The notes beneath the pieces are model-generated. The model had not been told where the DNA came from. It did not search any database and saw only the letters and a program-made list of their open reading frames with translations. From contig CANJGB010000032.1 of assembly GCA_947473805.1 (NCBI GenBank), forward strand, positions 1-36,511: a stretch of 36,511 nt of DNA. Reading direction: 5' to 3'. The translations under genes and the position numbers were made by a program. The DNA comes from Alphaproteobacteria bacterium (GTDB lineage Bacteria; Pseudomonadota; Alphaproteobacteria; Ferrovibrionales; Ferrovibrionaceae). Positions 1 through 36,511 of this stretch are shown here, one piece after another. How positions within the stretch are numbered: position 1 is the stretch's first letter; each line of letters opens with the position of its first letter.

Positions 1-1
1 G

Positions 2-73
2 CAGGAACGACACCGCATCAAACAGAAAACCATCGAACATCGTCGCTTGCTTCACCGCAAACTCGCCGCATAA
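2..73 (+). pseudogene. C-terminal tail of a probable transposase (partial, enters from outside window)
   Basis: An open frame runs in from the left edge and ends at TAA 71-73. It gives a 23-residue, strongly basic tail rich in Arg, Lys and His, ending in HRKLAA. The DNA here and in the following 60 bases is clearly less GC-rich than the rest of the window. Directly downstream lies the broken 3' end of an unrelated gene, which is the arrangement expected at the edge of an insertion sequence. I do not recognise the transposase family, and the identification rests on context and composition rather than on a conserved motif. It could also be the end of another basic protein. Confidence 0.35.
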
Positions 74-135
74 GATCAACCAACCAGATGAGGCCAACCC
101 TCCACTAAATTACAGCCCCATCAGTCCCAAATGAT
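74..135. mobile_element. Probable terminal segment of an insertion sequence
   Basis: These 62 non-coding bases separate the basic reading-frame tail from the point where a xanthine dehydrogenase-like frame begins abruptly. They are AT-richer than the flanks and contain no recognisable gene. The likely right end of the element is near 120-138. The left end is outside the window, so the inverted repeat and target duplication cannot be verified. Confidence 0.35.
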
Positions 136-285
136 CTGACGACGCACACGGTGTGGCTGGCCATCCGCGACGCCATTGCCAGCGTGTCGGCGGGCGGCGT
201 GTCACCCGAGATCGATGCGCCGGCCACGCCGGAGCGCATCCTGCGGGCGGTCGACCTGATCCGGTCGGACGGCGAGCGGCCCTAG
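136..285 (+). pseudogene. 3' remnant of a xanthine dehydrogenase/CoxL-type molybdopterin subunit
   Basis: In this frame the DNA encodes LTTHTVWLAIRDAI followed by a Gly-rich stretch and PATPERILRAVD, ending at TAG 283-285. A VWLAI-x-DAI element followed by PATPERIL is typical of the extreme C-terminus of molybdopterin-binding large subunits of the xanthine dehydrogenase/carbon monoxide dehydrogenase family. Only about 49 of the usual 750-800 residues remain. No start or upstream domain is present, and the frame begins at the apparent end of an insertion element, so the gene was probably cut by it. The stop overlaps the stop of the convergent cyclase-family gene by 2 bases. It is distinct from the complete family member at 24831-27173. 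Confidence 0.6.
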
Positions 286-1304
286 ACAGTTGCAACCGGC
301 GTGGCGGGCGAGCCGAGCGCGCCGGGCAGACGCAGCGGCGGTGCGGTGAGGAAGAAGCGGCTGCGCCCATGGGCGGCGAGCCAAGCGGCCAGTTCGGTGA
401 AATACCAGAGCTCGCCCAGATGGATGCCCATTTCGAACAGGCAGAACCGGTGCAGCGGCAGGCTGGACATCGGATGGGCGGCGCTGGGCTGCGTGCGGCC
501 GGATTTTTCCACCGCCGCATTGTCGGCGCAGATGGCGACCAGGCCGCTGTCGGCGATCCAGCGCAGCAGGCGGCGGTCGCTGCCGTCCAGGCCGGCGCCG
601 GTGTGGCGCGCATGGTCGGCGACGAAGGCGTTGCCCAGTTCAAGCAGCAGGTCGGCAACGCCGGTGCGCAGGCAAAGGAAATCGCCGGGTTCAACGACCG
701 CCTTCTGCAGTTCCAGCGCGCGCATCAGACCGTCATAGCCGATTGCGACGCTGTCGCGGCCATGGATGGCGTGGAAATCGACCAGCACACCACGTCCCTG
801 CGCGCCCGTCATGGCCAGTTTCTCGACATCGAGCGCGCGGGCGCGCGGGCCACCCTCCTGGCCCGGCGGCACCATGATGCGGTCGTCGCGGAAGCCGTTG
901 TAGTAGACGAGCTCGGCCACGCCATCACCATCGGCGTCGAAATGGTAGCCGGCATGGCCCAGCGCATCCCACTGGGTCGATTGCTGCGTGAAGAGCGTCA
1001 CCGCGTCGTCGGAGAACACATCGGTAGCGCCCGGGACATTGCGCGAGAACGGGCGGCGATAGTGGAACTCGCCGTCAGGCGCCTGCACCGCGAACAGGCT
1101 GAGCGGCTGACGCCCGGCGAACAGCGAGGTGCCGGGCCGGTCGAGCGGCAGGCTGAGTACGAAGGTCTCGCCAGTGGTGATCTCGCGTGCGGCGTTGCGG
1201 CGGCGCTCCGGCGTGACGAGGTTCATGCGGCCGATCTGGTCGCCGGGTCCGAAATCGCCCCAGTTAGAGCCTTCGGGCCTGTTGGCCCAGCGCGCCTGCT
1301 CCAC
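282..1304 (-). CDS. Cyclase family protein (kynurenine formamidase-like hydrolase)
   Basis: A 340-residue protein of the putative cyclase family (PF04199). These are metal-dependent hydrolases that include bacterial kynurenine formamidase and isatin hydrolase. The segment STQWDALGHAGYHFD at residues 109-123 corresponds to the family metal-site motif, usually written HxGTxxDxxxH, in the GTQWD-x-LGH form of the longer subgroup. The start is GTG at 1302-1304, preceded by a GGGAGG ribosome site at suitable spacing. The gene is read away from the divergent GntR regulator, with 144 bp between them, so it may belong to that regulon. Its stop overlaps the stop of the broken molybdopterin gene on the other strand. 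The actual substrate cannot be told from the sequence. Confidence 0.85.
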   Translation of the reverse strand: MEQARWANRPEGSNWGDFGPGDQIGRMNLVTPERRRNAAREITTGETFVLSLPLDRPGTSLFAGRQPLSLFAVQAPDGEFHYRRPFSRNVPGATDVFSDDAVTLFTQQSTQWDALGHAGYHFDADGDGVAELVYYNGFRDDRIMVPPGQEGGPRARALDVEKLAMTGAQGRGVLVDFHAIHGRDSVAIGYDGLMRALELQKAVVEPGDFLCLRTGVADLLLELGNAFVADHARHTGAGLDGSDRRLLRWIADSGLVAICADNAAVEKSGRTQPSAAHPMSSLPLHRFCLFEMGIHLGELWYFTELAAWLAAHGRSRFFLTAPPLRLPGALGSPATPVATV

Positions 1305-1448
1305 GTCGATCCCTCCCGACCGAAATTAGGCAAAGAGTATCCTTTTATATTGGGCCGGGAACAGGTTTTTCCCGTGTCGACGCCGCTACAGGTGGCGCGG
1401 CACATTCGGGTAAGATCGCCACCGGGACAGCGTTGGGGCAGCAGGGCA

Positions 1449-2222
1449 ATGAAGTCGAAGGGCGAGGGCGGCAAGACGAAGACGCCGCGGGCAAAGCCGC
1501 GGCCGGGAATGTCGGCCATCGAGATGCATCGCCAGCCGCGCCAGGCCGGCAAGCTGGCGGAGGAGGTCGCCGCACAGATCGAGGCGGACATCGTGCGGCT
1601 GGGCTGGCCGGTCGGGCAGGTGATCGGTTCGGAGGCCACACTGCTGAAGAAGTATGGTGTCAGCCGCGCAGTGTTCCGCGAGGCGATTCGCCTGATCGAG
1701 TATCACATGGTGGCGCGGATGCGCGCCGGGCGCGGCGGCGGACTGGTCGTCGTGGAACCCAATACCGAGATTGTCGCCCGGGCCGTGGCGCTCTACCTTT
1801 CCTACAAGAAGGTGGTGCCGAAGCAGCTGCTGAAAATCCGCGCGCTGATGGAGGGACACGCGGCCTCGTTCGCGGCGGTGAGCGCGACCGAGCGCGAACG
1901 CCTGGCACTGCGCGAATTCCTGGCGACCGAAACCGAGAACATCGAGAAGTCGTTCGAGCTGACCAAGAACTTCCATCTGCGGGTGGCGGAACTGGCGCAC
2001 AACCCAGTCATCTACATTTTCGTGCGTTGCCTGGTCGACCTGTCGGAGCAGCATATCGAGCCGATGAAGGATCGGCGCATCATCGCCAAGCGCCTTAACG
2101 CGGTGCACACGAAGATCGGCGATGCGATCATTTCCGGCGACGCGGCGACGGCGGGGTATCGCATGTCGCGCCATGTCCAGGCGCTGGATCCCTGGATCGG
2201 CGAAGGCAAGAAGGGCATGTAG
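1449..2222 (+). CDS. GntR-family transcriptional regulator, FadR/FCD subgroup
   Basis: A 257-residue regulator. The N-terminal third holds the winged helix-turn-helix (LAEEVAAQIEADIV, then ATLLKKYGVSRAVFREAIRLIE). The C-terminal half is an all-helical FCD ligand domain, with the FHLRVAELAHNPV stretch and a late His in SRHVQAL as likely metal or ligand contacts. The ATG at 1449 is chosen because coding character begins there, although the frame stays open upstream. A second ATG at 1509 is possible, and neither has a strong ribosome site. It is divergent from the cyclase-family gene and directly upstream of the LLM/acyl-CoA dehydrogenase operon, whose promoter carries a palindrome suited to a GntR dimer. 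Control of that operon is inference. Confidence 0.85.
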   Translation: MKSKGEGGKTKTPRAKPRPGMSAIEMHRQPRQAGKLAEEVAAQIEADIVRLGWPVGQVIGSEATLLKKYGVSRAVFREAIRLIEYHMVARMRAGRGGGLVVVEPNTEIVARAVALYLSYKKVVPKQLLKIRALMEGHAASFAAVSATERERLALREFLATETENIEKSFELTKNFHLRVAELAHNPVIYIFVRCLVDLSEQHIEPMKDRRIIAKRLNAVHTKIGDAIISGDAATAGYRMSRHVQALDPWIGEGKKGM

Positions 2223-2256
2223 CGCCGCTCCTTTTCGAGGCGCTGGACTCCGCATT

Positions 2257-2262
2257 TATAAT
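2257..2262 (+). promoter_or_regulatory. -10 box TATAAT of the LLM/acyl-CoA dehydrogenase operon
   Basis: A perfect TATAAT lies in an AT-rich island between the GntR stop and the LLM start. A poor -35 candidate, TTTCGA or TTCGAG, sits at 2233-2239 with a 17-18 bp gap. The weak -35 suggests help or strict control by a regulator. Confidence 0.5.
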
Positions 2263-2273
2263 AGTACACTATT
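2260..2273. promoter_or_regulatory. Palindromic operator candidate AATAGT-AC-ACTATT
   Basis: Six-base arms form a perfect inverted repeat with a 2-base centre. It overlaps the last three bases of the TATAAT box. The GT-N2-AC core resembles sites of FadR-type GntR regulators, and such a regulator is encoded immediately upstream. Binding there would block RNA polymerase. Confidence 0.5.
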
Positions 2274-2338
2274 TAAACCGGCCTCCGGGATGGGCCGGCG
2301 GCGGCGGCTGTCGCCCAGAAGATGCGGGGAAATTCGCC

Positions 2339-3433
2339 ATGCGATTTGGCCTGTTGTACGAACTCAGCATGCCGGAAATCGGCTGGATGACCGAGGAACA
2401 GGTCTACTGGGAAGCCATCGAGCAAATCTCGCTGGCCGACGCGGTAGGCTTCGACAACGCTTGGTGCGTCGAACACCATTTCCTGCCGCCATTCTCCTAC
2501 TGCTCCGCACCGGAAGTTTTTCTGGCAGCGGTGGCGCAGCACACCAAGACAATGCGCATCGGCCACGGCGTGCGCCTGATTCCGCCGCCATACAATTCGC
2601 CGCCGCGCACGGCGGAGGCCGGAGCGGTGCTGGATATCCTGAGCAAAGGCAGGCTGGAATTCGGGTTTGGCCGCTCAATCACGCTGACGGAAATGGAGGG
2701 GTTCAACGTCAACCCCGCCGATACGCGCTCGATGGCGAACGAGGCAATCCGCGAGATCGTCAAGATGTGGACCCAGTCGCCCTATCCCGGTTACACCGGC
2801 AAGCACTATTCGATGCCCGAGCGCGATGTGGTGCCGAAGCCGTTGCAGAAACCGCACCCGCCGCTATGGATGTCGGGTTCGAACCCGGATTCCTACGTGC
2901 TGGCGGGTGAACTGGGCGTCGGCTGCCTGACCTTCGGCGCCACCACGCCTGGCAAGATCGCGCCGGACATTCCGAAGTACAAGAATGCGGTCGCCAACCC
3001 GAAGACGCCCGTGTCGAGCGTCATCAACAACAAGTACGGTTGCGTGTCGATGATGTTCTGCGACGAGGACAGTAAGCGCGCCATGCAGATTGGCGGGGCG
3101 GCGCTGCTGTGGTTCAGCGACTATGCCAACCGCATCTACAAGCCGCATGGCGACATGAAGCTACCGGGCTACGAGAGCTATTGGGAGCGCACCAGTTCAG
3201 TGGAGTGGATCAACACCCACAACATGTTCCGCGACCCGAAAGACGACATGTTCGGCCTGATCGGCGATCCGGACAAGATCACCCGCACCATCCAGGAGTA
3301 CGAGGCCCTCGGCGTCGACCAGCTGATCTTCATGGTCCAGTGCGGCAAGATCTCGCATGCCGATACGCTGCGCAGCCTGACCATGTTCGGCAAGGAAGTG
3401 ATCCCCCGCTTCCGCGAAGCGGCGGCCGCCTAG
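2339..3433 (+). CDS. LLM class flavin-dependent oxidoreductase (luciferase-like)
   Basis: A 364-residue TIM-barrel protein of the bacterial luciferase family, using reduced FMN or F420. LDILSKGRLEFGFGRS around residues 97-112 is the usual LLM signature (D-x-[LI]-S-x-GR followed by a Gly-rich turn). WMSGSNPDSYVLAGELGVG is the later barrel segment near the flavin phosphate. The start has a GGGGA ribosome site eight bases upstream. The gene is the first of three co-directional genes, 15 bp ahead of an acyl-CoA dehydrogenase. Monooxygenation of a CoA- or acid-linked intermediate is plausible, but the substrate is unknown. It is clearly different in sequence from the two LLM proteins at 10993-13138. 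Confidence 0.88.
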   Translation: MRFGLLYELSMPEIGWMTEEQVYWEAIEQISLADAVGFDNAWCVEHHFLPPFSYCSAPEVFLAAVAQHTKTMRIGHGVRLIPPPYNSPPRTAEAGAVLDILSKGRLEFGFGRSITLTEMEGFNVNPADTRSMANEAIREIVKMWTQSPYPGYTGKHYSMPERDVVPKPLQKPHPPLWMSGSNPDSYVLAGELGVGCLTFGATTPGKIAPDIPKYKNAVANPKTPVSSVINNKYGCVSMMFCDEDSKRAMQIGGAALLWFSDYANRIYKPHGDMKLPGYESYWERTSSVEWINTHNMFRDPKDDMFGLIGDPDKITRTIQEYEALGVDQLIFMVQCGKISHADTLRSLTMFGKEVIPRFREAAAA

Positions 3434-3448
3434 AATCGGGGAGAGATC

Positions 3449-4594
3449 GTGAATTTCGAGTGGACCGAGGGCCACAGGGCCTTCCGGCAAAAGGCGAAGG
3501 ATCTGCTGGCCGAGCACCTGCCCGCCGACTGGGCGGCGCAGACGCGCTACGACCAGGGTTCGATCTATGCGGCAAACTTCTCGCGCAAGTTCTGTCCGAT
3601 CCTGGCGCGGGAGGGCATGCTGCTGCCGCACTGGCCGCGCGAGTTCGGCGGCAGCGGGATGGACCCGTTCTACCACTGGATCCTGGGCGAGGAGATGGCG
3701 GCAGTGGGCGAGCCGCGAAGCTACCAGTACATGTACTGCAACTGGGTCGGGCCGGCGATCATGGCCTATGGAACCGAGGCGCAGAAGCAGGCGCACCTGC
3801 CGCGCATGACGACTGGAAACGTGATCTGGTGCCAGGGGTTTTCGGAACCGTCGGCCGGATCGGACCTGGCCGCGCTCAGCACCCGAGCGGAGCGGACGGC
3901 CAACGGCTATGTCATCAACGGCTCGAAGATCTGGACCTCGGGCGCCAGCGTGGCGGACTTCTGTTTCCTGCTGGCGCGGACTGGCGACAAGCGCAACAGC
4001 GGTATTTCGGTCTTCCTGCTGCCCATGGACACCAAGGGCATTGACGTGCGGGTCATCAAGACCTTCATGGGGGCGACCGCCTTCCACGAGGTGTTCCTGA
4101 CCGATGTCGAGGTCCCGGAATCGGCACGCCTCGGCGAAGAAAACCGCGGCTGGCAGATCGTGCGCCACGTCATGTACAACGAGCGCATCGGCGCGCCGCG
4201 CTACATGCTGACGCTCAATGCGCTGGACCACGCGGTCGCGCTGCTGAAGGCCAAGAACCGCTTCGGCGATGACATGACACGGATGCGCGCCGGCCGGGCG
4301 CGCGGCGCACTGAATGCGGCGCGCACCCTGTGCCACCAGGTGATCGGCGAGCGGGTCAAGGGCCGGCCGCCGGGACCGCTGACCAATGTGGCGCGCTACG
4401 CGGTGGTCATGGCCGACCGGCATGTGGCCGAATTCATCGGCGACTACCTGCACGAGGAACTGGTGACCAATGACGACCCGCTCATTGCGGCGGCGTACCG
4501 GCGCACGGGTTCGACCGGATTTGCCGCCGGCGCGGCGGAAATCCAGCTGAACCTGATTTCCCGCGACCTGTTGCAATTGCCGCGGGAGGGTTGA
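3449..4594 (+). CDS. Acyl-CoA dehydrogenase family protein (large partner)
   Basis: A 381-residue flavoprotein with the normal acyl-CoA dehydrogenase layout. An N-terminal helical domain begins FEWTEGHRAFRQKAKDLL, the middle beta domain holds WCQGFSEPSAGSDLAAL and KIWTSGA, and a C-terminal helical domain completes it. The start is GTG at 3449, preceded by GGGGAGAG. It lies 15 bp after the LLM gene and one base before the next dehydrogenase, so the three are surely co-transcribed. Tandem unequal acyl-CoA dehydrogenases of this type often form alpha2beta2 enzymes in steroid and related side-chain degradation, with the flavin site shared between subunits. That assembly is inferred here. FAD-dependent alpha,beta-desaturation of an acyl-CoA is the expected reaction. 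Confidence 0.88.
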   Translation: MNFEWTEGHRAFRQKAKDLLAEHLPADWAAQTRYDQGSIYAANFSRKFCPILAREGMLLPHWPREFGGSGMDPFYHWILGEEMAAVGEPRSYQYMYCNWVGPAIMAYGTEAQKQAHLPRMTTGNVIWCQGFSEPSAGSDLAALSTRAERTANGYVINGSKIWTSGASVADFCFLLARTGDKRNSGISVFLLPMDTKGIDVRVIKTFMGATAFHEVFLTDVEVPESARLGEENRGWQIVRHVMYNERIGAPRYMLTLNALDHAVALLKAKNRFGDDMTRMRAGRARGALNAARTLCHQVIGERVKGRPPGPLTNVARYAVVMADRHVAEFIGDYLHEELVTNDDPLIAAAYRRTGSTGFAAGAAEIQLNLISRDLLQLPREG

Positions 4595-4595
4595 G

Positions 4596-5519
4596 ATGGA
4601 CTTCGACCTCACCGAGGACCAGCGCGCGCTGCTGACTGCCGTCGAGCGACTGGTGGAGCGGCATGGCGGTGCGCCGGCTGGCGCGGATTCGTACATTCTC
4701 TCGGGCGCGGAACTGGAGCGCGACCTGGAAGACGGCGGTTATTACGACGTGGCGCGCGGACAGGATGCCGATGGCGCGGTGGGCGCGGCGCTGCTGGTCG
4801 AGGCGGTGGCGCGGTCGCCGCGGGCGGCGGAAGTGGGCGCCTCGGCGCTGGTCGCACCGAAACTGGCGCCTACACTGTCGCTGCCGCGGCCGATCATCCT
4901 GGCGGCAACACCGCTGGACGGCGCCGTCCGGTTCCTTGGCAGCAGGGGCACGGCGGTAATCGACACCGGGACGGACGTGCGCGTGCTCGATCTTTCGACC
5001 TGCCGGACGGCGGCAGTGGACACGCCGTTCGCCTACCCGTTCGGCCGCTTCGTCGATCTGGACCTGAAGAATGCGCCGGTATTGGCAGATGTTGCGCCCG
5101 ACCTGATGCGGCAATGGTGGCGGGTGGCGCTGGCGGCGGAGATTGGCGCGGTGGCGCAGGTGGCGCTGGACATGACGGTGGACTACGTCAAGGCGCGGCG
5201 GCAGTTCAACCGGCCGATCGGCTCGTTCCAGGCGATCCAGCACCGCCTGTCGGAATGCGCGACGATGATCCACGGCACGCGCATCCTGGCGCGACGAGCG
5301 GCCTGGACCGGCGATGGCGCCGACGCCGCCTTCGCCGCGGCGCACGCGAAGGAAACCGCCGCCAAGGTGCATTACGACACGCACCAGTTCCACGGCGCCA
5401 TGGGCGTGACGCTGGAACATCCGCTGCACTTCTGGTCGTACCGCCTGAAATGCCTGCAGGGCGAGATGGGCGGCTACATGGCGCATGCAAAGGAAGCAGC
5501 TGACGCCTTCTGGCCCTGA
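4596..5519 (+). CDS. Acyl-CoA dehydrogenase family protein (short partner)
   Basis: A 307-residue acyl-CoA dehydrogenase, shorter than the 370-390 usual for the family. The N-terminal helical part (DFDLTEDQRALLTAVERLV) and the C-terminal part are present. The C-terminal part includes KARRQFNRPIGSFQAIQHRL and then FHGAMGVTLEHPLHFW, the usual FAD- and CoA-side signature of the last domain. The central beta domain is much reduced. The ATG follows the preceding stop after one base, indicating translational coupling. Together with its neighbour it probably makes one heteromeric enzyme, in which the short subunit supplies part of the flavin site. The stop is only three bases from the convergent dnaE2 stop. 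Confidence 0.85.
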   Translation: MDFDLTEDQRALLTAVERLVERHGGAPAGADSYILSGAELERDLEDGGYYDVARGQDADGAVGAALLVEAVARSPRAAEVGASALVAPKLAPTLSLPRPIILAATPLDGAVRFLGSRGTAVIDTGTDVRVLDLSTCRTAAVDTPFAYPFGRFVDLDLKNAPVLADVAPDLMRQWWRVALAAEIGAVAQVALDMTVDYVKARRQFNRPIGSFQAIQHRLSECATMIHGTRILARRAAWTGDGADAAFAAAHAKETAAKVHYDTHQFHGAMGVTLEHPLHFWSYRLKCLQGEMGGYMAHAKEAADAFWP

Positions 5520-5522
5520 GCC

Positions 5523-8500
5523 TCAGCGGAAGTTACGGGCGCTGACGCGGATTTCGGAGTGTGTGCGCGGGTCGGGCCGCGAGCCGGTGCGGGCTTCGTC
5601 GCCACGGCCGGCGGCAAGGGGAAACGGGGTTTCGCGTTCGCCCACGCCAGCCAGCAGCGGCGAGAGGTCGAACAGTTCGCTGGCGAGGACGTGGATCACT
5701 TCCCGCACCTTCTGCACCTTGCCGCGGCAGGCCAGCATGCGGGCGGAAAGGATCAGCGGTTTCTGGCGCTCGAAATGATCGTTCCAGACGACGAGATTGG
5801 CGTGGCCGGTTTCGTCCTCGAGGGTGACGAACAGGATGCCGTTGGCCGAGCCCGGCATCTGGCGCACCAGGACGATGCCGGCAATGGTGATGGAGTCGCC
5901 GTCACGGGCGTCGAGCAGGGCCGCGGTCGGGCGGATGTTCCGCCGGTCGAGTTCGCCGCGCAGGAACGAGACGGGGTGCGCCCGGAGCGACAGCGTGACG
6001 GCGCGGTAATCCTCCACCACCTCGCGCCCGGCCGTCATGGGCAGCAGGGCCACCGTGGGTTCGACAACCATCGCCGTGGCGGCATGATCAAACAGCGGCA
6101 GGGGATTGTCGCGCAGCGCCTTGATCGCCCATAAAGCCTCGCGCCGCGCGAGGCCGAGCGACGGGCGGAAAGCGTCGGCCTCGGCCAGGCGATGCAGCAT
6201 CGCCACCGGCAGGCCGGTGCGCCGCCACATATCCTCGACGGAGGTGAAAGCACCTGCGACGCGCGCCATCACCACGGCTTCCGCATGCTTCTGGGCCAGG
6301 CCCCTGGCCATGCAGAGGCCGAGGCGCACGGCCAGGAACGCCCCATCCGTGGACTCCAGCGTGCAGTCCCAGGCGCTGGCATTCACATCGACCGGGCGCA
6401 CCTCGACGCCATGGTTGCGGGCGTCGCGCACCAGCTGTGCCGGCGCGTAAAATCCCATGGGCTGCGCGTTCAGGATGGCGCAGCAGAACACGTCGGGATG
6501 ATGGCATTTGAGCCAGGACGACGAATAGGCAAGCTGGGCAAAGGAGGCGGCATGGCTTTCGGGGAAGCCATAGGAGCCGAAACCCTCGATCTGCTTGAAG
6601 GTGCGCTCGGCAAAGTCGCGCTCGTAACCGTTCGCCAGCATGCCGTCGATCATCTTGGCTTTGAACTTGCTGACGCCGCCGGTCATCTTGAACGTGGCCA
6701 TGGAGCGCCGCAGCGCATCGGCCTCGTCCGGCGTGAAGCCGGCGCCGACAATGGCCACTTCCATGGCCTGCTCCTGGAACAGCGGCACGCCGAGCGTCTT
6801 GCCGAGGACGTCCTTCATCTCGGGCTTCGGATAACTGGGCTGTTCGATCCCCTCGCGACGCTTGAGATAGGGATGCACCATGCCGCCCTGGATCGGGCCC
6901 GGGCGCACGATGGCGACCTGGATGACCAAATCGTAGAGCGTCTTTGGCCGCAGGCGCGGCAGCATGGACATCTGCGCGCGCGATTCGATCTGGAACACGC
7001 CGACGGTGTCGGCCTTCTGGATCATCGCGTAGGTCCCGGCATCTTCCTGCGGGACGGTGGCCAGCGTCAGGGCCGCTCCCTTGTGCGCGGCCATTAGATC
7101 GAAAGCACGGCGCATGCAGCTGAGCATGCCCAGGCCGAGAATGTCCACCTTCATCATCTTCAGGATGCCGATGTCATCCTTGTCCCATTCGATGACCTGG
7201 CGGTCGGCCATGGCCGCCGGTTCGATGGGAACGAGATTGTGCAATGGCTCGCGGGATAGCACGAAGCCGCCGGGATGCTGGCTGAGATGGCGCGGAAAAC
7301 CGACCAGCTGCCGGGCGATTTTCAGGACAAGCCCCAGGCGGCGGTCGCGGCTATCGAGATTGGCTTCGCGCAGGGCCTTCCCGTCGATGCCGTCCTCGCT
7401 CCAGCCCCAGATCAGGCCGGTTAGAGCCCCCAGCACATCCTCGGGCAGGCCGAAGACGCGGCCAACATCGCGGATCGCACCACGGGCGCGGTAGCGAATC
7501 ACCGTGGCGCAAAGCGCCGCTTTGTCCCGCTGGTAATGTGCGTAGATCCACTGGATGACCTCCTCGCGCCGCTCATGCTCGAAATCAACGTCGATATCGG
7601 GCGGCTCATCTCGCGCACGGCTGAGAAAGCGGGAAAACAGCAGACGGCTCTCGGCAGGGTCGATGGCGGTAATGCCCAGCACGTAGCACACCGCCGAATT
7701 GGCGGCGCTGCCGCGGCCCTGGCACAGGATTTTCTGTGACCGGGCGAAGCGCACGATGTTGTAGACGGTGAGGAAATACGGCGCATAGGCCAGTTCGGCG
7801 ATGAGCGCCAGTTCCTTGCCCACCTGATCGCTGACCCTGGCGGGCGCCCCCGCCGGGTAACGTTGCGCCACGCCTTCCCAAGTCAGTTTTTCCAGCGCCT
7901 GCTGCGGCGTGAGGCCGGGCAACAAATCTTCATCGGGATACTGGTACTTGATTTCGAGCAGGTCGAACTTGCAGCGCGCAACGATTTCCTGCGTACGCTC
8001 CACGGCATCAGGGTAGCGGGCGAACAGGCGCGCCATTTCCGCCGGCGGCTTCAGGTAGCGGTCGGCATGGCGTTCCAGCCGGAAGCCTGATGCGTCGATG
8101 GTGCAGCGTTCGCGGATACAGGTCATCACGTCCTGCAGGATGCGTCGCTCGGGCACATGGTAGAGGACGTCGTTGGTGACGACGGTCGGCACGCGGGCAG
8201 CATGCGCCATGGCATCGAGACGATGCAGGCGGAGCGCGTCGCCCGGGCGGCGGCGGAGCGTCAATGCCAGATAGGCGCGGTCGCCGAATGCGGCATGCAG
8301 GTCGCGCAGGCGCGCAGCCAGCACGTCATCGGGCCGGTCGGGCAGCAGGATGCAGAGCAGCCCCTCGCCCCACTGCACCAGGTCGCCCCAGCCGAGATCG
8401 CACTTTCCCTTGCCGGCACGCCCCTTGCCGATGCTGAGCAGGCGGCACAGACGGGAATAGGCGGCGCGGTCGGTGGGGTAAACCAGGACGGAGAGATCGT

Positions 8501-8711
8501 CGCGCAGGTCGAGACGGCAACCGATGACGAGACGCAGGCCGGTTTCCTCCGCCGCCTTGAGCGCACGCACCATGCCAGCCAGCGTATTGCGGTCGACAAT
8601 ACCCAGCGCCGGGATGCCGAGTTCCTTCGCCGCGTAAAACAGTTCGTCGACGGCAGACGCGCCGCGCAGGAAACTGTACTGGGTGGTGACCTGAAGCTCG
8701 GCGTAGTTCAT
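5523..8711 (-). CDS. dnaE2: Error-prone DNA polymerase DnaE2
   Basis: A 1062-residue C-family polymerase, the catalytic member of the ImuA-ImuB-DnaE2 translesion mutasome. It opens with [17 protein letters not shown], the start of the PHP domain. The palm carries [15 protein letters not shown] near residue 370 with the paired catalytic aspartates. The [24 protein letters not shown] block and a C-terminal OB-fold ([25 protein letters not shown]) follow. The ATG at 8709-8711 overlaps the imuB stop as ATGA, so the frame upstream of it is not used. His residues common at the beginning of the PHP domain are Gln and Ala here. It is the last gene of an SOS-controlled operon. Confidence 0.95.
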
Positions 8712-10243
8712 CCGAAGAAGCCATGGATGAACCAGCGCATGGAGCCGGTGGCGGGCGTCGCGCCATCGCCACGACGGAACAGCCAGAAGCGCCGCCCCTG
8801 TACGTCCTCGACCTGGAAATAATCGCGGATGGCGATGACCTCGTCGCGCGCCTTCCACCATTCGCCATGGACACGCTCGGGCCCATCGGCCTTGCGGATA
8901 TCGAAATGCCTGCCGCGCCAGGTGAACCGTACCGGCGGATGGTCGGGCAACAGGCCGAGGGTCTCCACCGGCTCCGGGTTTTTCAGCAGGCGCGCGGGGC
9001 GCGGCAGATGCGCCGGCCAGGCCTTGCCGCCGGGACGCGCCAGCGGTGCGATGCGGCCCACCGCGCGTTCCGGCACATCGCTTTCCACCGGCGCCAGGCG
9101 ATAGACGCGGCCGGCGCCGAGCCTAGCAACGAGGCGATCCACCAGCGCGGCCATGTCGGGCACCGGGACCTCGCCCCCCAGACGGCCGGCGATCTGCTGC
9201 GCGCCAAGCGGATCGGTGCGGAGCGCCAGCAGAATCATCACCTCGACGCCGAAGCCGGGCTCGACGGTGCCAAGTTTCTCCGCCAGCAGGCGCATGAGGT
9301 GGCGTCCGTCGCGCGTGGGCGCCGCCGTGCCGATGCGGATGAAGCAGTCGACGCCATCGACGCGGCGGAACAGGAGATCGAGCCGGCGCACGCCGCGACC
9401 GGCGGCGCCCAGCTTGCGGCACAAAGTGGCGACAAGGCTTTCCATCGCGGCCGTCAGGCTTTCGGCCGTCAGCAGCGGTTCGACGAAGGCCAGGCGCACC
9501 TGCGGCACATCGGGCGGCAGGAAGGGTTGCAGCGGTTCGGCGGCGCGGCCCAGCGCCTGGTCGAGACGCAGGGCGATGGCGGGGCCGAAGCGCAGGACCA
9601 AAGGGGCACGCGGCAAGGGGTAAAGCGCCGCGATGCGCTCGATGCCGAGCAGGCGCAGGCCATCGAAAATGTTGGATGGCAATCGCAGCGCGGCGACGGG
9701 CAGGTCGGCCAAGGCTTCGCGGGTGCCACCGGGCGGGATGATGGAAAGATCAGCAGCACCATGCCGCGCCACGGCCCAGGCGGCGGCCGGCGTGTCAGCC
9801 ACGGCGGCGCGGGCCGCGAGGCCGAAGCGGCGCACGCGGGCCAGCAGCGTTTCGAGCAGCCGGGTTTCACCGCCATGGAGATGGGCGACACCCGTAATGT
9901 CGAGCAGCAGGCCGTCATCGCCATCGGGCGCGACGACGGGGCTGTAGCGCTGCACCGCCCAGGTCGCCAGGCGTTCCAGCCCCACGCGATCGGCAACAGG
10001 ATCGGCAGGGATGGCCACCAGATCGGCGGCGAGGATACGCGCCTGGGTAAGATCGAGGCCGGGATAAAGACCGCGTGTACGGGCCTGCGCATCGACCGCG
10101 GTGACGACGTCGCGCGCCGCCTCGCGCAGGAAGATGACGACGGGCCGCGCCGCACCCTTAACCGGCGACGCGGAAGTACGTGCTGCCTTCCGCAGCCGGT
10201 CGGTCGGCCAGGTCGGCAGGTAGAGCGAGACGACCCTCGGCAT
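8708..10243 (-). CDS. imuB: ImuB, Y-family polymerase-like mutasome protein
   Basis: A 511-residue protein with Y-family architecture. It begins [16 protein letters not shown], where active Y-family polymerases have an Asp-containing metal motif, so it lacks the catalytic carboxylates as ImuB proteins do. The little-finger region and the conserved ImuB C-terminus ([18 protein letters not shown], ending in WFIHGFFG) are present. In known systems ImuB is the hub that binds the sliding clamp, ImuA and DnaE2. The start is the ATG at 10241-10243, which lies inside the 3' end of imuA (86-base overlap). The stop overlaps the dnaE2 start by 3 bases, indicating coupled translation. Confidence 0.92.
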
Positions 10244-10904
10244 TGCAAGCCTCCATGATCCATGACGCAGGTTCACCGCCACGACAGCGCAACAGGTCAA
10301 CCTGCCAGCGCGCGCGTTCGATGCCGGGGACCGGCAAAAGACCCGATGGCACATGCGCGATGCGCCAGCGGGTGACGGCCGCCGACGGTTCGCCCTCCGC
10401 ACCGGCCTTGCCGCGACGCAGGACGAAACCGGTTACGCCGGTCGAGAGCGCCGCGAGTTGCAGGCGGCGGCTGGCGGTCATGCCCATGCGGCCCACCTCA
10501 CCCACCACGGCGGCAAGGCCGGCGTGACGCAGCCCCTCTTCCATGACGAACAGGACCTCGTCGTCGCTGGCGGCATCCGCATGCAACACGTGATCGGGGG
10601 CGAGGCCCGCCTGTGCCAGAGCCGGGCCGAACACGTCGCCCGCCCGGCCGCACCACAGGACGGGACCGCCGAGGCGCGCGACAATGCCGGCGGCGAACAG
10701 GGTGGCCGGACCGTTGCTGCCGGCCGCATCCTCGCCACCGATCTCGTGCAATGCGGCGCGCGCCAGCCCGCCACCCGGCAGGACATCGTCCAAAGCCGGT
10801 ATGTCGAATGGCAAAGCGGGGGTGCCGGCCGCCACGACGCCACGCGCCAGATGTTCGATCCGGGCACGCAGGTCCGGCGACACGATGCCAGATCGTGCCT
10901 TCAT
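10158..10904 (-). CDS. imuA: ImuA, RecA-like/SulA-like mutasome protein
   Basis: A 248-residue member of the ImuA family, distantly RecA-like, and the first gene of the mutasome operon. Visible features are an N-terminal FDIPALDDVLPGGGLARAALHEI segment, a central strand pattern (FAAGIVARLGGPVLWCGR), RLQLAALSTGVTGFVLR, and a C-terminus with the [11 protein letters not shown] element typical of ImuA. ATG 10902-10904 is preceded by AGGAG on the minus strand. A LexA box lies 24 bases upstream of the start codon. In Myxococcus and mycobacterial work ImuA-like proteins support DnaE2-dependent induced mutagenesis. The assignment rests on these features and on gene order. Confidence 0.9.
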   Translation of the reverse strand: MKARSGIVSPDLRARIEHLARGVVAAGTPALPFDIPALDDVLPGGGLARAALHEIGGEDAAGSNGPATLFAAGIVARLGGPVLWCGRAGDVFGPALAQAGLAPDHVLHADAASDDEVLFVMEEGLRHAGLAAVVGEVGRMGMTASRRLQLAALSTGVTGFVLRRGKAGAEGEPSAAVTRWRIAHVPSGLLPVPGIERARWQVDLLRCRGGEPASWIMEACNAEGRLALPADLADRPAAEGSTYFRVAG

Positions 10905-10928
10905 GCTCCTGTTCCGTGCGGTTTCTGT

Positions 10929-10943
10929 GTTCCTATTTTGTTC
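10929..10943. promoter_or_regulatory. LexA (SOS) box GTTC-N7-GTTC
   Basis: An exact direct repeat GTTC-CTATTTT-GTTC, the established alphaproteobacterial LexA operator, read as GAAC-N7-GAAC towards imuA. It covers the -10 region of the imuA promoter. A further GAAC at 10950-10953 and an imperfect half site at 10911-10925 flank it. Confidence 0.85.
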
Positions 10944-10964
10944 TTATTGGAACAGCAGAGTCAA
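10935..10964 (-). promoter_or_regulatory. Promoter of the imuA-imuB-dnaE2 operon
   Basis: On the minus strand TTGACT (10964-10959) and CAAAAT (10940-10935) are separated by 18 bp. The -10 element sits inside the LexA box, which explains repression by LexA. Confidence 0.55.
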
Positions 10965-10992
10965 GAGACCTGAATCGGGCCTGAAACGGGGC

Positions 10993-11889
10993 TTATTTGT
11001 ACTTGAGCAGCTTCTCGACGATGGTGCCGAGGTCGTCCCAGCGCTTGCAGTAGTAATAGAGATAGAGGTGCACGATGGTGGCACCGGCTTTCTCCAGCGC
11101 GGGGATCTGCGCCAGCGACGCGTCGAGATCGACGCTACCGTCACTACGCTTCACGGGGATGATGCACCCGCGCACCTGCAAGCTCGACGGGTCGCGACCG
11201 TGACGGCGCATCGAATCCTTGATCGCCTTCACGCCTGACGCCAGCACATCGGGCGCGACGGGCACCGGGCACCACGCATTGCCAAGGCGGCCGATGCGTT
11301 CCACGTTGCGCTCGCTGGCCGGCAGGCCGATCCACACCGGGATGCCGCCGGCCTGCACCGGCAGCGGCAGGGAATAGAAATCCCTGAACGTCACGCGGCG
11401 GCCGGAATAACTGGCCGGCGCACCGCCCCACAAAGCGCGGCAGACCTCGATCTGCTCCTCGAGGTCGGTGTAGCGGCCCTGGAAGGGAATGTTCGACGCG
11501 GTGTATTCCGCCTCCTGCCAGCCGACGCCGAACGCGGCATCGAGGCGGCCCTTGGAGATGACGTCGAGTGTCGCGAGCTGCTTGGCCAGCAGGATGGCCG
11601 GACGCAGCGGCGCGACGAGCACGTTCATCGACAGGCGGATGCGCTGTGTCACCGCCGCGATGGCGGAGAGCGTGGCGATGGGCTCGTAATAGGCGAAGTC
11701 GATGGCGAACGGAAAGTTGGACCCGGTCGTCAGCTTGGCGGCATAGGCGTCCGCATTCATGCCGAGATGGTCGGCGATGGTGACCTGGTCGATGCCGCGC
11801 TCGTCAGCGAGGCGTGCGGCTGCCATCAGGGTGTCGAAGCCGCTGCCCAGTTCGTGGACGCCGGTGAGGTTCAGGGCGATCTGCGTCAT
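10993..11889 (-). CDS. LLM class flavin/F420-dependent oxidoreductase
   Basis: A 298-residue luciferase-like TIM-barrel oxidoreductase. TLDVISKGRLDAAFGVGW at residues 108-125 is the LLM signature, and IPVWIGLPASERNVERIGRLGNAW is the typical strand and phosphate-binding segment of the shorter, F420-like subgroup. The shorter length and the N-terminal HLGMNADAYAAK region set it apart from the other two LLM proteins of the window. Its ATG is 10 bases after the stop of the preceding LLM gene, so it is probably translated from the same transcript. The ribosome site is weak. Flavin type and substrate are not determinable here. Confidence 0.85.
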   Translation of the reverse strand: MTQIALNLTGVHELGSGFDTLMAAARLADERGIDQVTIADHLGMNADAYAAKLTTGSNFPFAIDFAYYEPIATLSAIAAVTQRIRLSMNVLVAPLRPAILLAKQLATLDVISKGRLDAAFGVGWQEAEYTASNIPFQGRYTDLEEQIEVCRALWGGAPASYSGRRVTFRDFYSLPLPVQAGGIPVWIGLPASERNVERIGRLGNAWCPVPVAPDVLASGVKAIKDSMRRHGRDPSSLQVRGCIIPVKRSDGSVDLDASLAQIPALEKAGATIVHLYLYYYCKRWDDLGTIVEKLLKYK

Positions 11890-11899
11890 GACGGACAGA

Positions 11900-13138
11900 T
11901 CAGGCGGACAGCGCGTTCTCGCGGATCACGCCGCGGGCGTCGAACGACTGGCCCTGGGGCGGGCGCAGCTCGCGCAGGCGCGGCATCACCTCGCGCGAGA
12001 ACAGGTCGAGATTGTCAACCGTGTCCTCGTGTGACAGCGTGCCGCCATGGGCCAGCGCGATGAGATGGCCGAAGCCGCCGACATGGTCGTACATGCGCTT
12101 GATCTGCTGGAACACGTCATCCGGCGTGCCGGCATAGGCGAGGCCCGCATCGACGAGATCCTCCATCGACGCCGTGGAGGTATTGATGGGCGTGCCGTCG
12201 GTCTTCTTCACGATGAGATGGTCCTGCGCGATGCGCGCACCGCTGGGGCGCTGCAAAGCCGCGGCATTGGCCTCGGGCGGGAACAGGCCCGGCGGGTTCT
12301 GGAAGGCCGGGTTCACGATGGACGCAGACTCGAGATAGCCCTTCACCTTGGCCAGTTTCGCAAAGCCCTCGGCGCGCGTGCGGCCAATGGCGAGCATGGC
12401 GAGATAACCGAAGCGATCGAGGTTGGGCTCGGGCCGGCCGAGCTCGGCGGTGCGCTTGCGATAGGCCTCGAACATTTTTTTCGCGTTGTCGCGGCTGAAC
12501 ACGGTGGCGATGGTGTGACCGCACTCGGCCACCGGGATGGCCGTCGCGGCGTTGCCGGCGCTGATCCACACATTGGGGCGCGGCTGCTGGTACGGACGCG
12601 GCCAGATGTTCACCTGGCGGTGATGAAAATGCTGGCCTTCCCAGTTGAACGGGCCGTCATGGGTGGTGAGCGCCTTGAGGATGAGGTCGTGCGCTTCCCA
12701 GAAGCGGCTCATGAGATCGACGGGGTTCGAGTTCTGCGCCGAAATCTCGTAGGCGATACCCTTGATGAAACCGATCTCGGTGCGGCCGCGCGACAGCACG
12801 TCGGCATAGGCCAGTTCCTCGGCGATGCGCACCGGGTCGGGCCGGTGGCAGATCGGAATGCCGAGCGTCAGCAGGCGCGCCTTCTTGGTAATGCGCGCCA
12901 GAATCGACAGGTTGTTGAGGCACGAGACACTGAGGCACGTCGCCGTGCTGTGGTGCTCGTTCAACATGATGTCCCAGCCGAGTTCGTCGGCGGCCATGTA
13001 TTCGTCGTAGTAGCGGTTCAGCAGGTCGGCCCCGATCTTGGGATCGAAATGCTTGCTGGGCAGCGTCACGCGCAGCGTGACCGGATCGGCATCCCAGGCC
13101 TGAGGATAGGGCTGCTCGGAAATGAACCATGCGCGCAT
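11900..13138 (-). CDS. LLM class flavin-dependent oxidoreductase
   Basis: A 412-residue luciferase-like monooxygenase. The EHHSTATCLSVSCLNNLS stretch (residues 61-78) and YADVLSRGRTEIGFIKG (111-127) are characteristic of this LLM group, and PNVWISAGN is the later barrel strand. The ATG at 13136-13138 overlaps the stop of the alpha/beta hydrolase by one base (TGATG) and has AAGGAG seven bases upstream. It is preferred to the GTG three bases earlier. The coupling to a hydrolase suggests that an ester or lactone formed by oxygenation is opened next, or the reverse order. That is inference. Confidence 0.87.
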   Translation of the reverse strand: MRAWFISEQPYPQAWDADPVTLRVTLPSKHFDPKIGADLLNRYYDEYMAADELGWDIMLNEHHSTATCLSVSCLNNLSILARITKKARLLTLGIPICHRPDPVRIAEELAYADVLSRGRTEIGFIKGIAYEISAQNSNPVDLMSRFWEAHDLILKALTTHDGPFNWEGQHFHHRQVNIWPRPYQQPRPNVWISAGNAATAIPVAECGHTIATVFSRDNAKKMFEAYRKRTAELGRPEPNLDRFGYLAMLAIGRTRAEGFAKLAKVKGYLESASIVNPAFQNPPGLFPPEANAAALQRPSGARIAQDHLIVKKTDGTPINTSTASMEDLVDAGLAYAGTPDDVFQQIKRMYDHVGGFGHLIALAHGGTLSHEDTVDNLDLFSREVMPRLRELRPPQGQSFDARGVIRENALSA

Positions 13139-13962
13139 CACGCAACTCCTTCCGGTTTGGCCTGCCGCGCCGGCGCGCCGGCGACCTGCCGCACGGCGCG
13201 CGCAAAGGCGGCCGGCTGCTCGACATGGACGAAATGTCCGGCCCCTTCGACCACGGTGAACTCGGCGCCGGGGATGGCGGCGGCATAGCGACGGCCGCCC
13301 TCAGCGCTGATGACCTTGTCCGCGCCGCCCCAGACGACGGCGGTCGGCACCTTGATGCGCGGCAGCCAGCGGCGGATGCGCGGATTGTGCATGTACGGCT
13401 TCCAGCCGAAGAGCGTAATGGATTCACGGGACCGCGTGACGCCGACGACATCGGCCACGGGCCACTTCGAGAAATCGGGGCGGTACTTGTCAGGCTCGGC
13501 GAAATACATGTCGGGCCAGTCATTGGCGCGGATCGTGTAGAAGTCGAAGAAGTCGCGGTCCTCGCGGCCGCCGGGCTTGAAGCCGAGCGGCGCCGCCAGC
13601 GCCAGCGCACTGAACCGTTCCACCGAACGCACCGCCATCTCGACCGCGATCCAGCCGCCGAACGACGCGCCGGCAAGCACCGCGTCCTCGAGGCCAAAGT
13701 GATCCGCCAGTTCGAGGTAGAAATAGGCAAGGTCGTCGATCGACGTCATGTCGGCGGGGAGGTCCGAACCGCCAAAGCCAGGATGCCAGGGCGCGATGAC
13801 GCGGTGGGTCTTCGCCAGTTCGGCAAGATAGTCAGTGCCGTAGACGTCGGGCCCCTCGCCCGCGTGAAGAAACAGCAGTGGACGGCCGCTGCCGCCCTCC
13901 AGTACGTCCAAGCCGATACCGAGGATATCAAGCCGGTGGCGACGAAATTCCACACCGCTCAT
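13138..13962 (-). CDS. Alpha/beta hydrolase
   Basis: A 274-residue alpha/beta-hydrolase fold protein. The nucleophile elbow GASFGG has Ser at about residue 100. The acid is Asp215 in WGGADKV and the base His243 in GAGHF. PLLFLHAGEGP at 28-38 forms the oxyanion region, with HAGEG in place of the common HGxPG. The ATG at 13960-13962 is chosen because the family core starts right after it and the promoter and operator found upstream end before it. The frame stays open further upstream but that stretch overlaps the promoter. It is the first gene of a three-gene unit with two LLM oxidoreductases. Confidence 0.87.
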   Translation of the reverse strand: MSGVEFRRHRLDILGIGLDVLEGGSGRPLLFLHAGEGPDVYGTDYLAELAKTHRVIAPWHPGFGGSDLPADMTSIDDLAYFYLELADHFGLEDAVLAGASFGGWIAVEMAVRSVERFSALALAAPLGFKPGGREDRDFFDFYTIRANDWPDMYFAEPDKYRPDFSKWPVADVVGVTRSRESITLFGWKPYMHNPRIRRWLPRIKVPTAVVWGGADKVISAEGGRRYAAAIPGAEFTVVEGAGHFVHVEQPAAFARAVRQVAGAPARQAKPEGVA

Positions 13963-13975
13963 GGAAACAACTCTG

Positions 13976-13990
13976 TTCTGTAATTCGGAA
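13976..13990. promoter_or_regulatory. IclR-type operator candidate, copy 1 (TTCTG-TAATT-CGGAA)
   Basis: An imperfect palindrome with one mismatch between the arms, placed 8 bases downstream of the hydrolase operon -10 box. Read in the direction of transcription, 14 of 15 bases are identical to the site in front of the IclR gene at 19632. A neighbouring near-palindrome, GAAACGTTTTC (13988-13998), overlaps the presumed start point. Confidence 0.65.
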
Positions 13991-13998
13991 ACGTTTTC

Positions 13999-14027
13999 AT
14001 TATATCGAACACCCAATGGCCGTGCAA
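13999..14027 (-). promoter_or_regulatory. Promoter of the hydrolase/LLM operon
   Basis: On the minus strand a perfect TATAAT (14004-13999) is preceded by TTGCAC (14027-14022) at 17 bp. The start point would fall near 13992, next to the operator. The region lies between the DUF35 stop and the hydrolase start. Confidence 0.6.
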
Positions 14028-14035
14028 CGCCGTGC

Positions 14036-14461
14036 CTACTTTGCCGGCAGGCGCGCGGCATAGAGCGGGCCATCCTCATAGGCGAGGGTCACCAGTTCGA
14101 CCTCGCACCCGAGAGGCGGCGGTTCATCCATGCCGATCAGCCGTGTCGCGATGCGCGGGCCATCGTGCAGATCGATGATGCCGAGGCGAAATGGCAGTTC
14201 AGCGGCAAAATAAAACGCCGCCGCATTGACCACCGACTGCGAATAGAGGATGCCGCGGCCGGAATGGGCCAGCCAGTCGGTGTTCGGCGCCCAGCACTCC
14301 GCGCAGATGCGCTTGGGCGGAAAGCTCATATGGCCACACTTCGGGCACTTCGTGATCATGAAGCGGCCGTCGAGCAGGCCCTGCCAGAAGGTCTGCGTGA
14401 AGGCGGTCACGCGCGGCGGATAGGCGCGTTTGCCGGGCCGGGCGATGATCTCGAGCGTCAC
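14036..14461 (-). CDS. Zn-ribbon/OB-fold (DUF35) protein, partner of the thiolase-like protein
   Basis: A 141-residue DUF35 protein. The N-terminal zinc ribbon has Cys39-x2-Cys42 and Cys53-x2-Cys56 (KCPKCGH and CAECW), followed by an OB-fold (GILYSQSVV, RIATRLIG, CEVELV). The start is GTG at 14459-14461, overlapping the thiolase stop in GTGA. DUF35 proteins pair with thiolase-like proteins. In actinobacterial steroid side-chain degradation the Ltp2-ChsH2 DUF35 pair forms a retro-aldolase, and others support acyl transfer. The genetic coupling here strongly suggests a physical complex with the upstream protein. The chemistry remains to be shown. Confidence 0.87.
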   Translation of the reverse strand: MTLEIIARPGKRAYPPRVTAFTQTFWQGLLDGRFMITKCPKCGHMSFPPKRICAECWAPNTDWLAHSGRGILYSQSVVNAAAFYFAAELPFRLGIIDLHDGPRIATRLIGMDEPPPLGCEVELVTLAYEDGPLYAARLPAK

Positions 14462-15672
14462 CGCCCCGCCTCCAGCACATGGACGCTGGCGCCGCTGAAA
14501 TTGCCGAGTTCGGACATCATGGCGCCGATGGTCGCATTCTTCACCTGGCGTGCACCGGCCTGGCCGCGCAGCTGCTCGACGAGCTCATACACGCCGTAGA
14601 GCGGTGTGAGATAGGCGGGATGGCCGCGCGAAATCGGTGCTCCCGAGGTGTTGATCGGAATGCGGCCGCCGAGCCGGGTTTCACCCTCGACCGCCAGCTG
14701 CGCACCCTTGCCGCGCGGCGCGAAGCCCATGGCCTCGCTGGCCAGTACCTCGATGATGGTGGAACCGGCATAGAGTTCGGCCAGCGACACGTCGGCCGGC
14801 GTGATGCCCGCCTGCGCGAAGGCATCCTGCGCCGAGCGCGCGCACGACGCCATGGCCAGCATGTCGTTCGGCACTTCGCTGATTTCGTGCACGCCCTCGT
14901 GATAGAAGCCGCGACCGGTAACGCGCGCATAGGGCTTGCCAAGACTCTTGGCGATTTCCTCGCGCGCCAGAACCAGGCAGATCGCACCATCGGCGGGAAT
15001 GGCAAGCTCCAGCAGGCCCATGCCATCGACCAACGGCGCCTCGGCCAGGATCTGGTCGCGGGTGAAGGGCGTGCCGCGGATCGACAGCGGGTTCAGCGAA
15101 CCGTGCCAGTGATCCTTCACCGCCACGGCGGCGAGCTGTTCGCGCGTCGCGCCGTATTCGTGGAAGTAGCGCGCCACGTCCATGCCGTACCAGACGCGCG
15201 GCGTGAAGCCGAAGGGGGCATGGAAATCGACATCGCCGTTGGAGCGCATCTGATAGGCGAGATGCGTTGTACGCGGCACCGCGGTCTCGACGCTGATGCC
15301 CAGCGCCAGCGCGACATCGGCGACGCCGGAGGCGACCTGCATGACTGCCTGATCGAAAGCGAGGCCCCCGGTCATGCCGTTGCCGATCACCTCCATGACC
15401 ACACCCGAGCAACGCAGGCGCAGGTAATTGGCCATGAAGGTCGCGAAGTAGCGCTGCTTGGTATAGGTGCGCGGATGCGTAAATATGAGGGAATCGATAT
15501 CGGACTTGCCGATACCGGCCTCGGCCACCGCGCGAACCACAACGTCAGCCAGGATCTCGTGTTCGACGGTCTGGATCTCGGCTTCGTCCGGCGTCTGGAA
15601 GCGGCTGCATGGCAGGGCCGCCTGCCCGATCACGCAGACGTTCCTGATGCCACTCCGGTCCGAACGATCCAT
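14458..15672 (-). CDS. Thiolase-like protein without the usual catalytic cysteines (SCP2-thiolase/Ltp-like)
   Basis: A 404-residue thiolase-fold protein. The N-terminal nucleophile Cys position of true thiolases falls in GNGMTGG (residues 97-103), which has no Cys. The C-terminal GHP with His351 is kept, but the later Cys-x-Gly region reads GAMMSELGN, again without Cys. It is therefore unlikely to be a standard acyl transferase and resembles the lipid-transfer/aldolase branch that works with DUF35 proteins, such as Ltp2. ELYAGSTIIEVLASEAMGF is the conserved C-domain segment. It starts 16 bp after the binding-protein gene and overlaps the DUF35 gene by four bases. The gene order suggests cleavage of a CoA-bound intermediate. 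Confidence 0.85.
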   Translation of the reverse strand: MDRSDRSGIRNVCVIGQAALPCSRFQTPDEAEIQTVEHEILADVVVRAVAEAGIGKSDIDSLIFTHPRTYTKQRYFATFMANYLRLRCSGVVMEVIGNGMTGGLAFDQAVMQVASGVADVALALGISVETAVPRTTHLAYQMRSNGDVDFHAPFGFTPRVWYGMDVARYFHEYGATREQLAAVAVKDHWHGSLNPLSIRGTPFTRDQILAEAPLVDGMGLLELAIPADGAICLVLAREEIAKSLGKPYARVTGRGFYHEGVHEISEVPNDMLAMASCARSAQDAFAQAGITPADVSLAELYAGSTIIEVLASEAMGFAPRGKGAQLAVEGETRLGGRIPINTSGAPISRGHPAYLTPLYGVYELVEQLRGQAGARQVKNATIGAMMSELGNFSGASVHVLEAGR

Positions 15673-15688
15673 TACGCGACCCTGCAGA

Positions 15689-16651
15689 TCAAGGCTTCAG
15701 CAGGCCCTTGTCGGCGAGGCCTTTCCACTGCGCGGCCTCGTCCTTGATCAACTTGGCGAATTCGGCAGGGCTGCTGGGATTCGGTTCGTAGCCCAGCTGG
15801 CGGATTTTTGCCTGCACATCAGGCGAGGCCAGAGCCTTCTGCATCGCGCCGTTCAGTTTGGTGATTGCCGCGGCCGGCGTGCCGACCGGCGCGGCGAGGC
15901 CGGTCCATATGGTGGAAACAAAATCCGGCAGGGTAGCTGAGGCAACCGGCACACCTGGCAGGCCGGCATAGGGCTTGAAACCCGTGAGCGCGAGCGGGCG
16001 CAGTTTGCCTTCGTCGATATACTGCTTGAAGGGACCGATCGAGCTGATGCCGTACTGCACCTGGTTGGCAAGCAGAGCCTGGATCGCCGGCGCGGCGCCG
16101 CCATAGCGCACCAGTTCAGTCTCGATGCCGGCCTTGTAGTTGAGGAACTGGTTGGTGATCAGATCCGTGCCGCCCTGGGCGCCGAAGTTCAGCTTGCCGG
16201 GATTCTTCTTCGCGTATTCGATAAATTCCGGAAAGGTCTTAACCGGCACTTCCGAATTCACGGCGATGACCAGATCGCCGATGCCAATGATGCTGATCGG
16301 CGCGAACTTCTCCGCCAGGTCCTTCTGCACGGCCGTATTGATATACGGAAGCGTGGTAACGGTGTTGGTGGTCAGCATGAGCGTGTAGCCGTCGGCATCC
16401 GACCGCACCGCGAACTCATAACCGATCTGGCCGCTGGCGCCCGGCTTGTTGTCGACGATGATGGGCTGCCCCAGCGCCTGGGACATCTGGTCGCCGATCA
16501 ACCGCGCCACCGCGTCAGTCGGGCCGCCAGCCGCCAGCGCGACGACGATGCGAATTGGCTTCTCGGGATACTCGGCGCGCGCCTGTGGGGCCGACAGCGC
16601 AACACCGGCGGCGATCACGGCGGTACTGAAGAACGCATATGGACGCATCAT
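15689..16651 (-). CDS. Tripartite tricarboxylate transporter (Bug/TctC) periplasmic binding protein
   Basis: A 320-residue Bug family solute receptor. It has a signal peptide of about 26 residues (MMRPYAFFSTAVIAAGVALS, cleavage after ARA) followed by YPEKPIRIVVALAAGGPTDAVAR, the hallmark N-terminus of TctC-type proteins. It also has VDNKPGASGQIG and the C-terminal LGYEPNPSSPAEFAKLIKDE. Of the clustered ATGs I choose 16649-16651 because GGGAG then lies at normal distance, and ATG 16655-16657 is too close to it. TctA and TctB membrane partners are not nearby, which is common for this family. The position directly ahead of the thiolase-like gene suggests it binds the pathway substrate, probably a carboxylate. 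Confidence 0.9.
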   Translation of the reverse strand: MMRPYAFFSTAVIAAGVALSAPQARAEYPEKPIRIVVALAAGGPTDAVARLIGDQMSQALGQPIIVDNKPGASGQIGYEFAVRSDADGYTLMLTTNTVTTLPYINTAVQKDLAEKFAPISIIGIGDLVIAVNSEVPVKTFPEFIEYAKKNPGKLNFGAQGGTDLITNQFLNYKAGIETELVRYGGAAPAIQALLANQVQYGISSIGPFKQYIDEGKLRPLALTGFKPYAGLPGVPVASATLPDFVSTIWTGLAAPVGTPAAAITKLNGAMQKALASPDVQAKIRQLGYEPNPSSPAEFAKLIKDEAAQWKGLADKGLLKP

Positions 16652-16721
16652 CTTCATCTCCCTAGCGGCATTGAAATGACCCCTTTGCGGGGATTTCGAC
16701 GGATCAATTGCCTGCGCCATG

Positions 16722-16750
16722 AATAAAGCAAAGGGCGAAGCGCCGCGCCC
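16722..16750 (-). terminator. Intrinsic terminator after the IclR pair
   Basis: On the minus strand GGGCG (16750-16746) pairs with CGCCC (16737-16733) and is followed by a T-rich tract TTTGCTTTATT. It sits about 60 bases beyond the stop of the downstream IclR gene and ahead of the binding-protein gene. Confidence 0.5.
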
Positions 16751-16809
16751 GGTGTTTTTATCGCCGGGCCAAATTACACAAGGATGGAAATTGCCAATCC
16801 GTCAGTCCT

Positions 16810-17613
16810 TTACTCCCAGTACGGTATGCCATCGAGGGGCAGAATGACGCTGTCGGGGTCGAGATGGGCGAACGGCGAGAAGTGCAGGCGCGGCTCGGCG
16901 GCAACCTGATCGCGAAACTCACCCACCAAGTCCAGCCAGGCCTGTGCAGGGTCGCCCACAGACGGCATTTCGATAACCAGTGCCGCAAAGGCAGGTTCAT
17001 CCACGCCACCTATAGCGAAAGCTATAGCCGGCGGGCGGCGGCCGGTGACGTCGGCCTTGGACGCGAAGCCGCGCCGCCGGATCGTTGCGGCGAGTTGGGC
17101 CAGCCCCTCGGATTTTCGTGCCCAGTGGCGGATTGTGAAAGCAGACAGGCGATCCAGGTCGGCATCTGGCAAGGTCGCAATGATGGCCAGTCCGGCGCGG
17201 GTTGCGTCCATCGGCAGGGTGACCCCGAGCGGGGCCCGGTTTACGACGGCGCTGGCGCCCTCGATCGCGGCGATGCGAACGACATGCCAGCCGACACGCA
17301 CCCAGAGCGAAGCGGTCTGCCCGGTGGCCGTAGCCAGACGGCGCAAATGCGGCATGGCGGCATTGCGCACGGGAAAGCCAGCGAAGAAGGAGAAGAACAG
17401 ACGACGGGTCAGCGGCCCCAGAACGTAGCGTGACGAATTGCCATCGGTCGCGATCATGTCGCTGCGCTCAAGCGAAGCCAGGCCGCGATGGGCCGAACTG
17501 ACCGGCATGCCGAGCCTGAGGCTGACCTCGGCGACGCCGACCGGCGCCGCGCTGCGACCGACGAGATCGAGAATGTCGAAAATCCGCCGCGACGACGGGC
17601 TGATATCGCTCAT
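16810..17613 (-). CDS. IclR-family transcriptional regulator (second of a coupled pair)
   Basis: A 267-residue IclR protein. The N-terminal winged helix (residues 7-60) reads RRIFDILDLVGRSAAPVGVAEV and then LGMPVSSAHRGLASLER. The GAF-like effector domain runs from about 80 to 250, with the PMDATRAGLAIIATLP and IRRRGFASKADV segments of the family. Its ATG overlaps the stop of the preceding IclR gene (ATGA), so the two are translated together. It lies upstream of the Bug/thiolase/DUF35 genes on the same strand with a terminator between. Regulation of these genes is likely but not proven. Confidence 0.88.
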   Translation of the reverse strand: MSDISPSSRRIFDILDLVGRSAAPVGVAEVSLRLGMPVSSAHRGLASLERSDMIATDGNSSRYVLGPLTRRLFFSFFAGFPVRNAAMPHLRRLATATGQTASLWVRVGWHVVRIAAIEGASAVVNRAPLGVTLPMDATRAGLAIIATLPDADLDRLSAFTIRHWARKSEGLAQLAATIRRRGFASKADVTGRRPPAIAFAIGGVDEPAFAALVIEMPSVGDPAQAWLDLVGEFRDQVAAEPRLHFSPFAHLDPDSVILPLDGIPYWE

Positions 17614-18464
17614 GCGATTTCCATGTCGTCATCGACATCGACCATCGAGCTCGCCGGGATCAGCCGGGTGCGGTCGTTCAGGTCGTGCATCAGCTGCGTC
17701 ATGCGCGGCATCAGATCGCGCACCCGCGCCTCGGTAAAATGCTCGCGCGGCCCGCCGACGGTCAGCGCACCGTGCGGCAGGCCCTCGGCATCGAGAATGG
17801 GGAAGGCGATGTAGTCGGCATCGAAATAGGCATAGTCCTGGAAGCTGCGCGCGAAACCGCGCTGGCGGATGCCGGCGATCTCCTCCCAAAGCAGTGCAGG
17901 ATCGGTAATGGTATGTTCGGTGAACCGCTGCAGCGGCGACGCGTGGGCAATGTAGGTTTCGATCTGTTCGTCCGGCAGGAAGGCAAGGATCACGCGGGCG
18001 GACGGCGTGACATGGAGCGGGATTTTACCACCCCAGGAAATCCGGCTGACGCGGACGCCGCGCCCTTCGATGCCGTCGATGGTGATGAAATGGCGGCCCA
18101 TGGCGACGCCGAACGACACGCTTTCGCCGGTCAACGCCTGCATCGCCTGCATGGTGGCGAACACCAGGCCCCTGATATCGGCGTCCGGCGCATGAGGATT
18201 GCGGAACTCCAGCACCCGGAAGCCGAGATGGTAGCGCGAGCCGCTGGCATCGCGAATCAGATAGCCCTGTTCGTTCAGCACGCCCAGCGCCCGGAAGGCC
18301 ATGTTTTTGCTGATGCCGAGTTGCCGCGCCACCTCGGTCACGCCGTGGCTGGTCGTGCCGCGGGCAAACAGTTCAAGCACGCGCAGCATGCGTACGACGG
18401 ATATGTTGACCGCCGAACCTGACCCGGTTTTTCCGGCTTCATCGCGCGGCAGGGCTGCGGGCAT
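17610..18464 (-). CDS. IclR-family transcriptional regulator (first of a coupled pair)
   Basis: A 284-residue IclR protein. The helix-turn-helix covers VVRMLRVLELFARGTTSHGV and then VARQLGISKNMAFRALGVL (about residues 23-63). The effector domain includes LHVTPSARVILAFLP and IRQRGFARSFQDYAYFDADY. An N-terminal extension of about 20 residues and an acidic tail (VDVDDDMEIA) are present. It is transcribed divergently from the SDR gene, with a 197-bp gap. Two IclR regulators coupled head-to-tail is unusual and suggests that they act as a pair, possibly as mixed dimers. That is speculation. Confidence 0.88.
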   Translation of the reverse strand: MPAALPRDEAGKTGSGSAVNISVVRMLRVLELFARGTTSHGVTEVARQLGISKNMAFRALGVLNEQGYLIRDASGSRYHLGFRVLEFRNPHAPDADIRGLVFATMQAMQALTGESVSFGVAMGRHFITIDGIEGRGVRVSRISWGGKIPLHVTPSARVILAFLPDEQIETYIAHASPLQRFTEHTITDPALLWEEIAGIRQRGFARSFQDYAYFDADYIAFPILDAEGLPHGALTVGGPREHFTEARVRDLMPRMTQLMHDLNDRTRLIPASSMVDVDDDMEIA

Positions 18465-18611
18465 CAGTTATCCGGGATAGAGCTGAGGAACAGGCCGTCG
18501 GCAGGACCGCCGGGGCCCGGTGCTTCTAACATGCGGGCGCGGCGCGGCGCCACGGCAGCGGGCGTTCCAGCGGGCTGGAAAGCCGGCGGAAGTACGCAAG
18601 ACCCTTGCTCC

Positions 18612-18646
18612 GGGGCGAACCTGTAGCGAGGATTCGCCCCCTTTTT
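18612..18646 (+). terminator. Terminator-like hairpin in the leader of the SDR gene
   Basis: A perfect 8-bp repeat, GGGGCGAA (18612-18619) and TTCGCCCC (18633-18640), with a 13-base loop is followed by CTTTTT. It has the form of an intrinsic terminator but stands only about 15 bases before the SDR start with no plus-strand gene upstream. Attenuation, an operator or chance are all possible. Confidence 0.4.
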
Positions 18647-18661
18647 CAGATGAGGCGCGAC

Positions 18662-19519
18662 ATGCTGGACCTGAACGAAATACCTGGTGCGAAATCCGGC
18701 GGCCGCCTGGCGGGCAAGGTGGCGCTGATCGTCGGCGCCGGCTCGTCGGCCTCCGGCTGGAGCAACGGCAGTGCGGTCGCCGCGCTGTTCGCCCGCGAGG
18801 GCGCGGCGGTCGCCGCCGTGGATGTCAGTGCGGACGCGGCCGAGGAAGTGCGCGAGGCCATTGTGCGCGCCGGCGGGCGCTGCATCGCGCTGGTCGCCGA
18901 CGGCACGAAGAAGGACGAGATCGCCCGCGCCGTGGCGCAATGCGTCGCCGAATTCGGCCGTGTCGATATCCTGCACAACAATATGGGCGGCAGTATTCCC
19001 AGCAAGGTGCTGGATTCCACCGAGGCCGACTGGCGCTTCGTCCTGGACCGCAACCTGACGGCGGCCCTGTTTGCCTCGCAGTGCGTGTTGCCGGTGATGG
19101 TGAAGCAGGGCAACGGGTCGATCATTCACATCAGCAGCAACGCGGCCGTCGCCTATCCGCGCCTGAACATGGTGTCTTATTCGGCGGCCAAAGCCGGCCT
19201 GCATGCGCTGAGCCGCGCGGTGGCGATGGAATACGTTACGGCGGGCATCCGTTCGAACTGCATCATCCTGGGCCATATCGACACGCCGGAGATTCGCCGC
19301 CGCGCGCTGGAGCGGTTCGGCGCCGACAAACTCGAAGAGGTGATGACGGCGCGCGCGTCGATTATCCCGATGAAGCGGGTTGGCACGGTGTGGGAGGTCG
19401 CCCATGCGGCAGTCTATTTCGCCAGCGACGAATCCGGCTTCGTGACCGGGGCAGAGTTCATCATGGACGGCGGGACCTCGATCCCGGTCGTGGAGTCCTA
19501 TCCCGACAAAGTTAAGTAG
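18662..19519 (+). CDS. SDR family NAD(P)-dependent oxidoreductase
   Basis: A 285-residue short-chain dehydrogenase. The cofactor motif is the extended form VGAGSSASGWSNG (24-36). NNMGG at 106-110 replaces the common NNAG. The catalytic residues are Ser158/159 (HISSN) and Tyr173-x3-Lys177 (YSAAK). TGAEFIMDGGTS near the end is the usual C-terminal motif. ATG 18662 has GAGG six bases upstream, and the frame is open to earlier ATGs at 18605 and 18650 that are less well supported. The gene stands alone between divergent IclR regulators, so IclR control is likely. Substrate unknown; an alcohol or hydroxyacyl intermediate would fit the neighbourhood. Confidence 0.87.
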   Translation: MLDLNEIPGAKSGGRLAGKVALIVGAGSSASGWSNGSAVAALFAREGAAVAAVDVSADAAEEVREAIVRAGGRCIALVADGTKKDEIARAVAQCVAEFGRVDILHNNMGGSIPSKVLDSTEADWRFVLDRNLTAALFASQCVLPVMVKQGNGSIIHISSNAAVAYPRLNMVSYSAAKAGLHALSRAVAMEYVTAGIRSNCIILGHIDTPEIRRRALERFGADKLEEVMTARASIIPMKRVGTVWEVAHAAVYFASDESGFVTGAEFIMDGGTSIPVVESYPDKVK

Positions 19520-19540
19520 GCCCGTCATTCCGGCACGGAT

Positions 19541-19570
19541 TTGACACTCAGTTTCTGTGCGTGCTATTTT
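19541..19570 (+). promoter_or_regulatory. Promoter of the IclR gene at 19632
   Basis: A perfect -35 box TTGACA (19541-19546) and a -10 box TATTTT (19565-19570) are 18 bp apart. The predicted start point is near 19577, immediately before the operator. Confidence 0.65.
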
Positions 19571-19580
19571 ATAGATAGAT

Positions 19581-19595
19581 TTCCGAAATACAGAA
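19581..19595. promoter_or_regulatory. IclR-type operator candidate, copy 2 (TTCCG-AAATA-CAGAA)
   Basis: An imperfect palindrome located 10 bases after the -10 box. In transcription direction it equals the site of the hydrolase operon in 14 of 15 positions, with one more matching base on each side. The location suits autorepression by the IclR protein encoded next. Confidence 0.65.
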
Positions 19596-19631
19596 CAATA
19601 AAAAATTTACGCCTGTGGGAGGGGCGGACGG

Positions 19632-20465
19632 ATGCAGAGTGCTGCCGTCAAAAGCGCCAAGCGGACCATGGAGATTCTCGAGCTTATGGAGTCCGTGCGC
19701 GGTCCCGTAAGCCTGAAGGACGTGTCTTCCCGCCTGGGCTATCCCATCTCGAGTTCGTCGGTGCTGCTCAAGAGCCTCGTCTATTCGGGCTACCTGCACT
19801 ACGACCGCTTCACCCGGACTTACGTGCCGACGACCCGCCTGACAGCTTTGGGCAACTGGGTGCCGGATTCCCTGTTCGGCACGACAGGCCTGCCGCAGGC
19901 GATGAAAGCCATTCACGAAACGTGCGGCGATTGGATCGCCGTTGGCGCCATGGCGGATGCAAGTGTGCAGTACCTGCACGTGGTTGGCCCGCACCGGCAG
20001 GGCCGGATAAAATCGGGCGCCAGCCATCCGCTGACCGATTCCGCACTGGGCATCGTGCTGCTCGGTGGCCTGGGTGACCGCGCCGTCGAGGCTGTGTGGC
20101 GGCGCACCCGCTATCTCAGCGGTGACGGTGCGAGCGGAAGCTATGAGACATTGGCCGGCGAAGTGGCCAAGGCAAGGGCAACCGGGCACGCCTTCGTCAC
20201 CATGGGCGACGGAGTGGCCAGCCTGGCCATGCGCATTCCCGGCGAATGGCACGGGCGCATGCTGGGCCTCTGTATCGAAGGTCCGGCCACCAGTCTCGAA
20301 GCCCGGCGCACGGCGTTGGTCGCGCTGATGCGCGACGAGCTGCAACGACTGGGACGACCACGCCGGACCGGCGCCCCCGTCGCGGCCGAGGAGTCCGCCA
20401 TCGTCGGGCCGCTGTCCCGGCCGGCCGCGCGGCCCCTTCAAAGCGCCGAATCAGTCGCTCGCTAG
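19632..20465 (+). CDS. IclR-family transcriptional regulator, probable regulator of the hydrolase/LLM operon
   Basis: A 277-residue IclR protein. The helix-turn-helix covers SAKRTMEILELMESVRGPVS and then LGYPISSSSVLLKSLVYSGY (about 8-54). The effector domain holds HPLTDSALGIVLLGGL and AKARATGHAFVTMGDG. A Pro/Ala-rich tail of about 35 residues follows the domain. The start has a GGGAGGGG ribosome site. Its own promoter and the promoter of the hydrolase/LLM genes carry the same palindrome at the same place. This makes it a better candidate for controlling that operon than the two other IclR proteins, although these are not excluded. Confidence 0.9.
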   Translation: MQSAAVKSAKRTMEILELMESVRGPVSLKDVSSRLGYPISSSSVLLKSLVYSGYLHYDRFTRTYVPTTRLTALGNWVPDSLFGTTGLPQAMKAIHETCGDWIAVGAMADASVQYLHVVGPHRQGRIKSGASHPLTDSALGIVLLGGLGDRAVEAVWRRTRYLSGDGASGSYETLAGEVAKARATGHAFVTMGDGVASLAMRIPGEWHGRMLGLCIEGPATSLEARRTALVALMRDELQRLGRPRRTGAPVAAEESAIVGPLSRPAARPLQSAESVAR

Positions 20466-20591
20466 GCAGCAGATTACGCCGCGGTCGCCCAGGCGTCTCG
20501 CCCCGGTGGCTATGTCCCACACTCTTGGGCTATTTTGGCGTCGAAACGGACCGGACCTGCCGGCCCGAACGCTGTTCCGTCAGGACGAGAG

Positions 20592-23303
20592 ATGGTGAAC
20601 GCCGCCGAACGAGCGCTGGGTGCCGCGCCTGAAAAGCCGCGCGGCTCCGGGCGGGCCCTGTTCTGGCGGATGGTGTGGCTGTACTGCCTGGGCTCAGGCA
20701 CCGCCGTGGTCATCACCTGTTTCCTGGTTCTGCTGGGCCTGGAATTCACGACCCGGCAGTGGATGCTGTTCTTCGTGATCGTCCCGCCCTGCGTGGCGCT
20801 GTACACCCTGCCCGACATTGTCATCATCCGCCGGCATATCCGGCCGGTCGTCGTGGCGCTGAACAGCCTGGACCGCGACCTGCTGCCGCCTGATTACATC
20901 GTCTCGAAGGCGCTGGTCCGGGCATTGAACCTGCCGTTCCTGTCGGCCGCCCGCGTCACCTGCCTGCACGGCCCGGCCGCAACGGTGGCGCTGTGCGCCA
21001 TGATGCTGGCCGACAACGCCCTGTTCGACGCCGGCTTCGTGCGCTGGCAGATCGTCGCCTTCGCCGCGACGGTCATGTTCTTCGCCTCGCCCACCCACGC
21101 GATCTTCGAGTATTTCGGCGTCAGCCGCACCATGGAGCCGATCGTCAAGCGGCTGACCCGCGCCGCGGCCGGCAGCGACGCGCTGCTGCCCGAGAAGCAG
21201 CAGGGCCTGCATTCGATCCGCCTGCGCACCAAGCTGCTGTACCTGGCCATCGCGGTCGCATCGCTGCCGCTGGTCTTCTTCGCCTTCTCGGTGATTTTCA
21301 AGGTCGACCGGTTGCTGCTGTCGCTCGGCGAGACGGCCAGCTTGGACGAGCTGATGCCGCTCTACCTGTGGATCGGCGGCGTCGTCATCGTCTGCGTGTT
21401 CGGCTCGCTGGTCATGTCGATCCTCACCGCGAACGAGGTCTCGCGTTCGGCGGCACGCCTGACCCAGGCGATGCGCCAGGTCGAGAGCGGCCGGCTGGAC
21501 GGCGTCGACCTGGAAGTCATCAGTACGGATGAGTATGCCGACCTGTTCCGCGGCTTCAACCTGATGGTCGACGCGCTGCGCGAGGAACAACGCATTCTGG
21601 AGGTCAGCCACGATCTGGCCGGCGAACTGCAACTGGATGTGCTGATCGCGCGCATCATGACGACGACGACCGAATTGCTGGGCGCCGAGCGTTCGACCCT
21701 GTTCGTTTACGACCCGAAAACAGACGAGCTGTTTTCCCGTTACGCCGCCGGCATCGACACCAAGGAACTGCGCATTCCCGCACACCACGGCATTGCGGGC
21801 GCGGTCTTCACGACCGGTCGGCTGGAGAACATCGCCGACCCTTATGCCGATCCGCGCTTCAATTCCGATGTCGATCGCCAGACCGGCTTCCGCACGCGCA
21901 GCATCCTGTGCATGCCGATCGCGAACAAGGCGGGCGTGCGCATCGGCGTGACCCAGGTGCTGAACAAGCGCGGCGGCGCCTTCAAGGCGAAGGACGAGGC
22001 GCGCCTCAGGGCATTTTCGGCGCAGATCGCGGTGTGCCTGGAAAACGCCCAGCTGTTCGACGACGTTCTGAACATGAAGAACTACAACGAGAGCATCCTG
22101 AAGAGCACGTCGAACGGCATCATTACGCTTGATGTGAGCGGCCGCATCGTGACGTCAAATGACGCCGCCCTGGCCCTGCTGCACGCGCAGCGCGAGGGCA
22201 TGATCGGCCAGCCGGCCAACGACGTGTTCACCGGGCCGAACGCCTGGATCGCCGACAGCCTGCACAACACGGAGCGCACCGGCGAAACGGACATCGCGGT
22301 CGATGCCCAGATCACCCGCACCGATGGCGAACCCGCCGCGGTCAACCTGACCGCGATGCCGCTGATCGACATTGCCGAACAGCGCATCGGCTCGATGCTG
22401 GTGCTGGAAGACATCACCTCGGAAAAGCGCGTGCGCTCGACCATGGCGCGCTACATGAGCAAGGAGGTCGCCGACCAGCTTCTCGCCGGCGGCGAAGCGG
22501 AACTGGGCGGCAAGGACCAGAAGGTTTCAATCCTTTTCTCGGACGTACGCGGCTTCACCACGATATCGGAAGCCCTGGGCGCGCGGGAAACCGTGTCGAT
22601 GCTGAACGAGTATTTCACCGAAATGGTCGACGTGATCTTCCAGCACGGCGGCATCCTGGACAAGTACATCGGCGACGCGATCATGGCGCTGTTTGGCGCG
22701 CCGTTCAAAGGACCGCAGGATGCCGACAACGCGCTGGCGGTCGCGAACCAGATGATGGTGCGCCTGGCCGTGCTGAACCAGTCACGCGTGGCGCTGGGCA
22801 AGAAGGCCATCGACATCGGTGTCGGCGTGAGCACGGGCGACGTGGTGGTCGGCAATATCGGCTCGGCCAAGCGGATGGAATACACCGTGATCGGTGACAA
22901 CGTGAATCTCGCCTCGCGCCTGGAGGGCGCCAACAAGTATTACGGCTCGAAGATCCTGCTATCGGAATACACGGTGCGCGACCTGAAGCGCCCGGGCCTG
23001 CTGCGTGAAGTGGACCTGATGCGGGTCAAGGGCAAGGATCACCCGGTCGCGGTGTATGAATCGCTGGGCTATCGCGAGGCGGAGCTCTCGCACGGCCTGG
23101 GCGCGACGCTCGATGCCTATGGCCGCGGCCTTGCCGCCTATCGCGCCGGCAACTGGCGCGAGGCGATGACGGCGTTCGAGGCCGCGCTGCGGACTGGCCC
23201 GGGCGACGGGCCATCGACCATGTACCTGGAGCGCTGCCGGATCTACGAGAAGACGCCGCCGCCGAAAAATTGGGACGGCGTCTGGGTCCTCACCGACAAG
23301 TAG
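20592..23303 (+). CDS. Membrane adenylate cyclase with GAF and PAS domains (class III)
   Basis: A 903-residue protein. Six hydrophobic helices (about 23-50, 57-79, 120-143, 152-172, 214-236, 254-278) are followed by a HAMP-like linker to about 330, a GAF domain (about 350-490), a PAS domain (about 497-610) and a class III cyclase domain (about 640-825). Cyclase residues are complete: metal Asp651 in FSDVRGFT and Asp695 in GDAIMALFG, Lys691 and Thr765 as adenine-selecting residues, Asn772 and Arg776 in NLASRLEG. It is therefore predicted to be active and ATP-specific. A short TPR-like tail ends the protein. ATG 20592 has AGGACGAGAG upstream. It lacks linkage to the catabolic genes and is convergent with the FadL gene. 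Confidence 0.92.
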   Translation: MVNAAERALGAAPEKPRGSGRALFWRMVWLYCLGSGTAVVITCFLVLLGLEFTTRQWMLFFVIVPPCVALYTLPDIVIIRRHIRPVVVALNSLDRDLLPPDYIVSKALVRALNLPFLSAARVTCLHGPAATVALCAMMLADNALFDAGFVRWQIVAFAATVMFFASPTHAIFEYFGVSRTMEPIVKRLTRAAAGSDALLPEKQQGLHSIRLRTKLLYLAIAVASLPLVFFAFSVIFKVDRLLLSLGETASLDELMPLYLWIGGVVIVCVFGSLVMSILTANEVSRSAARLTQAMRQVESGRLDGVDLEVISTDEYADLFRGFNLMVDALREEQRILEVSHDLAGELQLDVLIARIMTTTTELLGAERSTLFVYDPKTDELFSRYAAGIDTKELRIPAHHGIAGAVFTTGRLENIADPYADPRFNSDVDRQTGFRTRSILCMPIANKAGVRIGVTQVLNKRGGAFKAKDEARLRAFSAQIAVCLENAQLFDDVLNMKNYNESILKSTSNGIITLDVSGRIVTSNDAALALLHAQREGMIGQPANDVFTGPNAWIADSLHNTERTGETDIAVDAQITRTDGEPAAVNLTAMPLIDIAEQRIGSMLVLEDITSEKRVRSTMARYMSKEVADQLLAGGEAELGGKDQKVSILFSDVRGFTTISEALGARETVSMLNEYFTEMVDVIFQHGGILDKYIGDAIMALFGAPFKGPQDADNALAVANQMMVRLAVLNQSRVALGKKAIDIGVGVSTGDVVVGNIGSAKRMEYTVIGDNVNLASRLEGANKYYGSKILLSEYTVRDLKRPGLLREVDLMRVKGKDHPVAVYESLGYREAELSHGLGATLDAYGRGLAAYRAGNWREAMTAFEAALRTGPGDGPSTMYLERCRIYEKTPPPKNWDGVWVLTDK

Positions 23304-23309
23304 GCCGGA

Positions 23310-24647
23310 TCAGAACTTCCAGCGCAGGCCCAAGCTGACGATGTCGACGTCGTTCTCGAACTTCCCGTTCATCACCGAGTTCGTGCCGCTGACACGGGCC
23401 GTCGGGCCCTCGCGGAAGAAGATGTGCTGGTAGCCGACATCGATGGTGGCCGAGGGCGTCGCCTGCCAGCCAAGACCGGTAGCCACGACGTAGCGATCCG
23501 AATCCGGGATGCCCGGACCACGGTTGCGCGTCGGGATCGGGCTTTCGTCATAGGCAAGGCCGCCGCGCAGCGTCAACGCATCGCTCCAGCGGTAGGTGGC
23601 GCCGGCGGCCAACCGGAACACGTTGTGCCAATCGGTCAGCAGCAGGTTGGTGGGCGTTTGCGGATTGTCGGCGTCGATGCGCAATTCGTCGAACCGGTTC
23701 CAGCGGGTCCAGGTGACATCGCCCATCACCGCCCAGCGCGCGTTCAGTTCGTGATAGGCGCTGACGCTGGCGGTTTCCGGAATCGTCAGTTCGGTTTGGG
23801 CGCCACCGTCGGTGAAGCCGGCGGGGGAACCGGCGGCGACGAGGAACGCGCGCGCATTCGCGGGCACGTCGAAATGGGAATCGCCGTTGAACTTGTACTC
23901 GATCTTCGAGCGGTAGTGGGCGCCCACGCGGGTCGTCGGCGAGAACTCGTAGAGGAAGCCTATATTGAACCCGGCACCGAAATCGGTTGAAGTGAACTCC
24001 CCCGCACCGTCGTTCTTGCCGGGCGCCAGATTGAACCCAGCGGCGCAGGCGGCCGCGCCAAACGCGGAAGAGGCGCAGACGGAGCCGAAGTCGACCGCCT
24101 GAAGCAGCTTGGCGTCGGCATACCCGATGTCCACTCCCCCGCCGACCGACCACCCGCCGCCCAGCCTCACCGCCACCGAGGGATTGAAGTTGATGGTCTT
24201 GAGGTTGGTCGTCACCTCGCTGTAGCGGCCGACGAAGTCGGGCTTGTAATCGGTGACGAGGCCGTAAGGCGCGTTGATGCCAAGCCCGAAGCTGAGCCCC
24301 GGCGACTGCTGCCAAACGAAATAGAGGTTTGGGATCGCGGCGGCATAGGCACCGTTGCCGCCATTGCCACCGGAGACAGGCGTGCCATCGAAGAGCACCG
24401 AACCGCGGTCCTCGTACCTGATTTGCGGCAGCAGAAAATGAGCGCCGGCCACCGCTTCAGTGCCGAGGCGCACCATGCCGGCAGGATTCGACCAGACCGT
24501 GCTGGCATCCTGGGCGCCCGCCGCGCCCCCGGCGTTCGCCACCCCGGCACCGCTCGGGCTTTCCTGGCCGACGCCGTACCCGGCCGCATGCACCGCGCCG
24601 GCCTGAGCCACGGCCAGGCCGGCCAAAACCGCAAATATCACCTTCAC
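23310..24647 (-). CDS. OmpP1/FadL family outer-membrane transporter
   Basis: A 445-residue beta-barrel protein. Signal peptide of 21 residues (VIFAVLAGLAVAQAGAVHA, then AGYG). The mature N-terminus, AGAQDASTVWSNPAGM, is the FadL hatch-region signature with NPAG. Aromatic and Gly-rich alternating strands continue to a final RWKF with the terminal Phe needed for barrel insertion. The start is GTG at 24645-24647. FadL proteins take up long-chain fatty acids and other hydrophobic or aromatic compounds, which fits the degradative neighbourhood. It is divergent from the xanthine dehydrogenase-family gene with a 183-bp gap that contains no gene and no feature I can support. Confidence 0.92.
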   Translation of the reverse strand: MKVIFAVLAGLAVAQAGAVHAAGYGVGQESPSGAGVANAGGAAGAQDASTVWSNPAGMVRLGTEAVAGAHFLLPQIRYEDRGSVLFDGTPVSGGNGGNGAYAAAIPNLYFVWQQSPGLSFGLGINAPYGLVTDYKPDFVGRYSEVTTNLKTINFNPSVAVRLGGGWSVGGGVDIGYADAKLLQAVDFGSVCASSAFGAAACAAGFNLAPGKNDGAGEFTSTDFGAGFNIGFLYEFSPTTRVGAHYRSKIEYKFNGDSHFDVPANARAFLVAAGSPAGFTDGGAQTELTIPETASVSAYHELNARWAVMGDVTWTRWNRFDELRIDADNPQTPTNLLLTDWHNVFRLAAGATYRWSDALTLRGGLAYDESPIPTRNRGPGIPDSDRYVVATGLGWQATPSATIDVGYQHIFFREGPTARVSGTNSVMNGKFENDVDIVSLGLRWKF

Positions 24648-24830
24648 AATAACAGTGCCCCCACCCGCCCCGTAATATCGGGATCAACATGCGCAGTTTT
24701 TCACGACGGGCGGGGAAAGGAAATCGGCTTTCTTGTGCCGGGGGGCGCAGCGGCAAAACGGACGGTTGCTTATTCGCCGGCAGGACAAGAGACTGGCAAC
24801 ACTCGTTCCTCCCAAGCCGAATGCCTGAAC

Positions 24831-27173
24831 ATGACTTATGCCGCCAATCCGAAATTTGCGGTGGGCCAGCCGGTGTCACGAACGGAGGACCCCAAGCTGG
24901 TCCGCGGCGCGGGGCGATTCACCGACGACATCAATCTGCCGACGCAGCTGTACGCGGTGTTCGCGCGCAGCCCGCATGCGCATGGCGTGATCCGGGGCAT
25001 CGACATTGCGGCGGCACGTGCGATGCCGGGGGTGCTGGGCGTCTTCATCGGCACGGATATCGAAGCCGGCGGGTTCGGCCGCATGCCGTGCGGACTGACC
25101 GCGCCCAACCGCGACGGATCGGCAATGGTGAAGCCGTCGCGCGTCGCGCTGGCGGTGGACAAAGTTCGCTTCGTCGGCGATCCAGTCGCGGTGGTGGTGG
25201 CCGAAACGGCGGCGCAGGCGCGGGATGCAGCCGAGGCTGTCGTGCTGGACCTCGACCCCCTGCAGGCGGTGACGACGGCGGAATCCGCCATGGCCGCGAA
25301 CGCGCCCCGCATCCACGACGAGGCCATCGGCAACGTCTTCCTCGACTATCACTACGGCGACACTGCAAAGGTCGCCGCTGCGTTTGCGCAGGCAGCCCAC
25401 GTCACGCAGCTGGACCTCTGCAGCAACCGCATCGCGGTCAGCCCGATGGAACCGCGTTGCGCGGCAGGCCAGTACGACGACGGCCAGTGGACACTGCATG
25501 TCGGCTGTCAGGGGCCGTTCGCCACGCGCAACACCCTGGCGCGGGAAATCCTGAAGGCCGCGCCGGACAAGGTCCGGGTCATCACCGGCAATGTGGGCGG
25601 ATCGTTCGGCATGAAGGCGCCGCTTTATCCGGAATATGTCGCGGTGCTGTTTGCCGCCCGCGCCCTGGGCCGCCCGGTGAAATGGGCGAACGACCGGTCG
25701 GAAAGTTTCCTGTCGGACGGCCATGGCCGCGACCACCAGATGCACGCTGAACTGGCGCTGGACCGAGATGGGAATTTTCTGGCCGTGCGCATCACCGGCA
25801 CAGGCAATCTCGGCGCCTATCCCGGCCAGGCAACGGTGATACCGGCCTCAGCCAACGTGGTGAAGAACATCATCGGCGTATACCGCACGCCCCTGCTGGA
25901 GGTATCGACCAAGTGCGTGTTCACCAACACCGCACCGGTCGGCGCGTATCGCGGCGCCGGGCGGCCCGAGGCCAATTACTACATGGAACGGCTGGTGGAC
26001 CAGGCGGCGCGGGAGATGGGCATCGACCGGGTCGAGCTGCGCCGGCGCAACCACATTCCCGCCGATCTGATGCCGTACGGCACGCCGTCGGGCCAGACCT
26101 ATGACAGCGGCGAGTTCACCGCGGTGCTCGACAAGGCTTTGCTTTTCGCGGACTGGAACGGGTTCGAGGACCGCAAGAGGGAGAGCGAGCGGCGCGGCCT
26201 GCTGCGCGGGCGCGGCATCGGGCAATACCTGGAAGTAACCGCGCCGCCGGCGAGCGAGATGTGCAGCATCCGCTTCGAGACAGGCGGCAACATCACGCTG
26301 ACCACCGGCACGCTGGACCAGGGCCAGGGCCATGCAACACCATTCGCGCAGGTCGCAGCGCAGCGCCTGGGCGTGCCGTTCGAACGCATCGCCCTGCGTC
26401 AGGGCGACAGCGATGACCTGAAGGCCGGCGGCGGTACTGGCGGATCGAAATCCATGGTGTCCGCCGGCAAGGCCATCGTGGAAGCCTGCGACAAGGTCGT
26501 GGCACAGGGGCGCCAGATCGCGGCCTTCGTGCTGAACGCCAGCGAAGGCGAGATCACCTTCAACGACGGGCGCTTCGCGGTGGAAGGCCAGGCCGACCGC
26601 AACCTCGGCATCGGCGACCTGCTGGAAGTGATCGGCGGCGGCCTGCCGCTGCCGGCGCACCTGCCGCAATCGCTCGACGTGGAGCATATCGCGCAGACGC
26701 CGCCCTCGACCTTTCCGAACGGCTGCCATATCGCCGAGGTCGAGATCGATCCTGCGACCGGCGTCGTCCGCGTCGACCGCTACTCGATGGTCAACGACTT
26801 CGGCGTGATGATCAATCCGCTGCTGGTCGAAGGCCAGGCACAGGGCGGCGTGGTGCAGGGCCTGGGCCAGGCGCTGATGGAGCTGGTCATCTATGACGAG
26901 AGCGGCCAGTTACTGACCGGTTCGTACACGGACTACGCCATGCCGCGCGCCGAGGACATGCCCGAACTGCGCTTCGCCAGCCACCCGGTGCCGGCAACCA
27001 CCAATCCGCTGGGCGCCAAAGGTTGCGGCGAGGCGGGCTGTGCCGGCGCCCTGCCATCGATCATGAATGCGGCGGTCGATGCGCTGTCGAAATACGGCAT
27101 CATGCACATGGACATGCCGGCAACGGCGCCGCGCGTCTGGCAGGCGATCCGGGAAAAGGCGCCCGCCCTCTAG
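24831..27173 (+). CDS. Xanthine dehydrogenase family molybdopterin-binding subunit
   Basis: A 780-residue large subunit of the molybdenum hydroxylase family. N-terminal GQPVSRTEDPKLVRGAGRFTDD, central VGAYRGAGRPEANYYMERLVD, TLDQGQGHATPFAQVAAQRL, and C-terminal LGAKGCGEAGCAGALPSIMN, which has the active-site Glu of GCGEAG. All segments expected for cofactor binding are there, so it looks functional. ATG 24831 begins the recognised family start, and the open frame before it has no support. No 2Fe-2S or FAD subunit gene is adjacent, which is unusual for a three-part enzyme. Partners may be encoded elsewhere. Hydroxylation of an aldehyde, N-heterocycle or acyl-CoA-type substrate is possible. Confidence 0.9.
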   Translation: MTYAANPKFAVGQPVSRTEDPKLVRGAGRFTDDINLPTQLYAVFARSPHAHGVIRGIDIAAARAMPGVLGVFIGTDIEAGGFGRMPCGLTAPNRDGSAMVKPSRVALAVDKVRFVGDPVAVVVAETAAQARDAAEAVVLDLDPLQAVTTAESAMAANAPRIHDEAIGNVFLDYHYGDTAKVAAAFAQAAHVTQLDLCSNRIAVSPMEPRCAAGQYDDGQWTLHVGCQGPFATRNTLAREILKAAPDKVRVITGNVGGSFGMKAPLYPEYVAVLFAARALGRPVKWANDRSESFLSDGHGRDHQMHAELALDRDGNFLAVRITGTGNLGAYPGQATVIPASANVVKNIIGVYRTPLLEVSTKCVFTNTAPVGAYRGAGRPEANYYMERLVDQAAREMGIDRVELRRRNHIPADLMPYGTPSGQTYDSGEFTAVLDKALLFADWNGFEDRKRESERRGLLRGRGIGQYLEVTAPPASEMCSIRFETGGNITLTTGTLDQGQGHATPFAQVAAQRLGVPFERIALRQGDSDDLKAGGGTGGSKSMVSAGKAIVEACDKVVAQGRQIAAFVLNASEGEITFNDGRFAVEGQADRNLGIGDLLEVIGGGLPLPAHLPQSLDVEHIAQTPPSTFPNGCHIAEVEIDPATGVVRVDRYSMVNDFGVMINPLLVEGQAQGGVVQGLGQALMELVIYDESGQLLTGSYTDYAMPRAEDMPELRFASHPVPATTNPLGAKGCGEAGCAGALPSIMNAAVDALSKYGIMHMDMPATAPRVWQAIREKAPAL

Positions 27174-27185
27174 GGACGGGCGCCT
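27157..27185. terminator. Bidirectional terminator hairpin between convergent genes
   Basis: AGGCGCCCG (27157-27165) pairs with CGGGCGCCT (27177-27185), and an inner CCC/GGG pair extends the stem. The hairpin contains the TAG stop of the molybdopterin gene and ends just before the stop of the convergent binding-protein gene. There is no U-run. Confidence 0.55.
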
Positions 27186-27191
27186 GCCGTA

Positions 27192-28283
27192 TTACTTGCG
27201 GCCAACGGCCTCCTGGTAGAATGAACGATCAACGACCCTGGATTCCGGCAGCGGATCCTTGTAGGTCGATGACTTGGTTTCCTGCCAGATGGCCTGCATA
27301 CGGGCCGACGTGCCCTCGCGGATTTCCCATTCCCAGATGTTCGACGGCACGGCGGTCAGCACCGTCGCCGGCACCTTGAGCACGGTGGCCAGTTCCTGCA
27401 CGAACGCCGGGTCGGCCTTGTAGTCGCCGGCGAAGTAGGTGTTGATGATGCGGATATAGGCGCGCGCGAAAGCGACGCCCGCCGCATGGTTCTTCTTGGT
27501 CAGCGACGGGCCGAAGATCGCGCCGCCGAGAGACTCGCCGGTCGGCTGCGCCTTGAGCAGCACAAACTCCGGATCGTTGGCGATCTGCACCCAGACCGGG
27601 TCCAGCAGCCAGGCCGCACCAATGGCCTTGTTGCGCAGGGCGAGGATAAGACTGGCGCCATCCATGCGCTGCAGCGTCACGTCGCTGGCCTTGAGGCCGC
27701 CAACGGCAAGCGCCTGCGAGATGGGCAGCAGGGTGACGGCCCCGGGGCCGACAACGGAACCGACGATCTGCCCCTTGAGGCTGGCCGGCGTGGTGCCCTT
27801 CAGCGCCCACAGGCCGCTTTTGCCCGCCGGCGAGGGCGAGAAGTTGGCGAGCGCCCAGGTGAGTTCGAAGCCCTGCGAGACGGCGTTGTGGAACGCGGCG
27901 TCGGGCGAGGTCCAGTGCATGTCGAGGCGTTCCTGCGCCATCAACTGGTAGGCGTCGGACGCCGGCACGACCTGGACCTCAAGCTCCAGGTTCTCCTTTG
28001 CGAACTCACCCTTGGCAAGGCCGATGGCGATGGGCGCGAAATACTCCGCCGATTGCGACAGGGTGCCGAAGCGCAGCGTTGTCTTCGCAGGCAGCGGTTT
28101 CGGCGGCGGCGAGCCCGGCTCGCAGCGGGCAGGACCGGCGCCCGGAACCTTCGGGTCGGTCGCGGCCTTCTCACCGCAGCCCGGCACGGGGGTGAGGGTC
28201 TGGGCCTGCACGGCGAGCGCGCCACCCAAGACGCCGGCGAAGGCGAGGGCGGCAACGGACATATGACGAAAGCGACTGGACAT
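27192..28283 (-). CDS. ABC transporter substrate-binding protein, NMT1/SsuA-like
   Basis: A 363-residue periplasmic protein. The signal peptide covers SSRFRHMSVAALAFAGVLGG and continues to about residue 28 (VQAQ). A Pro-rich linker follows, and then the NMT1-type core: TLRFGTLSQSAEYFAPIAIGL, the LELEVQVVPASDAYQLM strand, and GQIVGSVVGPGAV. This family delivers sulfonates, nitrate, thiamin precursors or aromatic acids to ABC importers. ATG 28281-28283 is chosen because GGGGAG precedes it, and the GTG 12 bases upstream lies inside that ribosome site. It lies 36 bp after the amidohydrolase gene, so both probably form an operon. No ATPase or permease genes are near. Confidence 0.87.
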   Translation of the reverse strand: MSSRFRHMSVAALAFAGVLGGALAVQAQTLTPVPGCGEKAATDPKVPGAGPARCEPGSPPPKPLPAKTTLRFGTLSQSAEYFAPIAIGLAKGEFAKENLELEVQVVPASDAYQLMAQERLDMHWTSPDAAFHNAVSQGFELTWALANFSPSPAGKSGLWALKGTTPASLKGQIVGSVVGPGAVTLLPISQALAVGGLKASDVTLQRMDGASLILALRNKAIGAAWLLDPVWVQIANDPEFVLLKAQPTGESLGGAIFGPSLTKKNHAAGVAFARAYIRIINTYFAGDYKADPAFVQELATVLKVPATVLTAVPSNIWEWEIREGTSARMQAIWQETKSSTYKDPLPESRVVDRSFYQEAVGRK

Positions 28284-28319
28284 GATTCTCCCCACTGGAA
28301 TTGATTACTGCCGGCGGCG

Positions 28320-29495
28320 TCAGATGCCGGGAAACAGCAGCTTGGCGTTATCGACGAAGAAGTCGCGCAAATAGGCCTCATCGGCGTTCTTCATGGCGGC
28401 CAGGAACTTGCCGATCGGATCGCGCGTGCCCTCGATGTGCGGATAATCGGAACTGAAGGTGAATACCTCGCGCAGGCCGTGGCGCTGGATCATCAGGTCG
28501 ACATCCTCCTGCCAGAACGGCGTGACGCGGACGTTGCGGCGCAGATACTCGCTGGGGCGCAGCGGATAGGCATGGCCGATGCGGGCCAGCAGGTCGGCAT
28601 GCTGCTCCATGCGCTCGCACATCGGACCGACCCAGGCGGCGCCGAACTCGATGGCGCCGAAGCGCAGCTTCGGGAAGCGTTCGAACACGCCGCCCATGAC
28701 CATGGACACCAGCCAGACCTCGGGCGCGATATGGGCAACCATGAAGAAGAAGGGACCGATGGCTTCCTCGCCGCCCGGCCGGTCGACGAACTTGGCCTGC
28801 ATGGCCTTGCCGCGGGCAAATTCGTGCGAGGGAAACATCGGGTCGTCATCGGTGGCGCCCGAGACAAGGCCGCCACCGCCTATGTGCAGAAGCGCCGGCA
28901 CATTGGCTTCCTCGAGCCGCGCCCAGAACGGATCCCAGATTTCGTTCGCCGGCGACACGCCGGCCGGCGCGCGCGAACAGGGCAGCACGACGGCGCGGGC
29001 GCCCTTCTTCAGGATGCGGTCAAGCTCCGCCATGCTCCAGGCGACGTCGCTCATGTTGACCTGGCAGGCGGCGCGGGCACGGTCGCCAGTGCTGCGCGAC
29101 CATTCGATGGCGAAATCGTTGTAGCGGCTGCAGGCGGCGCGGGCCTCGGCGGTGCGCATACGCAGTTCGCGGCCCGAGGTCTGCGGGAACAGCAGCTGGC
29201 CGCGCACGCCCATGGCGTCCATCGCCACCAGGCGGTCGCCGGCATCGGCCGCGCCAAGGGCGCTGAGCCCCTTGACCTTCCAGACCTCGGTCTTGGCCCG
29301 TTCGCGCGCGGCCTTGTCTTCCTCGGTGCCGCTGAACTTGGTCATGTAATCGAGCACATGACCGCCGCCAGCCGGGCCGATCAGCTCGCGGAAGAAATCC
29401 GGTTCCATGTAGAGATGGGCATCGCAGTCGAGCAACTGGCCCAGCAATGCCGGCGGCAGTTTTTCCTGGCCAGGCGCCTTCTGGAAAGCGTTCAT
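28320..29495 (-). CDS. Amidohydrolase family protein (PF04909, ACMSD-like fold)
   Basis: A 391-residue metal-dependent TIM-barrel hydrolase or decarboxylase. LLDCDAHLYMEPDFF near residues 20-34 is the first metal motif (D-x-H). LLHIGGGG supplies the central His. FSSDYPHIEGTRDPIGKF near the C-terminus holds the conserved Asp of this family. Related enzymes decarboxylate aromatic or muconic semialdehyde acids or open rings. ATG 29493-29495 has AGGAAG upstream, and the open frame that continues beyond it is not supported. It is the first gene of a two-gene unit with the NMT1-type binding protein, which may import its substrate. It is divergent from queC. Confidence 0.87.
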   Translation of the reverse strand: MNAFQKAPGQEKLPPALLGQLLDCDAHLYMEPDFFRELIGPAGGGHVLDYMTKFSGTEEDKAARERAKTEVWKVKGLSALGAADAGDRLVAMDAMGVRGQLLFPQTSGRELRMRTAEARAACSRYNDFAIEWSRSTGDRARAACQVNMSDVAWSMAELDRILKKGARAVVLPCSRAPAGVSPANEIWDPFWARLEEANVPALLHIGGGGLVSGATDDDPMFPSHEFARGKAMQAKFVDRPGGEEAIGPFFFMVAHIAPEVWLVSMVMGGVFERFPKLRFGAIEFGAAWVGPMCERMEQHADLLARIGHAYPLRPSEYLRRNVRVTPFWQEDVDLMIQRHGLREVFTFSSDYPHIEGTRDPIGKFLAAMKNADEAYLRDFFVDNAKLLFPGI

Positions 29496-29608
29496 GTCTT
29501 CCTCCGCTGAAGCAGTGGACCGATACCGGCAATAGCCGTACTGGTCAAGCAAGGGCGAGCCGCAGACGCCGAATTGCACGCGCGACAACGAGGGATTAGA
29601 ACCGTGCC

Positions 29609-30328
29609 ATGAGCACTTCACCCGCCTCTTCCGCCCTGATCCTGTTCTCCGGCGGACAGGATTCCACGACCTGCCTGGCCTGGGCGCTGTCGCGTTTCGA
29701 GCGGGTGGAAACCATCGGCTTCCGGTATGGGCAGCGCCACGCCATCGAGATGGACGTGCGCCTGCCGCTGCGCCAGAAACTGGTCGAACTGTTTCCCCAT
29801 TGGGGCGCGCGGCTGGGGCCCGATGTGGTGATACCATTGGACGTACTCGGCGCCATCAGCGCCAGCGCCCTGACCGCCGACCTGCCGTTCGGCAACCGCG
29901 ACGACGGCCTGCCGAGCACGTTCGTGCCAGGACGCAACCTGGTGTTCCTCATGTTTGCCGCCATCGTCGCGCACCAGCGCGGCATCAAGCACATCGTGAC
30001 GGGGGTCTGCGAGACCGACTATTCGGGCTATCCGGATTGCCGCGACGACACGATCAAGGCGTTGCAGGCGGCAATCAACCTTGGCATGGAATCAAGGCTG
30101 GTGGTCGAGACACCACTGATGTGGATCGACAAGAGCCAGACGTGGCAGATGGCAGAGGACATTGGCGGCCAGGCGCTGGTCAACCTCATTACCGAGAACA
30201 CCCACACCTGCTACGCCGGGGACCGGGCGAACCGCCATGACTGGGGCTTTGGCTGCGGTGCCTGCGACGCGTGCCATTTGCGTGCCGATGGCTGGCACGC
30301 CTATCGCCGGTCGCTGACCGCGCGGTAA
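29609..30328 (+). CDS. queC: 7-cyano-7-deazaguanine synthase QueC
   Basis: A 239-residue enzyme that converts 7-carboxy-7-deazaguanine to preQ0 with ATP and ammonia, in queuosine biosynthesis. The PP-loop SGGQDS is at residues 14-19 and the RYGQRH segment follows. The C-terminal zinc site is Cys201 with Cys216, Cys219 and Cys222 (CGACDAC). [15 protein letters not shown] and [14 protein letters not shown] are typical QueC blocks. Length and all motifs are normal. queD, queE and queF are not in the window. The gene seems unrelated to the catabolic neighbours. Confidence 0.95.
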
Positions 30329-30342
30329 ACCGCGCGGTCAGC
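30313..30342. terminator. Perfect 14-bp hairpin spanning the queC stop codon
   Basis: Left arm 30313-30326 and right arm 30329-30342 are perfectly complementary with only AA between. The TAA stop of queC (30326-30328) is in the turn. The convergent binding-protein gene ends 8 bp away. There is no T-run, so it is either a Rho-assisted or bidirectional terminator or another 3' structure. Confidence 0.6.
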
Positions 30343-30349
30343 CTGGGCT

Positions 30350-31567
30350 TCAGCAGCCGGCGCGCTGCAACAGGCCGTCGGCCCGCTTTTGGTCGGGCCG
30401 CACCACGCCGACGAACGAGCCGGAGCTCAGCATGATGTGCTCGGTCTTGCTGGCCTGCATCTTGCCCATGATCGTCGGTACCGAGCCGACACTCTGTTCC
30501 AGCCACGCCGAGATTTTCGCGGCATCGGTGGACTTGGTCGCCTCGACCGCCGCCTTGACCATGCTGACCTGGTCGGCGGTGAACAACGCATTCGGCGCCG
30601 CCAGCTTGCCCTTCAGTTCCGGGGCGAACGTTTCGATCCGGGTGACGAAGCGGGCGAAGTCCGACGCCCCGAGGGCATCGCTCGGACAATAGGTCAGCGC
30701 CTTGAAGGTGACGCCGATGGCCTTCTCGAACGCCTCGGGCCCGGCGACCTTGAGCGCGGCCGTGGACAGGAAGGCAAGCGCGATGCTTTCGACCCTGACA
30801 TCCCAGCCGACATCCTTCAGCGTCTTGAGGATGAGGCCGGCATCCTCGCCCGAACCGCTGACACTCAAGATGATGTCGGGCTTGGCCGCGCGCAGCGACA
30901 GGATTTGCGGCGTCATATCAGGCGTGCGCGGCTCGAACGCCTGCTCGCCGAACAGTTTCAGGCCGCGCTGGGCCAGGACGTTTTTCACCTCGACCACGAC
31001 ACCCTTGGAATTGGCGCTGGTGTCGGTGAGCAGGGCCGGTGCCTTCGAACCAAGGTCGCGGGTGGCGATATCGATCATCGCCTCGGCCTGGGCGCGCACG
31101 CCGGAAAAATTGCTGAAATGGTAGGGCCCGAAGGCCGGGGTCAGCTCGGCAGCACCAGCGGTCGTGAACTGCACAATCTTCGCCTCGGTCGTGACCGGCA
31201 CGGTCGCAATGGCCAAGGAGCCGAAAGCGGGACCGAAGACGAAGTCGACCTTTTCGCGGAAGGCCAGGCGCTTGGCCTCACCCACCGCGATGGTGGCATC
31301 GCTCTGGTCGTCGCCCGAGACCACGACGACCTTGCGGCCCATAATGCCGCCGGCATCGTTGAGGTCCTTCAGCGACATGTTGAGCGCGGTCATCGAACTG
31401 GCGCCGACCACGGCGCCGAAACCGGTCATGGAAAACAGCGTGCCGATCTTGATCGGTTCATTGGCCGTCTGGGCAACCGCCGGCAGGCCGATAGTCGCGG
31501 CAAAAGCGGAGATAGATATAAAGCGGATAGCGGCCTGGGCGCGGCCAAGCCTGGATGTCCGGCACAT
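30350..31567 (-). CDS. ABC transporter substrate-binding protein, branched-chain amino acid type
   Basis: A 405-residue periplasmic protein of the Peripla_BP_6/LivJ class. It has a signal peptide of about 32 residues (FISISAFAATIGLPAVAQ). EPIKIGTLFSMTGFGAVVG is the classical first strand and ligand loop. LNDAGGIMGRKVVVVSGDDQSD and VDFVFGPAFGS follow, and the hinge and second lobe lie beyond residue 140. ATG 31565-31567 has GGGAGG immediately upstream at good spacing. This class binds amino acids, and in soil bacteria often aromatic acids or amides. No permease or ATPase genes are near. The D-2-hydroxyacid dehydrogenase gene precedes it by 95 bp on the same strand. Confidence 0.9.
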   Translation of the reverse strand: MCRTSRLGRAQAAIRFISISAFAATIGLPAVAQTANEPIKIGTLFSMTGFGAVVGASSMTALNMSLKDLNDAGGIMGRKVVVVSGDDQSDATIAVGEAKRLAFREKVDFVFGPAFGSLAIATVPVTTEAKIVQFTTAGAAELTPAFGPYHFSNFSGVRAQAEAMIDIATRDLGSKAPALLTDTSANSKGVVVEVKNVLAQRGLKLFGEQAFEPRTPDMTPQILSLRAAKPDIILSVSGSGEDAGLILKTLKDVGWDVRVESIALAFLSTAALKVAGPEAFEKAIGVTFKALTYCPSDALGASDFARFVTRIETFAPELKGKLAAPNALFTADQVSMVKAAVEATKSTDAAKISAWLEQSVGSVPTIMGKMQASKTEHIMLSSGSFVGVVRPDQKRADGLLQRAGC

Positions 31568-31662
31568 GGTTTCCTCCCTGTGTAGCCGTCGCATTTTTTT
31601 AGTGCCGCAATTGAATAGGGCGGCAGGCGAGCGGTCAACGGCTATCGGGAAGCCCGAAGTCG

Positions 31663-32634
31663 TCAGGCTTCAGCAGGCACCGGTGTCAGGACCGGATTTC
31701 CGGCGAAATGGGCCTCAAGGTTCCGCACTGTGAGAACAACAATATTCTCGAATGCCTCGATGGTATTGCCGCCCTGGTGCGGCTGCAGCACCACGTTCGC
31801 CATGCCGAGCAAGGCTGGCGGCACATGCGGCTCACGCTCGTACACATCGAGGCCGGCGCCGCCAAGCCGACCATCAGTCAGGGCCTGGACCAGTTCCGCC
31901 TCGTCGATGATCGAGCCGCGGCCGACATTGACGATGGCGCCATCAGGCCCCAGGGCGTCGATCACCTCACGTCCGACCATGCGGCGCGTGCCCTCGCCGC
32001 CCGGCGTCGCGATGACGAGGAAATGGACGCGCCGCGCGAGCTCGACCAGGTCGGACACGTAGGTATAGGGCACATCGGTACGCGGATGCCGGTTGTGATA
32101 GAGGACCGGCATGTCGAAAGCGGCCGCGCGCTTCGCCACTTCCAGCCCGATGCGGCCGAGACCGACAATGCCGAGGGGGCGGCCGGCGACACCGCGGATC
32201 ATCGGCAGCTTGCCTTTGCTGACCCAAAGACCATCGCGCAGGTAGCGGTCGGACGAGGTCACCTGGCGCGCAAGGTCGAGTACCAGAATCATCGCCAGTT
32301 CGGCGACGGCCACGGTGTTGGTGCCGGGATTGTGGGTGACTGTGATGCCGCGCCGGCGGGCCTCGGCGATATCGACGCTTTCGTAGCCGGCGCCGGTATT
32401 GGCGATGATCTCCAGACTCGGCAGCAGGTCGAGCAGGGCCGCATCGGTGCGGCGCATGCCGGTATAGGTCACCAAAGCCCTGATGTCGCGGCCGACAACG
32501 CACAGGAAAGCCTCGCCATCGGCCTCGCGCCAGTAGCGGTGCAGTTGGAAGGAACGTTCAAGCTCGCGCCCGAGCTTGGGCACAGCGCCCATCATCAGCA
32601 GCTGGGGCAGCGACTCTTTCGGCTTGTCGGACAA
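31663..32634 (-). CDS. D-2-hydroxyacid dehydrogenase (glyoxylate/hydroxypyruvate reductase-like)
   Basis: A 323-residue NAD(P)-dependent enzyme. The nucleotide site is GIVGLGRIG (155-163). The catalytic set is Arg239 in NVGRGSIIDE, Glu268 in YEREP and His286 in QPHQGG. TGAGYESVDIAEARRRGI and HNPGTNTVAVAELAM are the usual substrate-domain and hinge blocks. Length is standard. The start appears to be TTG 32632-32634. Two in-frame ATGs at 32592-32595 are later starts, but they would remove the first strand. Reduction of a 2-oxoacid such as glyoxylate or hydroxypyruvate is expected. Confidence 0.88.
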   Translation of the reverse strand: MSDKPKESLPQLLMMGAVPKLGRELERSFQLHRYWREADGEAFLCVVGRDIRALVTYTGMRRTDAALLDLLPSLEIIANTGAGYESVDIAEARRRGITVTHNPGTNTVAVAELAMILVLDLARQVTSSDRYLRDGLWVSKGKLPMIRGVAGRPLGIVGLGRIGLEVAKRAAAFDMPVLYHNRHPRTDVPYTYVSDLVELARRVHFLVIATPGGEGTRRMVGREVIDALGPDGAIVNVGRGSIIDEAELVQALTDGRLGGAGLDVYEREPHVPPALLGMANVVLQPHQGGNTIEAFENIVVLTVRNLEAHFAGNPVLTPVPAEA

Positions 32635-32660
32635 GATGCGGCACCCCGGTCGTGGCAGAT

Positions 32661-32688
32661 GGCGGGGGAAAATACCGCCATCCCCGCC
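32661..32688 (-). terminator. Weak terminator-like inverted repeat after bdhA
   Basis: GGCGGGG (32661-32667) and CCCCGCC (32682-32688) form a 7-bp stem around a 14-base loop, between the stop of the 3-hydroxybutyrate dehydrogenase gene and the next gene on the minus strand. It has no tail of T residues. Confidence 0.3.
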
Positions 32689-32712
32689 GTGGCCGCCAGC
32701 AGTTCTTCGGGG

Positions 32713-33516
32713 CTATTGCATGAACCAGCCGTGGCTGACGACCACCGACTGGCCGGTCAGCGCATTCGACGGGAAGCCGGCAAAGAGCAAGGCGAGTTCG
32801 GCGACATCCGCTGTGGTGGTGAACTCGCCGTCAACTGTTTCCTTGAGCATCACTTTCTTGACCACGTCGGCCTCGCTTATGCCGAGCTCCCTGGCCTGTT
32901 CGGGGATCTGCTTCTCCACCAGCGGCGTGCGGACGAAGCCGGGGCAGATGACATTGGCGCGCACGCCGTGCGCCGCGCCTTCCTTGGCCACCACCTTGCA
33001 CAGGCCAATCAGGCCGTGCTTCGCGGTGACGTAGGGCGCCTTGAGGGGGGACGCCTCCTTCGAATGGACCGAGCCCATATAGATGACGGTGCCGCCGCGG
33101 CCACTGGCGTACATGTTGCGCAGACAGGCGCGGGTGGTGAGGAAGGCGCCATCGAGATGAATGGCCAACAGCTTGCGCCAGTCGGCCAGGGACAGATCCA
33201 CCACCGGATCGATGTGCTGGATGCCCGCATTGCTGACAAGGATGTCGATGCGGCCGAACTTGCGCATGACCTCCGCAACGCCGGCATCGACCTGCGCCTC
33301 GTCGGTCACGTCCATCGCGACACCCATCGCACCGCCACCGCCTTTCGCGATCTCGTCGGCGACGGCATTCGCACCGTCGAGATTGAGGTCGGCGATCGCC
33401 ACCTTCGCGCCCTCGCGCACAAAAGCGTGGGCGATCTCCTTGCCGATACCGCTGGCGGCGCCTGTAATGATGTCGACCCTGTCCCTGAGACGATCCTTGG
33501 CATGTGCCTTTCGCAA
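32713..33516 (-). CDS. bdhA: 3-hydroxybutyrate dehydrogenase
   Basis: A 267-residue SDR enzyme that oxidises D-3-hydroxybutyrate to acetoacetate with [11 protein letters not shown] (18-25), SNAGIQ, Ser149 in [17 protein letters not shown], and Tyr162/Lys166 are present. The C-terminal half is diagnostic for this enzyme, with [27 protein letters not shown] and [18 protein letters not shown]. The N-terminus is odd, because no ATG or GTG exists in frame before the core. The only candidate is TTG 33514-33516, without a clear ribosome site. It completes beta-oxidation or polyhydroxybutyrate breakdown. Confidence 0.9.
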
Positions 33517-33674
33517 CCCAGCGGCTGCGACTCTAGGCCCAATATCGGCACTGTCTCTGCGGCATCAGGTCCGGGCACTTACTTGCGTCTGCAGCGTTTG
33601 GCATGGTGCAATAGATTGCCCAGCAGAACGATCCGGAGCGTCCGGCAGATTGTAGCCTTAAATCGAGCCAGACC

Positions 33675-34706
33675 ATGACTGACCGAACATTGCCGGACGC
33701 GCCTGGCCCAACCAAACGGGCAAGCTTTCTTGCCCGCCTCGGCCGCGGCCTCGTGACCGGCGCGGCCGATGACGACCCCAGCGGCATTGCCACCTACAGC
33801 CAGGTTGGCGCGCAGTTCGGCTACGGCCTGACGTGGACCATGCTGTTCAGCTTTCCGCTCATGGCAGTTATCCAGGAGATCAGCGCACGGATCGGCAGCG
33901 TAACGGGGTTCGGCATTGCGCAGAACCTGCGCCGCCACTACTCGCCATGGATCCTGCGCGGTGTCGTGCTGCTGCTGGTCGCGAACGTGATCAACCTCGG
34001 CGCCGATCTCGGCGCCATGGGCGCGGCTTTGGGGCTGCTCATCGGCGGTCCTGAACTGCTCTACGCAGCCCTGTTTGGCGTTGTCTGCATTCTGCTCGAA
34101 GTCTTCATCAGCTACGCCCGCTACGCGGCCGTACTCAAATGGGCCACGCTGTCGCTATTCGCCTATGTGGCGGTGGTGTTCGCGGCACATGTGCCGTGGG
34201 GACATGCGCTGTACAGCACCTTCGTGCCGGTTCTCGTGTTCGATGGCGCCCATGCCATGGCAATGGTGGCCATTCTCGGCACCACGATCAGCCCCTACCT
34301 GTTCTTCTGGCAGGCGGGACAGGAGGTGGAGGAACAGCACCGGCGGCACGTGAAGCCGTTGTGCGTCACGCCGCGCCGCGCGGGACCCGAACTATCCCGC
34401 ATCCGGATCGACACGATCACGGGGATGGGGATTTCCAACCTCGTCGCCATCTTCATCATCTTCGCCACCGCGGCGACGCTGATCGGCGTCGCACTGAACT
34501 TCAGTTCCATCGACCCGATCCGGGCGCTGTACTGGAGCGCCGTCGTCAACGGGGTGCTTTCAGCCCCGCTGATGGCGGTGATGATGGTGATCGCCGTCAA
34601 CCCGCGCATCATGGGCCGGCTGACGCTGCCGTGGCCCATGGTGGTGATGGGATGGCTGGCGACGGCCGTCATGGCGCTGGTTACGGTGGGTTTCTTCGCC
34701 ATCTGA
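33675..34706 (+). CDS. Nramp-related divalent metal transporter with apparent internal deletion
   Basis: A 343-residue membrane protein of the Nramp superfamily, NRMT-like branch. GAADDDPSGIATYSQVGAQF (residues 29-48) is the first-helix metal site of this branch, where classical Nramp has DPGN. TTISPYLFFWQ marks helix 6. Related proteins, as I remember them, are about 420 residues long. Between ATAATL (264-269) and GVALNFSSIDPI they carry about 75 additional residues with two more helices (the TGLLAVPVLAGSAAY region). These are missing, and the flanks are joined in frame near 34463-34495. The rest looks normal to the C-terminus. The gene might be non-functional or have altered function. Confidence 0.85.
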   Translation: MTDRTLPDAPGPTKRASFLARLGRGLVTGAADDDPSGIATYSQVGAQFGYGLTWTMLFSFPLMAVIQEISARIGSVTGFGIAQNLRRHYSPWILRGVVLLLVANVINLGADLGAMGAALGLLIGGPELLYAALFGVVCILLEVFISYARYAAVLKWATLSLFAYVAVVFAAHVPWGHALYSTFVPVLVFDGAHAMAMVAILGTTISPYLFFWQAGQEVEEQHRRHVKPLCVTPRRAGPELSRIRIDTITGMGISNLVAIFIIFATAATLIGVALNFSSIDPIRALYWSAVVNGVLSAPLMAVMMVIAVNPRIMGRLTLPWPMVVMGWLATAVMALVTVGFFAI

Positions 34707-34738
34707 GGCGGGCAGAAAGGACTGGATGCGGCCGCTAT

Positions 34739-34757
34739 GCTGACACAAAATGTCAGC
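34739..34757. promoter_or_regulatory. WYL-regulator operator, copy 1 (GCTGACA-N5-TGTCAGC)
   Basis: A perfect inverted repeat with seven-base arms and the spacer CAAAA, 23 bases ahead of the regulator start. The same repeat, CTGACA-N5-TGTCAG, occurs again ahead of the VOC gene. The arm CTGACA could serve as a -35 element, so bound protein would block the promoter. Confidence 0.65.
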
Positions 34758-34780
34758 TATGCCGAATTCAGGACGTCATC

Positions 34781-35470
34781 GTGTCACGCGCCCAACGCCT
34801 GCTTGATCTGATTCAGTTGTTCCGGCGCCACCGCGGACCGGTCAGCGGCGGAGCCATGGCCGATGAACTGGGCGTGTCACTTCGTACGGTCTATCGCGAC
34901 ATTGCGACGCTGAAAGGCCAGGGCGCAGCCATCGATGGCGAACCGGGCATCGGCTATGTGCTGCGGCCCGGCTTCATGCTGCCGCCGCTGATGTTCTCGG
35001 AGGAGGAGATAGAGGCGCTCGTCCTGGGCTCACGCTGGGTTGCGCAGCGGGCGGACGACCCCCTGGGCAAGGCCGCGCACAACGCGCTGGCCAAGATCGC
35101 CGCCGTCCTGCCGCGCGACCTGAAGGACAATCTCGACAATTCATCCCTGCTGGTCGGGCCGGGCGAAAAGCTGGCGACCGGCACCGTCCACATCCAGGCC
35201 GTTCGGCAAGCGATCCGTACCGAGCACAAACTGCGCATCGATTATCGGGACGGCAATGGCAAGGTGACGCGGCGCCTCATCTGGCCCTTCGCCATGGGTT
35301 TCTTCGACAAGGTGCGTGTCGTGGTGGCGTGGTGCGAGCTGCGCCAAGGCAACCGCCATTTCCGGGCGGATCGCATCGTGGCGCTGAAATCTTCAGTGCG
35401 AAAGTATCCCCGTCGGCGACTGGCGCTGCTGAAAGAGTGGCGGGAAAGCGAGAATATATCGCCGCAGTGA
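34781..35470 (+). CDS. YafY-type WYL-domain transcriptional regulator
   Basis: A 229-residue regulator. The N-terminal helix-turn-helix covers SRAQRLLDLIQLFRRHRGPV and then ADELGVSLRTVYRDIATLKGQG (residues 2-48). It is followed by GIGYVLRPGFMLPPLMFSEEE and a C-terminal WYL-type domain, with LRIDYRDGNGK and the IWPFAMGFFDKVRVVVAWCELR strands. The start is GTG 34781, with AGGA upstream, because family similarity begins exactly there. The frame is open further up through the Nramp gene. Perfect inverted repeats before this gene and before the VOC gene suggest autoregulation and control of the VOC gene. Its inducer is unknown. Confidence 0.88.
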   Translation: MSRAQRLLDLIQLFRRHRGPVSGGAMADELGVSLRTVYRDIATLKGQGAAIDGEPGIGYVLRPGFMLPPLMFSEEEIEALVLGSRWVAQRADDPLGKAAHNALAKIAAVLPRDLKDNLDNSSLLVGPGEKLATGTVHIQAVRQAIRTEHKLRIDYRDGNGKVTRRLIWPFAMGFFDKVRVVVAWCELRQGNRHFRADRIVALKSSVRKYPRRRLALLKEWRESENISPQ

Positions 35471-35473
35471 CCG

Positions 35474-35490
35474 CTGACAAAAACTGTCAG
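35474..35490. promoter_or_regulatory. WYL-regulator operator, copy 2 (CTGACA-N5-TGTCAG)
   Basis: A perfect inverted repeat with six-base arms and the spacer AAAAC, in the 62-bp gap between the regulator and the VOC gene. Both arms are identical to those of the repeat at 34739-34757. Confidence 0.65.
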
Positions 35491-35532
35491 TATCAGACTT
35501 TAGGTTCTGCCCTATCGAAAAGGGAGAACACC

Positions 35533-35914
35533 ATGTCGCACACCGCACCGAAATTCAGCATTGCCCTGCTTTATGTCGGCAACCCACCCGACAGCGCCCA
35601 CTTCTATGCCGGCCTGCTGGGCCGCGAGCCGGTCGAAACATCGCCCACCTTCGCGATGTTGCCGCTAGAGGGCGGCATCATGCTGGGCCTGTGGAAGCGG
35701 CAGGGGGTTGGAGCCCGCCGCGACCGCACCGGCCGGTGGCAGCGAGATCGCCTTTACCGTCGTCGATGCCGAGACTGTGCGCGCCACCCATGCAGCGTGG
35801 CAGGCGCGCGGCCTTGCCATTGCCCAGGCGCCGGTCGAACTGGATTTCGGCCACACCTTCGTGGCGCTGGACCCCGACGGCAACCGCTTGCGGGTTTTCG
35901 CACCGGCGCCATAA
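35533..35914 (+). pseudogene. VOC (glyoxalase/bleomycin resistance fold) protein with a single-base frameshift
   Basis: A VOC-superfamily gene of about 126 residues, read in two frames. The first frame gives ATG 35533, KFSIALLYVGNPPDSAHFYAGLLG and GGIMLGLWKRQG. Family similarity then continues in the next frame (EPAATAPAGGSEIAFTVVDA, then FGHTFVALDPDGNRLRVFAP) to TAA 35912-35914. The shift coincides with five G residues at 35703-35707, where one extra base explains it. The start has AGGGAG at six bases. The DPDGNRLRVF ending is the usual VOC C-terminal strand. It may be a real inactivation, a slippage site or a sequencing error. Confidence 0.75.
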
Positions 35915-35918
35915 AGAA

Positions 35919-35944
35919 ATGGGGCTGCCCGAAGGCAGCCCCAT
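35919..35944. terminator. Bidirectional terminator between the VOC gene and groEL
   Basis: An 11-bp perfect stem, ATGGGGCTGCC paired with GGCAGCCCCAT around CGAA. On the minus strand it is followed by TTCTTTAT, giving groEL a near-typical intrinsic terminator. It also lies 4 bases after the VOC stop. Confidence 0.75.
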
Positions 35945-35973
35945 CCCAAAGCGTAAGTGCCTGAAAGGCTGGA

Positions 35974-36511
35974 CTAGAAGTCCATACCGCCCATGCCGCC
36001 CATCCCGCCCATGCCACCGCCGCCCGGCATCGGCGAGCCCTTGGGCTCCGGACGCTCGGCGACCATGGCCTCGGTCGTGATCAGCAGGCCGGCGATCGAC
36101 GCCGCGCCCTGCAGGGCGATGCGCACCACCTTCGTCGGGTCCACGATGCCGGTCTTGATCAGATCGACATACTCGCCGGACTGGGCGTTGTATCCCCACG
36201 TCGTGCTCTTCGATTCCAGCAGCTTGCCGGCGACGACCGAACCGTCGACGCCCGCATTCTCGGCGATCTGCCGCACCGGCGCCTGCAGCGCGCGGCGGAC
36301 GATGTCGACGCCGACCTTCTGGTCGGCATTGGAGCCCTTCATGCCTTCGAGAGCGCGGATGGCGTAGATCAGGGCGGCGCCGCCGCCCGGAACGATGCCT
36401 TCCTCGACCGCGGCCTTGGTGGCGTGCATCGCGTCGTCGACGCGATCCTTGCGCTCCTTGACCTCGACCTCGGTGGCGCCGCCGACCTTGATCACCGCAA
36501 CACCGCCGGCC
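35974..36511 (-). CDS. groEL: GroEL chaperonin, C-terminal part (continues beyond window)
   Basis: The last 178 residues of Gro[23 protein letters not shown], the [20 protein letters not shown] block with [38 protein letters not shown] and the C-terminal GGM repeat tail ending GGMDF are all typical. The gene is cut by the right edge of the window. The tail is of the standard cavity-filling type, and nothing in the visible part is unusual. A hairpin with a T-rich tract follows the stop. Confidence 0.96.

Follow-up and report, generated by a model that had tools for sequence, protein, structure and literature searches.

Two promoters of one catabolic gene cluster carry sites that look like operators of the IclR type, an ordinary form of repressor switch, and these sites would tie two transcription units of the cluster to each other, namely a hydrolase-LLM-LLM operon and the gene of an IclR-family regulator. 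Both promoters lie in the stretch of 36,511 nucleotides analysed here (hereafter, the window). A similar operator was found at the hydrolase promoter of another genome, next to homologs of two tandem IclR genes (the pair IclR3-IclR2) that also belong to the window cluster. This pair may repress both the operon and the regulator gene through the tandem operators, a reading to which we give roughly even chances. The genes of the cluster were as follows.

10993..11889, minus strand: LLMa, second LLM oxidoreductase (TIGR03619 above cut-off)
11900..13141, minus strand: LLMb, LLM-class flavin oxidoreductase (4-nt overlap with ABH)
13138..13962, minus strand: ABH, alpha/beta hydrolase, first gene of the operon
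14036-14461, minus strand: ChsH2/OB protein, same-strand rest of the cluster
14458-15672, minus strand: thiolase-like protein, same-strand rest of the cluster
15689-16720, minus strand: TctC binding protein, same-strand rest of the cluster
16810..17613, minus strand: IclR2, second of the tandem IclR pair (4-nt overlap with IclR3)
17610..18464, minus strand: IclR3, first of the tandem IclR pair
18662..19519, plus strand: SDR oxidoreductase, located upstream of IclR1 (its start codon is uncertain, and the open reading frame opens at 18605)
19632..20465, plus strand: IclR1, the regulator named in the sequence-only reading (HTH_IclR above cut-off; IclR_C slightly below)

The window holds three IclR genes within 3.7 kb, and the tandem pair at 16810-18464 had been overlooked in the sequence-only reading. 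The N-terminal HTH_IclR domain (PF09339) was above the cut-off in all three proteins. The C-terminal effector domain (PF01614, cut-off 24) was recovered in IclR2 and IclR3 with 38.6 and 90.9 bits, respectively, whereas IclR1 reached only 20.3 bits (E = 0.00044). In searches of solved structures, LLMb returned only general luciferase-like relatives (best 7bip_A, E 3.3e-12), and ABH had no match at E <= 1e-15. The ABH-LLMb pair is also present in other genomes. The promoters and sites were located as follows.

13976..13990, minus strand: primary operator TTCCGAATTACAGAA of the hydrolase-LLM-LLM operon, centred 21 nt before the start codon (13962)
13995..14009, minus strand: secondary operator TTCGATATAATGAAA of the hydrolase promoter, centred 19 bp from the primary site, over the -10 box
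13999..14027, minus strand: hydrolase-operon promoter TTGCAC-17-TATAAT, weak -35, read by eye
19541..19570, plus strand: IclR1 promoter TTGACA-18-TATTTT, from the promoter scan
19562..19576, plus strand: secondary operator TGCTATTTTATAGAT of the IclR1 promoter, centred 19 bp from the primary site, over the -10 box
19581..19595, plus strand: primary operator TTCCGAAATACAGAA of the IclR1 gene, centred 44 nt before the start codon (19632)

The two primary sites, TTCCG-AATTA-CAGAA (13990-13976, minus) and TTCCG-AAATA-CAGAA (19581-19595), lie 5.6 kb apart and share 14 of 15 bases, at 8 bases (hydrolase operon) and 10 bases (IclR1 gene) past the -10 box, exactly as the sequence-only reading had described them. 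The same reading had noted one matching base on each side; the T before TTCCG indeed agrees, and after CAGAA both C and A agree, one base more than noted. The best match between the sites as 19-mers was 17/19. The most similar 17-mers of the two promoter stretches agreed at 16 positions, whereas 150 dinucleotide shuffles reached 15 in a single case and no more than 13 in the others. The -10 boxes, which had been called good, were found as TATAAT (14004-13999) and TATTTT (19565-19570), with spacers of 17 and 18 to the -35 hexamers TTGCAC (14027-14022, minus) and TTGACA (19541-19546). The hydrolase -35 hexamer has only 3/6 matches, and this promoter was absent from the promoter scan, which demanded at least 4/6 in each hexamer. 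The hydrolase-operon operator would cover about +1 to +20 of its promoter.

A second, weaker copy, likewise missed by the sequence-only reading, lies exactly 19 bp (centre to centre) from each primary site. When the scoring matrix was derived from the primary sites of the same promoters, TTCGATATAATGAAA was equalled at +/-19 by none of 2000 flank shuffles and TGCTATTTTATAGAT by 4 of 2000. Across four sites, the observed score of a partner at exactly 19 bp was reached by 0, 4, 2 and 60 of 2000 flank shuffles; the spacing is shared by the two window promoters and the hydrolase site of the other genome (G077), and the partner of the fourth site is weak (60/2000). The strong and weak halves within each operator are unlike in sequence. 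An earlier idea of a 'third box' (TGAAA-N4-TTCYG) was dropped and replaced by this 19-bp tandem test. A tandem layout at 18-22 nt has been reported for IclR operators, together with IclR tetramers, and the same source gives such spacing in 94 of 181 groups as a non-obligatory feature (PMC8222616).

The sequence-only reading had proposed scanning this genome and its relatives for TTCYG-N5-CRGAA. This loose motif proved not to be rare, with 23 places in the 3.3-Mb genome versus 10 for the reversed pattern. With the AT core included, the pattern TTCYGWAWTAYAGAA, which was drawn up after the G077 locus (L063) had been seen, occurred with at most one mismatch only at the two window sites. Two mismatches were found at eight places elsewhere in the genome; all five examined fell within open reading frames 432-685 codons long, in one case (L111) close to the 5' end. 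Among the related genomes, a like operator was recovered in G077, and none was recognised in two others (G371 and G201).

The G077 operator emerged when a symmetric matrix built from the two window sites alone was applied to 28 homologous ABH-LLMb loci, in each to the stretch that holds the ABH promoter. The ABH starts were mostly BLAST match starts, and four were set by hand (L090, L091 and L094 at 7200 vs a match start of 7198; L065 at 10800 vs 10734). The G077 locus scored 20.35, a likeness inflated by the overlap of the site with its own -10 box (TTC-TATAAT-ACAGAA), outside which nine bases still match; the remaining 27 loci scored at most 12.9, and 20.35 was reached by none of 20,000 random 280-nt stretches of these other loci. 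The top three places in the 14-kb locus were 3681, 1192 and 3700, the first and last of which are 19 nt apart. In the whole of G077, TTCYGWAWTAYAGAA occurred with at most one mismatch only at two cluster sites. This genome belongs to another family of the class; its homologs of IclR3 and IclR2 are 35% and 34% identical to the window proteins, and the site lies between IclR3 and ABH. No IclR1 homolog was reported there by searches at E <= 1e-10 and E <= 1e-25 with limited candidates scored per genome.

Matches to IclR3 (E <= 1e-30) were found in three genomes besides the window's own, from two genera, among 385 (at most six candidates scored each), and in all three the IclR pair adjoins ABH-LLMb. 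Two of them, G371 and G201 of one genus, have no recognisable operator (score 5.6). An operator common to homologs of the IclR2/IclR3 pair was found in G077 and not in these two, and outside the window the putative link between operator and pair rests on one genome, G077. No further IclR3-type gene was detected among 116 relatives of G077 (E <= 1e-35), only that of G201 among 116 relatives of G371 (E <= 1e-35), and none besides the window's own in a phylum sample of 398 genomes (E <= 1e-30; at most six candidates scored per genome). Because the genome searches scored limited candidates per genome (at most 17, 6 or 4), such absences are not proof. In the named genome collection, no close relatives of the 19632 protein were detected; with LLMb as the query it yielded three short contigs, on which ABH-LLMb is present and no match to IclR was seen. 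Plasmid relatives of LLMb comprised 10 records from Sinorhizobium, Rhodococcus and Pukyongiella; in all five inspected, ABH adjoins LLMb and no IclR match was found at E <= 1e-5. For IclR3 and IclR2, plasmids yielded weak matches, with identities no higher than about 34%, and one scan of viral contigs gave no matches. In a separate scan of the loci with the operator matrix, from which ten loci repeating the training sites were excluded (the base count includes all loci), the best outside match (L019, 1479/1498) lay where an IclR gene begins.

Homologs of IclR1 showed a different picture. Twenty IclR1-homolog loci were examined, of 36 homolog places listed, and none of the homologs found exceeded about 40% identity. 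The motif TTCAYATATGTGAA, which was drawn up from five of these loci, occurred at 13/14 bases or better in 8 of the 20, compared with 0/20 for the reversed control and 0/29 ABH-LLMb loci; three of the eight positive loci had suggested the motif. Without the five source loci it was present in 5/15, in each of these five at 3.7-5.9 kb from the IclR gene; three of the five are from one genus. Several of the IclR1 homologs near such sites have HTH domains that are 39-56% identical, with a recognition helix much alike by eye, and TTCAYATATGTGAA is a candidate motif of the IclR1 subgroup within the class. No copy of TTCAYATATGTGAA with one mismatch or fewer occurs in the window's own genome; IclR1 may therefore have altered specificity. 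A four-site matrix scored at most 14.5 across the 20 loci, and the best two matches per locus included no operator of the window kind at an IclR start. The window operator was not found to be shared with the IclR1 homologs in these loci. The ABH-LLMb pair was present in none of the 20 loci. In the window's own genome, a diverged IclR1-like gene (31%) adjoins a paralogous ABH-LLMb pair (L072).

The sequences of the sites, their spacing, their positions over the promoters, the like operator in G077 and the synteny of the pair are observed; binding, the choice of binder within the pair, repression rather than activation, the effector and the pathway are inferred. Each promoter would carry a tandem IclR-family operator, in which a strong palindrome of 15 bp is paired with a weaker one at a centre distance of 19 bp. 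This distance, approximately two helical turns, would place both on the same face of the helix, together spanning the -10 box to about +20. An IclR-type regulator, bound there as a pair of dimers or as a single tetramer, would block RNA polymerase until a pathway compound set the regulator free. The regulator would most likely be the product of the IclR3-IclR2 pair, controlling the hydrolase-LLM-LLM operon as well as the gene of the third regulator, IclR1, in a small hierarchical catabolic regulon. Against this reading, no site of this kind stands in the pair's own promoter region in the window (best score 1.3), although self-control, in addition to control of one or two adjacent operons, is the general pattern among IclR regulators (PMC8222616). 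An elaboration in which a mixed IclR3/IclR2 oligomer occupies the asymmetric tandem operator, with one dimer type per half and IclR1 under its control in a three-regulator circuit, seems unlikely.

The sequence-only reading had assigned both sites to IclR1, which would repress itself and the hydrolase-LLM-LLM operon. On this explanation, the specificity of IclR1 would have drifted from that of its relatives. The shared operators stand, and that habit of self-control together with the site in its own promoter speaks for IclR1, as do the need for another site in a genome devoid of close TTCAYATATGTGAA copies and the IclR1-like gene at the paralogous pair in L072. However, IclR1 as the binder is doubtful because the operator in G077 adjoins homologs of the pair and no IclR1 homolog was reported there; homologs with similar HTH domains near TTCAYATATGTGAA-type sites and the lack of the hydrolase-LLM pair in their 20 loci also argue against it, and this explanation seems less likely than repression by the pair. 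Choosing the nearest gene that looks autoregulated as the binder can mislead; here, comparing genomes directs attention to the IclR3-IclR2 pair instead. Alternatively, the IclR2/IclR3 pair might share the tandem operators with IclR1 as a competitor, each kind of regulator reading one of two pathway signals. Such competition would suit three IclR genes in so short a stretch and the dissimilar halves of each operator; against it, the candidate motif near IclR1 homologs is a different one, and this reading is distinctly unlikely. Short palindromes serve many families, and a regulator of another family encoded elsewhere might bind the sites; their sequence class, position and 19-bp tandem spacing resemble IclR operators, however, and with an IclR gene pair recurring alongside, such a regulator is very improbable. 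Finally, the 23 genomic places of the loose motif might suggest a chance likeness of two AT-rich promoter stretches, but such a coincidence is scarcely credible given that none of the 150 shuffles reached the 16/17 identity, that the AT-core pattern is confined within one mismatch to the two window sites in 3.3 Mb, and that a like site exists in G077. The observation makes an unnamed catabolic cluster a testable regulon with exact putative binding sites.

The open-licence papers searched yielded no earlier description: for two or adjacent IclR regulators the one match was the paper on PheR, the literal site strings occurred in none, and no paper among the matches listed joins IclR and luciferase-like monooxygenase. 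The assignment of the sites to the IclR type in the sequence-only reading is supported by their resemblance to the group-1 operators (WTT-11-AAW) of PMC8222616, 15-bp palindromes of the TTYCR-N5-YGRAA type at promoters, and by the like operator at the G077 hydrolase promoter. Each window site matches the core TTYCRYW3RYGRAA at 13/15 positions, or WTTYCRYW3RYGRAAW at 14/17 with the flanks included (by eye). Group-1 centres lie mostly 20-80 nt before the start codon, most commonly at -22, and those of the window sites lie at -21 (hydrolase) and -44; the tandem spacing of 19 nt falls within the 18-22 nt of that group. Unlike the group-1 consensus, the half-sites here are TTCCG/TTCTG, with 2 of 15 positions off, C replaces the flanking W on one side, and the second site of the tandem is weak. 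In PobR, PcaU, HmgR, TphR and others, which control aromatic catabolism (Table 1 of PMC8222616), the regulator gene stands beside the catabolic operon, as here; in contrast, the present cluster has three IclR genes, two of them in tandem, and an operon of a hydrolase and LLM flavin oxidoreductases. The IclR repressor PheR of Sphingobium sp. SHPJ-2 has a footprint from +23 to -21 of its target promoter, close in extent to the tandem operator of the window; its core motif (GCAACG) is unlike the window sites, and its effector is known to be phenanthrene (PMC13273656).

The two near-identical sites noticed in the sequence-only reading were recovered at 13990–13976 (minus strand), in the promoter of a hydrolase–LLM–LLM operon, and at 19581–19595, in the promoter of the regulator gene IclR1. 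They shared 14 of 15 bases and, as that reading had it, lay 8 and 10 bases downstream of the −10 boxes TATAAT (hydrolase) and TATTTT (IclR1), respectively. The best match between the surrounding promoters was 16/17, which was reached by none of 150 dinucleotide shuffles. The genes and sites concerned are as follows.

13962–13138, minus strand: ABH, alpha/beta hydrolase
13141–11900, minus strand: LLMb, LLM-class flavin oxidoreductase, overlapping ABH by 4 nt
11889–10993, minus strand: LLMa, second LLM-class oxidoreductase
13990–13976, minus strand: hydrolase-operon site, centred 21 nt upstream of the ABH start codon; poor −35 box (TTGCAC)
16810–17613, minus strand: IclR2
17610–18464, minus strand: IclR3, overlapping IclR2 by 4 nt
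19581–19595: IclR1-promoter site, centred 44 nt upstream of the start codon; perfect −35 box
19632–20465: IclR1, served by the second site

The tandem genes IclR3 and IclR2, which the sequence-only reading left out of its account, lie between the two sites, together with minus-strand genes for a TctC-type binding protein, a thiolase-like protein and a ChsH2-type OB protein, and a plus-strand SDR oxidoreductase gene. We take the OB-protein and TctC families to be COG1545 and COG3181, respectively.

In the loose form first proposed, TTCYG-N5-CRGAA, the motif was fairly common, with 23 places in the 3.3-Mb genome versus 10 for the reversed control. The AT-core version TTCYGWAWTAYAGAA, at up to one mismatch, was restricted to the two window sites across the whole genome; eight further places appeared at two mismatches, and all five of those examined fell within open frames of 432–685 codons.

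Of the 384 other genomes in the class sample, 15 had LLMb relatives (E ≤ 1e-60), and ABH adjoined LLMb in the loci examined. A separate scan of named genomes gave LLMb relatives in alphaproteobacterial assemblies with 49%–50% identity. A tandem pair homologous to IclR3 and IclR2 adjoined ABH–LLMb in three genomes (G077, G371 and G201, the last two of one genus), and IclR3 matches (E ≤ 1e-30) among the 385 genomes searched were confined to these three and the window genome. With a matrix of the two window sites alone, the operator in the divergent IclR3–ABH region of G077 scored 20.35, compared with ≤ 12.9 for the other 27 homologous ABH promoters and with 0 of 20,000 random 280-nt stretches reaching that score. 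The G077 site partly overlaps its own −10 box; a search of 30 loci (521,993 bases) for the nine bases outside the box, TTC-N6-ACAGAA, gave four hits: two in the window, one in the G077 hydrolase promoter and one elsewhere. A second copy in the G077 cluster stands in front of an SDR gene, in a promoter that points leftward (TTGACA-16-TATAAT). This promoter faces an open frame (862–1168 of the 14-kb locus L063) that by eye resembles a broken transporter gene, a binding-protein remnant. Because G371 and G201 carry the pair but no recognisable operator was found at their ABH promoters, the comparative case is carried by a single outside genome. By eye, their hydrolase promoters (L064 11190–11270, and L065) show an inverted repeat, TGACTAT-N22-ATAGTCA, instead.

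A matrix built from the four primary sites (two window, two G077) pointed to a second operator half. The five top-scoring places in the 36.5-kb window were the two primary sites, a coding place at 2977, and 19569 and 14002. Each of the last two is offset by precisely 19 nt from one of the primary sites and lies over a −10 box. The G077 hydrolase site also had its partner at 19 nt, and the partner of the fourth site was weak. Of 2000 flank shuffles for each of the four sites, 0, 4, 2 and 60 scored at least as high as observed at ±19; with any spacing of 18–22 allowed, 9, 14, 6 and 284 did so. The tandem model's top match outside the training sites was in G044, where palindrome-like sites at L019 1479 and 1498 stand 19 nt apart right at the start of a distant IclR gene.

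It is well supported that two promoters in this catabolic cluster share an IclR-family tandem operator, and binding by one or other IclR protein appears highly probable. This part of the sequence-only reading stands; its choice of IclR1 as the binder is less likely than the IclR3–IclR2 pair, which we predict as the regulator with roughly even chances. Several results count against the pair: no site of this kind occurs in the promoter region of the pair itself in the window, G371 and G201 carry the pair without a recognisable operator, and part of the G077 site is a −10 box. In G077, neither the search at E ≤ 1e-10 nor that at 1e-25 listed an IclR1 homolog. Binding of both sites by IclR1 seems rather unlikely. 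In its favour, an IclR1-like gene adjoins a paralogous ABH–LLMb pair of the window genome; against it, none of the 20 IclR1-homolog loci fetched (from 36 homolog places listed) contained the ABH–LLMb pair, and eight carried a different palindromic motif, TTCAYATATGTGAA. One of the 20 loci, L152, had a 23% LLM match without a hydrolase. The paralogous pair is found at L072 8944–12672, where the IclR1-like gene, which is diverged, and a gene of the TctC type come after it.

The motif TTCAYATATGTGAA was derived from upstream stretches of five of the 20 loci (L008, L009, L015, L017 and L027) and counted at a match of at least 13/14; its reversed pattern occurred in 0/20 and the motif itself in 0/29 ABH–LLMb loci. 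The positions were as follows.

L135: 13898
L138: 9982 and 10849
L139: 6587
L141: 1143
L145: 9516
L147: 9749 and 9770
L149: 5531
L150: 14131

Three of the eight loci are source loci, with sites 18–52 nt upstream of the IclR start. Without source loci the count was 5/15; in these five loci the site lies 3.7–5.9 kb away from the IclR gene, and one genus accounts for three of them. The IclR1 HTH was 39%–56% identical to those of eight relatives compared. TTCAYATATGTGAA is a candidate motif for the subgroup of IclR1-type regulators in this class; since it was absent within one mismatch from the window genome, IclR1 may read another site, perhaps the present operator.

In the window, 5523–10943 holds a DNA polymerase III alpha-type gene with two upstream ORFs, presumably resembling an imuA-imuB-dnaE2 mutagenesis cassette; the two ORFs had no Pfam match at 1e-8. 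One GTTC-N7-GTTC, which we take to be the LexA-type box of this class, precedes these genes at 10929–10943 (0.85 expected by chance).

With a flavin oxygenase acting ahead of a hydrolase, the pathway may insert oxygen into a ketone and then open a ring or ester. In the literature searched, no description of this operator paired with the recurring IclR tandem pair was found; the system is of a known kind. Suvorova and Gelfand reported tandem IclR sites 18–22 nt apart in 94 of 181 orthologous groups, interpreted as dimers on one side of the DNA, with −22 as the commonest site centre, and tied COG1545 and COG3181 to aromatic metabolism and transport genes in IclR regulons (PMC8222616). The window's tandem sites match this layout in their 19-nt spacing, and the hydrolase-site centre, 21 nt before the start, lies close to the commonest position.

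Follow-up and report, generated by a model that had tools for sequence, protein, structure and literature searches.

Does a thiolase-fold protein without catalytic cysteines, encoded beside a DUF35 protein, cleave carbon-carbon bonds as a retro-aldolase, and does it belong with the steroid side-chain aldolases? The question arises from a 36,511-nucleotide stretch of alphaproteobacterial DNA (hereafter the window; contig CANJGB010000032.1), for which a gene pair of the Ltp2-ChsH2 retro-aldolase type had been predicted in a non-actinobacterial setting with LLM oxygenases. We examined the genes, active-site residues, phylogeny and gene context of this pair and of its relatives.

The gene pair and its family

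The thiolase-fold protein (THL) is encoded at 14458 to 15672 on the minus strand (404 aa, ATG start), and its DUF35 partner, with a ChsH2-type zinc ribbon and OB fold, at 14036 to 14461 on the same strand (141 aa, GTG start). Pfam families above cut-off were Thiolase_C_1 (1.9e-37) and Thiolase_N for THL, and zf-ChsH2 and OB_ChsH2_C for the partner. Together with the GTGA shared by the two reading frames, these results confirm both genes and the four-base overlap of the original prediction. Among solved structures, THL best matched thiolases and the Ltp2 aldolase, and the partner best matched the DUF35 chains of Sal-Shy, archaeal thiolase/HMG-CoA synthase, Ltp2 and benzoylsuccinyl-CoA thiolase. 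The zinc-ribbon ligands of the partner (C-x2-C-x10-C-x2-C; 14294 to 14347, minus strand) follow the C4 pattern of ChsH2, unlike the C3H1 pattern of Shy (PMC12329534).

Relatives at 49 to 59 percent identity occur in whole genomes, on plasmids and on 80 named contigs, mostly from Burkholderiales and Alphaproteobacteria, with some from Nocardia, Rhodococcus and Arthrobacter. The contig search returned no loci with a single-protein query and 80 with a family alignment as query. The family is sparse, being found in 6/385 sampled genomes of the class and 2/398 of the phylum, figures that both include the genome of the window itself. The counts per locus given here and below refer to loci picked for their thiolase-like protein, which are not independent of relatedness: a DUF35 gene lies directly 3' of the THL gene on the same strand in 90/90 family loci where it was sought, a 4-bp overlap is possible in 80/90, and the four-cysteine motif is kept in 77/90, as it is in the window. 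THL and the DUF35 protein probably form a complex. The motif was not found in the other 13 partners (L030, L046, L050, L054, L074, L078, L083, L091 and others), several of them actinobacterial, and the zinc may be dispensable. Searches of the literature revealed no member of the THL clade that has been characterised.

Active site, fold and phylogenetic placement

Active-site columns were assigned from a multiple alignment with Ltp2, Sal, IpfD, and SCP2-type and classical thiolases, in which the numbering of the Ltp2 sequence agreed exactly with the published Tyr294 and Tyr344. Gly99 of G97-N98-G99 (15376 to 15384, minus strand, as are all residues below) occupies the column of the nucleophilic cysteine, which bears out the predicted loss of that residue; the histidine of GHP is retained, also as predicted, as His351 (14620 to 14622). 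The latter column holds the thiolase histidine, Ltp2 Tyr344 and Sal Gln352. Tyr301 of Y301-A-G-S304 (14761 to 14772) falls in the column of Ltp2 Tyr294 and Sal Tyr302, which is Asn in classical and His in SCP2-type thiolases, and E388-L-G-N391 (14500 to 14511) adjoins the column that holds the second cysteine of thiolases. GNG, Tyr301, His351 and E388-L-G-N are identical in all 48 aligned family members, and this invariance, with the constant presence of a DUF35 neighbour and the frequent 4-bp overlap, shows that neither the residue columns nor the gene pairing is due to chance. The C-terminal thiolase cysteine aligns with Ser387 or at most one residue away. Its predicted loss is real in the window protein, yet the position varies across the 48 members (A, G, C, T, N or S), so the loss says little. 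A replacement of this cysteine by E388 is a possibility, with the alignment placing the cysteine one residue off, on Ser387.

In the known aldolases, the essential base is Ltp2 Tyr294 or Sal Tyr302 and the acid is Ltp2 Tyr344 or Sal Cys304, and Ltp2 Tyr344 is equivalent to Sal Gln352 (PMC12329534). The window protein has the aldolase tyrosine and lacks Ltp2 His296 and Tyr344 as well as Sal Cys304, whose column is occupied by Gly303. An alignment of the active-site tyrosines, originally suggested as a check, thus held for Tyr301 and failed for Tyr344, whose column contains His351. This assignment follows from the multiple alignment and the published equivalence to Gln352; the pairing of Tyr344 with Tyr354 (A-Y-L) in a phmmer alignment was discarded since Tyr354 is not invariant (40/48). 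We infer that His351 could serve as the catalytic acid. Positions 303 and 304 are P-C (within Y-A-P-C-T) in 47/47 relatives and G-S in the window protein only, a difference that needs several DNA substitutions and thus cannot be put down to one sequencing error. Members with P-C include those of plasmid pA82 of Achromobacter xylosoxidans A8 and of Paraburkholderia xenovorans LB400. As to a cysteine elsewhere in the active site, all 47 relatives carry Cys304 beside the tyrosine; the window protein has Ser304, and its description as lacking catalytic cysteines stands. Position 392 is likewise Phe in the window protein and Tyr in 47/47 relatives. No closer homologue with YAGST was found among 18 genomes of the order.

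The AlphaFold model of THL (mean pLDDT 84, pTM 0.88) gave Z scores of 40.8 to 48.9 against SCP2-type thiolases and their relatives: 48 to 49 for archaeal thiolases, 43.5 for Sal-Shy and 43.0 for Ltp2-DUF35, compared with about 34 for classical thiolases. The model thus matches Ltp2-DUF35, with thiolases scoring higher (up to 48.9). Similarity in fold and profile is slightly greater to thiolases than to aldolases, and the fold of the model does not separate the two activities.

In phylogenetic trees, for which several reference sequences were partial and taken from printed alignments and IpfD was read from plasmid pIBU218, the THL family formed one clade (100/99 to 100/100) outside the clade of Ltp2, Sal, IpfD and the Sphaerobacter protein 4u4e (100/99). 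Constraining the family with the Ltp2 rows was rejected (AU p = 6e-7). Rooting on classical thiolases made the aldolase clade the sister of the THL family (92/83); of the four outgroup sequences in that analysis, L132 began with an uncertain reading frame and was omitted from a later tree. With the active-site columns removed, the family branched before both thiolases and aldolases (81/67). Topologies placing it with thiolases were rejected neither with nor without these columns (AU p 0.094 and 0.40). Since the sisterhood with aldolases vanishes without the active-site columns, the cysteine may have been lost either once or twice. A grouping of the family with thiolases in an unrooted tree was set aside, as three clades without a root are uninformative on sisterhood.

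Gene context and proposed function

All genes around the pair lie on the minus strand. Upstream of THL, in the same direction, is a TctC-type periplasmic binding protein of a tripartite tricarboxylate transporter (15689 to 16720), preceded by two IclR-family regulators (16810 to 17613, and a PcaR/PcaU-like one at 17610 to 18464). Downstream of the DUF35 gene is an alpha/beta hydrolase (13138 to 13962), whose reading frame opens at 14079; translation more probably begins at the ATG at 13962, which would avoid an overlap with the DUF35 gene. The hydrolase gene overlaps by 4 bp with an LLM flavin-dependent oxygenase (11900 to 13141), which is followed by a second LLM class oxidoreductase (10993 to 11889; TIGR03619 over cut-off). 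This order is atypical for the family. The operon contains no CoA ligase, acyl-CoA dehydrogenase or MaoC gene, and a search of the window's own genome found no close copy of this module (best acyl-CoA dehydrogenase 33 percent, MaoC 38 percent, CoA ligase 41 percent). The LLM oxygenases predicted to accompany the pair are indeed present, and they are peculiar to this locus; homologues are rare in family loci, and one locus, L080, has distant homologues of the hydrolase and the first LLM enzyme side by side.

Elsewhere in the window, the plus strand at 2339 to 5519 carries an LLM oxygenase gene and, after it, a pair of acyl-CoA dehydrogenase genes, all downstream of a GntR regulator. One dehydrogenase is full and the other matches mainly the C-terminal domain; they resemble the paired dehydrogenases of steroid degraders and could be a source of a dehydrogenation step. 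Between the two LLM clusters, at 5523 to 10904 on the minus strand, stands a block with the arrangement of an ImuA-ImuB-DnaE2 mutagenesis cassette, comprising an ImuA-like protein, an ImuB-like Y-family polymerase (8708 to 10402) and a 1112-aa reading frame. At 20535 to 23303 the plus strand encodes a large protein that combines HAMP, GAF and PAS domains with an adenylate/guanylate cyclase domain, and at 23310 to 27173 a FadL/TodX-type outer-membrane transporter adjoins, on divergent strands, a molybdopterin-binding large subunit of xanthine-dehydrogenase type. The 3.3-Mb genome has ten Thiolase_C_1 places (L001 to L010), of which L006 and L007 fall in the clade on the Ltp2 side with a Tyr/Tyr pattern, and L002 and L003 have Tyr/His.

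In the relatives, the pair has a different and recurrent setting. On annotated plasmids it is flanked by ADP-forming CoA ligase, MaoC, acyl-CoA dehydrogenase, CaiB transferase, ETF, and TctC or TRAP transport genes. Of 91 loci, 64 carry an acyl-CoA dehydrogenase, 53 MaoC and 30 the CoA ligase, and two CaiB queries matched in 62 and 69. Acyl-CoA dehydrogenase and MaoC occur together in 37/66 loci of at least 18 kb, 36 of which also have a CoA ligase or CoA-transferase. Classical 3-hydroxyacyl-CoA dehydrogenase (HAD), for which two proteins from the genome of the window served as queries, was found in 0/91 loci. SDR-type enzymes, which are able to function as hydroxyacyl-CoA dehydrogenases, are present in 11 to 18 loci, and a query of that specific type matched in 11. 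By analogy with steroid side-chain aldolysis, this is the gene set expected for a route that leads to a beta-hydroxyacyl-CoA and does not oxidise it. A desaturase-like flavoprotein in 43/91 loci, with strong matches, below cut-off, to 4-oxocyclohex-2-enecarboxylate dehydrogenase (ChcC2) and 3-ketosteroid dehydrogenases, hints at cyclic ketones. Several clusters (L034, L035, L040, L051, L053, L068 and L087) encode a further Cys-less thiolase-like protein besides the family member, sometimes accompanied by a separate DUF35 protein; those that were placed in a tree belong to the clade on the Ltp2 side.

On the basis of residues and gene context, we propose that THL and its DUF35 partner act as a retro-aldolase on a beta-hydroxyacyl-CoA, with a probability of roughly 60 percent. 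Tyr301 would take the proton from the beta-hydroxyl group, upon which the bond between C-alpha and C-beta would break, and the resulting acyl-CoA enolate would be protonated, probably by His351 or an adjacent residue, to yield a carbonyl compound and acetyl- or propionyl-CoA. Thiolytic cleavage via an acyl-enzyme is not expected, given that there is no nucleophilic cysteine. In most relatives, the substrate would be supplied by CoA activation, acyl-CoA dehydrogenase and MaoC hydratase, a module that would suit tertiary beta-hydroxyacyl-CoAs, which are not oxidisable to a ketone. In the window, the LLM oxygenases and the alpha/beta hydrolase would process the released ketone; our guess is that the former oxygenate it and the latter opens the ester. 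Several observations weigh against the proposal: the slightly greater likeness to thiolases in fold and profile, the loss of the aldolase sister grouping once active-site columns are removed, the missing acids of Ltp2 and Sal, the SDR-type enzymes in some loci and, for the window itself, the replaced P-C pair and a genome with no close match to the acyl-CoA dehydrogenase of the module.

Some features of the window protein instead suggest decay or repurposing (P303G, C304S, Y392F), with the family being catalytic and this copy binding CoA esters or having changed its function. The G-S pair and Phe392, each against 47/47 relatives, the long end branch (0.52) and the operon devoid of the CoA ligase, dehydrogenase and MaoC module are in keeping with such a change. 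Even so, we consider this explanation unlikely. The gene has an uninterrupted frame, its product preserves Gly99, Tyr301, His351 and E388-L-G-N391 along with many further invariant positions, and the DUF35 partner retains its C4 ribbon, all of which suggests continued selection.

A synthetic role, in which an acyl-CoA is joined to a ketone or aldehyde by aldol reaction or acyl transfer, would have precedent in the DUF35-partnered thiolase-fold acyltransferases PhlABC and MucABC, which match the THL model. PhlC-type chemistry, however, uses a nucleophilic cysteine that THL does not have, and the importers (TctC, TRAP) speak for catabolism, as do acid activation and the oxygenases, which makes synthesis very unlikely. 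That the protein is still a thiolase employing another residue as nucleophile we regard as extremely improbable: its nearest profile and fold matches are thiolases, but glycine fills the cysteine column of every member, and the window protein does not even have the Cys304 of its relatives. A decarboxylase of malonyl-CoA-like esters, similar to the low-activity TbSLP and to Cys-less ketosynthases, is quite unlikely. Cys-less thiolase-fold proteins can decarboxylate, TbSLP slowly (PMC12329534), and CoA-transferases like those for dicarboxylates flank many loci; yet Sal does not decarboxylate malonyl-CoA (PMC12329534), and the recurring acyl-CoA dehydrogenase and MaoC would yield a hydroxyacyl-CoA rather than a malonyl-CoA.

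The retro-aldolase reading would give wider meaning to a family found in more than 90 bacterial loci, some plasmid-borne and annotated as thiolase, which is probably not a thiolase. Its clusters would represent a general, non-steroid route for acids that form a non-oxidisable beta-hydroxyacyl-CoA, with a bearing on alicyclic and naphthenic acid breakdown, and the thiolase fold would have reached aldolase chemistry with a further residue set. More tentatively, and with considerable doubt, the family may constitute a third type of CoA-ester retro-aldolase built on the thiolase fold, with a catalytic set of Tyr301, His351 and, in most members, Cys304, a cysteine loss separate from that of the Ltp2/Sal/IpfD lineage, and a role in releasing cyclic ketones in alicyclic acid breakdown. 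A lyase for cyclohexylacetate breakdown in Arthrobacter is known biochemically (EC 4.1.3.35) and to our knowledge has no assigned gene; literature searches found no paper on a cyclohexylacetyl-CoA lyase gene. If the family is such a third type, it could supply this gene.

Comparison with known systems

The novelty originally seen in a non-actinobacterial setting did not survive comparison, as Sal-Shy and Ltp2 are known from Comamonas (PMC12329534, PMC12502768) and IpfDE from sphingomonads (PMC9195938), and Ltp2 also occurs on a Vibrio plasmid. On that plasmid (pYa108 of Vibrio alfacsensis, L128), an Ltp2 homologue is accompanied by MaoC, an OB-fold protein and several acyl-CoA dehydrogenases, so that a side-chain module of steroid type is carried there on a plasmid. 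For the pair studied here, no link to steroids was found.

SCP2-type and archaeal thiolases (PDB 7yvy, 6esq and 6hsj) share with THL the fold, the GHP histidine and the closest profile, and some are paired with DUF35; they differ in keeping the nucleophilic cysteine and the His-Asp motif. The Sphaerobacter thermophilus thiolase-like protein (PDB 4u4e) has Gly for Cys and the same Tyr/His pair as THL, but carries a YDSF motif, belongs to the Ltp2/Sal/IpfD clade and has no assigned function. IpfD-IpfE of Rhizorhabdus wittichii (plasmid pIBU218) is also an alphaproteobacterial pair of a Cys-less thiolase fold and DUF35, in which IpfD shares the Gly and Tyr columns with THL; it cleaves C-C bonds of CoA esters, as is proposed here for THL, and the IpfD gene is required for growth on ibuprofen (PMC9195938). 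IpfD differs in its Ltp2/Sal clade and in having Tyr in the His351 column (YDAF, FY). Another lipid-transfer/OB-fold pair on this plasmid (L130, 938 to 2502) is of Ltp2 type, with YDHF and EAY.

The bile-acid aldolase Sal-Shy of Comamonas testosteroni (PDB 9myr) is likewise proteobacterial, with Gly in the cysteine column, base Tyr302 and a DUF35 partner. Sal uses Cys304, which lies in a YDCY motif, and the zinc finger, of C3H1 type, is fused to a hydratase, whereas the window has no such cysteine, a C4 ribbon and a separate DUF35 gene. Ltp2-ChsH2 of Thermomonospora curvata (PDB 6ok1) agrees with the window pair in the thiolase fold, Gly in the Cys column, Tyr294 for Tyr301, a C4 zinc-ribbon DUF35, and acyl-CoA dehydrogenase and MaoC neighbours in related loci. 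Unlike the window protein, with YAGS (YAPC in the family) and His351, Ltp2 has YDHF and the acid Tyr344 and lies in a different clade, and in actinobacteria DUF35 is part of ChsH2. The predicted Ltp2-ChsH2 pattern is therefore upheld in the glycine, the base tyrosine, the C4 ribbon and a context in relatives without HAD, and an identity with Ltp2 is contradicted by the constrained tree, the His351 column, the YAGS motif and the separate DUF35 gene. The window THL belongs to neither Ltp2 nor Sal and probably works like one of them.
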